This document shows positions 1 through 64,000 of a stretch of DNA of 64,000 nt, piece after piece (within the stretch, counting starts at the first letter, position 1; the number at the start of each line of letters is the position of its first letter). The stretch spans positions 1,984,001-2,048,000 of the forward strand of contig NZ_RJJY01000002.1 of the NCBI RefSeq assembly GCF_003751085.1, in the 5' to 3' direction. Under the pieces are notes generated by a model, which worked only from the letters and a program-made list of their open reading frames with translations, searched no databases and was not told the DNA's origin. The DNA comes from Micromonospora sp. Llam0 (lineage in GTDB: Bacteria > Actinomycetota > Actinomycetes > Mycobacteriales > Micromonosporaceae). Made by a program: the position numbers and the translations under genes.

Positions 1-271
1 GGGGTAGAAGCGGTACCTGAACGCCCGCTTCACGGTCCTGGACACAGTCCACAGTCTAGCGATTCGGTCGTGAGCCGTGGGGTGGCGTGTGGGGTGGACG
101 CCGATCCGCCTTGGCGGCGGATCGGCTTTCCCTGCCCTGCTCCGCAGGAGTTCCGTTTCCTCCCCGGCCGCAACGCCGGAGTATCCACGGAAGGACTCTG
201 ATGACGCCACCGTGACGCAGCTCCGCACCATGGTCACACCCGAGCGGAGATCCGATCACGAGGAGCGCAAC

Positions 272-1222
272 ATGATCAGCAGGGTGTGGCGGCGGCGGAT
301 GGCCGTCCTGTCGGCCACGGCAGTCACGCTGACCGGTACGACGCTGACCGGCGGGACGCTGACCGGCGGAACCGGGAGCCCGGCGGCAGCGGCCCGGCCG
401 GGCGAGCTGCCGGTCCTGGCCGTACTCACCAGCGACCACGACCGCAGCAGGGTCAAGACCGTCACCGCGCACTGCCCTGACCCGGGGCAGTCGGTCTACG
501 GAGCGGGTGCCCGGATCATCGGCGGCGCTGGTGGCGTCGTACTCACCGCGATGGCCCCCGACCAGACGCTGTCGTCGGTCACCGTCGCGGCCGCCGCTCG
601 GACCGGTCACGACAGTGCCTGGTCGGTGTCCGCGTACGCCGTCTGCGACGTCTCGTCCGAGCCGCCGGAGCGTACGGCGGCGACCGCCGTCGACAGCGCC
701 ACCGCCACCGCCACCTGCCCCGACCGGACGCAGGTTACCGGTACCGGTTTCCGGGTTGACGCCGACGTAGACCTGTCGTACGTCGACGAGGTGGCACCCG
801 ACCGGGATCTGCGCCGAGTCCGGGTACACGCCGGCGGCAGTACGCCGACCCGGGTCGTCGCGTACGCGATCTGCAAACGCCCGACCGCAGTCGACGGCTC
901 GCTCGGCACCCGACTGACCGCGACGACCGCGACCGACGGCGCCTGGCCGAAGACGGCCATCGTCGACGCCTCCGGCACCGACCAGCGGGTGTACGGCGTC
1001 GGCGCGTCGGTCCGAGGCCAGGGCGTGCTGTTCCTCACCGCGCTCGTCCCCGACCCGCTGCGGAACCTGGCCGGTGCGCGGGCCGACCGGGGCACCGGTC
1101 CGGCCGGAGCGGGGCCGCTGCGGCACGACCTGGACGGCAGGCACAGCGACGGTGTGCTCGGTGACGATGCGGAGGGCGAGCTGACCGGCTACGGCATCCT
1201 GCTCCATCCCACCTTTCACTGA
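272..1222 (+). CDS. Secreted repeat protein of unknown function
   Basis: I do not recognise a named family. The ATG at 272 is chosen because AGGAG lies just upstream and the first residues (MISRVWRRRMAVLSATAVTL) form a signal peptide with a basic n-region, followed by Thr/Gly-rich sequence and an Ala-rich cleavage area near residue 40. The mature part holds three degenerate units of about 80-90 residues, each with a CPD-like or equivalent start, a VYGxGA or VTGTGF motif, a short acidic stretch before AxxPD and an end like AYAxC. The first two units carry paired Cys that could form disulfides; the third lacks them. An in-frame extension to 77 has no signal-like start and is less likely. 316 residues. 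Probably exported; function unknown. Confidence 0.75.
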   Translation: MISRVWRRRMAVLSATAVTLTGTTLTGGTLTGGTGSPAAAARPGELPVLAVLTSDHDRSRVKTVTAHCPDPGQSVYGAGARIIGGAGGVVLTAMAPDQTLSSVTVAAAARTGHDSAWSVSAYAVCDVSSEPPERTAATAVDSATATATCPDRTQVTGTGFRVDADVDLSYVDEVAPDRDLRRVRVHAGGSTPTRVVAYAICKRPTAVDGSLGTRLTATTATDGAWPKTAIVDASGTDQRVYGVGASVRGQGVLFLTALVPDPLRNLAGARADRGTGPAGAGPLRHDLDGRHSDGVLGDDAEGELTGYGILLHPTFH

Positions 1223-1257
1223 GTCTGTCCCACATTCCACTGCGTCCGTGCCACGTT

Positions 1258-4255
1258 TCACCGAGCGACGCGGGGCTGCGGCCGGGCCGGCACCAGCAGG
1301 GTCCGGTCCGGTGGCCGCACCCCGATCGCCCGCATCGCCTCGGCGTACCGGTCGAAGGCACGGCGGGCCTCGCCGTGCTGACCCGCCGCGACCAGGGCGC
1401 GGACCAGCGCGCAGTGGGCCGGCTCGTCATACGGTCCCGCTCCAGCACCCGCAGCAGGTAGCCGGTCGCGGCGGCCGGTCCGGCGACGGTCCGACTCGTC
1501 CGGGCCAGCATGCGCAGCAGACTCAGGTACGCCGCCCGCACCTCCTCCCGCAACGGACGGGACCAGTCGTCGTATGGTTCGTCCTCGAAAACGTCCGCGC
1601 GGTACTCCCGGTCGGCGGCGAGGAACATCGCCCGCGCCTGCGCCGTCATCCCCCGCTCCAGGAGCCGGCGGCCGTGGCCCACCTGTGCCAGGAAGTCCTC
1701 CACGTCGACCCGCACGGCCGTCAGGTCCAAGGCGATGCTGCCCTGATCGGCGACGATGAACCGGTCGGAACCGAAGTCCTTCGCCGGGTCGAGGACGGCA
1801 CGGACGATGGACAGCAGCACCGACAGCCGGTGTCCGGTGCGTTCCGGGTCGTCCGCCGGCCACAGCAGCTCGCTCAACTCGCTGCGGGGTACCGGCCGGC
1901 CGCGTCTCGCGACCAGGATCCGAAGCAGGTCCCGGGCCTTGCGGGACTGCCACCGCGAAACCGGCACGGGTCGTCCGGAGAGCCGGACCTCGAACCGGCC
2001 CAGTGCCCGGACGACGACTTCGCCGACTGCGGTCGGCCCGGTACCGGGGGTCGAGCCGGCACCGGGGGTTGGCCGGGCGTAGGTCGCGGCCAGGATCGCC
2101 GGCCGGTCCGCCCGAGCGCTGGCCGCCGCCAGCCGCTCCGCCGCCAACAGCCCGCCGAGCCGGTCGTCGGTGCTGACGGCCGGCAGCTGACCGAGGGCGA
2201 CAAGGAGGCGGGCCGCCTCCACCTCCGCCCCGGCACCGGTCCAGATCGCGTACGCCTCGCGCAGCGCGTCGCGTACCCGGGCAGGCTCGGTCTCGGCGGC
2301 GGCGCGCAACTCCAACGCGTCGGCCAGCCCGGCGCGGTCCCGCTGTGCCCCCGCCACCCGGGCCGCCTCGTCCGCGAACGCTGCGGCGCCGGCGGTGTCG
2401 CCGTCGTACCGCGCCACCCAGCCCTGCGCCAGCAGGGCCGGCACCATGATCTCCTCGGCGGCGAGGTCCCTGGCCCGTTCGGCGTGGACGGCGGCCGCCT
2501 TGACGTCGTCGGGCAGTACCGCCAGCGCCAGCCCGGCCAGCGCCGGCACCAGGACATAGGTGTTACCGGTGTCCTCACCAACCCGGACCGCTTCCTCGTA
2601 CCCGGCGCGGGCCTGCTCCCACCAGCCCCGACGGCGATACAGTTCAGCCAGTCCCAGTACGGCGTTCGCGAACCGGCGGGACCCTTTGCGCTGGTAGTGC
2701 GCCATTGCGGTCTCGTACCGCGCCGCTGCCTCGTCGTAGCGCCCGAGCATCGCCAGCGCATCGGCTTCGTTGCTGGTGGCGATGGCGCGCAGGCTCGGCG
2801 AGGCGGCGACGGCCGCGTACCGGGCGGACAGTTGCGCGGCCGCCAGCGCCTGCGCGTACCGCGCCGTGCGCAGCAGCTGGTAGGTGCGGTTGGTGTGGAT
2901 CCGGGTCAGCAGCAGGACATCGCCGGTACGCTCGGCGATCGGCTGGGCCAGCGCGAAGTGTTCCTCGCTGCCGGCAGCAGCGGCCGTCGTCACCGCCCGC
3001 CGGGCGTACCCGGTGGCGGTCTGCACCGCGCCGGCCAGCAGCTGAGCGTGCGCGGTCCAGGCCAGCAGCAGAGCCATCTCGGCCGGCGGGGACGGCCGGT
3101 CCCGGCCACGGGCGAAGGTCTCCAGCGCCGCCTGGGCGTCACCACGCTGGTAGTGGATCCGCCCCGCCCGCCAGGCCAGGCCGGCGTCCCAGTCGGACCC
3201 GGCTGCGGCCACCGCGTCGTACGCCCGTTCGGCCGCGGTCAGATCGCCACTGGTACGCAACGCGTCGCCGAGCAGCAGCCGCAGTCGCCGGGTGACGCGA
3301 GGCTCGGGCAGCGCGGCGACCAGCTCCACGACCTCGCCCGCCTGCCCGGCGGCGAGCATCCGGTCGCCATGCTCGGTCAGGACTCGGACGGCCGCCGCGT
3401 CGGTGCCGGCCTGCAGGTAGGCGCGGGCCGCAGCCACCGGCGGTCCGTGTTGGTCGTACCAGGCGGCGGCTGCGGCGAGATCGGTGTGCCGCCGGGCCGG
3501 TTGCCGCTGCCGGGCCGACTGACCCTGCCGAGTCGGCGGCTGCTGCGGCGCAGCAACCGTACGGTCTCCGTCGCCTGCCGGTGCCCGAGCGCCCGACCCA
3601 GCTCGGCGCTGAACGGTGTCAGGTCGGCGGCGCAGCGCAGCAGCCGGACCGCCGCCGACGGCAGTCCGGCCAGCACCACACCCACCAGGTACGTCTGTAG
3701 TGGACCGCCGGGCTGGCTGACGGTCGGCACCAGGTCGCCCGACGGCACCCCGTCCAGCCGTAGCGTCTCGGCGGTCAGCGCGACGAGCGCCGGCCAACCG
3801 CCGGTCGCCCCGTACACCTGGTCGGCCAGGGCCGGATCGGACAGTCCGTGTTCAGCGGCGAGGAGGTCGCCGACCTCCTCCGGGGTGAGCGCCAGATCGG
3901 CCGGACCGAGCTCCTGCCACCCGCACCGACCTACCCAGCCGGGCGCCGTGGCAGCCGGCGGCCAGCGACTGGACAGCACCACCGTCGCGGCGTACGGCAG
4001 GTCGTCGACAGCCGCTGCCAGGGCCTGCACCGCCTCGGCGGACAGCCGGGGCAAATCGTCGACGACCAGCGGGCGGTCCTCGACGAACGCCCGGATCTCA
4101 TCGACCAGCCGTTGCGATGTCACCTCCGGCCCGCGCCACCAGCGCACGCCCGACGGCGGAAACCAGCGGCGCAGCGCGGTGGTCTTGCCGTAACCGGCGG
4201 CGGCGACCACGATCCGGCAATCCGGACCTTGCCGCCCCGGCCCTGACGAACGCAC
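1258..4255 (-). pseudogene. MalT-like ATPase/TPR/SARP regulator, split by two frameshifts
   Basis: Three consecutive reading frames together spell one large regulator of about 1000 residues. The 5' part (about 3520-4255) is a STAND-type ATPase with Walker A AAAGYGKT and Walker B PLVVDD. The middle (about 2150-3500) is TPR-like helical repeats. The 3' part (about 1258-2040) is an OmpR-type winged helix plus a BTAD domain, i.e. a SARP output domain. The frame changes near 3500-3570 and near 1433. At 1433 restoring one base gives the canonical BTAD reading ERDPYDEPAH followed by ALVRALVAAGQ; the first break is also repaired by one added base. Both look like single-base deletions, so this is either a decayed gene or sequence error. 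The N-terminal start is uncertain; a stop lies just upstream of 4255. Confidence 0.75.
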
Positions 4256-4451
4256 CGCTGCTCACCTGCCTCTCCGGCAGAGACGGGCTCGTCCCTCTCC
4301 GGCAGGAACAGGCTGCGCGGGCCCGCTGCCGGCGGCAAGACCTCTGTCGACAATCCGGCTGTGACGCGGCGCTGAGCCGACCGTGACCGCCGTTCCGATC
4401 CTGATTACGCCGGTCACGGACGGCGCGACCGGCAGAGCAGAAGGAGGAACG

Positions 4452-5033
4452 GTGCGAAGGCACGTAGGTATCGGAACCCTGGTGGCGGTCGCCACGGCAG
4501 TCGCGGTAGTCGGTCCAGTCGGACCGGCCGCCGCCACCCACACCTGTGACGGCGAGCCGGTTACCATCAGCGGCTCCGGCACGATCAACGGGACGAGCGG
4601 ACGGGATGTGATCCGAGGCTCGTCCGGCAGCGACATCATCGACGGCCGGGGCGGCAACGACGTCATCTGTGCCGGCGGTGGGGTGGACGCCGTCTACGGT
4701 GGTCAGGGCGCCGACCGCATCTTCGGAGAGGGCGGAGCCGACTTCCTGTGGGGTGAGGGCCTCGGTGTCGTGGTGACCGGCGGCGCCGACGAGATCTGGG
4801 GTGGCACCGGCGACGACACCATCTACGGCCAGGTCGGGGGCGACACCCTGCGTGGCAACGAGGACAACGACGACATCTACGGCGGGGATGGGCCCGACAC
4901 CATCTTCGGCGGGATCAACATGGCCGAGACCAGCGGCGCACAACTCGACGCCTGCTACGGCAACAGCGGCAACGACACCATCCGGTCCGGGTTGACCGGC
5001 CACCCGAACGAATGCGAGGTCGTCGTCGACTGA
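4452..5033 (+). CDS. Secreted RTX-type calcium-binding repeat protein
   Basis: GTG at 4452 is preceded by AAGGAGG and begins a signal peptide (VRRHVGIGTLVAVATAVAVV, cleavage probably after AAA). The mature 160 or so residues contain hemolysin-type nonapeptide repeats of the GGxGxDxhh kind: GRGGNDVI, GGQGADRIF, GEGGADFLW, GGTGDDTIYG, GGDGPDTIFGG and SGNDTI. Such repeats bind Ca2+ and fold as parallel beta rolls. No catalytic domain is present; the protein is just repeats with a few Cys (ICA, CYG, NECE). 193 residues. Followed directly by a strong palindromic terminator. A start at 4383 is possible but has no ribosome binding site. Function beyond calcium binding is unknown. Confidence 0.8.
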   Translation: MRRHVGIGTLVAVATAVAVVGPVGPAAATHTCDGEPVTISGSGTINGTSGRDVIRGSSGSDIIDGRGGNDVICAGGGVDAVYGGQGADRIFGEGGADFLWGEGLGVVVTGGADEIWGGTGDDTIYGQVGGDTLRGNEDNDDIYGGDGPDTIFGGINMAETSGAQLDACYGNSGNDTIRSGLTGHPNECEVVVD

Positions 5034-5043
5034 CCACTGGCAC

Positions 5044-5073
5044 CGGTGACGGGGCGGTACCGCCCCGTCACCG
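5044..5073 (+). terminator. 30-bp perfect palindrome, terminator of RTX gene
   Basis: A perfect 30-bp inverted repeat centred on TA (arms CGGTGACGGGGCGGT and its complement), 10 bases after the RTX stop codon and 31 bases before the AICE left boundary. No T-tract, as usual for high-GC actinobacterial terminators. Confidence 0.7.
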
Positions 5074-5104
5074 ACACGGGTGCGTGTGCCTGCTGTCGCG
5101 TTCT

Positions 5105-5135
5105 GTGGAGCCAAGGGGACTCGAACCCCTAACCC
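5105..5135. repeat. attL, 31-bp copy of tRNA-Ala 3' end
   Basis: Identical over 31 bases to 18137-18167, which covers the T-arm and 3' acceptor strand of the tRNA-Ala gene plus one flanking base. This is the junction made by site-specific integration. The tRNA remnant here lacks the 5' half and anticodon, so it is not a gene. Confidence 0.9.
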
Positions 5136-5235
5136 GCGTCCGGGCTGCGGATCGGGTCAAACCGGGCGGGTCGGCTCGCTGGCCTGCGGCGGGTTCCTCG
5201 ATGTCTCTCGGCCCCTCGCAGCCGCTTCGGGCCTC

Positions 5236-5258
5236 GTTTGTACCGACGTTGTCGTAGT
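5236..5258 (+). repeat. Candidate integrase arm site, left end
   Basis: A 23-bp sequence starting GTTTGTAC and ending TAGT that matches 18071-18093 at 18 of 23 positions in the same orientation. Each copy has two TTGT units 11 bp apart, one helical turn. Its presence just inside both element ends suggests Int or Xis arm-type binding sites. Confidence 0.45.
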
Positions 5259-5323
5259 TGATCATGGCCGACCCGGTGGACCTGCTGTCACCGTCGGGTA
5301 CGGCGGCCGACGCGCGGCTTCGC

Positions 5324-5332
5324 TGGTATATT
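5324..5332 (+). promoter_or_regulatory. Extended -10 promoter, leaderless start
   Basis: TGGTATATT fits the extended -10 pattern TGnTATAnT. It ends 7 bases before the ATG at 5340, so the predicted transcription start falls on or next to the A of ATG, giving a leaderless mRNA. There is no ribosome binding site in this gap, which supports the reading. No clear -35. Confidence 0.5.
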
Positions 5333-5339
5333 TTCTGGC

Positions 5340-5954
5340 ATGTTTTCGTACCCATCCTTCCGTGAGGTCTGCGACTCCCTGGGAGACAAGGTCTTGACGG
5401 GCATCAGCAAGTCGGCAGCAGGAACCGCACAGGACCTTCGCCTGTACCGCAGAACCTTCCCTACCTGGGTGGCACGAGGCAGCGAACGCGGGCTCGCGAA
5501 CTGGATCCACGACCGCATGTGGGACCACCTCACAGTGCAACTGGATGGGATACCGAACGTGAACATCCACGACCACGAACCGACACGAGAGATCACGGTG
5601 GGCTGGCAGCACCGGCTTCGAGTCAAGCGCCACAGCTCGTCAGGTGTCGTTCGGACCTATCCGACCCCTACCGCGCTTGAGTTCATGTTCCAAGGGCAGC
5701 TTGCCCTAGAGGGACTTGAGGAGATTCGACTGATAACAGGGTATATGTGGGACTCTGATCTCCGGCAAGTCGGGGTCCCGGTGATCTCGCTCCGGGACGG
5801 ACGTGACAAGATCATATGGCTGGAGGAGCTCCCTCCGGCCGATGAGTCGGGTGACACTGGCACCTTGGACCTCACTCCACCACCAACGGACGGGCCAATC
5901 GCCCCGGTGGTCGACATCAATAGGCCGTCCGCGAAGGAGGCTGAGCCCGAATGA
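5340..5954 (+). CDS. Unknown protein paired with HTH-ImmA/IrrE protein
   Basis: I do not recognise the family. 204 residues, no signal peptide or membrane segment. The first 170 residues look like a compact alpha/beta domain; visible features are WIHDRMWDHL near residue 60, NVNIHDHEP near 75-83 and IIWLEELPP near 160. The last 35 residues are Asp/Pro-rich and probably disordered. The stop overlaps the start of the HTH-ImmA gene by 4 bases (ATGA), so the two are co-translated. Cargo at AICE ends next to an HTH-metalloprotease regulator is often a toxin or defence effector; here that is inference. Start chosen at ATG 5340 because of the leaderless promoter. Confidence 0.75.
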   Translation: MFSYPSFREVCDSLGDKVLTGISKSAAGTAQDLRLYRRTFPTWVARGSERGLANWIHDRMWDHLTVQLDGIPNVNIHDHEPTREITVGWQHRLRVKRHSSSGVVRTYPTPTALEFMFQGQLALEGLEEIRLITGYMWDSDLRQVGVPVISLRDGRDKIIWLEELPPADESGDTGTLDLTPPPTDGPIAPVVDINRPSAKEAEPE

Positions 5955-6991
5955 ACTACCTCGGCGAGGCTCTTATGACAGCTCGCCGGGCACGCGGACT
6001 CACGCAGGAAGAGTTGGCAATTATGGCGGGGGTCACTCAGGCCGCCCTTTCACGCTACGAGCACGACCAACGGGAACCAGACGAAGATGTCTTGGCAGCA
6101 CTTGCGGGGGCGCTCGGTGTGACAGCTGACTTTCTTCGCGGGACCGGACGCGTGAACGGCGCGATGGCGATCGACGCCCACATGCGACGCCAGGCAACCG
6201 TCAAGCCCACGATTTGGCGAAGACTTGAAGCAAAACTAAACATGTACAGGATGCACACTCGCCACCTTTTCGAAGAAGTGTCGCTACATGCCGATCAACG
6301 CATTCCGACCTTCGATCCAATCGACGTTGATCCTGCCGCAGCAGCACGCCTTGTTAGAATGCAGTGGCGACTACCAACCGGACCCGTTCGCCACCTTGTT
6401 CGTTGGCTTGAGGCTGCTGGATGCCTGGTCTTGGAAGAGGACTTCGGCACGCCGCGCATCGATGGATTATCGCAATGGATTGGCGATCATCCCATTATGC
6501 TAATAAATCTCCGCGCACCTACAGATCGCAAGCGCCTCACACTCTCACACGAACTGGGCCACCTCGTCCTACACTCATCCCACGTCTCGCCAGAGATCGA
6601 GCGCGAAGCGAATGCTTTTGCCGCCGAATTTCTAATGCCCGGAGATGTAATTCGCCCACAACTACGACAATTGTCACTCGGTCGACTCGTAGATCTAAAG
6701 CGCGAGTGGGGCGTTTCAATGCAGGCAATTATTGAGCGCGCATCGAGCCTTGGAACAATTCAGCCGACAGCGCGCACAAACCTCTATAAGCAGTTGAGCG
6801 CGAAGGGCTGGCGCACACAAGAGCCGGCGAGTGACGAGATCGCACCCGAACATCCTCACTTACCCAGCAGCATCGGGACGATGCTCTCAGAAAAGGGTTT
6901 CACCGCGCAGCAAATTGCCGCTATTGCTGGGTTTGATGAAGGCGAAGAGCATCCTTTCCGACCACCCAGCCGCATTCTGCGTGCCGTTTAG
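5951..6991 (+). CDS. XRE-type HTH regulator with ImmA/IrrE metallopeptidase domain
   Basis: 346 residues. Residues 5-60 are an XRE helix-turn-helix (ARRARGLTQEELAIMAGVTQ, then ALSRYEHDQREP). The central region holds an ImmA/IrrE (DUF955) zinc peptidase with HELGH near residue 200 and the downstream EREANAFAAEFLMP motif that supplies the third ligand. Proteins of this design usually cleave or bind a partner repressor or antitoxin, or act as the antitoxin of a two-gene unit. Translationally coupled to the upstream 204-residue protein. The 3' two thirds (from about 6220) is AT-richer than its surroundings, with codons such as ATA, CTA, AAT and ATT that neighbours avoid, a sign of recent acquisition. 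Substrate unknown. Confidence 0.9.
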   Translation: MNYLGEALMTARRARGLTQEELAIMAGVTQAALSRYEHDQREPDEDVLAALAGALGVTADFLRGTGRVNGAMAIDAHMRRQATVKPTIWRRLEAKLNMYRMHTRHLFEEVSLHADQRIPTFDPIDVDPAAAARLVRMQWRLPTGPVRHLVRWLEAAGCLVLEEDFGTPRIDGLSQWIGDHPIMLINLRAPTDRKRLTLSHELGHLVLHSSHVSPEIEREANAFAAEFLMPGDVIRPQLRQLSLGRLVDLKREWGVSMQAIIERASSLGTIQPTARTNLYKQLSAKGWRTQEPASDEIAPEHPHLPSSIGTMLSEKGFTAQQIAAIAGFDEGEEHPFRPPSRILRAV

Positions 6992-7509
6992 AAATCACAA
7001 GTGATCTCCCCGTCCCGTCTGCCGTCGACTCACCCAACGGGATTCGGGCCACGCGCTCAGGGCGCATGCAGAGTGTTTATACGTCTGACCCTTGGTCACC
7101 CTGAGGTCGGTCGGCTTTGCCTTGCCTAGGCTCGACAGTGGCGGGCTCCTCAACTACATGGCGCGGCGCGGCGGGCGGTTGCCCGGCGGTGACGGTGGTT
7201 TTCCGCCCCGGCCGCGTAGCGGTCCGGGGCGGCTTGCCGCCGGGCGGTGTTCCGCCCGCGCGCCGCGCTGGGCGCGGCGCCTTGATCCAGTACAGAACTA
7301 TTCGGCAACGTGGGAAGCAGTGACTGCGGGTTGCTGCTGCTGGTACGCGGCCCTGCGCAAGCGGCAGAAGATTTAGGTTGCTGACGGTCTTCCGAGAGTG
7401 CTGCCGACGTAGGTCGGGACCAAGCCGACCCGCACCGCAGCCGCGCCAGCGGCGAGGAGCGGAAGCGGCGCGGTAGTTGGGTTGACCATGACTCGCGTCA
7501 ACGGCGACG
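6992..7509. other. Non-coding AICE segment with hairpin array
   Basis: 518 bases without a convincing gene; the 94-codon frame at 7092-7376 has no ribosome binding site and low-complexity translation. It contains three consecutive stem-loops (separate entry) and a 6-bp GGTCGG/CCGACC hairpin at 7412-7430. It separates the left cargo from the regulatory/transfer genes and is a reasonable place for a cis-acting transfer locus (clt) or terminators. Confidence 0.5.
7203..7280. repeat. Three tandem GC-rich stem-loops
   Basis: Stem 1, 7203-7232: CCGCCCCGG arms with an inner CCGC/GCGG stem, one bulged base and a GTA loop. Stem 2, 7241-7258: 7-bp arms CGGGCGG with a TGTT loop. Stem 3, 7260-7280: 9-bp arms GCGCCGCGC with a TGG loop. 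They are separated by 8 and 1 bases only. Confidence 0.65.
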
Positions 7510-8025
7510 TCAGGTCACGCGGTGGTGCTGGGCCTGGTCCTCGTCGGCGGTGACGGTGGCGCTGCGGTAGTCGATTCCGCGTAGCTCAGTGCGGGCGTCA
7601 ACGAGGGTCGCCGCGATGGTTCGGGCTGTTTGGATGGCTGCGGTGAGGTCGTGGGCGTGGATGGGGATGTGGACGATGTAGCGGCGTTGCGCGCCGGAGT
7701 CGCTGGCGGCGGTCGCTCGGTCTGCGTCGTTCTGGTGGGCGCTGTCGGCGCTGTGCGGGGCGGGTGTTGGTCGGGTGTGGGTGCCTCGGCCGTGTTCGGT
7801 GGTGACGAGTCCGTCTTGTCGTAGGGCGTTGATGGCGGCGCGGATGGTGCCGCGTGCGACGTTGAACTCTTTGGCGAGTGCGGTTTCTGCGGGTAGGAGT
7901 GCGCCGGGTGGTATGGCGCCGCTGGTGATGCGGTCGCGGAGTTGGTCGGCTACGCGGCGGTAGCGGGGTGTTCCGTAGTGCGGGGTTGGCACTTGTGTCA
8001 CGTTACCTGTCTGTTGTGTAGTCAA
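7510..8025 (-). CDS. KorSA-like GntR-family repressor
   Basis: 171 residues. Residues 16-85 form a GntR winged helix: YRRVADQLRDRITSGAIPPG, then LPAETALAKEFNVARGTIRAAINALRQDGLV and a GRGTHT wing. The C-terminal 85 residues are short, Asp/Ala-rich then alpha/beta (RRYIVHIPIHAHDL), without a UTRA or FadR domain. Size, family and place in the element match KorSA of pSAM2, which represses its own gene and pra to keep the element integrated. Upstream of its start is a sequence (8068-8086) closely related to the inverted pair over the pra promoter, supporting this role. Transcribed away from the transfer genes. Confidence 0.8.
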   Translation of the reverse strand: MTTQQTGNVTQVPTPHYGTPRYRRVADQLRDRITSGAIPPGALLPAETALAKEFNVARGTIRAAINALRQDGLVTTEHGRGTHTRPTPAPHSADSAHQNDADRATAASDSGAQRRYIVHIPIHAHDLTAAIQTARTIAATLVDARTELRGIDYRSATVTADEDQAQHHRVT

Positions 8026-8053
8026 GTGCCGTCTGGCTGCTCGTTTCTACGTC

Positions 8054-8086
8054 TGGACAACAGGTCCACTTGTAGGTACGTTTCCC
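8054..8086. promoter_or_regulatory. Candidate KorSA operator upstream of its own gene
   Basis: Two signals lie here, 29-61 bases upstream of the repressor start. TGGAC-N5-GTCCA is an inverted repeat at 8054-8068. The segment 8068-8086, beginning ACTTGTAG, matches 15 of 19 positions of the right half-operator over the pra promoter (11312-11332, minus strand). Confidence 0.5.
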
Positions 8087-8166
8087 TGTGTGTGGTCGGG
8101 TTAGCCGCTCGTGATCAAGGGGTTGGCTGCGTTCGGCGTCCCGGCCACACGCTCGCGTACTGCCTG

Positions 8167-8341
8167 TCAGCACCTCCTATGTGGTGGGGGTGCGGGTGGT
8201 GTGCGTCCTGGTCGGGGTGCGGCGTTACCCGACTCCGCCCGCCGGGCGGTGCGCCGTGTCTCGCGGTGGGGCCGGCGGCTCTGTGCGTTCCCCCCGTTGC
8301 GTGTGGGGTCGCCGGTCTCCTGTCAGCGTGGGAGGTGCTGA
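8167..8341 (+). promoter_or_regulatory. Long-range inverted repeat covering a ribosome binding site
   Basis: TCAGCACCTCC at 8167-8177 is exactly complementary to GGAGGTGCTGA at 8331-8341, which contains the ribosome binding site of the small gene starting at 8344. Wobble pairs could extend the duplex a few bases toward the loop. If transcribed together the pairing would hide the site. The 8026-8343 gap otherwise holds the repressor operator region and no recognisable gene. Confidence 0.4.
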
Positions 8342-8343
8342 TC

Positions 8344-8538
8344 ATGAAAGCTTCGCGGACATGTCTGGTGGCGTGGTGGCGTCGTCGACGTCGGACCGGC
8401 CCGACTGTGCGGGCGGTGGCTCGTGTCGTTCCTGGGTGGGCGGTGGAGCCGACCCGGGTGTCTCCGCTGGTGGTGGGTGCGCCGTTGTTGACGGTGGGTC
8501 AGCGGTTCCGGGCTGCTGGTGGGCGGTGGTCGCGGTGA
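8344..8538 (+). CDS. Small basic AICE protein
   Basis: 64 residues beginning MKASRTCLVAWWRRRRRTG. ATG at 8344 has the strong site GGGAGGTG 6-7 bases upstream, and the stop overlaps the GTG start of the next gene as GTGA, so it is translationally coupled. The N-terminal half is rich in Arg and Trp; the C-terminal half is hydrophobic (PLVVGAPLLTVGQRF). No family recognised. The main argument for reality is the ribosome binding site plus the exact overlap. Confidence 0.55.
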   Translation: MKASRTCLVAWWRRRRRTGPTVRAVARVVPGWAVEPTRVSPLVVGAPLLTVGQRFRAAGGRWSR

Positions 8539-8912
8539 CCCCAGTCGGTGGTGGTGCGGAGAAGGTGGAGCATCCGGCGTGGTGTGCGCGGGATCGGTGT
8601 GGGCATGTGGTGCCTCCGTTGTTCGCGCACATGGCGCGGCGGCACCGGTCCAGGTTGTGTCAGGTGGGCACGCCTCGTGTCGCGGGCGGCAGTGTGGTCG
8701 CCTATCTGATCGGTGGTGACCGGCTGCCACCGGTGGTGGCGGTACACGCGGCTGCTCCATGGCTCGGCGCGGGGTGTGCCGAGTTGCGGCTGTCGGAAGT
8801 ACGCAAGCTCGTCGACGCGTTGACCGGCCTGCTCGCCGACGCCGACGCGGCCGGCACCGGACCGGGCGACGACACCAACGGCGCCGACCGGGGGAAGGCG
8901 GGCGGCTCGTGA
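8535..8912 (+). CDS. Small Cys/His protein, DUF6907-like
   Basis: 125 residues from GTG 8535. The segment HPAWCARDRCGHVVPPLFAHMARRHRSRLCQVG is a Cys/His-rich module of the type found at the N-terminus of short actinobacterial DUF6907 proteins, followed by a strand-rich part (GGSVVAYLIGGDRLPPVVAVH) and a C-terminal helix (LRLSEVRKLVDALTGLLADAD). Such proteins are common in AICEs and phage-like regions; function is unknown. Starts and stops overlap both neighbours by 4 bases (GTGA), making 8344-8912-9421 one coupled unit. Family assignment is from pattern memory and moderate. Confidence 0.65.
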   Translation: MTPVGGGAEKVEHPAWCARDRCGHVVPPLFAHMARRHRSRLCQVGTPRVAGGSVVAYLIGGDRLPPVVAVHAAAPWLGAGCAELRLSEVRKLVDALTGLLADADAAGTGPGDDTNGADRGKAGGS

Positions 8913-9421
8913 ACGGGGAGGATGCCCGGCCGGGGGGCCTGGTGTTGTGTCCGGTGTGGTGTGCGGGGTGTGGTCCGCGTGACCGGATGCACCGGGCCGG
9001 TCTGGTGACGGCGGGGACGGAGCGCACGGGCTGGGTCAGCGCGGATGTGATCGCCGATCACGGTGCGGTGTCGGACGTACGGGTGAAGGTGGACGTCACC
9101 CGGTACGCGTCAACCCAGACGGTGTTGCTGCAGCCGGGTCCGGCGGCGCGGTTCCTCGGCGGCCTGAACCAGGCGACGCGGCTGCTGCACGCGTTCACCC
9201 GCCCGACCGAGCGGGTGGAGGGGTTGGCGTACCGGCGGGCGGCGCAGTTGGAGCCGGGGATGCGGGTGCTGCTGTTCGGCGGCGTGGTTTTGGTCGTCGA
9301 CACCGACGAGGTTCCGGAGTTCCCGACAGCGGCGCTGTTGTCGGTGCGGCAGGAGTCCGGCGGCCCGGTCTACACGGTGCTGGTGCCGGCCGACATGGAG
9401 CCGCTGGTGATCGGACCATGA
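8909..9421 (+). CDS. Second DUF6907-like AICE protein
   Basis: 170 residues from GTG 8909, overlapping the previous stop as GTGA. The N-terminus has LCPVWCAGCGPRDRMHRAG, the same C-x2-W-C/H pattern as the preceding protein, suggesting a duplicated family. It continues with VRVKVDVTRYASTQTVLLQPG and a C-terminal part with LEPGMRVLLFGGVVLVVDTDE, which reads like a beta-barrel fold. No enzyme motif seen. The stop overlaps an ATG at 9418 of the next frame, but the next gene probably starts later, from its own promoter. Confidence 0.65.
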   Translation: MNGEDARPGGLVLCPVWCAGCGPRDRMHRAGLVTAGTERTGWVSADVIADHGAVSDVRVKVDVTRYASTQTVLLQPGPAARFLGGLNQATRLLHAFTRPTERVEGLAYRRAAQLEPGMRVLLFGGVVLVVDTDEVPEFPTAALLSVRQESGGPVYTVLVPADMEPLVIGP

Positions 9422-9493
9422 CCCAGCGGATCAGCCGCAGGGTGGTGCGGGGCGGGGTGTGGGCGGACCGTCCGGGAGCGCCGACCACCTGGC

Positions 9494-9521
9494 AGACGTA
9501 TGAACGTCTAGGGGGTAGCGT
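9494..9521 (+). promoter_or_regulatory. Palindrome and -10 before GntR-UTRA gene
   Basis: AGACGT-ATGA-ACGTCT at 9494-9509 is a perfect 6+6 inverted repeat, followed by TAGCGT at 9516-9521, a plausible -10 that ends 7 bases before the GTG at 9529. This suggests an autoregulated, leaderless promoter for the regulator. Confidence 0.4.
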
Positions 9522-9528
9522 TGCCGGC

Positions 9529-10341
9529 GTGACGGCCAAGGACTGGCGACCCCGGTATCTGCAACTCGCTGAGCAGTTGCGGGGTCAGATCCTGTCCGGG
9601 GACATGCCGCCGGGCACGTTGATGCCGTCGGAAACCGAGTTGGCCGACTCGTCGGGCCTGTCGCGCACGAGTGTCCGTAACGCGATCCGGCAGCTGCGGG
9701 AATGGGGCCTGGTCCGCGCCGAACAGGGCAGGGGCACCTACGTACGGGCTCCCCGTCAACGGGTCCGGCGGCGAAACACGGAGCGCTACCAGTGGGAGAA
9801 GGACCGCGTCCTCCTCCCCGAGGCGGAACGGCGGGCGACGGGCGGCACGGAGCATGACACCGGTCTGACGGTCGATGATCTGAAGTTCCACGCCGAGTAC
9901 ACCCGCGTCCCGGCCGATGCCGAGATGGCTGCCGCGTTCGGCGTCGAGCCGGGTACGGAGTTGCTGCGGCGGGTGTACTGGACGACGACCCGGTCTGAGT
10001 CGGCTCCGTTGTCGGTGTCGTACTCGTTCCTGCCGGTGGCGTTGATCGCCGGGAACCCGGACCTGCTCGACGCGGGCAACGAGCCGTGGCCGGGCGGTAC
10101 GCAGCATCAGCTGTACACGGTCGGCATCGAGCTGGACCGGATCGTGGACGAGATCCGGGCGCGGCCGCCGTCACCGGATGAGGCCGAACTCCTCGACATC
10201 GATCCGGGCGTGTCCGTGCTGACCGTGCGGAAGACGTCAGTGGACATCGGTGAGCGGGTGGTGGAGGTCGCCGACGTCGTCATGCCCGGCGACCGCACCG
10301 AGCTCGTGTACTCGAACACGCTCACCCGGTGGCCTGCTTGA
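9529..10341 (+). CDS. GntR-family regulator with UTRA domain
   Basis: From GTG 9529 the protein is 270 residues. Residues 4-70 are a GntR winged helix (RYLQLAEQLRGQILSGDMPPGTLMP, then SETELADSSGLSRTSVRNAIRQL and the GRGTYV wing). The remainder is a UTRA ligand-binding domain (KFHAEYTRVPADAEMAAAFGVEPGTELLRRVYW ... LSVSYSFLP ... ELLDIDPGVSVLTVRKTSVD), usually sensing a small metabolite. An upstream ATG at 9418 would add 37 residues and overlap the previous stop, but that extension has no domain and contains the candidate operator. This is a second GntR protein in the element, distinct from the short KorSA-like one. Confidence 0.8.
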   Translation: MTAKDWRPRYLQLAEQLRGQILSGDMPPGTLMPSETELADSSGLSRTSVRNAIRQLREWGLVRAEQGRGTYVRAPRQRVRRRNTERYQWEKDRVLLPEAERRATGGTEHDTGLTVDDLKFHAEYTRVPADAEMAAAFGVEPGTELLRRVYWTTTRSESAPLSVSYSFLPVALIAGNPDLLDAGNEPWPGGTQHQLYTVGIELDRIVDEIRARPPSPDEAELLDIDPGVSVLTVRKTSVDIGERVVEVADVVMPGDRTELVYSNTLTRWPA

Positions 10342-11093
10342 CCCAGGTCGTTTCGGTCATCACCCCGGTGCACCTGCCGAGCATCGGCTATCTCGCCGAC
10401 GCCTACGCCTCCCTGGCCGCCCAGGACATGCCGGACGGCTGGGGGTGGCGGTGGCTGGTCCAGGAGGACGGACGCACCGGGGCCGTGGCCGACGCCCTAC
10501 CCGACGACCCGCGTATCTCCGTGGGTGTCGGCCGTCCCGGCGGCCCTGGTGTGGCCCGGACCCTCGCGATGGAACGGGTCGACGGGCCGTTGGTGAAGGT
10601 CCTCGACGCCGACGACCAACTCACCCCCGGTGTCCTCGCCCGGGATATTGCTACCCTGACCGCGCATCCGTCGGTGGGCTGGTCGACGTCGCGGGTGCTG
10701 GATCTGCTGCCGGACGGGTCCACGGTCGGCTTCGACTCCGACCCGCCCGCCGGCCCGATCGCCTGTGGTGACGTGCACGCGTTCTGGCTCGCCAACGACT
10801 ACCGGGCACCGGTGCATCCGGCGACGCTGTGTCTGCGTACGGATGTGCTGTTCGCCCTGGGCGGCTGGATGGCCCTGCCGGCGTCCGAGGACACCGGCCT
10901 ACTCCTGGCCGCGAGCACCATCACCGGCGGCTTCTTCAACGCGGAAACCGGGCTGCTGTACCGCAAGTGGCCCGGACAGGTCACCAGCCAGGCCGCGCAC
11001 CGCGAACCAGCCGAACACGCGACCCGGATGCGGATCATCGAAAGACGGGTACGGGCGCTGACCGCGCTCAACACCACGATCACCCTGTCCTAA
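10329..11093 (+). CDS. Family 2 glycosyltransferase
   Basis: 254 residues starting at GTG 10329, or at TTG 10338 which overlaps the previous stop. GT-A fold: N-terminal VVSVITPVHLPSIGYLADAYASL nucleotide-binding strand, the metal-binding DADD motif (VKVLDADDQLTPG) near residue 93, and the downstream acceptor region GGWMALPASEDTGLLLAA with the catalytic-type ED. No membrane segment, so cytosolic. Coupled to the GntR-UTRA gene, so possibly controlled by it. Sugar donor and acceptor cannot be told from sequence. As AICE cargo it may modify a surface component or a transfer-related target; that is speculation. Confidence 0.8.
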   Translation: MACLTQVVSVITPVHLPSIGYLADAYASLAAQDMPDGWGWRWLVQEDGRTGAVADALPDDPRISVGVGRPGGPGVARTLAMERVDGPLVKVLDADDQLTPGVLARDIATLTAHPSVGWSTSRVLDLLPDGSTVGFDSDPPAGPIACGDVHAFWLANDYRAPVHPATLCLRTDVLFALGGWMALPASEDTGLLLAASTITGGFFNAETGLLYRKWPGQVTSQAAHREPAEHATRMRIIERRVRALTALNTTITLS

Positions 11094-11107
11094 CCGGCTC
11101 CCGTCCC

Positions 11108-11143
11108 GCCCCGGCCTGGTCCACAGCCGGCCGGCGGGGCTTC
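11108..11143 (+). terminator. Terminator after glycosyltransferase gene
   Basis: GCCCCGGCC paired with GGCCGGCGGGGC across a 12-base loop, with a 3-base bulge, followed by CTTCTTCG. It lies 15 bases after the glycosyltransferase stop. Confidence 0.55.
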
Positions 11144-11264
11144 TTCGTGTGCCCGTCGATCTCTCCGGGTGCTCGTCGGCGTCCGTCGACCCGGTAGCCG
11201 GTCTGGGCGGGGTTGCGGTGTGGGCCGCAAGGGTCATTCGGGGTATACCGGACCACTTTCCGAG

Positions 11265-11332
11265 ACTTGTTGACATGTCTGCCAAGTAGTCCCTACCTTT
11301 GGTCTTGCCGGTTGGCAGACGTTACTACAAGT
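11265..11332 (+). promoter_or_regulatory. pra promoter with 21-bp inverted operator pair
   Basis: TTGACA at 11270-11275 and TACCTT at 11294-11299, 18 bases apart, form a good promoter for the Pra-like gene. It is bracketed by inverted 21-bp arms, 11265-11285 and 11312-11332, matching at 17 of 21 positions: both begin ACTTGT and end GTCTGCCAA. The left arm covers the -35, the right arm lies just after the expected start site. A related copy lies before the KorSA-like gene (8068-8086). An 8-bp palindrome GGTATACC is at 11242-11249. Confidence 0.7.
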
Positions 11333-11346
11333 TGGGAGTGGCAGAG

Positions 11347-11766
11347 ATGGCTCTGCGAGGCGGAACGAGGTTCTCGGTCCGGTGTTCGGACGTGTTCCCG
11401 GCGGGGTGCGCGTTGGTGCCCGAGTCGTTGGGTGAGGTCGAGGACTACGACGAGAAGACGGGTCGGCGGTCGCCGGCGAAGGACAAGTTGACGGGTCAGC
11501 GGGTGTGGCAGGTCCGCGTCATGGACCTGGATCCGGAGTTGGGCAAGCGGTCGCGGGAGACCACGGTGAAGATCTCGGCCGACCACCAGCCGGTTCCGCC
11601 GACCGGTGTGCCGTTCGAGGCCGTGGAGTTCGACGACATGACGGTCACGCCGTACGTGGCCAACAACGGGCGGATGGCGTACTCGCTGCGAGCGTCGGGG
11701 ATGCGCGCCCCGGCCGGCGCGGCCTCCAACGGTAAAGCGCGTACCGGTACGGGTTCCGGCTCGTAG
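11347..11766 (+). CDS. pra: Pra-like replication, integration and excision activator
   Basis: 139 residues from ATG 11347, with GGGAG upstream. The pattern FSVRCSDVFPAGCALVPESLGEVEDYDE, KDKLTGQRVWQVRVMDLDPE, TTVKISADHQPVPP, PFEAVEFDDMTVTPYV and GRMAYSLRA is that of the AICE proteins annotated as plasmid replication, integration and excision activator, as Pra of pSAM2. Pra turns on the rep-xis-int genes. The C-terminal 20 residues are Gly/Ser/Ala-rich. It stands alone between a regulated promoter and a strong terminator, consistent with a switch gene controlled by the KorSA-like repressor. A start at 11299 would lie inside the promoter and is rejected. Confidence 0.8.
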   Translation: MALRGGTRFSVRCSDVFPAGCALVPESLGEVEDYDEKTGRRSPAKDKLTGQRVWQVRVMDLDPELGKRSRETTVKISADHQPVPPTGVPFEAVEFDDMTVTPYVANNGRMAYSLRASGMRAPAGAASNGKARTGTGSGS

Positions 11767-11776
11767 GTCCTGGTTC

Positions 11777-11818
11777 GGGGTGGGGCTGTCTGGTCTTGGC
11801 GGACGGCAGCCCCACCCC
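11777..11818 (+). terminator. Strong hairpin after pra
   Basis: GGGGTGGGGCTG and CAGCCCCACCCC form a perfect 12-bp stem around an 18-base loop that can pair further (GTC/GAC). It lies 10 bases after the pra stop. No T-tract. Confidence 0.7.
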
Positions 11819-11867
11819 TGGTGTCTTCCCCCACTCCTCTTCTTCTCAGATTCGGTGAGGTTCCGAC

Positions 11868-12098
11868 GTGTCCCAGGTTAAGCGCGCCCCGGATCGGGCG
11901 CGGATCCGCTGTAGCGACTGCAAGAACATGTTCACCCCCACCCCCACCCCCGACGTCCAGGGCGACACCGACAACGCCGCGACGGCTGGCGGGGATGCGG
12001 CCCGGTGCGGGCTGTGCGCCGGTCAGCTGGTGTTGCCGTTCCCCCGGCTGCGCGACGCTCGCGGCCGATTCCTGCCCGTCGTCGGTGGTGGCCGATGA
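11868..12098 (+). CDS. Small zinc-ribbon AICE protein
   Basis: 76 residues from GTG 11868, with GGTGAGG upstream. Two Cys pairs, RCSDCKN near residue 15 and RCGLCAGQ near residue 47, separated by a Pro/Thr/Asp linker, make a zinc-ribbon. The N-terminus is basic. Stop overlaps the FtsK-like gene start as ATGA. A short ribbon protein before the translocase is a frequent AICE arrangement; its function is not known to me. Confidence 0.7.
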   Translation: MSQVKRAPDRARIRCSDCKNMFTPTPTPDVQGDTDNAATAGGDAARCGLCAGQLVLPFPRLRDARGRFLPVVGGGR

Positions 12099-13777
12099 TC
12101 GGGCGTCCCCGTGGTGAGGTCGTCACCACCGTCTCCGGTGACCTGCTCGTGGTCCGGCCCCGCCGGCTGCGGCTGCCCTGGTGGGCGGTCCTCCTCGGGC
12201 TGCTGGCCCGCTGGACCGGTCGGGGCCTGTGGTGGTGCCTCAAGCACCCCCGCATCCTCACCGTCTCCGTGATCACGGTCGCCGTGTACCTCGACTACGG
12301 CATTGCCGGACTGGTCACCCCGGTTGTGCTGGCCGGGTTGGGTTCGGCGGTGTGGCGGTGGCGGCACGAAACGTCCTGGTGGGCGTGGTGCGCCGGGCCT
12401 GTGCTCGGCCGGTGGCGGCACACAGTCGTCTATCGGCGGGTGTGGCGTGAAGCGATGACCATGTGCGACCTGTCGCGGGTCTACCAGCACCAGACCGTGT
12501 TACCGCAACTCCTGGCCGTGCACTGTGACCAGACCCTTGACGTGTTGTCGGTGCGGATGCTGCGCGGGCAGACCCCCGCCGACTTCCAACACGCGACCGA
12601 ACAGCTGGCGTACGCGTTCGGCCGACGGCACGCACGGGTCTACACCGAACGCCCCGACGAACTTCCCGTGCGTGGCGGCGGCTGGGTGGGCTGGCTGCTG
12701 CGCCAGGTCGACGCCTACCGGTTCCGCGACCGGCCCGACGTCGTCTACATCGTCCTGGTCCGCACCGACGCCCTACGCCGGACCGTTCCGCCGTTCCCGG
12801 TGCCGACCGTGCCGGACTTCACCGCGCTCTCCCTCGCCGTACGGGAAGACATGCGGACCTGGCATCTCCACCTGTTGGCGACGCATGTGCTGATCGGTGG
12901 GGCGACCCGACGCGGGAAAGGCTCCGTCCTCTGGTCCCTCGTGCGGTCCCTCGCTGGTGGGGTGTCGTCTGGGCTGGTCCGGCTGTGGGTGATCGACCCC
13001 AAGGGCGGGATGGAATTCGCGTTCGGCCGGCCGATGTTCGCCCGGTTCGCCTCCACCTCCTTCGACGCCATGGCCGACCTCCTCGATGAGGCCGTCGTCG
13101 TGCTGCGGGAACGGCAGGCACGCCTTGCCGGCTCGGTCCGGGTCCACACACCAAACGTCAACGATCCGCTGGTTGTCGTGGTGATCGACGAGATGGCGGC
13201 GCTGACGGCGTACCTGCAAGACGTCGAGCTGCGTAAGCGGATCGCCGCCTCGTTGGGGCTGCTGCTGTCGCAGGGTGCCGGCGTCGGTGTCCTCGTGGTG
13301 GCCGCGTTGCAGGACCCGCGTAAGGAGGTGCTGCCGTTCCGGGACCTGTTCCCCACCCGCATCGCGCTCGGTCTGACCGAGGCATCGCAGGTCGACATGG
13401 TGTTGGGCGACGGCGCACGCAACCGGGGCGCGTTGGCGGATCAGATGCCGTCCTGGGCCAAAGGCGTCGGCTACGTCCTGCTGGACGGCACCCCCGACCC
13501 GGTCCGGGTCAGGTTCTCCTACCTCACCGACACCGACATCAAAACCATGGCAGCCGAGTACGCCGCCCCGGTAGCCGCTGCGGACATCCTCGCCCAGGTC
13601 GGCCGGGAAACCACACCCGAACCGGAACAGACTGCCGCGTCGACCCGGCGGATTCCGTTGCCCCGTAGACCATCCGGGCCGCTGCTGCCTGACTCACTAC
13701 TCAACCTGCTCCGCGACAACAACGGCCGGCACGACCAGGGCGACACCGACACCAACAGCGGCGGTGGTCCCCGATGA
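12095..13777 (+). CDS. FtsK/SpoIIIE-like conjugative DNA translocase (TraSA type)
   Basis: 560 residues from ATG 12095. Two or three N-terminal hydrophobic segments (LPWWAVLLGLLARW, ILTVSVITVAVYLDYG, VTPVVLAGLG) anchor it to the membrane. The motor domain has Walker A GGATRRGKGS near residue 268 and Walker B LVVVVIDEMAAL near 362, plus the FtsK-type downstream segments LLSQGAGVGVLVVAALQDPRKEVLP and RIALGLTEASQVDMVLGDGA. In this element class one such hexameric ATPase moves double-stranded DNA from donor to recipient at the hyphal contact. The C-terminal 60 residues are Pro/Asp-rich and disordered. It overlaps both neighbours by 4 bases, starting the transfer/replication operon. Confidence 0.92.
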   Translation: MIGRPRGEVVTTVSGDLLVVRPRRLRLPWWAVLLGLLARWTGRGLWWCLKHPRILTVSVITVAVYLDYGIAGLVTPVVLAGLGSAVWRWRHETSWWAWCAGPVLGRWRHTVVYRRVWREAMTMCDLSRVYQHQTVLPQLLAVHCDQTLDVLSVRMLRGQTPADFQHATEQLAYAFGRRHARVYTERPDELPVRGGGWVGWLLRQVDAYRFRDRPDVVYIVLVRTDALRRTVPPFPVPTVPDFTALSLAVREDMRTWHLHLLATHVLIGGATRRGKGSVLWSLVRSLAGGVSSGLVRLWVIDPKGGMEFAFGRPMFARFASTSFDAMADLLDEAVVVLRERQARLAGSVRVHTPNVNDPLVVVVIDEMAALTAYLQDVELRKRIAASLGLLLSQGAGVGVLVVAALQDPRKEVLPFRDLFPTRIALGLTEASQVDMVLGDGARNRGALADQMPSWAKGVGYVLLDGTPDPVRVRFSYLTDTDIKTMAAEYAAPVAAADILAQVGRETTPEPEQTAASTRRIPLPRRPSGPLLPDSLLNLLRDNNGRHDQGDTDTNSGGGPR

Positions 13778-14043
13778 CGCAGACCTCGACGCCGGGGCGG
13801 CGCTTCTACCGGCTGCGGACCCCCACCACCGACGGCGGGCGCGGAACAGCCGTCTCCGTGCGGGTGGACACCGACCGGCCCGACCCCTACCCGCTGTATG
13901 TCGCCATCGGCTCTGGTCGACGCCGGGTCTACCTCACCCCCGGCGAGGCGTGGGCGCTGTGGCGCTGCCTGTCCGAAGCGGTCGCCTCCCTCGGCGACCC
14001 ACCCGACCACATCCGCACCACCATCCACCCGACCGGGAGGTAA
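13774..14043 (+). CDS. Small AICE protein, unknown
   Basis: 89 residues from ATG 13774, overlapping the translocase stop. Reads as a beta-rich domain (RRFYRLRTPTTDGG, AVSVRVDTDRPDPYPLYVAIGSGRRRVYLTPGEA) followed by a helix (WALWRCLSEAVASLG). No membrane segment or catalytic motif. Family not recognised; position in the operon suggests a transfer or replication accessory role. Confidence 0.7.
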   Translation: MTQTSTPGRRFYRLRTPTTDGGRGTAVSVRVDTDRPDPYPLYVAIGSGRRRVYLTPGEAWALWRCLSEAVASLGDPPDHIRTTIHPTGR

Positions 14044-14049
14044 CCCCCG

Positions 14050-14262
14050 ATGGCATCCCTCAACCGCCCCTCCTGGCTCCTGCTCCGGCTGCCGTGGCTG
14101 GCCCGCCTCCTGCACCGGCCGATCCGCATCACCGCGACCGGCCCCGCTGATCAACTCGCCGCCTTCCTCTCCGGCCTCCGGACCTACCTCAACCTTCGCG
14201 GCCGGCCAGGCATGCGGATCCGCATCGACCTGACCATCACCGACCAGGAGGACACGCCGTGA
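14050..14262 (+). CDS. Small AICE protein, unknown
   Basis: 70 residues from ATG 14050, 6 bases after the previous stop. The N-terminus is amphipathic or membrane-touching (RPSWLLLRLPWLARLLHRPIRI), followed by an alpha/beta part (GPADQLAAFLSGLRTYLNLR, MRIRIDLTITDQED). The stop overlaps the GTG start of the DUF2637 gene. Not recognised. Confidence 0.65.
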   Translation: MASLNRPSWLLLRLPWLARLLHRPIRITATGPADQLAAFLSGLRTYLNLRGRPGMRIRIDLTITDQEDTP

Positions 14263-14873
14263 CCTGGCAACGCACGGAAACCCTGCTGCGGCTGGTGATC
14301 CTGCTCGCCATCGGCTCGATGGCCGGCGCGGCCGCGTTCACCCACGTCCATGACCTGTCCGTCGCCCACGGCCAACCCCACTGGATCGGCTGGGCCAACG
14401 CCGTCGCCGTCGAACTCATGGCCATCTACCTCGGCCTGGAAATCCGGGCACGGCGTCGGGCGTGTCGACCCGTCGGGTTCGTCGCCGTCCTCCTCGTCGG
14501 CTTCGCACTCCTCTCCCTCGCCGCGCAGGTCGCTGAGGCCGAACCGTCCGTGTGGGGCTGGATCGTCGCCGCTGTCCCATCGCTGGCGTTCCTCGCCCTG
14601 GTCAAAGTCGTCCTGTCCAGCGCACCCGCTGTCCCAGCTGGTCCGGCGTCGTCGACTGCGGCGGCCAACACGGCTGGTCCGGCTGAGCGGGTGCGCGTCG
14701 ACCAGGCCGACGCCGTCGACCAGGTCCCCACCGACGACACCGACCCGGAACCGGATCACGTCGAGCAGCCTGCCGTCGTCGAACCCGTCCGCGTCGCCGG
14801 ACACGGATCGGTGCTGCCGCCGCTCGGGGTCGTCCAGCCGCGACGGGCAAACGGGATGGTGGTCGGCCGGTGA
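14259..14873 (+). CDS. DUF2637-family membrane protein, Spd-like
   Basis: 204 residues from GTG 14259. Four hydrophobic segments in the first 130 residues: LLRLVILLAIGSMAGAAAF, WANAVAVELMAIYLGLEI, VGFVAVLLVGFALLSLAAQV and WIVAAVPSLAFLALVKVVL. The FTHVHDLSVAHGQPHWIGW motif after the first segment is typical of DUF2637. The rest is an acidic cytoplasmic tail. Proteins of this type occur in AICEs and plasmids beside the translocase and resemble the spread (Spd) proteins that move the element within the recipient mycelium. That role is inferred from position and topology. Confidence 0.75.
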   Translation: MTWQRTETLLRLVILLAIGSMAGAAAFTHVHDLSVAHGQPHWIGWANAVAVELMAIYLGLEIRARRRACRPVGFVAVLLVGFALLSLAAQVAEAEPSVWGWIVAAVPSLAFLALVKVVLSSAPAVPAGPASSTAAANTAGPAERVRVDQADAVDQVPTDDTDPEPDHVEQPAVVEPVRVAGHGSVLPPLGVVQPRRANGMVVGR

Positions 14874-16657
14874 CCGTACCCACGACCATCCCCGGCCTGG
14901 AAGCATCCGCCACGGATCGGCCGGCGACTGTCGAGCAGCCTCGGCCCGGCTCCCGTGCCGCGCGGATGGGCCTGCCCCGGTCGGTTGATGTCCTGCGCGA
15001 CGTCGCCACCGAATACGGGGTCTGCATCCGTCCGCTCGCGATGCGGCGGACCGATCTCGACACCGGCCGTACCGAGGTCATCGACCTGCCCTGCGGGGCG
15101 ACCCGCGAGGACAAGTGCCCGCCGTGCGCGAAGCGGAACCGCCGACTGCGGCAAGCGCAGATCCGCGACGGCTGGCACCGCGACGACGAACCGTTGCCAC
15201 CACCCAAACCGGCATCGGATGAGCAGAAGGCGCTGATCGTGCTGCGGGCGCACTTCGAGTTCGAACGCGACGCGGCCGTACGGGAAGCCGACTGGGACCA
15301 GGTCACCGACCTCGACGACGCCATCACCGAGGTTGAAGACGCCATCACGGCTGAAGGACTACGCGGCCGCGTCGCACCACCCCACACCCCGACCACTGAC
15401 GACGGGGACAGCGTCGACCAGGGCGACACGCAGGACAGCGGCAAGCGGCGGAAGCGGTCGACCAGGCGACGGCAGGACGCACCCGACCTACCCCGCCGAC
15501 CCGTCGAAGCACGCACCGTCGGCAAGACGTACACCGCACCCGACGGCAACACCTACCGGCCGTCGATGTGGCTCACACTCACCCTCGACTCCTACGGACC
15601 CGTACGACCCGACGGCACCCCGGTCAACCCCGACCGGTACGACTACCGGCGTGCGGCGTGGGACGCGGTCCACTTCCCCCGACTCCTCGACCGGTTCTGG
15701 CAGAACCTGCGCCGGTGTGAAGGCTGGAACGTCCAGTACGCCGGATGCGTCGAGCCGCAACGCCGTCTCGCGCCTCACGCGCACTTCGCGATCCGCGGCA
15801 CCATCCCCCGGCAGACCCTGCGGACCGTGGCGGCGGCCACCTATCACCAGGTGTGGTGGCCGTCCGTCGACGTCCAGCACTACGGCGGCGAACACCTGCC
15901 CGTCTGGGACGTCGACCAGGCAGCCTGGGTCGACCCGGACACCCGCGAGCCGCTGACCGGATGGGCGGAAGCACTCGACGCGGTTGACGCCGATCCGGAC
16001 GCGGAACCGGTCCACGTGGTCCGCTTCGGCTCCCAGGTCGACGCACGCGGCGCCATGCCAGGCACCACCGACGCTGAGCGGACCATCCGCTACATCACGA
16101 AGTACATCACCAAACACGCCGCCGACTGCCACACCACCACCAGCGGCCGGCAACGCCAACACCTCGAACGGTTCTGGCGACAACTGCAGGTCACCCCCTG
16201 CACCGACCGCTGCGCGAACTGGCTGCTCTACGGCGTCCAACCGAAGAACGCGTCGGCGAAGCTGCGGCCGGGACGCTGCCGGGGCAAAGTCCACCAACGC
16301 GCCACCCTCGGCATCGGCGGCCGGCGCATCCTCATCTCCCGCGACTGGTCCGGCAAAACCCTCACCGACCACAAACACGACGCCCGCGCCTGGGTCCGGG
16401 CGCTACTCGGCGCAACCACCGACCTGGCCGGCGTCGACCAGCCCACCGGCACCGACGGCGCGACCTCGTCCCGGCACGCCTGGGAGCTGGCCCGACCCGA
16501 CGACCCCGACGTCACCCCCCTCGGGCACCGACTCCTGCGCTCCATCTCCGAACGCGCCCGCTGGCGCTCCCAACTGCTCGCAGCGAAGGACCGGGCGGCC
16601 CAGGAGGCGAGGCACGACCTTTCGGCAACTGGCGACGGCGGCGAAGGGATGCAATGA
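14870..16657 (+). CDS. RepSA-like rolling-circle replication initiator
   Basis: 595 residues from GTG 14870, overlapping both neighbours. The N-terminus has a Cys cluster (LPCGATREDKCPPCAKRN) that probably binds zinc. A 100-residue charged linker follows. The initiator core has MWLTLTLDSYG (motif 1), the metal-binding LAPHAHFAIRG motif (HxH near residues 303-305) and the tyrosine motif RTIRYITKYITKH near residues 405-416 with Tyr for nicking. After that comes TPCTDRCANWLLYGVQPKNA and a GIGGRRILISRDWSGKTL segment seen in RepSA proteins. It makes the excised element replicate before transfer. All key residues are present, so it looks active. Confidence 0.9.
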   Translation: MTVPTTIPGLEASATDRPATVEQPRPGSRAARMGLPRSVDVLRDVATEYGVCIRPLAMRRTDLDTGRTEVIDLPCGATREDKCPPCAKRNRRLRQAQIRDGWHRDDEPLPPPKPASDEQKALIVLRAHFEFERDAAVREADWDQVTDLDDAITEVEDAITAEGLRGRVAPPHTPTTDDGDSVDQGDTQDSGKRRKRSTRRRQDAPDLPRRPVEARTVGKTYTAPDGNTYRPSMWLTLTLDSYGPVRPDGTPVNPDRYDYRRAAWDAVHFPRLLDRFWQNLRRCEGWNVQYAGCVEPQRRLAPHAHFAIRGTIPRQTLRTVAAATYHQVWWPSVDVQHYGGEHLPVWDVDQAAWVDPDTREPLTGWAEALDAVDADPDAEPVHVVRFGSQVDARGAMPGTTDAERTIRYITKYITKHAADCHTTTSGRQRQHLERFWRQLQVTPCTDRCANWLLYGVQPKNASAKLRPGRCRGKVHQRATLGIGGRRILISRDWSGKTLTDHKHDARAWVRALLGATTDLAGVDQPTGTDGATSSRHAWELARPDDPDVTPLGHRLLRSISERARWRSQLLAAKDRAAQEARHDLSATGDGGEGMQ

Positions 16658-16839
16658 CCACCCCCACCATTGAACCTCTCTGGACTGTTCAGGAAGTGTC
16701 GACGTACCTGCGGGTTCCTCAGTCGACGCTCTACCAGTGGCGGTACCTGGGGACCGGGCCACGGGCGTCACGGGTAGGCCGTCACCTGCGGTACGACCCG
16801 GCCGACGTGCGGGCCTGGCTCGCGGATCAGGCGGCCTGA
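16654..16839 (+). CDS. xis: Excisionase, Xis
   Basis: 61 residues, MerR/HTH_17-type DNA-binding domain: LWTVQEVSTYLRVPQSTLYQWRYLGTGP followed by GRHLRYDPADVRAWLADQ. It bends attachment-site DNA and directs the integrase toward excision. Overlaps the rep stop by 4 bases and the integrase starts 2 bases after its stop, the usual rep-xis-int order of pSAM2-type elements. Confidence 0.92.
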   Translation: MTTPTIEPLWTVQEVSTYLRVPQSTLYQWRYLGTGPRASRVGRHLRYDPADVRAWLADQAA

Positions 16840-16840
16840 C

Positions 16841-18061
16841 ATGCCCGTTGATGATCTCTGGTATCTGAACAAGCGCGGGCCGAACGGCAAGCGGCTGCCC
16901 TCGAAGCGGCATGGACAGGGCAAGCGGTGGCGGGTCCGGTTCACCGACGCGTCCGGTCGGGCGCGCACCATGTTCTTTGAGCGCAAGGTCGACGCTGACG
17001 CGTGGGATGCCGATGCCCGTGCCGGTGTCGCCCGTGAGACCAGGGTCGACCTCGCCGACCGACAGATCACGTTCCGGGAGTACGGCGAGCGCTGGCGGCT
17101 GTCCCGTGAGATCGGTTGGGCGGTGGAGACTCGGCGGCGGGTGGAATCGAACCTGCGGCTGCACCTGTACCCGGTGTTCGGCGACCAACCGGCGCGGTCG
17201 ATCCGGCTCACATCCGTACTCGAATGGTTGACCCGCCGGCTGTCCGAGGACACCCCGGGATCGACGCTGCGGCTGTACTTCGAGCTGCTGGATGCGGTCC
17301 TGGCGGCGGCCGTCGCGGACAAGCTCATCCCGGACAACCCGTGCGACGGGGTGAAGCTGGCCCAGGTGCTGCGGGGCGTCTCGCGGGTGCCCAAGTGGGT
17401 GCCGACTGAGGCGGAGGTGTTGGCGCTGATCGACGCCGTTCCGCCGCGCTACCGGGCGGCCATCTGGCTCGGTGCGGGTCAGGGCTGCCGGCACGGTGAG
17501 GCGCTGGGGATGGAGGACGGGACGCGGTGCGTCGACGCCGGGCGCGGCGAGCTGCACATCGTTCAGCAACTGCGCTACTCACCCAAGGTGTACGGCGGGT
17601 TCTACCTCAGTGAGCCGAAAGCTCGTTCGTCCGGCACGATCGATCTGGATCCGGTGGTGGCGGAGATGCTGGCCGATCACGTCCGCGAGTTTCCGCCGGT
17701 CGGCGTCGAGCTGGTCGACATCTGCGGGGGTGATCCGGTGCGCCGGACGGTGCCGCTGTTGTTCACCACTACGCGCGGTCGGCCGTTCACTGACCGGACC
17801 TGGTCGCGGGAGTGGGCGCGATGGCGGGAGGCGGCGGGGTGGCCGAAGGAGCACGGCACGTTCCACGCGCTGCGGCACTTCTTCGCCACGACGTTGATCA
17901 CGAACCACGCCGAGCCGCAGGAGGTACAGCGGCTGCTGCGGCACAAGACGCTGCGGATCACGTTGGAGACGTACGTGCACTGGTGGCCGAAGCGGGAGCG
18001 CACGCGTGGCCTGGTCGGGGCGGCGTTGCGGGCGGCGGCGGGCGGGAGCCACCAACCATGA
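16841..18061 (+). CDS. int: Tyrosine site-specific integrase
   Basis: 406 residues. N-terminal arm-binding and core-binding part (RWRVRFTDASGRARTMFFERK, then a SAM-like helix bundle around TFREYGERWRLSREIGW), then the catalytic domain with Arg in GAGQGCRHGEALG (near 216), HALRHFFATTLI (His-x-x-Arg, near 342) and RHKTLRITLETYVHWW with nucleophile Tyr near 377. It recombines the 31-bp att core at the tRNA-Ala 3' end. Gene points toward the tRNA and ends 75 bases from it, the standard arrangement. All catalytic residues are present. Confidence 0.95.
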   Translation: MPVDDLWYLNKRGPNGKRLPSKRHGQGKRWRVRFTDASGRARTMFFERKVDADAWDADARAGVARETRVDLADRQITFREYGERWRLSREIGWAVETRRRVESNLRLHLYPVFGDQPARSIRLTSVLEWLTRRLSEDTPGSTLRLYFELLDAVLAAAVADKLIPDNPCDGVKLAQVLRGVSRVPKWVPTEAEVLALIDAVPPRYRAAIWLGAGQGCRHGEALGMEDGTRCVDAGRGELHIVQQLRYSPKVYGGFYLSEPKARSSGTIDLDPVVAEMLADHVREFPPVGVELVDICGGDPVRRTVPLLFTTTRGRPFTDRTWSREWARWREAAGWPKEHGTFHALRHFFATTLITNHAEPQEVQRLLRHKTLRITLETYVHWWPKRERTRGLVGAALRAAAGGSHQP

Positions 18062-18070
18062 TCAACTCTG

Positions 18071-18093
18071 GTTTGTACTGGAGTTGTACTAGT
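18071..18093 (+). repeat. Candidate integrase arm site, right end
   Basis: Matches 5236-5258 at 18 of 23 positions in direct orientation and contains TTGTACT twice, 11 bp apart. It lies between the integrase stop and the att core. Confidence 0.45.
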
Positions 18094-18136
18094 GGATCTT
18101 GGGAAACGTCCAAGCCCTGGTCAGGACGGGTGGTGA

Positions 18137-18167
18137 GTGGAGCCAAGGGGACTCGAACCCCTAACCC
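18137..18167. repeat. attR, 31-bp core inside tRNA-Ala 3' end
   Basis: Identical to 5105-5135. It overlaps the last 30 bases of the tRNA-Ala gene, so integration leaves the tRNA intact. Confidence 0.9.
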
Positions 18168-18210
18168 CTGCCTTGCAAAGGCAGTGCTCTGCCAGTTGAG
18201 CTATGGCCCC
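18138..18210 (-). tRNA. tRNA-Ala(UGC)
   Basis: 73 bases without encoded CCA. The acceptor stem pairs fully and includes the G3:U70 wobble that identifies alanine tRNA, with A73. The anticodon loop reads TTTGCAA, anticodon TGC. D-arm, T-arm (GGTTCGAGTCC) and 5-bp anticodon stem all form. It is the insertion site of the AICE. Confidence 0.97.
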
Positions 18211-18260
18211 GAGCGGTCCCCGCCGCAGCGGTGACGACCGCAGTCCGGGGACAGGAGGGG

Positions 18261-18389
18261 TCAGCGAAGATCAGGAGCGGTGGTCGCCTCGTGCCAGAGG
18301 GCACGCTCGTCGCTGGTCTCCTTGACCTTCTTGGCGATCAGCGCGGCAACGCCAATGACGCCGGCGATGATGAGGATCTTCTTGACCAT
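18261..18389 (-). CDS. DLW-39 family small protein
   Basis: 42 residues: a hydrophobic N-terminal helix (MVKKILIIAGVIGVAALIAK) followed by KKVKETSDERALWHEATTAPDLR. The length, the single membrane-like helix and the DxxLW-EAT motif match the DLW-39 family, found next to the tRNA-Ile/tRNA-Ala pair near the actinobacterial origin. GGGGACAC lies upstream of the ATG. Function unknown. Too short for routine ORF calling. Confidence 0.85.
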   Translation of the reverse strand: MVKKILIIAGVIGVAALIAKKVKETSDERALWHEATTAPDLR

Positions 18390-18423
18390 GGGGCGTGTCC
18401 CCTTACGCTCGACTGTCGTGGAG

Positions 18424-18497
18424 TGGGGCTAGCTGGAATCGAACCAGCGACCTCAGAGTTATCAGCTCTGCGCTCTAACCGACTGAGCTATAGCCCC
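18424..18497 (-). tRNA. tRNA-Ile(GAU)
   Basis: 74 bases. Acceptor stem GGGGCTA/TAGCCCC with A73, D-arm, anticodon stem around CTGATAA with anticodon GAT, and T-arm GGTTCGATTCC all form. Located 35 bases upstream of the DLW-39 gene on the same strand, followed by tRNA-Ala, as in other actinobacteria downstream of gyrA. Confidence 0.97.
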
Positions 18498-18610
18498 GTA
18501 CGCGACGAGCAAGGTTACCGCACCCGTGTCCTACACCCCAACTCGGGGCGAAAGGCACCGGCATCCGGCGAACGGAGCGCCCGGACCATGGGGAAGACTA
18601 CCGGATCGCG

Positions 18611-18647
18611 GACGGCCGGGGCGAATGGGTATCAGCCCCCGGCCGTC
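18611..18647 (-). terminator. Terminator after DUF3566 gene
   Basis: An 11-bp perfect stem (GACGGCCGGGG with CCCCGGCCGTC) and 15-base loop, 25 bases past the DUF3566 stop on the minus strand. Confidence 0.7.
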
Positions 18648-18671
18648 CTCCGCTTCCCGGCGCGGGCCAGG

Positions 18672-19673
18672 TCAGTCCCGCTCGGCCAGGGTCAGTTCGA
18701 TCCCGCCGACCAGGTCGGCGCAGACGTTGTAGATGAACGCGCCGAGCGTCGCCAGCGCGGTGTAGAGCACCACGTTGATCAGCCCGAACAGCGCCGCCGT
18801 GCCGATCACGCCCTGGGCGGTGATCCGCAGGCTCGGACCGTCCCCGGCACCGGTGCCGATCAGGTCACCGAGGCTGGCGTTGACGCTCTGGAACACGCCC
18901 ATCGCGTCGAGCGCCAGGTAGAGCACCGAGGTCGCGACGATCACCACGATGAACAACACCAGCGAGACCGCGAACGAGAACTTCATCACCGACCAGGGGT
19001 CGATCCGCTTCAGGTTCAGTCGAGCTCGACGCGGCCCTCGCGAGGCAGCCGAGCTGACCCCGGGTCGCGCGGTCCGGGCACCGTCCGGGCCGACACGCGC
19101 CGCGCCGACCGCGCCAACACCGGCACCGGCACCGGCACCGGCACCACCGATCGTGCGTACGGTCGGTGAACCCAGGCCGGTCCGCGAGCCGGGGGTGGCC
19201 GTACCCACCCGGGCCGTGCCGCCGATGGTGCCGAACTGCCCGGTTGGCCCGAGCCCACCCGGTCGGGTGCCACTTGCCGCGGTGGCGCCGAGCGCCCCAC
19301 CGGTGAATCCGCTGCCGGAGCTGGCCGGCGGTGCGGATGAAACAGGAGGTGCCGACGTCACAGGCGGGGCCGACCTTCCGGAAGAGGCGGGGATGCCGCC
19401 GAACTTGGTAGCGCTGTCGCCGGTGCCGCCGGCGCGGGTCGAACCGTCGGCGGAGTCGCCGGTGCCACCGGCTGAGTCGTCGGCGGGTCTGTCGGGCGGG
19501 GGTGGCATGCCTGGCGCCCGGGTGAACTTCGGCGACGGCGAATCACCGGGCACGCTGGCCCGGCCGACGGCGGCGCGGCCGGTGGCCGTTGATGTGCCTC
19601 CGGCGGCGGATTCCTCGTCGACCGGAGCCGCCGAGGATCCTGTTCCCCCCGACTTCGCCTGGGTCTCCGTCAT
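18672..19673 (-). CDS. DUF3566 transmembrane protein
   Basis: 333 residues. The first 200 are a disordered Gly/Ser/Thr/Pro/Ala-rich tail. The conserved DUF3566 domain follows: RARLNLKRIDPWSVMKFSFAVSLVLFIVVIVATSVLYLALDAMGVFQSVN, a short loop, then GVIGTAALFGLINVVLYTALATLGAFIYNVCADLVGGIELTLAERD, giving two transmembrane helices. This protein sits directly after gyrA in most actinobacteria; its role is not established. ATG at 19673 is 3 bases after the gyrA stop; a TTG one codon earlier is possible. Co-transcribed with gyrA. Confidence 0.85.
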   Translation of the reverse strand: MTETQAKSGGTGSSAAPVDEESAAGGTSTATGRAAVGRASVPGDSPSPKFTRAPGMPPPPDRPADDSAGGTGDSADGSTRAGGTGDSATKFGGIPASSGRSAPPVTSAPPVSSAPPASSGSGFTGGALGATAASGTRPGGLGPTGQFGTIGGTARVGTATPGSRTGLGSPTVRTIGGAGAGAGAGVGAVGAARVGPDGARTARPGVSSAASRGPRRARLNLKRIDPWSVMKFSFAVSLVLFIVVIVATSVLYLALDAMGVFQSVNASLGDLIGTGAGDGPSLRITAQGVIGTAALFGLINVVLYTALATLGAFIYNVCADLVGGIELTLAERD

Positions 19674-19676
19674 CAA

Positions 19677-22600
19677 CTAGTCCTGTTCGTCAGGCTCGTC
19701 GGCATTGCGAGCAATGGCCACGATAGTCACGCCGTCTGGGAGGTCCATGAGCTTGACCCCCATTGTGTTCCGGTCCCGGGTACGTCGTACAGGCTTCACC
19801 GGAGTCCGGATCACGCCACCGTTGCTGGTGATCGCGAAGAGCTCGTCGTCCGGACTGATGACGACCGCACCGACGAGACCACCGCGGCGCTCGGTGATCT
19901 TGGCAGTCAGCACGCCCTTGCCTCCCCGGCCCTGCACCGGATACTCCTCGATCGGAGTACGTTTCGCGTACCCGCCGTTGGTGGCGACCAAAACATCCAG
20001 GTCCATCCCCTCCCGGACGACCGCCATGGCGAGCAGCTCGTCGGTGTCGGTGAACCGCATCCCGATCACCCCCGACGTGGCCCGCCCCATCGGACGCAGC
20101 GCCTCGTCGGTCGCGGTGAACCGGATCGCCTGGGCATTCTTGGAGACCAGCAGCAGGTCGTCGGCGCCGCCGGCGAGAGCCGCCCCGACCAGTTCATCGG
20201 CGTCCCGCAGGTTGATGCCGATGATCCCACCGGAGCGGTTGGAGTCGAACTCCTCCAGCCGGGTCTTCTTGACCAGGCCGTTGCGGGTCGCCAGCACCAG
20301 GTAGGGCGCCACCTGGTAGTTCGGGATCCGGATGACCTGGGCGATGTGTTCGTCCGGCTGGAAGGCCAGCAGGTTGGCCACGTGCTGGCCACGGGCGGTA
20401 CGCGACGCCTCCGGCAACTCGTACGCCTTCGCCCGGTAGACCCGGCCCTTGTTGGTGAAGAACAGCATCCAGTCATGGGTGGACGCGATGAAGAAGTGAC
20501 TGACGATGTCGTCCTGGCGCAGCGTCGCACCGCTGACGCCCTTGCCGCCCCGGCGCTGCGAGCGGTAGAGGTCGACCTTGGTCCGCTTGGCGTACCCGGT
20601 GCGGGTGATGGTGACCACCACGTCCTCGCGGGCGATCAGGTCCTCCATCGAGACCTCGCCGTCGAACGGCACGATCTTCGTCCGCCGCTCGTCGCCCCAC
20701 TTGGCGACGATCTCGCCGAGCTCCTCCGAGACGATCCGCCGCTGCCGCTCGGGCTTGGCCAGGATGTCCTTGAGGTCGGTGATCTCCAGCTCGATCCGGG
20801 CGAGCTCGTCGACGATCTTCTGACGTTCGAGTGCGGCCAGCCGGCGCAGCTGCATGTCCAGGATCGCGGTGGCCTGGATCTCGTCGACGTCGAGCAGCCG
20901 CATCAGGCCCTGCCGGGAGTCCTCGACCGTCGGCGACCGCCGGATCAGGGCGATCACCTCGTCGAGCATGTCCAGCGCCTTGACCAGACCGCGCAGGATG
21001 TGCGCCCGCTCCTCGGCCTTGCGCAGCCGGTACGCGGTGCGCCGCCGGATCACGTCGATCTGGTGCTCGACGTAGAACCGGATGAACTGCGCCAGGTTCA
21101 GCGTGCGCGGCACCCCGTCCACCAGGGCCAGCATGTTGGCGCCGAACGTCTCCTGCAGCTGGGTGTGCTTGTAGAGGTTGTTGAGCACCACCTTGGCGAC
21201 GGCGTCGCGCTTGAGCACCAGCACCAGCCGCATGCCGGTACGCCCGGACGACTCGTCGCGGATGTCGGCGATCCCGCCGATCTTGCCTTCCTTGATCAGC
21301 TCGGCGACCCGCTCGGCGAGGTTGTCCGGGTTGACCTGGTACGGCAGCTCGGTGACGACCAGCGATGTCCGGCCCTTCTTGTCCTCCTCGACCTCGACCA
21401 CGGCCCGCATCCGGATCGACCCGCGACCGGTGCGGTAGGCATCCTGGATCGGGGTGGTACCGACGATCAGACCGGCGGTCGGGAAGTCCGGACCCTTGAC
21501 GATCTCGATCAGGGCCTCGAGCGTGGTGGCCTCGTCGACCTCCGGGTTCTCCAGGCACCACTGCACCGCCGCCGCGATCTCCCGCAGGTTGTGCGGCGGG
21601 ATCTTGGTGGCCATGCCGACGGCGATGCCCTCGGAGCCGTTGATCAACAGGTTGGGGATCCGGGCCGGCAGGATCACCGGTTCCTTGGCTCGACCGTCGT
21701 AGTTGTCCTGGAAGTCGACGGTGTCCTCGTCGATGTCCCGCAGCATCTCCATCGCCAACGGGTCGAGCTTGCACTCGGTGTTGTGGCTGACGAATCCGTC
21801 GGTGACGAAGGAATGGTCGTCGGTGTCCACCCGGAGGCTGTAGACCGGCTGCACGCCCGCGTCGGCGACCTCGGCGACCTCGGCGTAGTAGAAACGGCCG
21901 TCGACCAGCGGCTCGACGACGTCGCGCACCTCGCGTTCGGTGATCCGGGCGAGAATCTCGGACCGGTCACGCTCCCACCGTTCGATCCGGTCGACGTTGT
22001 GCCGTCGCAGCCAGTCACGCTCCGTCCAGCGGGTCGCGCCATGCGCCCGGATGAAGTCCCCGACGAACGGCACGAAGTCGCCGGCGAGGGCCCTGCTGGT
22101 CGCCGGCACCTGGGCCAGCTCGGACTCTAGTTTGGCCTGCTTGCGCCCGAGGAAACCGACGTGGGCGGCGAAGATCCGGGCGTCGCGGCGGTTGGTCACG
22201 ACCACCTTGATCTCGCCGTCGTCGTACCGGCACTGTTTGCTGATCACGCCGAACTCCAGCAGGAGCTGCTGCACCTCACGGGCCAGCCGGTCACTGCGGG
22301 TGGAGTACGAGATTTGGATGGTGTTGCGGAGCAGCAGCGAGGAGGAGCCACCGCCCTCGAAGAGCGCTTGGAGGAAGGCACGCTTGACCGCCGCCGGCCC
22401 CTGCCAGACGAACTCGGGTACGAACTTGGCGGCGCTTCGCGCACCGACCAGCTCGCCCAGAGCGGTGCTAGCCAACTGCTTGATGCTGGCCCGAACTCGG
22501 TACAGCGTTCTACCAGAGGGCATCGACTCCTCGTTGAACCAGCGCTTACCCCCGACAGCGACATCGAACGCCGCGATCACCCGAGTGAAGAAGCTGCGAT

Positions 22601-23462
22601 CGACGTTGGCGAACTCAACCAACTTGTCGGAAATCCAGCCCTCACTCACCAGCGCACCCGCAAGGACGGCTGCCTCGACGTGCTCCAGCATCGGGTAGCC
22701 GATCTCGTCAGGCACCGAGCGCTGGATGACCACCCGGTCGGCGGGGGAGATCTCGGCGAGTAGCTTCCAGAGCAGGGTCGGCACGCCGGCCACGTTCACC
22801 AGGCAGAGCACCGGGTGGTTGTGGGTGCCGGTCAGCTCGTACCCCTCGCGGGTGCGCAGCCGCAGGGTCGGGTGCTCGCCGGAGTGGAAGAACTTGGAGG
22901 CGCGAACCAGATCGCCGTTGCGGTCGCGGACCTTGAGGTCGACATCGGTCTCGCTGCTCGACGCGGCGTCCGGCACGACCTGCTCGATCCGGACCGAGCC
23001 ATCAGAGGTGCGGATTCGGACATTACCGGACATACAATAACGCATCGCGGCTGCCGGATCGTTGCCCGGGGAGCCGAAGTTGCCGTTGCCGTCGACCAGC
23101 GGGTACCGCAGCGACCAGGGCTGCGCCATCCGGACCAGCGCGTCGTAGATGGCCGAGTCGCCGTGCGGGTGGAACTGGCCCATCACGTCGCCGACGACCC
23201 GGGAGCACTTGACGTAGCCTCGGTCCGGCCGGTAGCCCGAGTCGAACATGGCGTAGAGGATCTTGCGGTGTACGGGCTTGAGCCCGTCCCGTACGTCCGG
23301 CAACGCCCGCCCGACGATCACGCTCATCGCGTAATCGAGGTACGACCGCTGCATCTCGACTTCCAGCCCGACCGGCTCGATGCGGTCGTGGCGGGCGACC
23401 GCCGCCGCGGCGGCTGCCACGGGATCCGGCTCGCTGCCGAAGGACTCGGGAGTATCCGTCAC
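19677..23462 (-). CDS. gyrA: DNA gyrase subunit A, with in-frame intein
   Basis: 1261 residues before splicing; removal of the 419-residue intein leaves an 842-residue GyrA of normal length. The N-extein has [19 protein letters not shown] and the active-site region DPAAAMRY, with the catalytic Tyr at 142 immediately before the intein. The C-extein resumes [23 protein letters not shown]. The C-terminal domain has the GyrA box QRRGGKGV and six beta-pinwheel blades. With GyrB it introduces negative supercoils. Fluoroquinolone-determining residues near [10 protein letters not shown] are wild-type-like. Lies 126 bases downstream of gyrB, same strand, with a hairpin between. Confidence 0.97.
21780..23036 (-). 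other. GyrA intein with homing endonuclease domain
   Basis: 419 residues inserted between Tyr142 and Thr562 of the precursor, the same active-site position as mycobacterial GyrA inteins. N-terminal Cys1 ([10 protein letters not shown]), block [10 protein letters not shown]-terminal block [19 protein letters not shown] and block G VSHN followed by Thr+1: all splicing residues are present. The middle carries a LAGLIDADG-type endonuclease: first motif [11 protein letters not shown] keeps its acidic residue, second motif [10 protein letters not shown] has Gly where Asp is expected. Splicing is therefore probably active and endonuclease activity doubtful. Confidence 0.93.
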
Positions 23463-23540
23463 AGTTAACCCTTATCAACCTTAAAACCGTCGTACCTGTG
23501 CTGGACAACGGCGGTGGAAGCTGGCGAAGTTGCTGATGAC

Positions 23541-23579
23541 GCGGCCGGGCCGGTCCCGGTTCGGGAGTCGCCCGGCCGC
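23541..23579 (-). terminator. Hairpin between gyrB and gyrA
   Basis: GCGGCCGGG and CCCGGCCGC form a 9-bp stem around 21 bases, 10 bases past the gyrB stop. It may act as a partial terminator or attenuator, or stabilise the gyrB message. Confidence 0.45.
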
Positions 23580-23588
23580 GCGGGGCGT

Positions 23589-25532
23589 CTAGATGTCCAG
23601 GAAGCGGACGTCCTTGGCGTTGCGCTGGATAAAGGAGCGCCTCGCCTCGACGTCCTCACCCATCAGAACGCTGAACAGCTCGTCGGCGGTTGCTGCGTCG
23701 TCCAGGGTCACCTGACGCAGCGTACGCGTCGCCGGGTTCATCGTCGTCTCCCACAACTCGGGGTAGTTCATCTCTCCCAGGCCCTTGAACCGCTGGATGT
23801 CGTCCGGTTTGGCGTTGGGCTTCTTCTGCTGGCGCAGCACGATCAGTCCGTCACGCTCCCGGTCCGAGTACGCGTACTGCGCGTCGTCGCCCTTCCGGTT
23901 CCACTTGATCTTGTACAGCGGCGGGGCCGCGAGGTAGACGTGGCCCAACTCGACCAACGGACGCATGAACCGGAACAGCAGGGTCAGCAGCAGCGTCTGG
24001 ATGTGCTGGCCGTCCACGTCCGCGTCGGCCATCAGCACGATCTTGTGGTAGCGCAGCTTCTCGATGTCGAAATCGTCGTGGATGCCGGTGCCCAGCGCGG
24101 TGATCAGCGCCTGGACCTCGTTGTTCTTCAGCACCCGGTCGATCCGGGCCTTCTCCACGTTGAGGATCTTGCCCCGGATCGGCAGGATCGCCTGGGTACG
24201 CGGATCCCGCCCCTGCTTGGCCGAGCCGCCGGCCGAGTCACCCTCGACGATGAAGACCTCCGACTCGCGCGGGTCGGTGGACTGGCAGTCGGCCAGCTTG
24301 CCCGGCATCGACCCGGACTCCAGCAACGACTTGCGCCGGGCGAGCTTGCGGGCCTGCTGGGCGGCGATCCGGGCGCGGGCCGCCTGGGTTGCCTTCGTGA
24401 TGATCATCTTGCCTTCGGCGGGGTTGCGGTCCAGCCAGTCGACCAGCCACTCGTTGCAGACCCGCTGCACGAAGCTCTTCACCGGGGTGTTGCCCAGCTT
24501 GGTCTTGGTCTGGCCCTCGAACTGCGGGTTGGCCAGCTTGACCGAGATGATCGCGGCGAGCCCTTCCCGGATGTCCTCGCCGGAGAGCTTCTCGTCGCCC
24601 TTGAGCAGCTTCTTGTCCATGGCGTACTTGTTGACCACGCTGGTCAACGCGGACCGGAAGCCCTCCTCGTGGGTGCCGCCCTCGTGAGTGTTGATGGTGT
24701 TGGCGAAGGTGTAGACCGACTCGCCGTACGACTCGTTCCACTGCATGGCGATCTCGACCGACATGCCCTCCTCCTCCGCGCCGAACTCGACCACGCTCTT
24801 GTGGATCGGGTTCTTCGAGGCGTTGAGGTGGCGCACGAAGTCCGAGATACCCCCCTTGTAGCAGAAAGTGACCTCGCGGTGCTTTCCGTCGTCGTCGGCC
24901 ACCCGCTCGTCGCGCAGCTGGATGGTCAGCCCACGGTTGAGGAAGGCCATCTCCTGCAACCGGCGGTAGATCGTCTCGAACGCGTACTCGGTGGTCTCGA
25001 AGATCGACGGATCCGGCCAGAAGGCGACCGCGGACCCGGTCCGGTTCGTCGCCTCACCCTTGTCCAGCGGCGTCGGCTTCGAGTTGGCGTACTGCTGCCG
25101 CCAGACGTGGCCGGCCTTGTGGATCTCGACCTCCATCTTCACGGAGAGCGCGTTGACCACCGAGACACCGACCCCGTGCAGGCCACCGGAGACCGCGTAC
25201 GCCTTGCCGTCGAACTTGCCGCCGGCGTGCAGCACGGTCAGGGCGACCTCGACACCCGGCTTCTTCAGCTTGGGATGCAGGTCCACCGGGAAACCGCGGC
25301 CGTTGTCGGTGACCCGCACCCCGCCGTCGGCGAGCAGCACCACCTCGATGGTGTCGCAGTGCCCGGCCAGCGCCTCGTCGACCGCGTTGTCCACGACCTC
25401 CCAGACCAGGTGGTGCAGGCCGCGCTCACCGGTCGAACCGATGTACATGCCCGGTCGCTTGCGGACCGCCTCGAGGCCCTCCAGCACGGTGATCGACTCG
25501 GCGCCGTACTCCTGGTTGTTCTGCGCTGACAC
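23589..25532 (-). CDS. gyrB: DNA gyrase subunit B
   Basis: 647 residues from GTG 25532. GHKL ATPase: [42 protein letters not shown], and [20 protein letters not shown] domain: [37 protein letters not shown] and [12 protein letters not shown]-terminal [16 protein letters not shown]-type tail ends KDVRFLDI. The start is chosen because [19 protein letters not shown] is the usual actinobacterial N-terminus; upstream in-frame sequence to 25643 is Arg/Pro-rich and unlikely to be translated. Confidence 0.97.
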
Positions 25533-26121
25533 CCTCAGCCACTTTCTCGCACACCTGGGCCGCGACGGCACAGGGACGCGGGGTTCGGCGAATCTTCCGA
25601 CGGCGGACGGACGCGAACCGGCACCATGGCCGACAACCCGCATCTTCCAGGTGGATCGCCGACGGGTGGCGAAACGCGCCGTACGCCGCAGAGGACCCGC
25701 GGATCACGAACGGCTGGGCCCCGTACGGTCCGGCGATCACGGCTGCCGGCGGTCACCTCGTCGGTGATCCTGCCGGGCGGGCTCCGGATCGTCGCGCCGC
25801 GCGGGTTTCCCTCGTCTCTGTCTCCGATCCTACTGTGCCGAGCCGACATAACCGGGACGCGGCACCCCCGTAAAGCGGCTGAGAGGTTCGTAGCCGGCCG
25901 CACCCCACCCACCGCGACCACCCCCACACGCACCAGATCCGTCATTCGGACGGCCACGGGGCACCGCACCGTCGGTCCCGGCGGCCCGCTGGGCCACCTG
26001 AAGGTGAAACGACTACCCGGATGCCGCTACAGTGCCGCTACCGCACAGGCTCGCACCGGACAGCAGCATCGCGGATGCGCACCCGGCCCGGGCCACCAGC
26101 TGGAGAAGGGTGACGCTTGCG
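25533..26121. other. Divergent intergenic region, gyrB leader
   Basis: 589 bases with no convincing gene. On the minus strand TAGGAT (25832-25827) is a possible -10 for gyrB, giving a leader of nearly 290 bases; no good -35 is seen. The rest is GC-rich with no clear repeat. The start region of the 26122 gene has GGAGAAGG at 26101-26108. Confidence 0.3.
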
Positions 26122-26682
26122 ATGGGGCTGGACAACGTCGCGGTGCAATGGCCACGGGTCGGCGAATTCTACGAACCGGTCGCACCGGCCGAGTTCGTCG
26201 ACTTCGACAAGCTGGCGGAGCAGGCCGACGTCGCGGCACCGACCGCCGCGCTCGCCGGTTACATCGCCAAGACCGGCAGTGTCCGGGCGACCGCCTACAC
26301 CGAGCTGGTGGACCTGCTGCTGGGACTGACCGGAGTGCTGTACGCCACCGAGGCGGCCGCCGAGGACGAGGACCCGGTGATCGACCCGGACGGCTGCGCC
26401 TGGATCGCCGGCGGCCTGGAGCGGTTCGTCGACGGCCACGACCGGTACGGCGACACCGTCACCTTCGACACGGTCGGGGCGGTGCTGCGCGACGCCCTCG
26501 CCGGTGCCCGGCTCGCCGAGCAGCAGCTGCGCTGGCTGGACAGCCGGCTCGACGCGCTGCGCGACGACGCCGGTGACGCGCCGCAGTGGAGCTTTCCCCG
26601 GTCGGAGCTGGCGGTGCTGTCCCGCTTCTACCGCCGCTGCGCCGACCGCGGCTTCGCCGTCTACGCCGACGCGGAAGCCTGA
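26122..26682 (+). CDS. Conserved hypothetical protein
   Basis: 186 residues from ATG 26122. It is acidic and mostly helical (LGLTGVLYATEAAAEDEDPVIDPDGCAWIAGGLERFVDGHDRYGDTVTF, then LRDALAGARLAEQQLRWLDSRLDALRDD and SELAVLSRFYRRCADRGFAVYADAEA). No signal peptide, membrane segment or catalytic motif is visible and I do not recognise the family. It stands between divergent gyrB and convergent DUF721. GTG 26110 is an alternative start. Codon use is like the chromosomal neighbours. Confidence 0.6.
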   Translation: MGLDNVAVQWPRVGEFYEPVAPAEFVDFDKLAEQADVAAPTAALAGYIAKTGSVRATAYTELVDLLLGLTGVLYATEAAAEDEDPVIDPDGCAWIAGGLERFVDGHDRYGDTVTFDTVGAVLRDALAGARLAEQQLRWLDSRLDALRDDAGDAPQWSFPRSELAVLSRFYRRCADRGFAVYADAEA

Positions 26683-26756
26683 ACGCGGCACTGACCGGTG
26701 CCGGAATCAGCCGGCCGACGCCGACCGGGACAACTCGGGACAACCGAGTGGTGGGA

Positions 26757-27338
26757 TCAGCCGTACGTGTCCCGCGGGCCACGACCACGGACCCGCCGCG
26801 GGCCCTTCGACCAGGATGGCGCAGCCGGGCCGTGAATGTGCAGTTTCGTCACCACGTTGTGCCCGACCTCGGCGGCGATCTGGCGCAGCAACGAGCGGGC
26901 GAGCAGACGGAGCTGGGTCGCCCACGCGGTCGACTCCGCCTCGACCGTCAGCTCGCCGTTCTCCAACTTGACCGGGCGGCTGTGCTTGGCCACCTCCGGC
27001 CCGACCACCCGTTCCCAGGCGCCGAAGACGGTTGCCTCGGCGGCCGGCCGTTGCCAGCCGCGCGCCTTGACCAGCCGGGCCAGCACGTCGCCGAACAGCT
27101 GGGGATCGCGGGGGTCCGGCCCCGGACCCGAGTAGCCGCGCAGCCGTCGGCCGCCCGATCCGGCTCCGCCCGCGTCGCTGCCGCCACCGGTCCGGCGACG
27201 GGGCCGGTTCGCCTCCCGACGGGCGCGGGCCGCGTCCAGCACCGCCCTGGCCAGCTGCGGGCCGGTCGACGGCGGGGGCAGGATCGGCGGCTGGTCGGCG
27301 GCCTGCGCCGGCTCGCCGTGCTGCGGCTCATCCGACAT
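26757..27338 (-). CDS. DUF721 protein, probable DciA-type helicase loader
   Basis: 193 residues. The N-terminal 85 are Arg/Gly/Pro-rich and disordered. The DUF721 domain follows: [78 protein letters not shown], a KH-like fold. DUF721 proteins are the DciA family, which loads the DnaB helicase in bacteria without DnaC/DnaI; the assignment here follows from domain and from position between recF and gyrB. Its start overlaps the recF stop by 11 bases, so the genes are coupled. Confidence 0.88.
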
Positions 27339-28554
27339 GGCGTACCTCCCCGCGGCTGACCTCGAAGCGTGCCCCGCGCAACGCTACCGGGACGTCCTCG
27401 GCCACCGCGCAGGTCACCAGCAGTTGGCTGGCCCCGGCGACCAGCTCGGCGAGCCGTTCCCGGCGTCCGCTGTCCAGTTCGGCGAACACGTCGTCGAGGA
27501 CCAGGACCGGCTCGATGCCTTCCGCGCGCAACAGGTCGTACGCGGCCAGCCGCAGCGCCAGCGCGCAGGACCAGGATTCGCCGTGGCTGGCGTACCCCTT
27601 CACCGGCAGGCTGCCGATCGTCAGATACAGGTCGTCGCGGTGCGGGCCGACCAGGGTGACACCGCGGTCGACCTCGCTGCGGCGGGCCTCGCCCAGCGCG
27701 GCCAGCAGCGCCGACTCCAGCGCGGACCGGTCCGCCGTCGGCGGCACCGTCCCGGCCCCGACAGAACCAGCAGAACCGGCAGAACCGACGAGATCGGCAG
27801 AACGGGCGGGATCGGCGTCGGGTGGCGCGCCGGCATCCGGCAAATCGATCGACGGCCGGTAGCTGATACCGGCCGCCGCGCTGGTGGCCGCCACCGCGTC
27901 GTACGCCTTGGCCACGTGCGGGGCCAGGGCGGTGACCAGCTCCAACCGGCCGGCGAGCAGCTCTGCTCCGTGCCGGGCCAGATGGGCGTCCCAGACGTCC
28001 AACGTGCTCAGGTCACCGCCGCGGTCACCACCGGTCTTGCGGGCCAGGTACGCGCTACGCAGCAATGCGTTGCGCTGCTTGACCACCCGGTCGTAGTCGG
28101 CCCGTACCCCGGCGAACCGGGGCAGCCGGGTGACCAGCAGCTCGTCCAGGTAGCGGCGGCGTTCGGCCGGGTCGCCCCGGACGATCTCCAGATCCTCGGG
28201 GGCGAACAGCACCAGCCGCAGGGCACCGATCACCTCCCGCGCCCGGCGGGTCGGCGACCGGCCCAGCCGGGCCCGATTGGCCCGCCCCGGCACGATCTCC
28301 AGTTCGACCAGCAGCTCCCGTTGGTCGTGCACGACCAGGCAGCGGATGATCGCCGAGTCGGCGCCGACCCGGACCAGCGGGGCGTCGGTGGCGACCCGGT
28401 GGCTGCCCAGCGTCGCCAGGTAGCCGAGTGCCTCGACGAGGTTGGTCTTGCCGACCCCGTTGGGCCCGACCAGCACGCTGCCACCCGGTTCGAAGGTGAG
28501 CTCGACCCGCTGGTACGAGCGGAAGTCGATCAGTTCGAGACGACGGACGTACAC
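27328..28554 (-). CDS. recF: DNA replication and repair protein RecF
   Basis: 408 residues from GTG 28554. N-terminal [16 protein letters not shown] and Walker [16 protein letters not shown], middle [21 protein letters not shown]-terminal ABC signature region [17 protein letters not shown] and Walker [15 protein letters not shown]. An Ala/Gly/Ser-rich insertion of low complexity ([12 protein letters not shown]) lies near residue 275. RecF loads RecA at gaps via RecR. The start follows the gnd stop by 5 bases; in-frame sequence further upstream lies over gnd and is not coding. Confidence 0.96.
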
Positions 28555-28559
28555 GGATG

Positions 28560-29435
28560 TCAGGGGCTGGACTGCACGGCGTGCCCGCCGAACTGGTTGC
28601 GCAGCGCGGCGACCGCCTTCATCGCTGGAGAGTCGTCCTGCCGCGAGGTGAACCGGGCGAACAGCGAGGCCGCGATCACGTTCATCGGCACCCCGAGCCG
28701 GATCGCCTCGTCGACCGTCCAGCGCCCTTCGCCGGTGTCCTCGGCGTACCCGCGCAGCGCCGCCAGTTGCGGATCCTCGTCGAGCGCGGCGTCCAACAGA
28801 TCCAGCAGCCAGGACCGGACCACGGTGCCGTCCCGCCAGGACTTGATCACCCCGGGGACGTCGGTGATCAGCTCGCTCTGCAGCATCAGCTCGTAGCCCT
28901 CGGCGTAGGCGTGCATCAACGCGTACTCCACGCCGTTGTGCACCATCTTCGCGTAGTGGCCGGCGCCGACCGGGCCGGCGTGGACGAAGCCGTGCTCCGC
29001 CGGCGGCTTGAGCGCCTCGAAGATCGGCATCATCCGCTGGACGTGCTCGGCGTCGCCGCCGACCATCAGCCCGTACCCTGCCTGCCGGCCCCACACCCCG
29101 CCGGACACCCCGACGTCGAGGTAGCCGACTCCGTGCTCGGCCAGCCGGGCCGCGCGCGGCCCGTCGTCGCTGAACCGGGAGTTGCCGCCGTCGATCACCA
29201 GATCCCCGGGGTCGAGCAGGCCGCACAGCTCGTCGACGACCGACGACGTCACCTGGGCCGGGACCATCATCCAGACGGCCCGCGGGGCGGCGAGCCGGTC
29301 GACCAGCTCGGTGAGGCTGGCGACGTCGCTGACTGCCGGGTCCCGGTCATAGCCGTACGCCTGGTGACCGGCGTCGCGTAGCCGGTCCCGCATGTTGCCG
29401 CCCATTCGGCCCAGGCCGATGATGCCCAACTGCAC
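28560..29435 (-). CDS. gnd: 6-phosphogluconate dehydrogenase, short decarboxylating form
   Basis: 291 residues. Rossmann motif [18 protein letters not shown](P)-binding and substrate motif [30 protein letters not shown] and the catalytic Lys motif [18 protein letters not shown]. The length of about 290 is that of the short, often NAD-preferring actinobacterial enzyme, which converts 6-phosphogluconate to ribulose 5-phosphate and CO2. The place between dnaN and recF is conserved in actinobacteria. Confidence 0.95.
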
Positions 29436-29486
29436 GGTGTGCCCCCTTCGTCGCTGCCCGATCGTCGCCCACCGGGTGTCCCGGTG

Positions 29487-30620
29487 TTACCGGGTTACCC
29501 GGATCGGCATGATCAGATAGCGGTAGCCGGGGATGATCTGATCGTCCTCGCCAGCCGGCGAGATGACCGCGGGCTTGAACGCGTCGACGAAGGTGAACAC
29601 CGCCGTGGCCGAGCCGAGGTTCTGCAGGCCGTCGATCAGATACTGCGGGTTGAAGCCGATGGTCAGCGGCTCACCGGTGAACACGGCCTCCATCGCCTCG
29701 CTGGCCCGCGCCTCCTCGGTGTTGCCGGCCTCCACTACGAGCCCGTCCGGACTGAAACTGAGCAGCACCGGGGTGGTGCGTTCGGCGACCAGGGCCACTC
29801 GGCGTACCACCTCGACGAGAGTGCTCACGCCCACCCGGGCCTCGGCGTTGTGGCTGCTCGGGAAGAGCGACCGGACCGGCGGGTAGTTGGCACCGTCCAG
29901 TAGCCGGCTGGTGGTCCGGCGGGTGCCGCCGGCGAACCCGATCATGCCTTCGCCGGCCCCGCCGTGTGCCAACGCGATGGTGACCTCGCCGCCGATCGGA
30001 CCGAGCGTCTTGGCCGTGTCGGCCAGGGTACGGGCGGGTACCAGCGCGTTCAGGCTGATCTCCGGATCGTCCGGCTGCCAGTCGATCTCCCGGATGGCCA
30101 GTCGGTACCGGTCGGTGGCGAGCATGGCGAGCCGGGTGCCCTCGAGCTCGACCCGGACCCCGGTCATCATCGGCAGCGTCTCGTCGCGGCCGGCGGCCAC
30201 CGCGACCTGGGCGACCGCGGCGGCGAAGGTCGGGGCGTCGACCCGGCCGGCGCTGGCCGGCATCTCGGGCAGGGTCGGATAGTCCTCCACCGGCATGGTC
30301 GGCAGGGTGAACCGGGCGCTGCCGCAGACCAGTTCCAGATGCGCACCGACTGCCGCGATGTCGACCGGCTTGGCCGGCAGCGACTTGGTGATCTCGGCGA
30401 GCAGCCGACCGGAGACGAGGGCCGAGCCGTCGGCGTCGCCCTGCACGTCGACGGTCACCTGGCTGGAAACCTCGTAGTCGAATCCCGAGACCTGCAGGGA
30501 ACCGTCGGTGACCCGGAGCATCGCGCCGGCCAGCACCGGCACCGACGGCCGGTTCGGCAGGCTCTTGGCCGTCCAGGCGACCGCGTCGGCGAGCGCATCG
30601 CGCTCCACCCGGAACTTCAT
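29487..30620 (-). CDS. dnaN: DNA polymerase III beta sliding clamp
   Basis: 377 residues from ATG 30620 (MKFRVERDALADAVAWTAKSLPNRPSVPVLAG). Three clamp subdomains follow, with the typical ends GEDDQIIPGYRYLIMPIRVTR. It forms the ring that tethers polymerase and is loaded next to oriC. The ORF extends five codons upstream, but MKF is the conserved start and is preceded by the GGAGG-containing sequence TGCGGAGGCATGGG. Confidence 0.97.
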   Translation of the reverse strand: MKFRVERDALADAVAWTAKSLPNRPSVPVLAGAMLRVTDGSLQVSGFDYEVSSQVTVDVQGDADGSALVSGRLLAEITKSLPAKPVDIAAVGAHLELVCGSARFTLPTMPVEDYPTLPEMPASAGRVDAPTFAAAVAQVAVAAGRDETLPMMTGVRVELEGTRLAMLATDRYRLAIREIDWQPDDPEISLNALVPARTLADTAKTLGPIGGEVTIALAHGGAGEGMIGFAGGTRRTTSRLLDGANYPPVRSLFPSSHNAEARVGVSTLVEVVRRVALVAERTTPVLLSFSPDGLVVEAGNTEEARASEAMEAVFTGEPLTIGFNPQYLIDGLQNLGSATAVFTFVDAFKPAVISPAGEDDQIIPGYRYLIMPIRVTR

Positions 30621-31321
30621 CCCATGCCTCCGCACTTCATGCCGTGCCTCCGCGTCGACTCGATCGAACGATCTTCGGTGGTGCCGGACCCGAGGCGGTC
30701 CCTGGGCGGCTCGACCGTCATCGGTCGACGGACCTCACCGAACGATAGGCCAGACCGCTGGGCCCGTGCGTCCGGCCCCGGACTTCTGCCGGTCGACCGG
30801 ACCGGCAGGTGCGGTACGTCGGCTGCATCCACACCTATCCCCAACGCCGATGATTGGTTTTTGTTGTCTAGAAGATAAATCTCATCGTCTTCATCGGGGC
30901 TGTGCACTCTGTGGACATCTCGCGTTTACGCAGGTCAGGTGGGTTCGATGGCGGTGGATTACCTGTGGAGAGGGCTGGGTACAACCGGGGTCTTCATCCA
31001 CAGGCTGCCCTACTGCCCACAGCCGAACCGAGTTATCCACCGGTTATCCACCGGTTATCCCGAGGGTTCGTCCCCAGCTGTGGACAAGTGGCCGGCGCCA
31101 TGTCGGCCCGTCGTCCCCAGAACCTTCAACAGGATCCCCACAGGCGGTGGTGGACCTGTGGACAATTTGTGACTGAGAGTGATTGTCCACAGCGGTTTCC
31201 CCAGCAGTTGTCCACAGCCTGTGGACAACTTGGCGGGCGGGATCCAGGTGTCATCCACCGCCCGGCGGCGGCCGCGGTGGAAAACCTGTGGATGAACCTG
31301 TGGACGGCCGGCAGCGAGCGG
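30621..31321. other. oriC: oriC, origin of chromosome replication
   Basis: 701 bases between dnaN and dnaA without genes. Exact or near-exact DnaA boxes: TGTGGACAT 30910, TTATCCACC 31033 and 31044 with a partial third at 31055 (11-bp spacing), TGTGGACAA 31079, 31157 and 31220, TTGTCCACA 31183 and 31208, and weaker copies near 30993, 31251, 31286 and 31298. The pair 31208/31220 forms a 25-bp perfect palindrome. The AT-richest stretch, 30853-30890 (TGATTGGTTTTTGTTGTCTA and following), on the dnaN side is the likely unwinding element. Confidence 0.9.
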
Positions 31322-33163
31322 TCAGGCGATCTGCTTGATCCGGTTGGTCAGCTCGGCGATCTGGTTGTAGAGGGACCGGCGTTCCGCCATCTGCTGCCGA
31401 ATCTTGCGGTCGGCGTGCATCACCGTGGTGTGGTCGCGGCCACCGAACGCCTGTCCGATCCGGGGTAGCGACAGGTCGGTCAGCTCGCGACACAGGTACA
31501 TCGCGACCTGGCGGGCGTTGACCAGCACCCGGGAACGCGAGTGACCGCGCAGGTCCTCCAGGCTGACCCCGAAGTAGTCGGCGGTGGCGACCATGATCTG
31601 GTCGGCGGTGATCTCCGGGCCGGCGCCGTCCGGGATGAAGTCCCGCAGCACCTCCTCGGCCAGGCTCAGCTCGACCGGTGACCGGGTGAGGCTGGCGAAC
31701 GCGGTGACCCGGATCAACGCGCCCTCCAACTCCCGGATCGAGTTGGCGATCCGGGACGCGATGAACTCCAGCACGTCCGGAGGCGCGTACAGCCGCTCCT
31801 GGGCCGCCTTCTTCTGCAGGATGGCGATCCGGGTCTCCAGGTCGGGCGGCTGGATGTCGGCGAGCAGCCCCCACTCGAAGCGGGTCCGCAGCCGGTCCTC
31901 GAGGGTGGCCAGCTGCTTGGGCGACCGGTCCGAGGTGATCACGATCTGCTTGTTGGCGTTGTGCAGGGTGTTGAAGGTGTGGAAGAACTCCTCCTGGGTC
32001 CGTTCCCGGTTCTCCAGGAACTGGATGTCGTCGATCAGGAGGATGTCGACGTCACGGTAGCGGCGTTGGAAGGCGCTGGTCTTGTCGTCACGCAGCGAGT
32101 TGATGAAGTCGTTGGTGAACTCTTCGGTCGACACGTACCGCACCGACCGGGCATTTCCGAGGGTGGTGGCGTAGTGACCGATGGCGTGCAGCAGGTGGGT
32201 CTTGCCCAACCCGGAGCTGCCGTAGATGAACAGCGGGTTGTACGCCTTCGCCGGTGACTCGGCCACCGCCACCGAGGCGGCGTGCGCGAACCGGTTCGAG
32301 GAGCCGATGACGAACGTCTCGAACATGTACTTCGGGTTGAGCCGGTTTCCGCCGGTGTCCACCCCCGGTCCGGTCAGCCGGCGGTCGTCCCGGCCGGTGC
32401 CACGGTGGTCCAGCCCACCCCGCCCCGGGCCGCTGTCGGGCGGGCTGGTCGGCAGGCCGTCGCCGACGCCGCCGTACCGTTGGTCCGGTGGGCGGTAGTC
32501 CGTCGGCGGCCGGGCCGAGCGTTGCTGCGCCGGCGGTTCGAGGTCGTGGTCGAGCCGTTGCGGACCTGGCGGTCCGGCGGCGTAGTCGTCACCGAAGAGC
32601 GCGCCCTGGTCGCCGGTCCGGGCCGCCGGCACCACCGGCAGCCGGCCGGTGGCGCCATCCAATGCGTCGGGTACGCCGACGCGGTGCTCCGGCGCCTGGG
32701 ATCCGTCGGGTGCGCCGCTGATCGGCTCCGGCGCCTCGGGCCCGACGATGCCTTCGCGGTCCCAGCGGTGGTTGCCGGTGTCGCGGTGGTCCGGTCCGGG
32801 CGGTGGCGGGCCCAGCCGTGGGTCGGGCTCGTCCGGATGGCGCAGCCGGGTGTCGACGGTCGCGGTGCCGTACACCGTGCCGACTGGTCGACCCTGACCG
32901 TCCTCCGGCGGACGGACGGTGACCGCCACCTGGATCGGCCGACCGAGCCGGCGCGACAGCGCCTCGGTGATCGCCGGGCGCAGCCGCGATTCGATGACGT
33001 CGCGGGTGAACGCGTCGGGTACGGACAACAGCGCGGTGTCCTCGACGATGGCGCGCAGCCGGGTCAGCCGCAGATAGGCCCGCTGCTGGGCGGAGACGAT
33101 CTCGTCCGCCAGCTCGTCCGTGGTCGCCAACCAGACCGCGCCGAGGTCTATCGTCTCGGCCAC
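31322..33163 (-). CDS. dnaA: Chromosomal replication initiator DnaA
   Basis: 613 residues from GTG 33163. Domain I ([20 protein letters not shown]) is followed by an unusually long Pro/Gly/Arg/Asp-rich domain II of about 170 residues, as in Streptomyces-type DnaA. Domain III AAA+: [22 protein letters not shown], Walker [16 protein letters not shown], Walker [27 protein letters not shown]. Domain IV DNA-binding helix: [48 protein letters not shown]. Upstream in-frame sequence to 33469 runs through intergenic DnaA boxes and is not coding. Confidence 0.97.
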
Positions 33164-33828
33164 CGTAGCGCCACCCCCATCGCATCCGAGTACCCGGCCG
33201 CCGGCACTGTCTCTGTGTCGGCCGCCGGTCGGGATCGGTCCCGCTCTCGAACAGGTACGACGAGCCATGCTGCGGGCCGCTGAACTGACCGTCATCCACA
33301 AGTTATCCACAACCTGTGTGTACTGCTGACCGCGGCTCCCCGTCGTCCGCCGAACCTGCCCCCTGCCGGCTCGGCGCCCGGTGTCGATCACCGTCGCGGG
33401 CGACCGGCCCGGCTGCCTGGTTCGTACCGATGAAGCGGTGCCAGGTGCTGCCTGATGCTTGACCGGCAATCGGGCACGCTAACAGCGTTGTCCACAACCG
33501 TTCAACCGGCGGTCGCCGGTCCCCGTTGTCGGTTCCGGTGAAAACCGTGTAGCGGCACTGGCCGCGTCGCTCCACGACCGGATCGCCGGCGCTGGCCGGC
33601 GGCGGGCGAGCCATCGGCGCTGGTCCGCTCTGATAAGCTAGTCGGGTGCGTTGTGCCCTCACGGCGCACCCAACGCACTGACGAACACGACGCACTGACG
33701 CAGAGACGCAGAACTGCACCGGCCTGACCAACGGCCGGACCTGACCAACCGCCGGCCTGACCGACAGCCGGTCTGATCATCTGACTCCGGGCCGTCGGCC
33801 GGGAGCCACACCTGACGGAGAGTCTGAC
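33164..33828. other. dnaA-rpmH divergent intergenic region
   Basis: 665 bases. Holds DnaA boxes TTATCCACA at 33303-33311 and TTGTCCACA at 33488-33496, likely autoregulatory sites for dnaA. Between 33723 and 33771 there are three imperfect 16-17 base repeats of the form CCTGACCnAC-GCCGG in the rpmH leader. TGATAAGCT at 33631-33639 is a possible -10 for rpmH. No gene seen. Confidence 0.6.
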
Positions 33829-33966
33829 GTGAGCAAGCGCACCTTCCAGCCGAACAACCGCCGGCGTGCCAAGACCCACGGCTTCCGGCTGCGGATGCGT
33901 ACGCGTGCCGGCCGTGCCATCCTCTCCACCCGCCGTGCCAAGGGCCGCGCCCGCCTGTCCGCCTGA
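33829..33966 (+). CDS. rpmH: 50S ribosomal protein L34
   Basis: 45 residues from GTG 33829: [20 protein letters not shown], then [24 protein letters not shown]. Matches L34 over its whole length. ACGGAGAG precedes the start. First gene of the rpmH-rnpA-yidD-yidC-jag-rsmG cluster, divergent from dnaA. Too short for the usual ORF cut-off. Confidence 0.97.
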
Positions 33967-34000
33967 TGGTCTTCGCGGGCGTCGTGGAGATCTAACCGCC

Positions 34001-34462
34001 ATGCTGGCCGCCGCTGAGCGCGTACGTAATCGTGCCGACTTCACCGAGGTCGTACGCATGGGTCGGCGGGCCGGACGTGGCTCGCTCGTCGTACACCTGC
34101 TGCTGTCGTCATCGGTGCCGGGCGACCGACCGGAGCCGACCGGTGGCTCCGGCGCCCGGGCCGGCTTCATTGTCTCCAAGGCGGTCGGCAACGCGGTGAC
34201 CCGCAACCGGGTGCGTCGTCGGCTCCGACACCTGGTCCGGTCCCGGGTGGCCGCGCTACCGGGCGGTGCGCTGCTGGTCGTCCGAGCCCTCCCGCCGGCC
34301 GCCGGGGCGTCCTCGGCTGGGCTCGCCGCCGATCTTGACGCCGCGCTGTCCGCCGCTGTCCGCGCCGCCGACCGACGTTCCCGCGGCACCGACGGTGATC
34401 GCCCGTCCGGCGTGCCGCGCACCGGACCCCGGACCCGGGCCAGAGCGGGGGACGCCCGATGA
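34001..34462 (+). CDS. rnpA: Ribonuclease P protein component
   Basis: 153 residues from ATG 34001, GGAGA upstream. Contains the RNA-binding signature [19 protein letters not shown] and the N-terminal [27 protein letters not shown]. The C-terminal 45 residues are an Arg/Gly/Asp-rich extension common in actinobacteria. With the RNA subunit it matures the 5' ends of tRNAs. Overlaps yidD by 4 bases. Confidence 0.95.
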
Positions 34463-34749
34463 CCGCCTCCGACGATCTACCTCGCCCCACGACACCGGGT
34501 GGCCGCCTGCTGACAGGTGCGATCGTCGCGTACCGTCGTTGGATAAGCCCGGCTCTGCCGGCCCGCTGTCGGTTCTACCCGTCGTGCAGTGCGTACGCCC
34601 AAGAGGCGATCGCCCGGCGCGGAGCACTTCGGGGGGTGCTGTTGGCGGGTTGGCGCCTGCTGCGCTGTCATCCCTTCCACCCCGGTGGATATGACCCGGT
34701 ACCGATGCCGGGCGGCCGCCGTGCCGATGCGACTGGAGCCCCGAATTGA
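34459..34749 (+). CDS. yidD: Membrane protein insertion efficiency factor YidD
   Basis: 96 residues. Core motif [59 protein letters not shown] matches YidD, with the conserved Cys residues. Associates with the inner face of the membrane and helps YidC. Overlaps both rnpA and yidC by 4 bases. Confidence 0.95.
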
Positions 34750-35810
34750 GTCTCGACTGGATCTACTGGGCCATCTCGTGGATCCTCCTGTTCTGGCACT
34801 CGGCCTGGGACCGGATCGGTGTGCCGTCGACCGAGGTGCTCGGCACCAACTGGTCGTGGATCCTGGCCATCATCTTCCTGGTGGTCACGGTCCGGGTGAT
34901 CCTGTTCCCGGTCTTCGTCAAGCAGATCAAGTCACAGCGGGCCATGCAGGCGTTGCAGCCGAAGGTCAAGGAGCTGCAGGAGAAGCACAAGGGTGACCGG
35001 GAGACGCTCCAGAAGGAAATGATGGAGCTGTACCGGAAGGAGAAGGCCAACCCGCTGATGGGTTGCCTTCCGATGTTCCTGCAGATCCCGGTCTTCCTCG
35101 GCCTGTTCCACATCCTGCGCCGGCTGAACCCGGAGCAGACCCGCAACGTCGATCTCTACGGCTGGACCGCGGACCAGTTCTACGAGGCCTCCCGGGCCAG
35201 TCTGTTCACCGCGCCGCTCGCCGGACGGTTCGGCTCGACGGCCGACGAGTTGGCGGCGATGGGTGCCAGCGGCACCACGGTCAAGGTGATCGCCGGGATC
35301 CTGGTGATCGTCATGATCGTGACCACCTACCTGACCAGCCGACAGATGATCCTCAAGACCGGCTGGGCGGAGGACCCGCAGCAGAAGATGATCCAGCGGC
35401 TGATGCTCTACGGCATCCCGGCCTCGCTGCTCATCTCCGGCGCGATCTTCCCGATCGGCGTCATCATCTACTGGGTGGTGAACAACATGGTCACGCTTGG
35501 CCAGCAGCAGTGGGTACTGCGCAAGTTCCCGCCGCCGCCGATGCCGGCCGGCAAGGGGAAGCCGGCCGCGAAATCGGCCCCGGCCGCGAAATCGTCCGGC
35601 CGGCCGGCGGCGAAGTCCGGTGCCGCGCAGTCACGCAAGCCCGGCACGACCGACGCCAAGCCCAAGTCGGCCGGTGTCTTCGCCCGACGCGGCAACGGTG
35701 CCGAGGCCGCCGCCCCGGAGCCGGCCCCGGTCCGCGAGGGTCTCAAGCCCAAGCCCGGTGCCAAGCCGGTCAACCCGAAGAAGCGGCGGCCGGCGAAGCG
35801 TCCGGGTTGA
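34746..35810 (+). CDS. yidC: Membrane protein insertase YidC
   Basis: 354 residues from TTG 34746, whose TTGA overlaps the yidD stop. Gram-positive type YidC/Oxa1: five hydrophobic segments, beginning [16 protein letters not shown] and [30 protein letters not shown] (with the hydrophilic-groove Arg), then the [23 protein letters not shown] region and [29 protein letters not shown]. The C-terminal 90 residues are a Lys/Ala/Pro-rich tail that probably contacts ribosomes. No lipoprotein signal. Confidence 0.96.
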
Positions 35811-35988
35811 CCGGGCAGGCGTCCCGGCGGCCGGCTGCTGCTGGCGGGCGTGCCCGCCAGCAGGCGGGGCGTCCCGCACGGCCGCAGCGGCGGCAACGTA
35901 GACCTCCCCGAGGGCGCGGCGCCCGTCCGCCGGTCCTCGGTAACCAGCGGACCGACCGGTTCCGCCGAGCGAGTACGGAGATGACACC

Positions 35989-36624
35989 GTGACCGATACC
36001 AGCCTGCCCAGTGCCGACCCGTCTGTCGACGAGGAGGTTGTCCCGGCCCGGGCCGCCGACAGCGCCGACGACCGTCCCGGTGACGCCGACGACGCGGGCA
36101 CCGACGAGGCTGACGAGGACGCGGCCGGCAAGGACGCGTCAGCGCCCGCTTCCGCCGCCACCGACAGCGACCTGTTCCAGCAGAGCGAAGTCGCCGCCGA
36201 CTACGTCGAGGGACTACTGGACATCCTCGACTACGACGGCGACATCGACGAGTTGGTCTCCGGTGGCCGTCCTGTGGTGGAGGTGGTCGGCGGGCAACTC
36301 AGTGCCCTGGTCGGGCAGCGGGGTGCCACTCTGGAGGCGCTCCAGGAGCTGACCAGGCTCGCGGTCTTCCGGCAGACCGGATCGCCGAGCCGGCTGCTGC
36401 TGGACGTCGGCGGCTACCGGAACAACCGGCGCAAGGAGTTGGCTGCGGTGGCGAAGAACGCGGTGGAGAAGGTCAAGGAGTACGGCGAGCCGGTGCGGCT
36501 GGAGCCGATGTCCGCCTTCGAGCGCAAGTGCGTACACGACGTGGTGAACGCGCTCGACGGCGTGCTGAGCGAGTCCGAGGGCGTCGAACCGACCCGGCGC
36601 ATCGTCGTCCGTCCGGCCGACTGA
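35989..36624 (+). CDS. jag: Jag/KhpB RNA-binding protein, KH and R3H domains
   Basis: 211 residues from GTG 35989. A 55-residue acidic disordered N-terminus precedes a KH domain (VVEVVGGQLSALVGQRGATLEALQELTRLAVF, with GxxG as GQRG) and an R3H domain (NNRRKELAAVAKNAVEKVKEYGEPVRLEPMSAFERKCVHDVVN). KhpB-type proteins bind small RNAs and mRNAs and influence cell elongation. The N-terminal jag domain of Firmicutes is absent, as usual in actinobacteria. Confidence 0.93.
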   Translation: MTDTSLPSADPSVDEEVVPARAADSADDRPGDADDAGTDEADEDAAGKDASAPASAATDSDLFQQSEVAADYVEGLLDILDYDGDIDELVSGGRPVVEVVGGQLSALVGQRGATLEALQELTRLAVFRQTGSPSRLLLDVGGYRNNRRKELAAVAKNAVEKVKEYGEPVRLEPMSAFERKCVHDVVNALDGVLSESEGVEPTRRIVVRPAD

Positions 36625-36629
36625 GCACC

Positions 36630-37436
36630 ATGACTGATCTGCCCGAGCAGACTGATCGGGCGGCGACCGGCCCGGACGGGAATCCGTCCGGGCCGGTTCC
36701 GTCGGGAGCGGCCCGGCTGGCGTCGCCCCCTGATTCCGCCCGCGAGATTTTCGGCGCCGAGCAGCTGCGGCTGGCGGTCCGGTACGCCGGCCTGCTGGCC
36801 TCGGAAGGACTACTCCGTGGACTCATCGGACCGCGCGAGGTGCCCCGGCTCTGGGAGCGGCACCTGTTCAACTGCGCGGTCGTCGGCGAACTCGTCCCCG
36901 ACGGAGCGACGGTGCTCGACGTCGGCTCCGGGGCCGGTCTACCCGGGCTGGTCCTGGCCGTGGCACGCCCGGATCTGACCGTCATCCTGGTCGAGCCGTT
37001 GGCCCGGCGCACCGCCTTTCTCGTCGAGGCGGTATCGGTCCTCGGCCTCGCCGACCGGGTCGAGGTGAAGCGTGGCCGGGCCGAGGAACTACGCCGCGAC
37101 TTCCCCGCCGGGGCGGCGCCGGTGGTCACCGCGCGGGCGGTGGCCCCACTCGACCGGCTGGCCGGCTGGTGCCTGCCGCTGGTCGAGCCCGGTGGACGGT
37201 TGCTCGCCATGAAGGGCGATTCGGCCGGGGCGGAGATCACCGAGCACCGAGCGGCGGTGATCCGCTCGGGCGGCGGTGATCCGGTGCTGCGTCGCTGCGG
37301 CGAACGATGGCTCGACCCGCCGACCACCGTGGTGGAGATCGAGCGGTGTGCTCCGGCACCCGGGGTGGCTGGTCGACGTCGCTCGGAGCGCGGCGACCGA
37401 GTGCGGCCGCGTTCGTCGCGGCGGACCCGGGGGTGA
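36630..37436 (+). CDS. rsmG: 16S rRNA (guanine-N7) methyltransferase RsmG
   Basis: 268 residues from ATG 36630, 5 bases after jag. SAM-binding motif VLDVGSGAGLPGLVLAVARPDLTVILVEP and the RsmG segments LWERHLFNCAVVGEL and VTARAVAPLDRLAGWCLPLVEPGGRLLAMKG. Methylates G527 of 16S rRNA; loss causes low-level streptomycin resistance in other bacteria. The C-terminal 40 residues are Arg-rich. An in-frame extension back into jag is a shadow. Confidence 0.94.
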   Translation: MTDLPEQTDRAATGPDGNPSGPVPSGAARLASPPDSAREIFGAEQLRLAVRYAGLLASEGLLRGLIGPREVPRLWERHLFNCAVVGELVPDGATVLDVGSGAGLPGLVLAVARPDLTVILVEPLARRTAFLVEAVSVLGLADRVEVKRGRAEELRRDFPAGAAPVVTARAVAPLDRLAGWCLPLVEPGGRLLAMKGDSAGAEITEHRAAVIRSGGGDPVLRRCGERWLDPPTTVVEIERCAPAPGVAGRRRSERGDRVRPRSSRRTRG

Positions 37437-37676
37437 CTGCCGAACCCGCCCTGATGGCGGGGCGGAACGACGCGAAGGCTGCGACACGTCGGACAGTCGG
37501 CCGTGGCCACACCGGCCCTGATCCCCGTAGGCTGGCCGCGCGTCGATAGTCTGGACCGGGCGGCAACGCGAAGTTGCACGACTCCTGCCGCCCCATGCCG
37601 GTCCGCACGCCACGCCCGAAGCGCGGTCGTGAGCGCTGGCGGTGCCGATCCATCCAACGCGGGCAGGGATGACACG

Positions 37677-38879
37677 GTGCATGACAACGGTAGTTACGAG
37701 GATCCGCGGTTGACCGGCGAGCGCCACGGTGTCGGCGACCCCACGTTGGTTTCACGTGAAACGGCGTACCACCCGGGTTGGCCGGAGGGAGGGACGGCGC
37801 CGATCAGTGGGGCACCCCAGCCACCAACGACGGCGTCGGCGCCCGCGCCGGGCACCCCGACCCGGGCCGGCGTGCCGCTCGTAGCGGACACGCCGGTCGG
37901 CACCGCACCCCCGACGCCTCCGAGGCCGGAGCAACCTGCGCCCAGTCCGACCTCCCCGGCCGCCGACGAGCCGTACGTTTCACGTGAAACACCGAATCGG
38001 GAAGAGGATGATCCCCCCTTGGCAATGGAGGCTTTGCGCGCCGTGCAGATTCTGAACCCCAGCGGCGAGGTGACCATGCCCCGGCCGGACCGGACCCGGG
38101 TGATGTGCGTGGCCAACCAGAAGGGAGGCGTCGGTAAGACGACCACCACGGTGAACCTCGCGGTAGCGCTGGCGCTGCATGGGAACCGGGTGATGGTCGT
38201 CGACCTCGACCCCCAGGGGAACGCCTCGACCGGACTCAACGTCCCCCACCACGCAGGTGTACCGGACGTCTACGACTGTCTGATCGACAACGTACCGCTG
38301 ACCGAGGTGGCGCAGCCCGTCGAGGGGATACCCGACCTCTGGTGTGTTCCCGCGACGATCGATCTGGCCGGCGCCGAGATCGAGCTGGTCTCCGTGGTGG
38401 CCCGGGAGTCCCGGCTGTCCCGGGCCATCACGGCGTACCCGGTCGAGCTGGACTACGTGTTCATCGACTGCCCACCGTCGTTGGGTCTGCTGACGGTCAA
38501 CGCGCTGGTCGCCGCGCAAGAGGTGCTGATCCCGATCCAGTGCGAGTACTACGCGCTGGAAGGGCTCAACCAGTTGATCAGCAACATCAACCTGGTCCGG
38601 CAGCATCTCAACCCGACCCTGGACGTCTCCACCATCCTGCTCACCATGTACGACCGCCGGACCCGGCTGGCCGACGCCGTCGAGCAGGACGTGCGGAACC
38701 ACTTCGGGGACAAGGTGCTCCAGTCGGTCATCCCCCGCAACGTCCGGGTGTCGGAGGCACCGAGCTACGGCCAGTCGGTGATGACCTACGATCCCGGATC
38801 GCGGGGTGCGACAAGCTACTTCGAGGCGGCCCAGGAAATCGCCGAGCGCGGTGTCGCTCGGCTCAGTCGCAATGTCTGA
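37677..38879 (+). CDS. parA: Chromosome partitioning ATPase ParA
   Basis: 400 residues from GTG 37677, which has AGGGA upstream. The first 125 residues are a Pro/Ala/Gly-rich disordered extension in which two parS sites are read as VSRET. The Walker-type ATPase follows: VMCVANQKGGVGKTTTTVNLAVALAL (deviant Walker A), DLDPQGNASTGL, and VFIDCPPSLGLLTVNAL. ParA forms a nucleoid-bound gradient that pulls ParB-parS. A shorter start at MEALRAVQILNPSG is possible, but the long frame has a start and GC-typical codon use. Confidence 0.93.
   Translation: MHDNGSYEDPRLTGERHGVGDPTLVSRETAYHPGWPEGGTAPISGAPQPPTTASAPAPGTPTRAGVPLVADTPVGTAPPTPPRPEQPAPSPTSPAADEPYVSRETPNREEDDPPLAMEALRAVQILNPSGEVTMPRPDRTRVMCVANQKGGVGKTTTTVNLAVALALHGNRVMVVDLDPQGNASTGLNVPHHAGVPDVYDCLIDNVPLTEVAQPVEGIPDLWCVPATIDLAGAEIELVSVVARESRLSRAITAYPVELDYVFIDCPPSLGLLTVNALVAAQEVLIPIQCEYYALEGLNQLISNINLVRQHLNPTLDVSTILLTMYDRRTRLADAVEQDVRNHFGDKVLQSVIPRNVRVSEAPSYGQSVMTYDPGSRGATSYFEAAQEIAERGVARLSRNV
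37749..37762. promoter_or_regulatory. parS site inside parA, first copy
   Basis: Perfect 14-bp GTTTCACGTGAAAC. It lies in the N-terminal coding part of parA and encodes part of LVSRETA. Confidence 0.92.
37977..37990. promoter_or_regulatory. parS site inside parA, second copy
   Basis: Perfect GTTTCACGTGAAAC, 228 bp from the first and so in the same reading frame, again encoding VSRET (YVSRETPN). Confidence 0.92.
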
Positions 38880-38906
38880 CACGGTGGTTGGAGCGGGAGG
38901 CAGGGC

Positions 38907-39950
38907 ATGAAGAACCGTCCGAAGGGCGGGCTCGGGCGCGGGCTCGGTGCCCTCATCCCCACCACCGCTCCGGTTCAGCCGGGTGCCGCACAGCCGGCAC
39001 CGGCTCCGGTGACTCCGTCCCCAGCCACTGCGGCCGTCTCCGGCAGCGTCGGAACCTCTGCTGCCGTCGCGACGGAACCGGCTGCGGCGCTGCCCGCCGA
39101 CCTGTCGCCGGTGCCCGGTGCCCGGTTCGCCGAGCTGCCGGTCGCCGCGATCGTGCCGAACCCGAAGCAACCCCGGCAGGTCTTCGACGACGAGGCGCTC
39201 GAGGAGCTGAAGGTCTCGATCGAGCAGGTCGGCTTCCTGCAGCCGATCGTCGTACGCCAGCTGGACGACGGTGAGCAGTACGAGCTGGTGATGGGGGAAC
39301 GCCGCTGGCGTGCCGCGCAGGCGATCGGCCGGGAGTCCATTCCCGCGATCGTCCGGGACACCAGGGACGACGCGATGCTCCGGGACGCGCTGCTGGAGAA
39401 CATCCACCGGGCCAACCTCAACCCGCTCGAGGAGGCGGCCGCGTACCAGCAGCTGCTCGACGAGTTCGGGGCGACCCACGAAGAGCTCGCCAGGCGCATC
39501 GGCCGGAGCCGGCCGCAGATCTCCAACACGATCCGGCTGTTGAATCTGCCGGCTCAGGTGCAGCGCAGGGTGGCCGCCGGCGTGCTGTCTGCCGGTCACG
39601 CCCGGGCGCTGCTGAGCCTCGACGATTCCGAAGCCCAGGACGCCCTGGCGCTACGCATCGTCGCCGAAGGGCTCTCGGTCCGGGCCACCGAGGAGCTGGT
39701 GGCACTCGCCGGGACCGAGGACTCGGCGAAGCGTACGGCAAGTCCGCAGCGACGCCCGAAGGCCCACGCTCCGGCCCTCACCGATCTCGCCGATCGTTTG
39801 TCCGACCGATTCGACACCCGGGTCAAGGTCGACATCGGGCGGAGCAAAGGCAAGATCACGATCGAGTTCGCCACGGTCGACGACCTGGAGCGGATCGTCG
39901 GGATCATCGGAGTGGGCGACGGGGACGACGCTCAAGGAGCCGTCGACTGA
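38907..39950 (+). CDS. parB: Chromosome partitioning CTPase ParB
   Basis: 347 residues from ATG 38907, with GGGAGG upstream. N-terminal [20 protein letters not shown] is the conserved ParA-interacting segment. A linker of 70 residues is followed by the CTP-binding/nuclease-like fold ([45 protein letters not shown]), the HTH that reads parS ([37 protein letters not shown]) and a C-terminal dimerisation domain. It loads at parS and spreads as a clamp. Confidence 0.96.
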
Positions 39951-39987
39951 TCTGTCGGGCCGGTCCGTCGACCCGGCTGAACCTTCT

Positions 39988-40027
39988 GGCAAGGGCTGGT
40001 GTTTCACGTGAAACACCAGCCCTTGCC
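39988..40027 (+). terminator. parB terminator palindrome with parS at its centre
   Basis: A 40-bp perfect inverted repeat, 38 bases after the parB stop. The centre (40001-40014) is a perfect parS; the flanks GGCAAGGGCTGGT and its complement extend it 13 bp on each side. As RNA it would fold into a very stable hairpin. Confidence 0.85.
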
Positions 40028-40163
40028 GTCTGTGGTCCCTGGCCGTGCGCCCAACGGCCCCCGGCCTTCTGCCGTTGCCGATGATCCACCCCCGCCAGGC
40101 AGCCCGCCGGGGAGCGCCACCCGTCTCGCCGGGCGGCCGGGCCGGAGGTGAACGTGGCGGGGC

Positions 40164-40177
40164 GTTTCACGTGAAAC
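40164..40177. promoter_or_regulatory. parS site
   Basis: Perfect GTTTCACGTGAAAC downstream of parB. Confidence 0.92.
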
Positions 40178-40208
40178 CGGTAGGGGCCGGTGGCGGGCCG
40201 GTAGCGAT

Positions 40209-40222
40209 GTTCCACGTGAAAC
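40209..40222. promoter_or_regulatory. Degenerate parS site
   Basis: GTTCCACGTGAAAC, one mismatch to parS, 45 bp from the previous copy. Confidence 0.75.
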
Positions 40223-40418
40223 CAGAACATGGGCCCGCCCGGCCGCCGAGGCGCCCTGCGACTGTTCTGGGCGGTTCCGGACGGCTCGCCGAGCCCGGTT
40301 ACCGCTCGCCCGGTGGATCGTTGAGAAAACCGGGCCACCGGAGGCGCCAAGACGCATCCGCCGCTGGACTGCGCGGGTCCGGGTGTCCCCGGTGATCGAT
40401 CCGGTTGGGGGCCAAGCG

Positions 40419-40509
40419 TTTTCCACAGGCGTTTTCCACAGGGCGCCTCGTTTCACGTGAAACAGCGGGTAGACCGGGCTGTCGCCCTGTGGATAACTCC
40501 TGTGGAAAA
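40419..40509. promoter_or_regulatory. DnaA-box-like cluster around a parS
   Basis: TTTTCCACA at 40419 and 40432, TGTGGATAA (perfect box) at 40488 and TGTGGAAAA at 40501, arranged on both sides of parS 40450-40463. Confidence 0.55.
40450..40463. promoter_or_regulatory. parS site
   Basis: Perfect GTTTCACGTGAAAC, flanked by DnaA-box-like sequences. Confidence 0.92.
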
Positions 40510-40628
40510 CCGGGACGGCGGGCCGTAGCCGGCCGCTGACCAGAGACAGGTCGTCCCGCCGGATGAGAGTTCCGGGCCGGCCGAAACGGGGAACGACAGG
40601 CGGCGCAGACTCGGTTAGGGTCAGCGTC

Positions 40629-41585
40629 GTGCCAGACACCCCTGCCTCGGTTCCCGACTTCGCGCGATGGCCATCCTTTCCCTTCGAGGGCGACCTGCGG
40701 GTCAAGCGACTCGACGACCCGGTTGACGTCGAACCGCCTCGTAAGGGTGAGGGCACGGCGGAGTGCTCGTCCTGCTCCGCCCCGGACGACGCGTACATCT
40801 GGGTCAGCGAACGCTGGCGGGTTCGCGCGATGGACCGCCCGACCGGACTACCGATGGTCCTCATCCTGGAGTCCCGGTCCCACTTCGACCTCGGCGATCT
40901 GCCGAACCTGCTCGCGGCCGAACTCGGCGTGATGACCGTCCGGCTCGAGCGGGCGATCCGGTCGCTCGACGGCGTGGCCCGGGTTCACGTGAACCGGTGG
41001 GGGGACGGTTCGGCGCACCTGCACCTGTGGTTCCTGGCCCGGCCGTACGGGCAGCTGCAGCTCCGTGGCACGTTCCTCTCCCTGTGGGACAGCATCCTGC
41101 CGCCGATCTCCGAGTCCCGCTGGCGGGAGAACCTGGCCCTGGTCGCCGCGTGGCTGGCGGAGTTCGGCGGTCGTCAGCTCGCTGAGCCGCCGCGGATTCA
41201 GTGGCGGGCGCCGTCGAACCTCACCGAGCAGGCGAGCCATCCGGTCAGCGTCGACGACTTCGACGAGGTCGACGGTGCAGGGCCGGCCGTAGCCGAGCTC
41301 GTGGTGCCGATGGAGAGCATCGAACCAGCTGCTGATCTCGGTGAACTCGCCAGCGACGTCGCTACGACCCCGCAGGGGGAACCTCCTGTTGCCGACCCGG
41401 TCGACCCGGCCGGCGCCGAGGATGCCGCCATGGACGCCGGCGACAGCGCTGACGTCAGCGCTGTCGCCGGTACGGAGGCGAAGAAGGACGACGACCCGGC
41501 CCCGGAGGGTGCTACCGACCAGAGCGGGCCCGACGTCCCGGCTGCGGGCGATGCGGCGGCGTCGCCGACCGGCAGCACCCGGTGA
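40629..41585 (+). CDS. Hypothetical protein with HIT-like domain
   Basis: 318 residues from GTG 40629. Residues 20-195 look like a HIT-like (histidine triad) fold: CSSCSAPDDAYIWVSERWRVRAMDRPTGLPMVLILESRSHFDLGDLPNLLAAELG, then RSLDGVARVHVNRWGDGSAHLHLWFLARPYGQLQLRG. The terminal motif AHLHLWF keeps two of three His of the triad, so activity is uncertain. The last 110 residues are an acidic Ala/Asp/Pro tail, probably disordered. The gene ends base to base with convergent ddl (stops abut). HIT assignment is from pattern and moderate. Confidence 0.7.
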   Translation: MPDTPASVPDFARWPSFPFEGDLRVKRLDDPVDVEPPRKGEGTAECSSCSAPDDAYIWVSERWRVRAMDRPTGLPMVLILESRSHFDLGDLPNLLAAELGVMTVRLERAIRSLDGVARVHVNRWGDGSAHLHLWFLARPYGQLQLRGTFLSLWDSILPPISESRWRENLALVAAWLAEFGGRQLAEPPRIQWRAPSNLTEQASHPVSVDDFDEVDGAGPAVAELVVPMESIEPAADLGELASDVATTPQGEPPVADPVDPAGAEDAAMDAGDSADVSAVAGTEAKKDDDPAPEGATDQSGPDVPAAGDAAASPTGSTR

Positions 41586-42599
41586 TCAGTTCGCCGGGTC
41601 GTACGGTCGGGCCGCAGCCCGGACCACCAGCGTGGCCAGCAGTTCACCGAGGTCCAGGCCGCCAGCCTGGACCGCCAGCGGCAGGAGCGAGGTCTCGGTC
41701 ATCCCGGGTGAGACGTTGACCTCCAGGACGTGCGGCCGGCCGTCGGGGTCGACGATCATGTCGACGCGGGAGAGGTCCCGGAGCCCGAGTGCTCGGTGAG
41801 CGGCGACGGCGGTCGCCGCTACCTGCTCGGCAGCCGACTCGTCCAGCCGGGCCGGCGCGTGCCAGGTCGTCAGTCCCGCGGTGTAGCGGGCAGCGTAGTC
41901 GTAGACACCGTTGCGCGGCACGATCTCGACGGCCGGCAGCGCCTCCGGGCCGTCGCCCCGGTCGACGACCGACACGGCGACGTCCATCCCGGTGACGTAG
42001 CGCTCCACCAATGCCGTCGAGTCGTACGCGAAGCAGCCGACCATCGCTGCGGAGAGCTCGGCCGCCTCGCGTACCACTGCCGCGCCCAGCCCGGAGCCAC
42101 CCTGCGCCGGCTTGACCATCAGCGGCAGGCCGAGCCGCTCGACGATCCGCTCCAGCACGGCGACCGCACCCAGTTCGGAGAACCGGTCGTGGGGCAGCGC
42201 GACCCAGTCCGGGGTCGGGATGCCCGCCTCGCGCAGCACCGCCTTGGCCGACGGCTTGTCCCAGGCCAGGCGGGCGGCGCGGGCGTCGCAGCCGATGTAC
42301 GGCACGCCGCAGAGATCCAGTACGCCGCGCAGCGAGCCGTCCTCACCGGTCGCCCCGTGCAGCGCGATGACCACCGCGTCCGGCGGGTCGGAGCGCAGTG
42401 CGGGAATCAGCGAGACGTCGGCGTCGCGCATCTCGGCCTCGACGCCGACCGAGCGGAGCGCGTCCAGCACTCGGCGACCGGACTTCAGCGAGACGTCCCG
42501 TTCGTACGACAACCCGCCGGCGAGAACGAGCACCCGCAGATCCGGGGCGGCGGACGACGACGAGGATGCGGTTGCGGTGGGGTCCAGCGCTGGGCTCAT
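41586..42599 (-). CDS. ddl: D-alanine--D-alanine ligase family protein
   Basis: 337 residues from ATG 42599. ATP-grasp enzyme: N-terminal RVLVLAGGLSYERDVSLKSGRRVLDAL, LHGATGEDGSLRGVLDLCGVPYIG, LPLMVKPAQGGSGLGAAVV, and the metal-binding GRPHVLEVNVSPGMTETSLLPLAVQAGG. It joins two D-Ala for peptidoglycan. SYERDVSLKSG is the usual HxxSxxSG region, here with Tyr in place of the first conserved His (GGLSYERDVS), and it may be a second ddl paralogue. Not in an operon with other mur genes here. Confidence 0.88.
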   Translation of the reverse strand: MSPALDPTATASSSSSAAPDLRVLVLAGGLSYERDVSLKSGRRVLDALRSVGVEAEMRDADVSLIPALRSDPPDAVVIALHGATGEDGSLRGVLDLCGVPYIGCDARAARLAWDKPSAKAVLREAGIPTPDWVALPHDRFSELGAVAVLERIVERLGLPLMVKPAQGGSGLGAAVVREAAELSAAMVGCFAYDSTALVERYVTGMDVAVSVVDRGDGPEALPAVEIVPRNGVYDYAARYTAGLTTWHAPARLDESAAEQVAATAVAAHRALGLRDLSRVDMIVDPDGRPHVLEVNVSPGMTETSLLPLAVQAGGLDLGELLATLVVRAAARPYDPAN

Positions 42600-42606
42600 G
42601 CCCGAA

Positions 42607-43920
42607 TCATGCCAAGTCAGGCCCGGGCGCGTCCGCGCCGGGGCGCTGGCGTCGGCCGGATCCGCCGGTGACCGGTCCGAAGACCTCACGCATCGCCGAC
42701 TCCCGCTCCATCACGCCGGCCAACCGCCGGACGCCTTCCCGGATCCGCTCGGGCGGGGGGTAGGAGAAGTTGAGCCGCATGTTGCCGGCGCCGGAGCCGT
42801 CAGCGTAGAAGCCGGTGCCGGGAACGTAGGCCACCCGGGCGGCGATGGCCCGGGGGACCATGGCTTTGGCGTCCAACCCGTCCGGCAGCGACGCCCAGAC
42901 GAACAGCCCGCCGCTCGGTCGGGTCCAGGTCGTCCCGGCCGGCATCAGGTCGGTCAGCGCGGACAGCAGCGCGTCCCGCCGCTCCCGGTAGACCTCCCGG
43001 TACGTCTTGAGCTGCTCGCGCCACGGCATGGTGGCCAGGTAGGTGGCGACCGCGGCCTGGGCGTAGGCACTGGGGCAGAGGATCTGCGCCTCACTGGCGA
43101 TGACCAGCTTCTCGCGTACCGCGTGCGGAGCGAGAATCCAACCGACCCGCAGCCCTGGCGCGAAGGTCTTGGAGAAGGTGCTCAGGTAGAAGACACCGTG
43201 CCGGCGCCGGGCCCGCAGCGGCGCCGGCGCTTCACCGTCGAAGCTCAACTGGCCGTACGGGTCGTCCTCGACGACCAGCAGGCCGGCGCGTTCGCAGATG
43301 TCGAGTACCCGGTCGCGGCGCTCGTCGGTCAGCGTCACGCCGGCCGGGTTCTGAAACGTCGGAATGGTGTAGAGGAACTTCGCCCGTCGGCCGGACCGGG
43401 CCACGTCGGTGATCGCCTGCTCCAGCGCCTCGGGGATCAGCCCGTCGGCGTCCATCGGCACGTGCACCACCTGGGCCTGCGCCGCCTGGAACACGCCGAG
43501 GGCGCCGACGTAGGTGGGGCCCTCGGCGAGGACCACGTCGCCCGGGTCCAGGAAGAGTCGGGCGACCAGATCGAGGGCCTGCTGCCCGCCGACGGTCACC
43601 ACCACGTCCTCGGGGGACGCCCCGGACGAGACGTCGATCCCGGACAGCGACATCACTTCGCAGATCCGTTCCCGCAGGTCGAGGGTGCCCTGGCCGATGC
43701 CGTACTGCAGTGTCGAGGTGCCGGTCTCGGCGGCGAGGCGGCCGAGCATCTCGCCGACCGCGTCCAGCGGCAGCGCGGCGACGTACGGGGCTCCGCCAGC
43801 GAGCGACACCACCTCCGGCCGACTGGCGACGGCGAACAGCGCCCGGATCTCCGAGGCGGTCATCCCCCGGACCCGGCGGGCATAGCGGTCGGTGTAGTCG
43901 TCGAGCGTCGTGCCGGTCAT
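42607..43920 (-). CDS. PLP-dependent aminotransferase, class I/II
   Basis: 437 residues from ATG 43920. Fold type I: VVSLAGGAPYVAALPLDAVGEML, VTVGGQQALDLVARLFLDPGDVVLAEGPTYVGAL, TIPTFQNPAGVTLTDERR, VEDDPYGQLSFDG and the PLP-lysine motif YLSTFSKTFAPGLRVGWILAP. It resembles 2-aminoadipate/valine-pyruvate-type aminotransferases without the GntR domain of MocR proteins. Substrate uncertain. 7 bases before ddl on the same strand, so co-transcribed; a long upstream extension to 44391 lies over a divergent region and is rejected. Confidence 0.88.
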   Translation of the reverse strand: MTGTTLDDYTDRYARRVRGMTASEIRALFAVASRPEVVSLAGGAPYVAALPLDAVGEMLGRLAAETGTSTLQYGIGQGTLDLRERICEVMSLSGIDVSSGASPEDVVVTVGGQQALDLVARLFLDPGDVVLAEGPTYVGALGVFQAAQAQVVHVPMDADGLIPEALEQAITDVARSGRRAKFLYTIPTFQNPAGVTLTDERRDRVLDICERAGLLVVEDDPYGQLSFDGEAPAPLRARRRHGVFYLSTFSKTFAPGLRVGWILAPHAVREKLVIASEAQILCPSAYAQAAVATYLATMPWREQLKTYREVYRERRDALLSALTDLMPAGTTWTRPSGGLFVWASLPDGLDAKAMVPRAIAARVAYVPGTGFYADGSGAGNMRLNFSYPPPERIREGVRRLAGVMERESAMREVFGPVTGGSGRRQRPGADAPGPDLA

Positions 43921-44206
43921 GACCTCACCTCGAGATGCGTCGCACCGGTGGTGCCGGGTCGGGCCGCGACACGCACTGATCGTCCGATGGTAGTCCGGCG
44001 TGTCGCCGCCCGGCGTGGGCATTACCACACCGACCACATGTCGGACCAGCGAACCCGGATTGGCCTGCGAAGACAGCGACCGGACGCCCGACCTCTCCCC
44101 TGACGCGAGGTTGCGGCGTACGATCGCTCGTTGGGGACAGGAGACGGCGCGTGGTGAAGCTCGGCGGGTTTCAACGCTTGACCGGTTCGGTGGTGGGGGA
44201 TCGCCA

Positions 44207-44857
44207 ATGTCGCGACGTCTGGTCAGTCTGACGCTGGACACGCTGGAGGAGCTGCCCAGGTCCTGTCGGCGGTGTGTCTTCTGGGAGCTCGATCCGGTGG
44301 CGGCCGACCGCGCCCGGGCCTCCGGCGACCCGGCACTGGAGAAGGAGGCGTGGGTCTCCCAGACCCTCCTGGAGTGGGGTTCCTGCGGCAAGCTCGCCTA
44401 CGTCGACGGCATGCCGGCCGGTTTCGTGATGTACGCGCCGCCGGCCTACCTGCCGAGGTCGATGGCGTTCCCGACGTCCCCGGTCTCCGCCGACGCGGTC
44501 CTGCTGACCACGGCGCACGTGGTGCAGCCGTTCGCCGGCGGTGGCCTCGGGCGGATGCTGGTGCAGGGCGTGGCCCGGGATCTCACCAAACGGGGCATCA
44601 AGGCGATCGAGGCGTTCGGCGACGCCACCGCCGACCCGGAGGAGACGGCCGGTCGGGGCTGTCTCGCCCCAGCCGACTTCTACCTGTCGGTGGGCTTCAA
44701 GACGGTCCGGCAGCACCCCCGGTTCCCCCGGCTACGGCTGGAGTTGCGGACCGCGTTGTCGTGGAAGTCGGACGTCGAGTACGCCCTGGAGAAGCTGCTC
44801 GGCTCGATGACTCCGGAGAGTCTGCTGCGCCCGGCCACCCGCGCGGCGACGAACTGA
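44207..44857 (+). CDS. GNAT family N-acetyltransferase
   Basis: 216 residues from ATG 44207. LTLDTLEELPRSCRRCVFWELDP at the N-terminus, then WGSCGKLAYVDGMPAGFVMYAPP, the acetyl-CoA loop AHVVQPFAGGGLGRMLVQGVARDL and IKAIEAFGD, ending in FYLSVGFKTVRQHPRFPRLRLELR. The C-terminal 40 residues form an extra helical segment (DVEYALEKLLGSMTPES). Convergent with cwlM (10 bases apart). Two Cys (SCRRCVFWE) may bind a metal. Substrate unknown. Confidence 0.85.
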   Translation: MSRRLVSLTLDTLEELPRSCRRCVFWELDPVAADRARASGDPALEKEAWVSQTLLEWGSCGKLAYVDGMPAGFVMYAPPAYLPRSMAFPTSPVSADAVLLTTAHVVQPFAGGGLGRMLVQGVARDLTKRGIKAIEAFGDATADPEETAGRGCLAPADFYLSVGFKTVRQHPRFPRLRLELRTALSWKSDVEYALEKLLGSMTPESLLRPATRAATN

Positions 44858-44867
44858 CTGACGAGGT

Positions 44868-46025
44868 TCAGCCCTCCGCCGTCGCGTCGACCACCGCCCG
44901 CAGCGTGTGTACGTCGATCGACCCGGTCGGAACGTCCAGCTCCACCGGGTAGTACATCCGCTGCACCGCGGCGACCAGCGCCTCGGCCACCTGGTCGCGG
45001 AACCCGGGCCGGATCAGCCGGGCCCGATCGGCCGAGCAGGTCAGATAACCCACGTCCACCCGTACCGCCGGCATCCGGGTCAGCCGTAGCAACTCCCAGC
45101 TCTTCGCGTGGACCCGGCAGTCGCGCAGGCCGGTACGTACCGCGATCTCCCGTTGCACCAGCCCGGCCAGCCGCTCGCCGACCGTTGACGTGACCCCGTT
45201 GCCGGTGCCGTAGTGGTAGGTGGCCACCCCGTCGGCGGCCGGGTTGGCGTGCCCGTCGACGTGCAGGGAGATGAACAGGTCCGCGTTGACGTCGTTGGCC
45301 AGTTGGGTGCGCGCGGGATCGCTGAGCACCGAGGTGGTGGCCGGACCTCGGGTGAGATGCACCCGCATCCCGGCTGCCGCCAGCCGCCCCTCCAACCGGG
45401 CGGCGAGGTCGTACGCCAGCTCCGCCTCGGACCAGCGCCGGCCGCTGTCGATGATCACCACACCGGGATCGGGTCCGCCGTGGCCGGGGTCGATGACGAT
45501 CGTCTTGCCCACCAGGTTGGGGCCGGACTCGCGGAACGCGTCCGCTTCCCGCAGCCATTGCGGGCGCCCGCCGACCACCTTGCGGCCCAACCTGCGCATC
45601 GCGTGCATGGTGTACGGCCCGCAGCTACCGTCGGCGGTCAGTCCCACCTCCCGCTGGAACTGGGTGACGGAGCGGGCGGTGCGCCCGCCGTACACGCCGT
45701 CGGCGCGGCCCACGTCGTAGCCCATCTCCAGCAGCCGTTCCTGCAGCGCCCGGACGTCCTCGCCGACCAGCGGCTGCGGTATCGAGTGGTATAGCGCCCG
45801 GTCACCGAGCCGCCAGCGGGCGGCGTCCAACGCCCGCCAGGTCTCGGCGCCCACCCGGCCGTCGATGCTCAGGCCACGGAGCTGCTGGAAGGCGCGTACG
45901 GCGTGCTCGGTGCGGGCGTCGAAGACGTCGGCCCGCGGGGTCGGCTCGAGCAGCTCCAGGTTGACCAGGATGGAGCGGATCTCGGCCACGGCGGGACCCT
46001 GATCGTCACGGCGGATCGGGCGCAC
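44868..46025 (-). CDS. cwlM: CwlM-like N-acetylmuramoyl-L-alanine amidase homologue
   Basis: 385 residues from GTG 46025. Two peptidoglycan-binding modules at the N-terminus (PAVAEIRSILVNLELL ... ARTEHAVRAFQQLRGLSIDGRVGAET and EDVRALQERLLEMGYDVGRADGVYGGRTARSVTQFQREVGL), then an Amidase_3 domain (IVIDPGHGGPDPGV, EAELAYDLAARLE, DLFISLHVDG). No signal peptide, so cytoplasmic, like mycobacterial CwlM, which controls MurA rather than cutting the wall. The usual catalytic Glu position reads RVDVGYL, i.e. Asp, consistent with a regulator. Follows trxA in the conserved murJ-sigM-trxBA-cwlM-parB order. Confidence 0.9.
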   Translation of the reverse strand: MRPIRRDDQGPAVAEIRSILVNLELLEPTPRADVFDARTEHAVRAFQQLRGLSIDGRVGAETWRALDAARWRLGDRALYHSIPQPLVGEDVRALQERLLEMGYDVGRADGVYGGRTARSVTQFQREVGLTADGSCGPYTMHAMRRLGRKVVGGRPQWLREADAFRESGPNLVGKTIVIDPGHGGPDPGVVIIDSGRRWSEAELAYDLAARLEGRLAAAGMRVHLTRGPATTSVLSDPARTQLANDVNADLFISLHVDGHANPAADGVATYHYGTGNGVTSTVGERLAGLVQREIAVRTGLRDCRVHAKSWELLRLTRMPAVRVDVGYLTCSADRARLIRPGFRDQVAEALVAAVQRMYYPVELDVPTGSIDVHTLRAVVDATAEG

Positions 46026-46155
46026 GGGACGTGGACCTCCCCCCTGCAGGCGCGGACGATCCGGAGCGTAACCCGGCCGGCAGGTGCCCGTACCCGGGTT
46101 GCGGCGAAGCGGACCGTACGGGGAGCCCCCGGTGTCCGGACGATCAGCCCGGAAC

Positions 46156-46196
46156 GGACCAGCCGGTCCCACCCGACGGGTGGGACCGGCTGGTCC
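46156..46196. terminator. 19-bp perfect stem between trxA and cwlM
   Basis: Two 19-base arms (GGACCAGCCGGTCCCACCC and complement) with a 3-base loop, 33 bases past the trxA stop. The T-rich tail TCTTT is on the plus strand; on the minus strand it would terminate trxBA before cwlM. Confidence 0.75.
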
Positions 46197-46228
46197 TCTT
46201 TGCCGCGCGGGGCAGCCCCCGCTGAGGT

Positions 46229-46552
46229 TCAGAAGGCCGACTCGATCAGCTTGACCAGGTCGCCCTTGGGCCGGGCACCGGCCACCGACTGCACCGGCTC
46301 ACCGGCCTTGAATACGGTGAGCGTGGGAACCGACATCACCCGGTACCGGCGGGCGATCTCCGGGTTCTCGTCGATGTTCAGTTTGACGATCGACACCTTG
46401 TCCCCCATCTCGGTGGCGATCTCCTCGAGCAGCGGTGCGACCTTGCGGCACGGCTGGCACCACTCGGCCCAGAAGTCCACCAGCACCGGCTTGTCGGACA
46501 TGAGTACATCGGTGGCGAAGCTGGCCTCGGTGACCGCTCGGGTAGCTCCCAC
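46229..46552 (-). CDS. trxA: Thioredoxin
   Basis: 107 residues from GTG 46552, which has GGAGGAGGA upstream. Thioredoxin fold: KPVLVDFWAEWCQPCRKVAPLLEEIA, VSIVKLNIDENPEIARRYRVMSVPTLTVFKAGEPV with cis-Pro. The active site is WCQPC rather than the usual WCGPC. Reduced by the TrxB encoded 37 bases upstream in the same operon. Confidence 0.95.
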   Translation of the reverse strand: MGATRAVTEASFATDVLMSDKPVLVDFWAEWCQPCRKVAPLLEEIATEMGDKVSIVKLNIDENPEIARRYRVMSVPTLTVFKAGEPVQSVAGARPKGDLVKLIESAF

Positions 46553-46589
46553 GGAAAATCCTCCTCCTCGACCGCCGGTGCGCCGGCGG

Positions 46590-47546
46590 TCAGACCTCTT
46601 CGAGTGTGGCGAGGTAACGCTCGGCGTCGAGCGCCGCCGCGCAACCGCTGCCGGCAGCGGTGATCGCCTGCTGGTAGGTGTGGTCGACCAGGTCACCGGC
46701 GGCGAACACGCCCGGCACGCTGGTCCGGGTGCTCGGCGAGTCGACCAGCACGTAGCCGTTCTCATCGAGCTCCACCTGGCCGCGGAACATCTCGCTCCGC
46801 GGGTCGTGACCGATCGCGACGAAGACCCCGGTGACGTCGAGGGTCCGGGACTCGCCGGTGTGCGTGTTACGCAGCCGGATTCCGGAGACCTTACCGTCGG
46901 CGCCGAGGATCTCCTCGACGACACTGTTCCACTCCACCCGGATCTTCTCGTTGCCGAGCGCGCGGGCCGCCATGATCTGGCTGGCCCGGAACTCGTCGCG
47001 GCGGTGCACGATGGTCACCGATTCGGCGAACCGGGTGAGAAATGTGGCCTCCTCCATCGCCGAGTCGCCACCGCCGACCACCACGACGTGCTGCCCTCGG
47101 AAGAAGAAGCCGTCACAGGTCGCGCAGGAGGAGACCCCGTGGCCGAGGAACTCCTGCTCACCGGGGACGTTCAAGGGACGCCACGCGGAGCCGGTGGCCA
47201 GGATGACCGCCTTGGCCCGGTAGCCGGTTTCGCCCACGTACACGGTGCTGGCCTCGGTGGTGCCCGGGGTGCCGGTGTCGGCCAACTCGACCCGCGTCAC
47301 GTCGTCGGTGACGAACTCGGCACCGAAGCGCTCGGCCTGCTTGCGGATCGAGTCCATCAACTCCGGACCCATGATGCCGTCGGGGAAGCCCGGGAAGTTC
47401 TCCACCTCGGTGGTGGTCATCAGCGCCCCGCCGGACTGCACCCCCTCGATGACAACTGGGCGCAGGTTGGCGCGTGCGGCGTACACCGCGGCGGTGTAAC
47501 CGGCCGGCCCCGAGCCGATGATGATCAGGTTGCGGACCTCGTCCAC
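46590..47546 (-). CDS. trxB: Thioredoxin-disulfide reductase
   Basis: 318 residues from GTG 47546. FAD motif [29 protein letters not shown], redox-active [19 protein letters not shown] motif [21 protein letters not shown], and the closing FAD segment [34 protein letters not shown]. Transfers electrons from NADPH to the adjacent thioredoxin. Preceded by the anti-sigma gene with a 115-base gap, so it may have its own, SigM-linked promoter. Confidence 0.96.
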
Positions 47547-47661
47547 TGCCGACTCCCAAAGTCTGATTTCTGCCCAACGGCGACCGTTGACCACAACGCC
47601 GCGGAGCCGGTGGGTAATCCCGCTCCGGTGCCGCGTGTCCCACGTCACGCGGCCGGCAGAG

Positions 47662-48609
47662 TCACCCTACCTGTGCCGAGTACCGGGTGTCCGCGCCGGC
47701 CACGGGCGTACCGCAGCCGGTGCCGCTCACCCAGATCCAGCTGGCACCGAAGCTGTCGCTGAACGAGAGGACCAGCGCTGGTTCTCCTTCGAACGCCGCG
47801 AAGTCCACCAGGTCAACGCCGAGGCCGCCGTTGCCGTGCTCGGCGGTCACCGCGGCCACGCAGTCGGCCAGCGCGGCCGGGTCGGCGAGCCTGGCCAGCG
47901 CCGTCGAGGCAGGCGACTCCTGCAGTACGGTGTCCTCGCCGGCCGCCGGTTGCCCCCCGTCGACACCGCTGCGCCCGACGGCCTCGAACGCTGGGACGAT
48001 CGTCGCCCGCTGGTAGTCGGTGCCGCTGGCCAGCAGCCGCGGTGCGGAGGCGTCCATCATCGTGCCCGGCTGGTCATCCTGCCGGGTCTCGGCGCTCTGC
48101 TGGCTTTCGGCGCTGTCGGCACCGTCCGGCGCGCTACCCGCCGTGGTGCTCGAGTCGTCGGCGGACCCGGCACCGAGCAGCTGGCCGACCCCGAGCCCGG
48201 CGAACGCCACGGCGGCCGCCGCGACGGTGATCGGAGCGGCGTACCGCTGCCAGCGGCGGCGCTCCCGCCGTACCCGGGCCGCCGCCAGCGGCACCGGTGC
48301 CGCGACGGTCGCCAGGTCCGGGCTGATGGTCGGGTCCGGGGCCGGCTGCGGTAGCGGCTCGGCAGCCAGGGCGGCGTGCACCCGGTCGGCGACGTCGGGT
48401 GGGATCGGCTCGACGACGCTGCCCCACTCGGCGAGCATCGTCTGGACCAGCTGGGTGGCCTCGACCAGCTCGTCGTGGGCCGCCCGCCAGGACGGCCGCT
48501 CTGAGATCAGCCGGGCCACGGCGACCTCGTCCGGGGTGCCGTCGAGCGCCCCGCCGACGTAGTCGGCGAGCAGCTCTCGATCGACCTCCTGGAACCGGTC
48601 GGCGGTCAC
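47662..48609 (-). CDS. Probable anti-sigma factor for SigM
   Basis: 315 residues from GTG 48609, GTGA overlapping the sigM stop. N-terminal helical domain ([51 protein letters not shown]) fits a sigma-binding domain but lacks the HxxxCxxC zinc motif. One transmembrane helix near residue 130 ([26 protein letters not shown]). The outer part has a low-complexity Ser/Asp/Gln stretch, then a folded domain ending [28 protein letters not shown]. By position it corresponds to RsmA of the mycobacterial sigM locus. Confidence 0.85.
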
Positions 48610-49298
48610 CGTTCCTCCTTGCCACCGTCGCCACGTGCGGACCCTGATGGGACGTCGTCGAGCCGCTGCGGGTTCCGTGGGGTGAGCGACGACACCTGGG
48701 CGCGTGGCGGTGCCACCTGCGCGTTCGCCCGCTGCGGCCGCAGATGCCCGAGAAGCCCGGCCAGCCGGGCCCGCCCCCGGGCGCAGCGGCTCTTCACCGT
48801 GCCCTCGGCGACGCCGAGCATCACCGCCGCGTCGGCGACCGGGTAGCCCTGCACGTCGACCAGGATCAGCGCGGCCCGCTGTTCCGCCGGCAGCTCGGCC
48901 AGCGCCTGGCGAACGACCAGCGCGGTGTCGTGATCGACCGGGGGTGCCGCCGGCTCGGTGCCGCGTACGCCGTCGTCGTCCCGGCCACCGTCGGGCAGCG
49001 GCACCGTGGGGTGGGATTTGCGGCGGCGCACCCGGTCCAGGCACGCGTTGACCACGACCCGGTGCAGCCAGGTGGTGACCGCCGCGTCGCCCCGGAACCG
49101 GGCGGCCGCGCGGTGCGCCGACAGCAGCGCGTCCTGCAGCGCGTCGGCGGCCTCCTCGCGGTCGCTGAGCGTACGCAGGGCAACCGCCCAGAGCCGGTCC
49201 TGGTGCCGCCGTACCAACTCGCCGAACGCCTCCGGGTCGCCGTCGACGTGTGCCCGGAGCAGTTCCTCGTCGCCGAGGTCGGCCCGGCGTCCGGTCAT
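48606..49298 (-). CDS. sigM: ECF RNA polymerase sigma factor SigM
   Basis: 230 residues from ATG 49298. Region 2: LLRAHVDGDPEAFGELVRRHQDRLWAVALRTLSDREEAADALQDALLSAHRAAARFRGDAAVTTWLHRVVVNACLDRVRRRK. Region 4: ALAELPAEQRAALILVDVQGYPVADAAVMLGVAEGTVKSRCARGRARLAGLLG. Identified as SigM by family and by conserved position between murJ and the trxBA pair. ATGA overlap with the pseudokinase gene upstream and GTGA overlap with the anti-sigma gene. Confidence 0.92.
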   Translation of the reverse strand: MTGRRADLGDEELLRAHVDGDPEAFGELVRRHQDRLWAVALRTLSDREEAADALQDALLSAHRAAARFRGDAAVTTWLHRVVVNACLDRVRRRKSHPTVPLPDGGRDDDGVRGTEPAAPPVDHDTALVVRQALAELPAEQRAALILVDVQGYPVADAAVMLGVAEGTVKSRCARGRARLAGLLGHLRPQRANAQVAPPRAQVSSLTPRNPQRLDDVPSGSARGDGGKEER

Positions 49299-50833
49299 GG
49301 CCCCTCGACCGTGATCTCCTGAACGCCGATCTGGTACTTGTCGTTGCCGATCGGAGGCAGCTTGGTGATCCACACCAGGAGGTACTGGTAGGTCTCGTCG
49401 GGCGAGAACCCGCTGAAGGTGAGGGTCGCACCGTCGGCGTTCTCGAATCGGGCGCCGATCCGGTCGGTGAACGTCTCGAGGATCTCGTCGTCGCCTTCCC
49501 GGGTCGCTCCCGGGTCGTCCGGACCGGCCAGCAGCTCGGCGGTGGCACCGGACGCGGAGAGCTCGACCTTCACGCTGGTGACCGCCCGTGGCTCCTGCAG
49601 GTCGATCAGCACCCCCATGCCCCGCTTCAGGTTGCCGAAGTTGGGGTTGCGCTCGTAGGCGTCGGTCTCCCAGCCGGTGCTGGTGTCGCCGTCGACGGCG
49701 GCCTCCGCTCCGTCGAGCTCGTCGCGGGCACCGTCGGCGTCGACGATGCGGACCTGGTCGCCGGAGAGGGCGATCGGCTGTGGCTGGGCGGGGGCACTGG
49801 TCTCGGTGGGGCCCGGGGTCGAGGTCACCTGGGTCTGCGGCGGTGTCGGCTGACCGTCCTCGCCGTCACCGCCGTTGCCGAGCGCGCTGATCCCGAAATA
49901 CAGCCCGGTCACCGCGATGACCAGCAGGCCGGCGACACCGGCGGCGATCTTGCGGCGGGACGCCAGTGGGGTGCCGGTCGGCTCGTCGTCGGCCGCCGAG
50001 AACCGCAGCGGCCCGACGCTGTCGAGGTAGTGCTCCTCGGTGCTGGCGTCGAGCCGGCCCAGCTCGGCGGCGAGCACCTCGGAGGTGGGCAGCGCGAGCC
50101 GCGGGTCGAGCAGGTCCATGGTCAGGTCGTCGAGGTACGCCGGCACCCCGGAGCGCACCTGGCGGGGGGCGGCGACCGCCCCGGTCGCGTCCCGGACCGC
50201 GTCCGGCAGCGCGGTGCTGCCGGCCTCGTGCTGCGGCCAGTGTCCGGTCATCGCGAAGTAGAGCACTCCGCCGATCGCCCGGATGTCGGTTTCGTAGGTG
50301 TCGGAGCTGTCGGCCCGCGCGTCGGCCAGCACCACCCGGCCGTCGTGGCCGATCATCACCGTGCCGGGGTGGATGTTGCCGTGCACCATGCCGGTGGCGT
50401 GCACCGCAGCGATGGCGGAGGCGACCGAGTGGGCGATCATGGTGGCCCGGGCCGCGTCCAACGGACCGCCGGTGGCGATCACCTCGCGCAGCGAGTCACC
50501 CTCAACCCACTCGCGGACCACGTAGGCCCGCTGCCCCTCGTCGATGGCGTCGTAGACGCCGACCAGATTGGAGTGGATGACCCGACTGGCCCGTACCGCG
50601 GCCTGCAGCATCTCCATGGCGGAATCGCCACCGGGGTAGCGCAGCACCACCGCGACCGGACGGCGCAGCACCACGTCGACCCCACGCCAGACCTGCCGGC
50701 CCGCACTGTCGTTGTTGACGTGCTGAGCCAGCTGGTATCGCTCGGCGAGGATCTCGCCGGCGGAGGGCGCATCGAAGGCCATCATCGGCGGACTGACCTC
50801 GTCCGCCTCTTGGCCTTCGCCGACCTGGGTCAC
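49295..50833 (-). CDS. Membrane pseudokinase associated with MurJ
   Basis: 512 residues from GTG 50833, with GGGAGGACG upstream. Residues 30-285 have a protein-kinase fold (GEILAERYQLAQHV, EMLQAAVRASRVIHSNLVGVYDAIDEGQRAYVVREWVEGDSL), but the catalytic residues are missing: the HRD motif reads HGNIHP, the DFG position reads LADARAD, and VAVVLR replaces VAIK. A transmembrane helix (IAAGVAGLLVIAVTGLYFGISAL) near 315 is followed by a linker and an outer discoidin-like beta domain (GWETDAYERNPNFGNLKRGMGVLIDLQEP). Mycobacterial MviN carries a similar pseudokinase at its C-terminus; here it is a separate gene next to murJ. Confidence 0.88.
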   Translation of the reverse strand: MTQVGEGQEADEVSPPMMAFDAPSAGEILAERYQLAQHVNNDSAGRQVWRGVDVVLRRPVAVVLRYPGGDSAMEMLQAAVRASRVIHSNLVGVYDAIDEGQRAYVVREWVEGDSLREVIATGGPLDAARATMIAHSVASAIAAVHATGMVHGNIHPGTVMIGHDGRVVLADARADSSDTYETDIRAIGGVLYFAMTGHWPQHEAGSTALPDAVRDATGAVAAPRQVRSGVPAYLDDLTMDLLDPRLALPTSEVLAAELGRLDASTEEHYLDSVGPLRFSAADDEPTGTPLASRRKIAAGVAGLLVIAVTGLYFGISALGNGGDGEDGQPTPPQTQVTSTPGPTETSAPAQPQPIALSGDQVRIVDADGARDELDGAEAAVDGDTSTGWETDAYERNPNFGNLKRGMGVLIDLQEPRAVTSVKVELSASGATAELLAGPDDPGATREGDDEILETFTDRIGARFENADGATLTFSGFSPDETYQYLLVWITKLPPIGNDKYQIGVQEITVEGP

Positions 50834-51430
50834 CCGTCCTCCCTGTTGATCGTCTCGGTCGAACCCTGGTGCTGGTCGTCCGGTGTTCTGCCGGTTGTCC
50901 GGTTGTCCTGCTGATTGCTCATTGTCGTGCTGGTCGTCATGCGGCCGGCACCGGCCGGCCGGCATCGGCGGGACGCCAGCGTTCGCGGCCCGGTGTCGCA
51001 CGTATCCGTCCAGAACGACCTTACCTGCGTTGCGGCAACACCAACATGTCAGCTTCCCGCAGCTCTCGCAATGCCGACCGGGGGTCGACCTGCCGTCGGG
51101 CGGACCCACGCCGACCGGATCCGGTCACTGCCGCCCTGCCCGTGCGGCCAGCCGCACGCCCGGCCGGTGAGTAGCTATCGGGCGTGGCACTGGCCCGGAC
51201 GCATAACCTCCATCGCAAATATACGTTGTACCGCCCGGGTGCCGCTCCCAGCCCGCCGCGACAGCGAACCAAGACCGCCTGCCCGACAGCCCACCGCGAC
51301 CGGGGCCACCGAGACTCCGACACCGCCCGTAACGAGGATCCTGGTTCTGAGTTATCCACAGGCGCTGACCTGGTGTCGAGCGTGTCCAACCCGGTTATCC
51401 ACAGGTCAATCCACAGGCTGATCTCGCCAG
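50834..51430. other. Intergenic region with DnaA-box cluster before pseudokinase gene
   Basis: 597 bases without a gene. At its murJ end lie TTATCCACA 51352-51360, TTATCCACA 51395-51403 and CAATCCACA 51407-51415, all in the same orientation. An AT-richer stretch, 51206-51233, may hold the promoter of the minus-strand sigM operon. Small frames here have no ribosome binding site. Confidence 0.55.
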
Positions 51431-53212
51431 TCAGCGGCCGAGGCGACGGCGCACCATCGCCAGCACGTCGACGATCTCGCGGATCCGCAGGACCACCGCC
51501 AACCCGAGGTAGACCAGCCCGACGGCGGCACCGCCGACCACGAGCTGCAGGATCGCCAACGGCTGGCTCGGCGTGTCGCCACCGGGCAGCAGCGTGACGA
51601 CCAGCCACCCGGCCAGGGCGGCGCCGCCGGCAGCCAGCGCCACCTTGCCGAAGGTGACCATGATGCCGCCGAACCCGATCCGACCGACCCTGCGACGCAG
51701 CAACCAGGCCGACAGCACCGCCGCCGCCAGGTACGAGACCCCGTTGCCGATCATCAGGCCGGCCGCCGCGAACTGTACCGACAGGGCGACGAACAACCCG
51801 ATCTGGACGAGAATCCGCAGCGCCACCACCGGGATGTTGATCAACGCCGGGGTGCGGGTGTCCGGCAGGGCGTAGAAGCCGAAGGTGAACAACTGACTGA
51901 CCGCGAACGGCACCAGGGCGACCGCCGCCGCCAGCAGCACCACGGCGGTGGCGTCGGCGGCTTCGGTGTCGAACGCGCCGTACCGGAACAGGGCGAAGGA
52001 AACCGGGGTGGCCAGCACCGCGTAACAGACGGCGATCGGCGCGAGCACTGCGGTCACCGTCCGGGTGCCGCGCGCCAGGTCGACGGCCATGTCCGAGTAG
52101 CGGCCGTCGGCGGCGGCCGAGCTCATCCGCGGCATCAGCGCGGTGATCACCGAGACGGCGACGATGCCGTGCGCCATCATCAACAGCAGGAACACGTTGT
52201 TGTAGATCAGCGGGCCGGCTTCGTCCTCGTCGCCCGCCCGGTTCAGCAGGTTGAACACCACCACCAGGCCGAGTTGGCTGACCGCCACGTAGCAGAACAT
52301 CCAGACCCCGAGCCGACCCAGTTCGGCGAGGCCCAATTGGCGGAAGTCGAACCGCCAGCGCCACCGGAAACCGACCTTGCGCAGCGCCGGGACCAGACCG
52401 GCGGCCTGCACCACCACGCCGAGCAGGGTGCCGCCGCCGAGCAGCACGATCCGGCCGGGGGTCATCTCGTCCGGTTCGATGATCCGGGCGCCGAAGATCG
52501 CGATGTACGTGCCCAGGGTGGCGATCACCACCAGGTTGTTGAGGATCGGCGCCCACATCGGGGCCGCGAAGTGCCCCCGGGTGTTCAACAACGCGCTGAC
52601 CAGCGCCGACAACCCGGTGAAGAAGATCATCGGCAACATCAGGTACGACAGCAGAGTGACCAGGTCACGGAACTCCTCCGTGGTGCGGTCACTGGAGTAG
52701 AGCAGCGTCAGCAGCGGCGCTGCGGCCATCGCGACCAGGGTGGCGACGGCCAGCGCCAGCACCGCCAGCGACAGCAGCCGCTGCGCGTACGCCTGACCCC
52801 GGTCCGGGTCCGACTTGCGTCGGCGCACCAGCACCGGCACCAGGACGCTGGTCAGGATCCCGCCGAGCAGGAACTCGTAGACCATGCCGGGGAAGATCTG
52901 CGCCGTGGTGTAGGCGTTGCCGACCAGCGATCCGCCGAGCGCCGCCGCCAGCACCAGGGTCCGCAGAAAGCCGGTGCCCCGGCTGACCAGGCTGCCCAGC
53001 GCCATGACCGCGCTGTTGGTGGCGGCGCTGCCGCCCTCCTGCGGCTCCTGCACCGCCGGGTCCGGCATGGCCGCCGGCGGCTCGGACGGTGGCGCGGTCG
53101 ACTCCACCACCGGCTGGCCGCCCGGTCCGACGGAGATCAGCGTGGCGCCGTCCGGCTCCGGGCCGCCCCGACCGGGGTCGGCGTTCGTGCTCCGGTACAA
53201 CCCGCCACTCAT
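51431..53212 (-). CDS. murJ: Lipid II flippase MurJ
   Basis: 593 residues. A disordered N-terminal 65 residues is followed by 14 or so membrane helices of the MviN/MurJ type, with SLVSRGTGFLRTLVLAAALG, TAQIFPGMVYEFLLGGILTSVLVPVLVRR and FTFGFYALPDTRTPALINIPVVALRI. It flips lipid II across the membrane. Lacks the C-terminal pseudokinase extension seen in mycobacteria, which is the neighbouring gene here. Confidence 0.94.
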   Translation of the reverse strand: MSGGLYRSTNADPGRGGPEPDGATLISVGPGGQPVVESTAPPSEPPAAMPDPAVQEPQEGGSAATNSAVMALGSLVSRGTGFLRTLVLAAALGGSLVGNAYTTAQIFPGMVYEFLLGGILTSVLVPVLVRRRKSDPDRGQAYAQRLLSLAVLALAVATLVAMAAAPLLTLLYSSDRTTEEFRDLVTLLSYLMLPMIFFTGLSALVSALLNTRGHFAAPMWAPILNNLVVIATLGTYIAIFGARIIEPDEMTPGRIVLLGGGTLLGVVVQAAGLVPALRKVGFRWRWRFDFRQLGLAELGRLGVWMFCYVAVSQLGLVVVFNLLNRAGDEDEAGPLIYNNVFLLLMMAHGIVAVSVITALMPRMSSAAADGRYSDMAVDLARGTRTVTAVLAPIAVCYAVLATPVSFALFRYGAFDTEAADATAVVLLAAAVALVPFAVSQLFTFGFYALPDTRTPALINIPVVALRILVQIGLFVALSVQFAAAGLMIGNGVSYLAAAVLSAWLLRRRVGRIGFGGIMVTFGKVALAAGGAALAGWLVVTLLPGGDTPSQPLAILQLVVGGAAVGLVYLGLAVVLRIREIVDVLAMVRRRLGR

Positions 53213-53267
53213 CGGACCTCCACCCCGCCGGTACGCCGGAACCGCCGCGCCGGACGCAGGCTCGAGC

Positions 53268-54323
53268 CTATCGGCCGTCGTCTTCGGCCGGGACGATGCC
53301 CGACAGTGCGTCGACCACCCAGGCGGCCTCGGCCGGCACCACCGGCTCGGTCAGCGCGTCCAGCACGGTCGGATGGTCACAGCCGGCGTCGGCCAGCGCC
53401 CGACCGAGCACCGGCACCGCCGTCAGGTCGCCGGTGTCGCGGGCCTGCCGGGCCAGTTCGGCGACGGCCGGGGTACGCCACGGAGTGTCGAGCAGCCGGC
53501 GGTGCCGGGCCGCCGCCCGGCGTACCAACTCGGTGACCTCGTCGAACGGAAAGGACTCGGCACCGAGGACGCGGGCCGGTGCGCCGGGGCCGTCCGGCTG
53601 CCCGGCGGCCACCCAGCCCCAGCCGGCGGCGTACCGCCAGTGCGTCCGGGCACCATGGTCGAGATGGTCGCGCACCTGCCGGGCCACCGACTCGTCGTCG
53701 AGGATCCGGGGGTCGACCGTGGCCGGTGCCGGCCACCAGGACGGGTCGGCGAACAGCTCCAGCGGCGGCTGCACCGGACCCGGCGTCGCCCCGGCCGCCG
53801 CGTCGGCACCGTCCGGGCCGCCCGCCGGGCCGTCGCCAGTGGTCGCTCGGCCATCAGCTGCCGCCCGGCCGTCGGTGACCGGCGGGTCGTCACGGCGTAG
53901 CGCGCGCAGTGCGGTGGCCAGCATGGCGGCGGACCGGTCCGCCTCCGCCGGGTCACCGGCCGGTGGTGCGTACCGGTGCAGCAGCGCCACCAGCAGACCG
54001 GGATGCGGCCACGCCGGATCGTCCAGGGCGAGCAGCCGGCCGATCAGGTCCAGCTCCGCCCAGCGCAGCACCGCCGCGTACGGCCGGCCCGGATCCAGCC
54101 GGGCCAGCGGCAACGGCTCGGTCGCCGCCGGCTGGCGCAGGCCGAGCAGGCATTCGCCGTACCCGAGATCGATCTCCAGCACCAGGCCGTAGCCGTCGGC
54201 GACGGGCAGCACCACCCGGGTCTGCGCGTGATGGGCCGGTGCGGGTTCGTCCACCGGCGGCAGGTACGCCGCCCAGAAGGCCGGATCGGTGGTCAGGCTG
54301 GCCAGCGGCTCGGGAATCGGCAC
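53268..54323 (-). CDS. Conserved hypothetical protein
   Basis: 351 residues from GTG 54323. It is acidic, Pro/Ala/Asp-rich, without signal peptide or membrane segment. The first 120 residues look like an immunity-type or SUKH-like alpha/beta fold (PLASLTTDPAFWAAYLPPV, GYGLVLEIDLGYGECLLGLRQP, YAAVLRWAELDLIGRLLAL), then a disordered linker near 150-185 and a helical C-terminus (ILDDESVARQVRDHLDHGARTHWRYAAGWGWV). I do not recognise the family. It stands where other actinobacteria have a NUDIX gene and a large membrane protein between pcnA and murJ. Confidence 0.65.
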   Translation of the reverse strand: MPIPEPLASLTTDPAFWAAYLPPVDEPAPAHHAQTRVVLPVADGYGLVLEIDLGYGECLLGLRQPAATEPLPLARLDPGRPYAAVLRWAELDLIGRLLALDDPAWPHPGLLVALLHRYAPPAGDPAEADRSAAMLATALRALRRDDPPVTDGRAAADGRATTGDGPAGGPDGADAAAGATPGPVQPPLELFADPSWWPAPATVDPRILDDESVARQVRDHLDHGARTHWRYAAGWGWVAAGQPDGPGAPARVLGAESFPFDEVTELVRRAAARHRRLLDTPWRTPAVAELARQARDTGDLTAVPVLGRALADAGCDHPTVLDALTEPVVPAEAAWVVDALSGIVPAEDDGR

Positions 54324-54382
54324 GGTGACTCATCCTGCCCGGCGGGGGCGGCGACGGCCACAGCGGCTAGTCTGGCGATCCC

Positions 54383-55873
54383 ATGTCCGAAACCTCCGCG
54401 CCTCGCGCCACCGCCGAGTCGCCCACTGCGGCGACTCCGGGCGATCTGACCGCCGTGCAACGCAACGCCGTCGCCGAACTGCTCCGGGTCTCCCCGGTCG
54501 CCGACGAGCTCGGCAACCGGTTCGCCGCCGCCGGCCACGAGCTGCACCTGGTCGGCGGCTCGGTCCGCGACGCGCTGCTCGGCCGGCTCGGCAGCGACCT
54601 GGACTTCTGCACCGACGCCCACCCGGACCAGACCCTGGCGGTGCTCAAAGGCTGGGCGGAAGCGATCTGGGAGACCGGCCGCGAGTTCGGCACCATCGGT
54701 GCCCGCCGGGGTGGGCTGACCCTGGAGATCACCACCTACCGGGCGGAGGCCTACGACGGGGTGACCCGTAACCCGGTGGTCGCCTACGGCACCAGTCTCG
54801 CCGACGACCTGCGGCGGCGCGACTTCACCATCAACGCGATGGCGGTCAGCCTGCCCGAGCACCGGTTCACCGATCCGTACGGCGGGGTCAGCGATCTGGC
54901 CGCGAAGATCATCCGGACCCCGGGGACGCCGCAGGACTCGTTCGGCGACGACCCGCTGCGGATGCTACGGGCCGCCCGGTTCGCCGCCCAGCTGCGGTTC
55001 GCCGTGCATCCGGACGTCCGTGCGGCGATGGCCGCGATGGCGGCCGACCTGGACCGGATCACCGCCGAGCGGATCCGGGACGAGTTCAGCAAGCTGCTGT
55101 GCGGCGCCGACCCGGTCGCCGGACTGCGGCTGCTGGTCGATTCCGGGCTGGCCGACCGGTTCCTGCCGGAGCTGTCCGGGCTGCGGCTGGAGATCGACGA
55201 GCACGCGCAGCACAAGGACGTGTACGAACACACGCTGACCGTGGTGAGCAACGCCGTCCGGCTGGAGAGCGACGGCTGCGACTTCGTCCTGCGGATGGCG
55301 GCGCTGATGCACGACGTCGGCAAGCCGGCGACCAAGGCGGTCGGGTCGGACGGCCGGGTCAGCTTCCACCACCACGAGGTGGTCGGTGCCCGGATGACCC
55401 GGCACCGGATGAAGGCGCTGCGCTACCCCAAGGAGGTCACCACCCAGGTGGCCAAGCTGGTCGGCCTGCACCTGCGGTTCTACGGGTACGGCCGGGGCGA
55501 GTGGACCGACTCGGCGGTCCGCCGCTACGTCACCGACGCCGAGGACCTGCTGCCCCGACTGCACAAACTGACCCGGTCCGACTGCACCACCCGCAACCGG
55601 CGCAAGGCCGCCGCGCTGGCCGCCGACTACGACGCGCTGGAGGAGCGGATCGCCCGGCTTCAGGCCGAGGAGGATCTGGCCCGGGTCCGGCCGGACCTGG
55701 ACGGCAACGCGATCATGGAACTGCTCGGCGTACCGCCGGGACCGGTCGTCGGCCGGGCCTGGCGGCACCTCAAGGAGACCCGTCTGGAGCGCGGCCCGCT
55801 GGACCGCGACGAGGCCGAGGCGGAGCTGCTCCGGTGGGCACGGGCCGAAGGGATCCTGCCCGACGCCGGTTAG
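54383..55873 (+). CDS. CCA tRNA nucleotidyltransferase with HD domain
   Basis: 496 residues. Head and nucleotidyltransferase motif AGHELHLVGGSVRDALLGRLGSDLDFCTDA (GSxxDxD type), RRDFTINAMAVSL, GDDPLRMLRAARFAAQLRF, then an HD domain (DVYEHTLTVVSNAV, LRMAALMHDVGKPATK, VSFHHHEVVGARMTRH). Adds or repairs the tRNA 3' CCA. Corresponds to PcnA near the mycobacterial origin. Confidence 0.95.
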   Translation: MSETSAPRATAESPTAATPGDLTAVQRNAVAELLRVSPVADELGNRFAAAGHELHLVGGSVRDALLGRLGSDLDFCTDAHPDQTLAVLKGWAEAIWETGREFGTIGARRGGLTLEITTYRAEAYDGVTRNPVVAYGTSLADDLRRRDFTINAMAVSLPEHRFTDPYGGVSDLAAKIIRTPGTPQDSFGDDPLRMLRAARFAAQLRFAVHPDVRAAMAAMAADLDRITAERIRDEFSKLLCGADPVAGLRLLVDSGLADRFLPELSGLRLEIDEHAQHKDVYEHTLTVVSNAVRLESDGCDFVLRMAALMHDVGKPATKAVGSDGRVSFHHHEVVGARMTRHRMKALRYPKEVTTQVAKLVGLHLRFYGYGRGEWTDSAVRRYVTDAEDLLPRLHKLTRSDCTTRNRRKAAALAADYDALEERIARLQAEEDLARVRPDLDGNAIMELLGVPPGPVVGRAWRHLKETRLERGPLDRDEAEAELLRWARAEGILPDAG

Positions 55874-56001
55874 CCACCCGCCGCGCCCGAACCGGTGGTT
55901 ACCGGGCGTTGTGCCGCTCGACTACCGTCGCAGGACGGACGGTGCGGCGATCTTGCTGGCGGTCGCGCGCCACCGACAGCTGATCAACCGGGAGGGCCCA
56001 G

Positions 56002-56868
56002 ATGCAGCCGTGTGCGGTCTGCGGCGGTGTGTCCGTCAACCAGGCCGGCTACTGCCTCCAGTGCGGCACGTTCCGCGGCGTCCCGCCCAGCCAGACCGGC
56101 CACCCCGGCTACCCGCCGCAGCAGACGCCGGCACCGGTCTACCCCGGCAGCGGGGCACCGAGCTACCCCGGCAGTGCGCCGCCCGGCTACCCGGGCAGCG
56201 GTGCGCCGAGCTATCCGGGCTACCCGATGGCGCCGCAGCCGCCCGACCGGGGCCGGTCCTACCTGGTCCCGCTGGTGGCCCTCGGCGCGACGTTCATCGT
56301 GCTGGTGGCGGCGATCGGCGTGGTGATCGCGGTCCGCGGCATTGGCGACGACACCCGGGTCACGGCCGATCCGAGTGTCTCCCCGACTTCCAGGGCGTCC
56401 TCGACTTCCAGCGCGTTGCCGACCCCGAGGGACGCCTCGCCGCCGCTGGTCGACCCCTGCGTGGTCGGCACCTGGCAGGTGGACTCGTACGAGGAGGACA
56501 TCGCGCTGGAAGAGCCGTTCGGCAAGACCAGGTTCACCGGCGTCGGGCCCGGTGCCCGGGTCGAGTTGCGCGAGGACGGATCGGGCACCACCGACTACGG
56601 CGACGGCACCACCTTCGAAGGATTCGTAGCCGGGACCGTCGTCACCCTCACCATCAGCGGACGGGTCACCTACCGCTTCCGTGCCCTGGAGGGCACGGTC
56701 TCCTTCAGCGACGTCGACGCGGACGGCACGGTCACGTTGAGCGCCCCGGGTGTCGGCTCGGAGAGCCAGGCCCTGCTCGTCGAGTTCGACCCGGCCAGCT
56801 ACCAGTGCGACGGCGACACCATGACGCAGCGCACGACGCTCTACACCGCGGAGATGTCCAAGCGCTGA
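56002..56868 (+). CDS. Zinc-ribbon membrane protein with lipocalin-like domain
   Basis: 288 residues from ATG 56002, GGGAGGG upstream. N-terminal zinc ribbon (QPCAVCGGVSVNQAGYCLQCGTF), then repeats of YPGSGAPS type (residues 45-75), one transmembrane helix (YLVPLVALGATFIVLVAAIGVVIAV) near 87-111, and an extracellular lipocalin-like domain (DPCVVGTWQVDSYEEDIAL, ARVELREDGSGTTDYGDGTTFEG, YRFRALEGTVSFSDVDADGTVTL). The ribbon is inside and the sensor-like domain outside. Function unknown. Confidence 0.8.
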   Translation: MQPCAVCGGVSVNQAGYCLQCGTFRGVPPSQTGHPGYPPQQTPAPVYPGSGAPSYPGSAPPGYPGSGAPSYPGYPMAPQPPDRGRSYLVPLVALGATFIVLVAAIGVVIAVRGIGDDTRVTADPSVSPTSRASSTSSALPTPRDASPPLVDPCVVGTWQVDSYEEDIALEEPFGKTRFTGVGPGARVELREDGSGTTDYGDGTTFEGFVAGTVVTLTISGRVTYRFRALEGTVSFSDVDADGTVTLSAPGVGSESQALLVEFDPASYQCDGDTMTQRTTLYTAEMSKR

Positions 56869-56924
56869 CCGTCGGTGCCCACCGCGTCGACGTCGATCGT
56901 GGCGATGACGGCGGTAACCACACC

Positions 56925-56952
56925 ACGGGCCCGGGACGACTCCCGGGCCCGT
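56925..56952. terminator. Bidirectional terminator
   Basis: Perfect 12-bp stem ACGGGCCCGGGA with loop CGAC, between the convergent genes ending at 56868 and 56969. Confidence 0.8.
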
Positions 56953-56968
56953 CGGCGGCGAGGATCGG

Positions 56969-58510
56969 TCAGCCCTGGTCCGCGCCGGTGTCGCTCGCGG
57001 AACCGGTCAGTGGCCTGCGCGCAGTGCGCCCGCCGTTGGCCGGCTCGGCCCCGCCACCCAGCTTGGCCAGCATGCCGGCCAGGTCGATCCCGGTCAGGTC
57101 GTTGCCGAGCTGCAGACCCTGCGCCACGTTGCTGGCCACCGACTTGGCCAGCGACGAGGCGCCGTCGGTGGAGATCACCGTCATCTTGTCGATCGAGCCC
57201 ATCGGGGCACTCGCTGCCTCGACCACCTGCGGCAGCACCTTGACCAGCAGGTCCAGCACGGCGGCCTCGCCGTACGCGGCGAACGCCTCGGCCTTGCGGG
57301 CCATCGCCTGAGCCTCCGCCTCGCCGCGGGCCAGGATCGCGGACGCCTCGGCGGCGCCTTCCCGTTCGACGGCGTCGGCGATCGCGCTGCGCCGCCGCTG
57401 CTCGGCCTCGCCCTCCTTGGCGCCTTCGATGGCGTTCGCCTCAGCCAGCGCGGCCCGGCGGGCCCGCTCGCCCTCACCGGTGAGCCGGGCCTGCTCGGCG
57501 GAGGCCTGCGCCCCGGCGATCGTCGCCTGCCGTTCGGCGTCGGCGGCCAGCACGGCAGCGCTGCGAGCCGCCTCGGCCTCCTGCTCGACCCGGTAGCGGG
57601 CGGCGTCGGCCGGCTTGCGGACCTCGGTGTCGAGCTGGCGTTCCTTCAGCTCGGCGTTGCGCTCGGCGACCTTCTGCTGCTCGGACAGGATGGCCTGGTC
57701 CCGCTCGGCCTGAGCGAGTGGTCCGGCCGCCGCCGACCTGGCCTTCGCCGCGTCGATCTCGGCCTGGATGGACGCCTGCTTCAGCGACAGGTTCCGGTTG
57801 GCCTCGGCGATCGCCTCCTCGGCGAGCAGCCGCTCCTGCTCGGCGGCCTGCCGGGCGCGGGCCTCGGCGATCGCGGCGTCCTTGAGCACCCGGGCGGCCT
57901 CCGGTCGGCCGAGGTCCTGCAGGTACGAGCCTTCGGCGATGATGTCCTGCAGCTGGAAGGTGTCGAGCACCAGACCCTGGTTGGTCATCGAGTGCTCGGC
58001 CTCCTCGGCGACCGCGCTGGCGAAGGCTGCCCGGTCCCGGATGATCTCTTCGACGGTGAGCCGGCCGACGATCGACCGCAGCGCACCGGCGAGCACCTCG
58101 CGGGTGAAGTCCTCGATCTCGTCCTGCTGGTGCAGGAAGCGCTGGGCGGCGGCGCGGATCGCACCCTCCGTACCGCCGATCTTGACGATCGCCACGCCCT
58201 GCAGGTTGGCCCGGATGCCCTGTTTGCTGACCGCGCCGGCGATCTCGACGTGGATCCGGCGGCTGGACAGATCGAGCACCTGCAGTTTCTGCACCACCGG
58301 CAGCACGAACACCGAAGCACCCATGACCACCTTCTGCCCGGACATGTCAGTGGACCGGGTGCCGTCGACAGCCTGGGTGGTGCGCCCCTTGCGGCCGGTG
58401 ACGATGAACGCCTCGTTGGAGCCGGCGACCTTGATCCGGGAGAGCACGAAGAGGATGAGGACGAGCACCAGCGCCGCGGCACCGATGATCGCGATGAGCA
58501 GTGGGGTCAT
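56969..58510 (-). CDS. Flotillin/SPFH family membrane protein
   Basis: 513 residues. N-terminal membrane hairpin (LLIAIIGAAALVLVLILFVLSRIKV), SPFH domain (NEAFIVTGRKGRTTQAVDG, VLDLSSRRIHVEIAGAVSKQGIRANLQGVAIVKIGG, TREVLAGALRSIVGRLTVEEIIRDRAAFASAVAEEAEHSMTNQGLVLDTFQLQDI), then a long Ala/Glu/Arg coiled coil (residues 205-420) with EA-rich repeats. Organises membrane microdomains. Coupled with the NfeD-like gene upstream in an operon, the standard flotillin-NfeD pair. Confidence 0.92.
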   Translation of the reverse strand: MTPLLIAIIGAAALVLVLILFVLSRIKVAGSNEAFIVTGRKGRTTQAVDGTRSTDMSGQKVVMGASVFVLPVVQKLQVLDLSSRRIHVEIAGAVSKQGIRANLQGVAIVKIGGTEGAIRAAAQRFLHQQDEIEDFTREVLAGALRSIVGRLTVEEIIRDRAAFASAVAEEAEHSMTNQGLVLDTFQLQDIIAEGSYLQDLGRPEAARVLKDAAIAEARARQAAEQERLLAEEAIAEANRNLSLKQASIQAEIDAAKARSAAAGPLAQAERDQAILSEQQKVAERNAELKERQLDTEVRKPADAARYRVEQEAEAARSAAVLAADAERQATIAGAQASAEQARLTGEGERARRAALAEANAIEGAKEGEAEQRRRSAIADAVEREGAAEASAILARGEAEAQAMARKAEAFAAYGEAAVLDLLVKVLPQVVEAASAPMGSIDKMTVISTDGASSLAKSVASNVAQGLQLGNDLTGIDLAGMLAKLGGGAEPANGGRTARRPLTGSASDTGADQG

Positions 58511-58518
58511 CAGATTCC

Positions 58519-59091
58519 TTACTGAGCGGAGTGGGTTACGTCGTCACCGACCATGGGGGTCTGCTCGACGACGACGCTGGTGTCGCTGACTGCTTCCACC
58601 ACGAAGACCTGGGCACCGAGCGGGATCGGCTGGTCAGCGCGGGCACTCAGCTTCACTGGTTGCCCGCCGAGCCGGACCCGGATCTCTCCGTACCCGCCGG
58701 GGTGGATCGGGGTGATCACCACGCCGAGCGTGCCGACCAGGTGGTCGCGGGTCGGGGTGCCGTCTGTCGGCATGTCCCGGGCGGCCCGGGACAGCCGCAT
58801 CGTCAGCCAGCCGGCCGGCAGCGCGGCGGCGACGCCGATCGCGGCGGCCGCAACCGTCAGACCGGCACCCAGCAAGCCGTCCGAGCCGGCGTCGCCGGCA
58901 CCCAGCAGCTCGTTGGCGATCGCCGCGGCGAACCCGAACGCCCCGGCGAACCCGGCGACCACCTCGACCGACACCGGCCCGTCGGCACTGACGTCACCGA
59001 GATGCAGGAACTCGCCACCGAGCAGCCCGACGGCGAGCACCGCCACGCCCAGACCACCGACTATGAGGAAGACCAACGTCCCCGTGTCCAC
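58519..59091 (-). CDS. NfeD-like membrane protein
   Basis: 190 residues from GTG 59091. Three hydrophobic segments (LVFLIVGGLGVAVLAVGLLGG, VVAGFAGAFGFAAAIANELLGA, LLGAGLTVAAAAIGVAAALPAG), then an OB-fold C-terminal domain (LVGTLGVVITPIHPGGYGEIRVRLGGQPVKLSARADQPIPLGAQVFVVEAVSDTSVVVEQ). NfeD partners of flotillin have this layout. Ends 8 bases before the flotillin gene. The long upstream in-frame extension is a shadow of the opposite-strand GNAT gene. Confidence 0.88.
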   Translation of the reverse strand: MDTGTLVFLIVGGLGVAVLAVGLLGGEFLHLGDVSADGPVSVEVVAGFAGAFGFAAAIANELLGAGDAGSDGLLGAGLTVAAAAIGVAAALPAGWLTMRLSRAARDMPTDGTPTRDHLVGTLGVVITPIHPGGYGEIRVRLGGQPVKLSARADQPIPLGAQVFVVEAVSDTSVVVEQTPMVGDDVTHSAQ

Positions 59092-59187
59092 ATTTCGGAA
59101 CGGTAGCCCGCTAAGGCAACCTGCCTGACCAGCCAGGGTGCGAGTTGAGCCTGCCGGGGCGGAAGCTGCACGTGCGACCATGCACCG

Positions 59188-59733
59188 GTGGAGATCCGGA
59201 TCAGGACCGTACTCGGAAACTTCGAGATCGACCTGCTCCGCCGGCTCGACACCGGCTTCACCGCCACCGCCGTCCTCCAGGTCGTGGGCGGTACCGACGG
59301 TTTCACGCTGCGGGAGGTGCCGGTGTCGCCGCCGGTGCGCAAGCGGTACGACCTGACCGAGGGAGTCACCGAGGGCGGTCGGCCGTGGGACCTGTACGCG
59401 CTCGCGATCGCCGACGACCAGCCGGCCGGTTTCATGGCGACCACCTACCAGCGGTGGAACGGCCGGCAGGTGGTCAACGAGCTGCACGTGGCCCCGGCGT
59501 ACCGTCGGCGCGGGGCGGCCCGGGAGCTGATCGGCATCGCACAGGTCACCGCCCGGGAGAACGCCGCCCGGGAGATCTGGTTGGAGACCCAGAACGTCAA
59601 CGTCGCGGCGGTACGCGCGTACCGCCGGCTCGGCTTCACCCTGACCGGTATCGACACCACCCGCTACCCGCCGCCGTACGCCGACGAGGTGGCCCTGTTC
59701 ATGTCGGCTGCGGTTGCCGATCGCACCCGGTGA
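59188..59733 (+). CDS. GNAT family N-acetyltransferase
   Basis: 181 residues from GTG 59188. Acetyl-CoA binding segments GRQVVNELHVAPAYRRRGAARELIGIAQVTARENAAREIWLETQNVNVAAVRAYRRLGFTLTGID. N-terminal half is beta-rich and variable. Substrate unknown. Divergent from the NfeD-like gene (96-base gap) and 35 bases before the alkyltransferase gene. Confidence 0.88.
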   Translation: MEIRIRTVLGNFEIDLLRRLDTGFTATAVLQVVGGTDGFTLREVPVSPPVRKRYDLTEGVTEGGRPWDLYALAIADDQPAGFMATTYQRWNGRQVVNELHVAPAYRRRGAARELIGIAQVTARENAAREIWLETQNVNVAAVRAYRRLGFTLTGIDTTRYPPPYADEVALFMSAAVADRTR

Positions 59734-59768
59734 CCCGGCCCGACAGCCGACGGGCGGACAATCGGCGG

Positions 59769-60251
59769 ATGCGATGGGCGGTGCTGGACTCACCGATCGG
59801 TGAGCTGTCGGTGGCGGTCGACGACGTCGGCGTGTGCCGGGTGCTGTTCGGGCGTACCGACGAGGTGGTCGACACCGTGCCGACGGACCCGGTGCTGTGC
59901 GCGGCGCTCGACCAGCTGCGCGGCTACTTCGCCGGTGCGTCCACCGGGTTCACCGTGCCGCTGTCGGTGCGGCGGGGCACGGAGTTCGAGCGGGCCGTGT
60001 GGCGGCGGATGACCGACATTCCGTACGGACAGACCGAGACCTATGGTGCGGTCGCCGCAGCGGTCGGCGACCCGCAGGCGGCGCGGGCGGTCGGGGTGGC
60101 CTGCAACCGCAATCCGATCCCGGTGATCGTGCCCTGCCACCGGATCGTCGGAGCCGGCGGCAAGCTGGTCGGCTTCGGCGGCGGGCTGCCCCGCAAACGG
60201 CACCTGCTGGAGCTGGAGGCGGCGGTGGCGCTGCGGCAGGCATGGACCTGA
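59769..60251 (+). CDS. ogt: Methylated-DNA-protein-cysteine methyltransferase
   Basis: 160 residues from ATG 59769. N-terminal domain MRWAVLDSPIGELSVAVDDVGV, helix-turn-helix FERAVWRRMTDIPYGQTETYGAVAAAVG and active site RNPIPVIVPCHRIVGAGGKLVGFGGGLPRKRHLLELE with nucleophile Cys in PCHR. Repairs O6-alkylguanine by suicide transfer. Confidence 0.95.
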   Translation: MRWAVLDSPIGELSVAVDDVGVCRVLFGRTDEVVDTVPTDPVLCAALDQLRGYFAGASTGFTVPLSVRRGTEFERAVWRRMTDIPYGQTETYGAVAAAVGDPQAARAVGVACNRNPIPVIVPCHRIVGAGGKLVGFGGGLPRKRHLLELEAAVALRQAWT

Positions 60252-60260
60252 GCGCGGCGC

Positions 60261-60288
60261 GGGCGGCCCCGCTTCAGCGGGACCGCCC
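60261..60288. terminator. Bidirectional terminator
   Basis: GGGCGGCCCCGC, TTCA loop, GCGGGACCGCCC with a single mismatch, between convergent ogt and ino1. Confidence 0.75.
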
Positions 60289-60327
60289 GAAGACGCGAGG
60301 TGCCGAGCGGCCGGCGCGCGGCCGGGA

Positions 60328-61407
60328 TCAGCGTTCGATCTTGTTGACGATGAAGTCCTCGACGGCCTGGCGGGCGTCGTGGTCGGCGTACTGCTCCGGC
60401 GGCGACTTCATGAAGTAGGACGAGGCCGACAGGACCGGCCCGCCGACGCCCCGGTCGAGGGCGATCTTCGCGGCGCGCAGCGCGTCGATGATCACCCCGG
60501 CGGAGTTGGGCGAGTCCCAGACCTCAAGCTTGAGCTCGGCGTTCAGCGGCGTGTCGCCGAACGAGCGGCCCTCCAGCCGGATGTACGCCCACTTGCGGTC
60601 GTCGAGCCACGGCACGTGGTCGGACGGCCCGATGTGCACATCGCTCTTGGCCATCTCGTGCGGCACCTGGGAGGTCACCGACTGGGTCTTCGAGATCTTC
60701 TTGGAGACCAGCCGAGTGCGCTCCAGCATGTTCATGAAGTCCATGTTTCCGCCGAAGTTCAGCTGGTACGTGCGCAGCAGCTCGACACCACGGTCCTCGA
60801 ACAGCTTGGCGAGTGCCCGGTGCACGATGGTCGCGCCGACCTGGCTCTTGATGTCGTCGCCGACGATCGGCAGCCCGGCGTCGGTGAACTTCTGCGCCCA
60901 TGTCGGGTCCGAGGCGATGAACACCGGCAGGGCGTTGACGAAGGCGCAACCGGCGTCGATGGCGGCCTGCGCGTAGTGCCGGGCGGCCTGCTCGGAGCCG
61001 ACCGGCAGGTAGCAGACGACCACCTCGGCGCGCGCGTCGCGCAGCGCCTGGGCGATGTCGACCGGCTGCTGGTCGGATTCCTGGATGACCTCCTGGTAGT
61101 ACTCGCCGACACCGTCGAGGGTGGGGCCACGCTGCACCAGCACCCCGGTGGGCGGTACGTCGCAGAAGGTTATGGTGTTGTTCTCGCTGGCGTTGATCGC
61201 CTCCGCGAGGTCCATGCCGACCTTCTTGGCGTCCACGTCGAACGCCGCGACGAACTCCACGTCCGAGACGTGGTAGTCGCCGAAGGTGACGTGCATGAGA
61301 CCCGGGACGCGGTCGTTGGGGTCGGCGTTGCGGTAGTACTCCACGCCCTGGACCAGGGACGAGGCGCAGTTTCCGACACCGACGATGGCGACGCGGACGG
61401 AGCCCAT
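60328..61407 (-). CDS. ino1: Inositol-3-phosphate synthase
   Basis: 359 residues from ATG 61407, AAGGAGG upstream. NAD motif [116 protein letters not shown]. Makes inositol-3-phosphate from glucose-6-phosphate for phosphatidylinositol and mycothiol. Follows padR by 23 bases. Confidence 0.96.
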
Positions 61408-61430
61408 CGCGTTTGCCTCCTTCTTGTTCT

Positions 61431-62099
61431 TCACGGCCGCTCCGGCTCGTCTCCGGGCTGTCCGGGCGGAGCCTCCCTGGTCTGTCCAGGCGGGGGCGGA
61501 TCGTTCTCTGCGGGTTCGAACTTCATGGGATCGGGGTGGCCGGTGCGTGGGGCCCGGCCGGACCGTTCGCTGGCGATCAGCTCCTCCAGCCACCGGACCT
61601 CGCGTTCGCAGGCGTCGAGTCCGTGCCGTTGGAGTTCGAGGGTGTACGCGTCGAGCCGCTCCGCGGCTCGGCCGAGCACCTCGCGGAGCCCTTCCCGGCG
61701 CTCCTCGATCTTGCGCCGCCGCCCCTCCAGGATCCGCAGCCGGGTGGCCCGGTCGGTCCGGGAGAAGAAGGCGAAGTGCACGCCGAACCCGGTGTCCTCG
61801 TAGGTCTCCGGGCCGGTCTGGGCGATCAGGTCGGCGAACCGTTCCTTGCCTTCGGCGGTGATGGTGTAGACGACCCTGCCGCGGCGGCTGGTCAGCGCCG
61901 GGATCTCCGCGTCGGCGGCCGTCGAGTCGTCGGCTTCGGCGATCAGGCCGTTGGCCTGCAGCCTGCGCAGGGTCGGGTACAGCGAGCCGTAGCTGATCGC
62001 GGCACGGATCGCCCCGAGCTTGGCGGCGAGTTCCTTGCGGAGCTCGTAGCCGTGCATAGGGGACTCCTGAAGCAGGCCGAGGATGGCGAGTTCGAGCAC
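61431..62099 (-). CDS. PadR family transcriptional regulator
   Basis: 222 residues from GTG 62099. PadR winged helix ([70 protein letters not shown]) then a helical C-terminal dimer domain ([31 protein letters not shown]). A matching inverted operator lies 42-64 bases upstream of the start, suggesting autoregulation and control of ino1. Same order, ino1-padR-(DUF5318)-ponA, as mycobacteria. Confidence 0.93.
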
Positions 62100-62140
62100 G
62101 CTGCCCCTCCTACCTCGTGGTATGCCCGGCTTCGTCGGCC

Positions 62141-62163
62141 CGATGTATCGAGCCGATACATCG
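62141..62163. promoter_or_regulatory. Candidate PadR operator
   Basis: Inverted repeat CGATGTATCG-AGC-CGATACATCG with 10-bp perfect arms, containing the ATGT...ACAT pattern typical of PadR sites. It lies between divergent padR and DUF5318 and could regulate both. Confidence 0.7.
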
Positions 62164-62272
62164 ACACGGTAGACGGAAACCAGACACCGGGCAAATGGTT
62201 CCTTGCGTACGGTCGGCTACTGATCGTGACCGTGGTCGCCAAGGTCAGCGGGGACCGCGTACGCTCGTGGCC

Positions 62273-62737
62273 ATGCGTTCGCAGCGTCAGGTCGTCGACT
62301 ACTCGCTTCAGCGGCGAGCCGTGCTGCGCGAGGTGTTCTCCGGCCGGGTGAGCAGCCACGAGGTCTGTGATGCCTCGCCTTACCTGAAGAGTGCTGCCCG
62401 GTTCCACGGCGAGCCGACCGACGAGAGCTGCCCGATCTGTCACCGCGAGAACCTGACCCACGTGCACTACATCTATGGCGATGAGCTGAAGCAGTCCGCC
62501 GGACAGGCCCGAAACCGGGCCGAGTTGTCGTTGCTGGCGATGACGCTGCGTGAGTTCCAGGTGTACGTCGTCGAGGTGTGTCGCGTCTGCAACTGGAACC
62601 ACCTGGTGGAGCAGTATCTTCTCGGCCGGGACGGCCTGGGCGTCGCCGGCGGTGACGGCGAGGCTGACGGCGCGGTCGCCGTCTCCGGCGGCGGCCGTCC
62701 ATCGATGACCAAACGAAGGCGAGAGGCCCAACGGTGA
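62273..62737 (+). CDS. DUF5318 zinc-binding protein
   Basis: 154 residues from ATG 62273. MRSQRQVVDYSLQRRAVLREVFSGR, CDASPYLKSAARFHGEPTDESCPICHRENLTHVHYIYGDELKQSAG, EFQVYVVEVCRVCNWNHL: two Cys pairs (CPIC, CRVC) make a zinc-ribbon. The last 35 residues are Gly/Asp-rich then basic. Lies before ponA as in other actinobacteria. Function unknown. Confidence 0.85.
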   Translation: MRSQRQVVDYSLQRRAVLREVFSGRVSSHEVCDASPYLKSAARFHGEPTDESCPICHRENLTHVHYIYGDELKQSAGQARNRAELSLLAMTLREFQVYVVEVCRVCNWNHLVEQYLLGRDGLGVAGGDGEADGAVAVSGGGRPSMTKRRREAQR

Positions 62738-62931
62738 ACCTGATTGCCCGGTCGCTGCGTAGGCACCAGAGAGTAGGCAGGGCAACGTTACTGGTTAACC
62801 GGACAAGTCACGATATTTCTGATGAAGTGGCTTTCGGCTGCTGGTGTCGCTCCGGCACCGGTAGTGGGCCAACTCACGGCAGACCGGTGGTGGCGCTGGA
62901 GCGCACCACCGCAACCGGCAGGGTGTGACAC

Positions 62932-64000
62932 ATGAACTCGTACGGCGACCCCAACTCCGCCCACGGGCGTGCCTACAGTCCAGGCAGCGGTGGCGGATAC
63001 GGATCCGAGCCGGATGACTACCACTGGGCCGGTGCGGACGACGCCGGGCCGGCCCGCGGCCACTCCGCGCGGGGCGACTCCGAAGCGGGTTGGCACGGCG
63101 GAGAGACTTCCCGCGGACCGGTCAACCCCGGCACCGGTCGGGCCTCGGTCGGTGGCCGTGCTCCGGTCAGCGGTGCCTCCGCTGGACGGGCCTCGGTGGG
63201 TAGCGCGTCGGTAGGTAGCGCTTCGGTCGGCAGCGGCCCAGCCGGTCGGGCCCCGGTCGGTGGCCGTGCCCCGGTCAGCGGCGGCGCCCCGGTCGGTGGT
63301 GCCGCTGGCCGCGCCGGCGTCGGCCGGGCGACCGTCGGGCGGGCCAGCGTACGACCGGTCTCGCCGGCCGGTGGGTTCGGTGGCGGTCCGGGTGGTCCCG
63401 GCGGTCCGGGTGGTCCCGGCGGTCCGGGTGGTCCCGGCGGACCCGACGGCCCGTCCGGGCCGGGACGCCGTGGCAGGGGCGGGCGCGGCGGCGACCCCGC
63501 CGCAGCGAAACGGGCCAAGCAGCGTCGCCGGATCAACCTGCTGATCGCGTCGTTCGCGGTCCTGATCATGCTCACCGGCGGTGCGGTCGTCGGCGGCACC
63601 TACTACTCGACGACGGTCACCCTGCCCGAGGAGCTGCCGCTGCCGCTGGCCAGCACGATGTACGCCAGCGACGGCACCACCCGGATCGCCAAGCTGGGCG
63701 AGTTCAACCGGGTGTTCGTCACCGTCGACCAGATCCCCGAGCACGTGCAGCGAGCGGTGGCCTCCGCCGAGGACCGCAAGTTCTACGAGCACTCCGGCGT
63801 CGACTACGTCGGCATCGCCCGGGCGGCCTGGAACAACTTCACCGGCGGCACCCGGCAAGGTGCCTCGACGATCACCCAGCAGTACGCCCGTAACGCGATG
63901 GACCTGCAGGAGGTCTCCTACGCCCGGAAGGTCCGCGAGGCGGTGCTGGCCTCGAAGCTCACCGACCGGTACGACAAGTCCGAGATCATGGGCTTCTACC
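62932..64000 (+). CDS. ponA: Class A penicillin-binding protein (5' part)
   Basis: 356 codons in the window; the frame stays open to the end. About 185 residues of Gly/Ser/Ala/Pro-rich cytoplasmic tail are followed by a basic patch, one transmembrane helix (INLLIASFAVLIMLTGGAVVGGTYY) and the start of a GT51 transglycosylase domain (QRAVASAEDRKFYEHSGVDYVGIARA, GASTITQQYARN). The transpeptidase domain would lie beyond the window. Polymerises glycan strands and cross-links peptides. ATG at 62932 has GGCAGGG upstream. Confidence 0.93.
   Translation, partial: MNSYGDPNSAHGRAYSPGSGGGYGSEPDDYHWAGADDAGPARGHSARGDSEAGWHGGETSRGPVNPGTGRASVGGRAPVSGASAGRASVGSASVGSASVGSGPAGRAPVGGRAPVSGGAPVGGAAGRAGVGRATVGRASVRPVSPAGGFGGGPGGPGGPGGPGGPGGPGGPDGPSGPGRRGRGGRGGDPAAAKRAKQRRRINLLIASFAVLIMLTGGAVVGGTYYSTTVTLPEELPLPLASTMYASDGTTRIAKLGEFNRVFVTVDQIPEHVQRAVASAEDRKFYEHSGVDYVGIARAAWNNFTGGTRQGASTITQQYARNAMDLQEVSYARKVREAVLASKLTDRYDKSEIMGFY
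63385..63438 (+). repeat. Three 18-bp tandem repeats in ponA
   Basis: Unit GGTCCGGGTGGTCCCGGC repeated three times exactly, coding a collagen-like GPGGPG tail; further degenerate copies flank it. Confidence 0.9.

What the first reader, a model, noticed from the sequence alone, without database searches (positions are those of the whole stretch)
5324..6991. Two-gene HTH-ImmA/IrrE cargo module with a leaderless promoter
A 204-residue protein of no recognised family is followed, with ATGA overlap, by an XRE-HTH plus ImmA/IrrE zinc-peptidase protein (HELGH, EREANAFAAEFLMP). An extended -10 ends 7 bases before the ATG. The pair sits alone at one AICE end and its second gene has AT-richer codon use than the surroundings. 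Established: HTH-ImmA proteins regulate or neutralise a partner in phage-immunity and toxin-antitoxin-like defence modules (RosmerTA is one named type with an ImmA/IrrE component). Inference: this pair is a toxin/effector plus regulator giving anti-phage or element-maintenance function.
Basis: partly seen in the sequence, partly recalled or inferred. Interest (0 to 1): 0.7.

Follow-up and report, generated by a model that had tools for sequence, protein, structure and literature searches.

The report
Toxin-regulator defence pair on mobile element
A swappable cargo slot of a self-transferring bacterial DNA element carries two genes that travel together, probably an uncatalogued toxin and the protein that restrains it, and the pair probably protects the host from phages.

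Summary
In detail: a 204-aa gene (5340-5954) and a 346-aa XRE-HTH plus ImmA/IrrE gene (5951-6991) overlap by ATGA behind a leaderless -10, alone at the left end of a 13-kb AICE in tRNA-Ala. Gene 2 matches PADLOC RmrA (RosmerTA antitoxin) over residues 5-330. Gene 1 matches no model in Pfam, NCBIfam, PHROGs or PADLOC, but a gene-2 relative lies beside it in 34 of 34 distinct loci. Profile comparison links it to ~200-aa genes before RmrA on proteobacterial plasmids and a phage (E 2.7e-13). GGTATATTTTCYGGYATG is nearly invariant at gene-1 starts (24 of 33 exact) while DNA upstream is unrelated, and an inverted half-site in the first codons suggests an RmrA operator. And the same AICE in two sister species carries an NB-ARC/TPR gene in this slot instead. 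Most likely this is a RosmerTA-like defence module with an uncatalogued toxin family; whether it is one of NetFlax's unnamed toxin nodes could not be checked. The fold hints at PD-(D/E)XK without its acidic site. Toxicity, neutralisation and phage defence are untested, and toxin and antitoxin roles could be reversed.

The parts
5105..5135 (.). left attachment repeat: 31-nt perfect copy of the tRNA-Ala 3' end
   Evidence: the repeat finder D4; tRNA-Ala (TGC) at 18137-18210
5264..7163 (.). exchangeable cargo slot: absent from two sister AICEs whose other parts align at about 93% and which carry one large ORF here instead
   Evidence: blastn of window 4301-18800 against L114 and L115; Pfam NB-ARC and TPR in the L114 protein
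5325..5342 (+). conserved leaderless promoter/operator GGTATATTTTCTGGCATG, ending in the start codon of gene 1
   Evidence: 33-locus comparison: information content 1.52 bits at -15..-1 against 0.16 at -60..-17; pattern searches
5337..5352 (.). candidate operator inverted repeat GGCATG-N4-CGTACC over the start codon; degenerate here (4 of 6 pairs), complete GGTATG-N4-CATACC in 4 of 27 relatives checked
5340..5954 (+). gene 1: 204-aa protein of an uncatalogued RmrA-partner family; putative toxin/effector
   Evidence: AlphaFold2 model
5951..6991 (+). gene 2: 346-aa XRE-HTH plus ImmA/IrrE protein, RmrA-like; putative autorepressor/antitoxin
   Evidence: PADLOC RmrA 1e-59; phrog_2439 1.2e-81; Pfam
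5972..6136 (+). HTH_3 domain of gene 2 (residues 8-62)
6410..6745 (+). Peptidase_M78/IrrE domain of gene 2 (residues 154-265); HELGH at 6548-6562; H200, E201, H204 and E217 invariant in 20 of 20 aligned sequences
7510..8025 (-). GntR-type regulator, first backbone gene beyond the slot
   Evidence: Pfam GntR 6.8e-20
12005..13777 (+). FtsK/SpoIIIE-like protein of the AICE
   Evidence: PF01580 2.5e-8
14870..16657 (+). RepSA-type replication initiator of the AICE
   Evidence: PF20199 9.4e-97
16841..18061 (+). probable tyrosine integrase (by reading of the sequence; not scanned against a family library)
   Evidence: ORF
18137..18167 (.). right attachment repeat, 3' end of tRNA-Ala

Best explanation
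The pair is a RosmerTA-like toxin-antitoxin module that serves as anti-phage cargo in an exchangeable slot of an AICE. Gene 2 (HTH plus ImmA/IrrE metallopeptidase, RmrA-like) binds an operator that overlaps the leaderless -10 and the start codon, keeps both genes low, and restrains gene 1. On phage infection or DNA damage the ImmA domain inactivates the HTH part (cleavage in cis or trans, as ImmA does to ImmR), so the operon is derepressed and gene 1 is freed. Gene 1, from an uncatalogued RmrA-partner family, then stops growth, probably by acting on nucleic acid through a basic site around R94-x-K96. Shown here: gene anatomy, pairing, family relationships, the conserved promoter block, and the cargo swap. 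Inferred: operator binding, cleavage, toxicity, defence.
For: (1) Gene 2 matches PADLOC RmrA models (best 1e-59, residues 5-330 of 346). (2) Pairing: 34 of 34 distinct loci, 33 found with gene-1 queries and one through the promoter pattern, have a gene-2 relative next to gene 1 on the same strand, 26 of 34 with a 4-base overlap. In the order sample of 298 genomes, all 10 with a gene 2 above 500 bits have gene 1. (3) Gene-1 family against four ~200-aa proteins before RmrA-like genes on proteobacterial plasmids and an Acinetobacter phage: hhalign 98%, E 2.7e-13, 171 columns; R94, K96, T109 and W160 invariant in the 14 sequences aligned. (4) Promoter/operator block. (5) Mobile contexts: Gordonia phages beside an integrase, an M. 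abscessus prophage, a Rhodococcus plasmid, and the AICE slot occupied by an NB-ARC/TPR gene in sister elements. (6) RosmerTA systems pair different toxins with an ImmA-domain RmrA and are described as phage defence (PMC10440598, passages).
Against: No toxicity, neutralisation or phage data exist for this family here. No PADLOC model matches gene 1 (0 of 22 aligned members), and hhalign finds no link between gene 1 and the PADLOC-RmrT-like partners of other RmrA genes in the order. In PD-lambda-2 the XRE-peptidase protein was toxic when overexpressed alone (PMC9519451, passages), so roles could be reversed. One locus (L026, a metagenome-assembled genome) has gene 1 intact and gene 2 cut short, unexpected for a potent toxin. 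Three of 33 starts lack the promoter block (5, 8 and 9 mismatches) and T at -16, expected for an extended -10, is present in 17 of 33. The inverted operator arm is 4 of 6 in the window copy and 3 or fewer in 12 of 27 relatives; codon 6, outside the arms, is as AT-ending (19 of 27) as codons 2 and 3. The fold match to PD-(D/E)XK enzymes is weak.
Confidence: 0.6

Rival explanations
1. Reversed roles: the HTH-ImmA protein is the effector (or its sensor) and gene 1 is the inhibitor or a structural partner, as hinted by PD-lambda-2B.
For: Overexpressed PD-lambda-2B (XRE-peptidase fusion) was toxic alone (PMC9519451, passages). Gene 2 is the better conserved partner (mean column identity 64% in A4, 20 sequences, against 53% in A3, 22 sequences).
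Against: RmrA of RosmerTA is described as the antitoxin (PMC10440598, passages). Gene 1 looks damaged beside a long gene-2 frame in L021, L027, L035, L036 and L039 while gene 2 alone is cut short only in L026; these are few, and some are metagenome-assembled genomes.
Confidence: 0.17
2. An element-housekeeping switch: gene 2 controls AICE excision or transfer like ImmA/ImmR of ICEBs1, with gene 1 as an accessory.
For: ImmA cleaves ImmR to allow integrase expression in ICEBs1 (PMC10440598 and PMC2701414 passages). The pair is near one attachment site.
Against: Two sister AICEs with about 93% identical backbones lack the pair and are integrated at the same site. The pair occurs on unrelated phages, a plasmid and chromosomes. 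The 18-mer occurs once in the whole own genome at up to 1 mismatch, at gene 1, so no second promoter of this type was found.
Confidence: 0.1
3. A maintenance (addiction) module for the AICE with no role against phages.
For: TA pairs on mobile elements can stabilise them (established knowledge); the pair is carried by an AICE, plasmids and phages.
Against: In the two sister AICEs the slot holds one large ORF, with NB-ARC and TPR domains in L114, not a TA pair; RosmerTA systems tested elsewhere are described as defending against phages (PMC10440598 passages).
Confidence: 0.13

Closest known systems
RosmerTA (RmrT/RmrA)
   Same: Two-gene operon; RmrA-type HTH plus ImmA/IrrE second protein (PADLOC match over residues 5-330); on phages, plasmids and islands.
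   Different: Gene 1 and its aligned relatives match no PADLOC model (0 of 22) and are not linked by hhalign to RmrT-like partners. Gene 1 has no strongly hydrophobic stretch (highest 19-residue Kyte-Doolittle mean 0.53), whereas the toxin of the Kita RosmerTA depolarises membranes (PMC10440598 passages).
Xre-COG2856 fusions with PIN or RelE toxins (Makarova 2009)
   Same: Fused XRE plus Zn-peptidase gene in an operon with another toxin-like gene, in phages and plasmids (PMC2701414 passages).
   Different: Gene 1 matches neither PIN nor RelE in Pfam.
PD-lambda-2
   Same: HigA-like XRE-peptidase fusion behind a HigB-like gene, defensive (PMC9519451 passages).
   Different: Three genes there, two here. 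PADLOC PD-Lambda-2_B matches gene 2 only weakly (4.3e-5).
CapH/CapP of CBASS
   Same: HTH repressor plus ImmA-type peptidase control a defence operon (recalled; the paper is not held); PADLOC capP 6.4e-18 and capH 1.2e-12 match the two domains of gene 2.
   Different: Two separate proteins there (recalled), one fused protein here. The slot's other gene is gene 1 only; it was scanned and has no CBASS match.

Membership tests
RosmerTA | RmrA: XRE HTH fused to ImmA/IrrE domain, matching RmrA models | tested here: met
   PADLOC RmrA 1e-59, residues 5-330 of 346, profile 10-349 of 400
RosmerTA | RmrT: partner matching an RmrT model | tested here: not met
   0 of 22 aligned family members match any PADLOC model at E<=1. 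Of nine partners of other RmrA-like genes scanned (from 20 loci L056-L075), 5 match PDLC03941 RmrT at E<=1, 4 at E<1e-3
RosmerTA | partner toxic, neutralised by RmrA, and pair protects from phage | not testable with these tools
   needs bench work
Type II toxin-antitoxin system | conserved two-gene operon on mobile elements | tested here: met
   34 of 34 distinct loci, 26 with 4-base overlap; phage, plasmid and AICE contexts
Type II toxin-antitoxin system | antitoxin autorepresses the operon at an operator | tested here: inconclusive
   conserved promoter block and offset-specific inverted half-site; no binding data
PD-(D/E)XK nuclease superfamily (gene 1) | core fold | tested here: inconclusive
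PD-(D/E)XK nuclease superfamily (gene 1) | acidic residue in strand 2 and (D/E)xK in strand 3 (motif recalled) | tested here: not met
   in the predicted strands 82-87 and 91-98 the invariant residues are R83 and R94, K96, R97, H98, with no invariant acid; which strand corresponds to which is my reading of the model
AICE (actinomycete integrative and conjugative element) | tRNA attachment repeats, RepSA-type replication, FtsK-like transfer protein, integrase | tested here: met
   the integrase by reading only

The most novel reading that the evidence does not exclude
Gene 1 belongs to a cross-phylum family of RmrA-controlled toxins with a PD-(D/E)XK-like fold whose metal-binding acids were replaced by a basic R-x-K site, and its actinobacterial branch is ruled by a fused promoter-operator-start-codon at which the HTH-ImmA protein occludes a leaderless transcript start. 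The AICE slot is a dedicated exchange site for immune modules.
Probability: 0.25. Interest if true: 0.68.

Novelty: new variant of a known kind. Interest (0 to 1): 0.5.

Why it matters
It adds a partner family, seen in Actinobacteria and Proteobacteria, to the RmrA-controlled modules; a search that requires a match to the RmrT models of PADLOC-DB 2.0.0 would miss it (0 of 22). The near-invariant leaderless promoter-operator is a sharp signature (6 of 6 hits in 298 genomes lie at gene-1 starts) and a compact, testable model for how an HTH-ImmA protein keeps a toxin off. The exchange of this pair for an NB-ARC/TPR gene at one position of otherwise near-identical AICEs marks a cargo slot where further immune modules can be looked for.

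Tried and rejected
Housekeeping or known-family identity for gene 1: Pfam (best GBS_Bsp-like, E 0.28, 11.6 of 31.6 bits), NCBIfam, PADLOC, PHROGs and PDB sequence searches gave nothing usable; scanning 22 relatives against Pfam and PADLOC added nothing. L004 (E 3.8e-4) has neither gene and was dropped as spurious. L094 (E 8.3e-4) has a weak match inside a long frame and no gene-2 relative; it was not counted. Link of gene 1 to PADLOC-RmrT-like partners: hhalign A3 or A8 against A5 failed; A5 found no viral relatives. Gene 1 alone found no viral relatives either; the alignment did.

Of ten regions around more distant RmrA-like genes, four partners went into A9. L097, L099 and L104 have ~220-aa genes upstream but aligned poorly in A7 and were dropped; L101 has a relative in two pieces; L100 is unannotated; L098 has no such gene annotated upstream, so not every RmrA-like gene has this partner. 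L057 joins only through A8 (E 3.9e-8), not directly. L072's partner was not linked.

Solved folds: Foldseek gave no PDB or viral match at E<=0.001; the VIA second look is suggestive only. Kita phage: a stand-alone HETFH protein beside its integrase is not similar to gene 2 by BLASTP (E 0.68); I could not establish which Kita genes were the tested pair. Four of the eight viral-contig motif hits have no gene-1 relative (L083, L086, L087, L089) and look coincidental. The motif is not seen by eye before six proteobacterial or divergent relatives. The family has no name to search papers by; papers were searched, and the NetFlax dataset (supplement) could not be read, so the family may be one of its unnamed nodes.

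Full report
Observation. The two ORFs, the ATGA overlap, the HTH and ImmA/IrrE domains and the -10 ending seven bases before the ATG are in the sequence as described. The pair sits between a 31-nt perfect repeat of the tRNA-Ala 3' end at 5105-5135 and the rest of an element that carries a GntR gene, an FtsK-like protein, a RepSA replication protein and a probable integrase (read, not scanned), and ends at tRNA-Ala 18137-18210. GC3 is 0.717 for gene 1 and 0.562 for gene 2, against 0.756-0.872 for six other element genes.

Gene 2. It matches PADLOC RmrA models (best 1e-59, residues 5-330 of 346) and phrog_2439 (1.2e-81). NCBIfam's best model is the spr1629 repressor/antitoxin, well below its cut-off (124.6 of 335 bits). 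H200, E201, H204 and E217 are invariant in the 20 sequences of A4.

Gene 1. It matches no family, and none of 22 aligned members matches PADLOC. Matches were found in 4 of 101 relative genomes including its own, one of them the spurious L004; 11 of 298 genomes of the order; 3 of 396 of the phylum sample, namely its own, a distant one with gene 2 beside it (L093) and a doubtful one without (L094); 21 loci in genome contigs; 3 viral contigs; 5 Rhodococcus plasmids; and 8 phage records, seven Gordonia (Howe twice) and one M. abscessus prophage.

Pairing. Of 45 loci checked, 34 are distinct; 33 came from gene-1 queries and one (L090) through the promoter pattern. In 34 of 34 a gene-2 relative lies beside gene 1 on the same strand (strands), 26 with a 4-base overlap; several copies are damaged. 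L093 was not in this set. Conversely, in 298 genomes of the order gene 2 gives 504-615 bits in 10 genomes, all with gene 1, then drops to 248 bits and lower in other RmrA-like genes. G169 has fragments of both; G300 has a 134-aa gene-2-like fragment (175 bits, one stop) and no listed gene-1 match. Among phages, the 8 records with the closest gene-2 relatives (50-57% identity) are the 8 with gene 1, of 25 with any match; three of the 8 were opened. Among plasmids, the 5 closest of 310 are the 5 with gene 1; one was opened.

Wider family. I opened ten regions around more distant RmrA-like genes. Four have unnamed ~200-aa genes upstream that resemble gene 1 (Roseicitreum, Rhizobium, Polaromonas plasmids, Acinetobacter phage); three have ~220-aa genes that align poorly, one has a relative in two pieces, one is unannotated, and one has no such gene annotated. 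The gene-1 profile against these four gives 98% probability, E 2.7e-13 over 171 columns; against the Roseicitreum protein alone 96.6%, E 6.9e-10. Bridging relatives are L093 (E 1.6e-8) and L063 (E 1.2e-5). Across 14 aligned sequences R94, K96, T109 and W160 are invariant. Among nine partners of other RmrA-like genes in the order given to PADLOC (of 20 loci), 5 match RmrT at E<=1; the six-sequence profile of that kind is not linked to gene 1. Gene 1 thus belongs to a separate partner family that the libraries searched here do not list. The NetFlax study pairs several toxin nodes with its ImmA node (PMC10440598, passages); its dataset could not be read, so the family may be there without a name.

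Promoter/operator. In 33 of the 34 distinct loci (L040 lacks the start), information content averages 1.52 bits at -15..-1 and 0.16 at -60..-17; 24 of 33 match GGTATATTTTCYGGYATG exactly, 4 have one mismatch, 2 two, 3 five or more. L090 matches by construction, and for five loci the start was placed with the help of the motif region. T at -16, expected for an extended -10, is present in 17 of 33. In 298 genomes the 18-mer with up to one mismatch occurs 6 times, all at gene-1 starts, and the reversed control pattern 0 times; 5 of the 11 gene-1 genomes lack it at that stringency. In viral contigs 4 of 8 exact hits are gene-1 starts. In 27 of the 34 loci (L021, L027, L035, L036, L038, L039 and L040 left out as damaged or on the minus strand) the left arm GGYATG pairs best with the hexamer at +7 (mean 3.89 of 6; next best of offsets 4-30, 2.48); the pairing is 6 of 6 in four loci, 4 of 6 in the window, 3 or fewer in twelve. 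Codons 2 and 3 end in A or T in 19 and 20 of 27 against 456 of 1890 (24%) at codons 16-85; codon 6, outside the arms, is also high (19 of 27). I infer that the first codons are constrained at DNA level as an operator. The motif is confined to this branch as far as seen.

Cargo slot. In two sister species the same AICE is integrated at the same tRNA-Ala: window 7164-18800 (the last 0.6 kb chromosomal) aligns at 92.9% and 93.5%, and the left edge 5104-5263 at 91%. Between these they carry one 890- or 848-aa ORF instead of the pair; the 890-aa protein has NB-ARC (1.2e-9) and TPR matches and only a weak PADLOC match (PDC-M02A, 5.6e-4). The two are 97.5% alike there, so they count as one event. A third species has an 1118-aa TPR protein with a weak AAA_16 match beside a homologous backbone gene; its attachment site was not checked. 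A fourth (L132) showed no clear counterpart. NB-ARC/TPR proteins often act in conflict systems (established knowledge), so this suggests, but does not prove, an immune-cargo slot.

Mechanism and known systems. RosmerTA pairs various toxins with an ImmA-domain antitoxin and defends against phage (PMC10440598, passages). XRE-peptidase fusions were predicted as TA-like in 2009 with PIN or RelE partners (PMC2701414, passages). In PD-lambda-2 the fusion was itself toxic (PMC9519451, passages), which is the main reason that I keep reversed roles as a rival. Of these papers and of PMC6426606 and PMC3218068 I saw passages (and one part of a reference list), not whole texts. ICEBs1 cleavage of ImmR by ImmA is the model for the proposed switch; nothing here shows cleavage.

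Verdict. The pair is a RosmerTA-like module with an uncatalogued partner family, a conserved leaderless promoter-operator and an exchangeable AICE position. Function is untested.

Noticed in passing
L105:327-3117 (own genome, contig C1, about 5585226-5588016): A second RmrA-like gene (PADLOC RmrA 2.2e-130) lies beside a divergent gene with pPIWI_RE_Y and pPIWI_RE REase domains.
   Followed up: partly
window 7173-7307: A roughly 135-bp GC-rich intergenic stretch beside the cargo slot recurs in other genomes of the family: 145 of 200 have some match to 7164-8164, and many listed matches cover only this part or a piece of it.
   Followed up: no
L114:1815-4487 and L131:3490-6846: Large NB-ARC or AAA_16 plus TPR repeat proteins occupy the cargo position in sister elements; the L114 protein has only a weak PADLOC match, the L131 protein was not scanned there.
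   Followed up: partly
window 19677-23462: gyrA reads as 1261 aa with what looks like an intein inserted (by reading).
   Followed up: no
window 4383-5033: A 216-aa protein with RTX calcium-binding repeats (PF00353, 8.4e-24) lies just outside the left attachment repeat.
   Followed up: no
L007 (Howe) and L133 (Kita): Howe and Kita belong to phage cluster CZ (PMC6426606 passages). Howe carries this pair next to an integrase; Kita has no gene-1 match and has a stand-alone HETFH protein near its integrase.
   Followed up: partly
L021, L026, L027, L035, L036, L039, L040: Damaged copies occur: gene 1 in L021, L027, L035 (stop near its end), L036 and L039, gene 2 in L026, both in L040.
   Followed up: no
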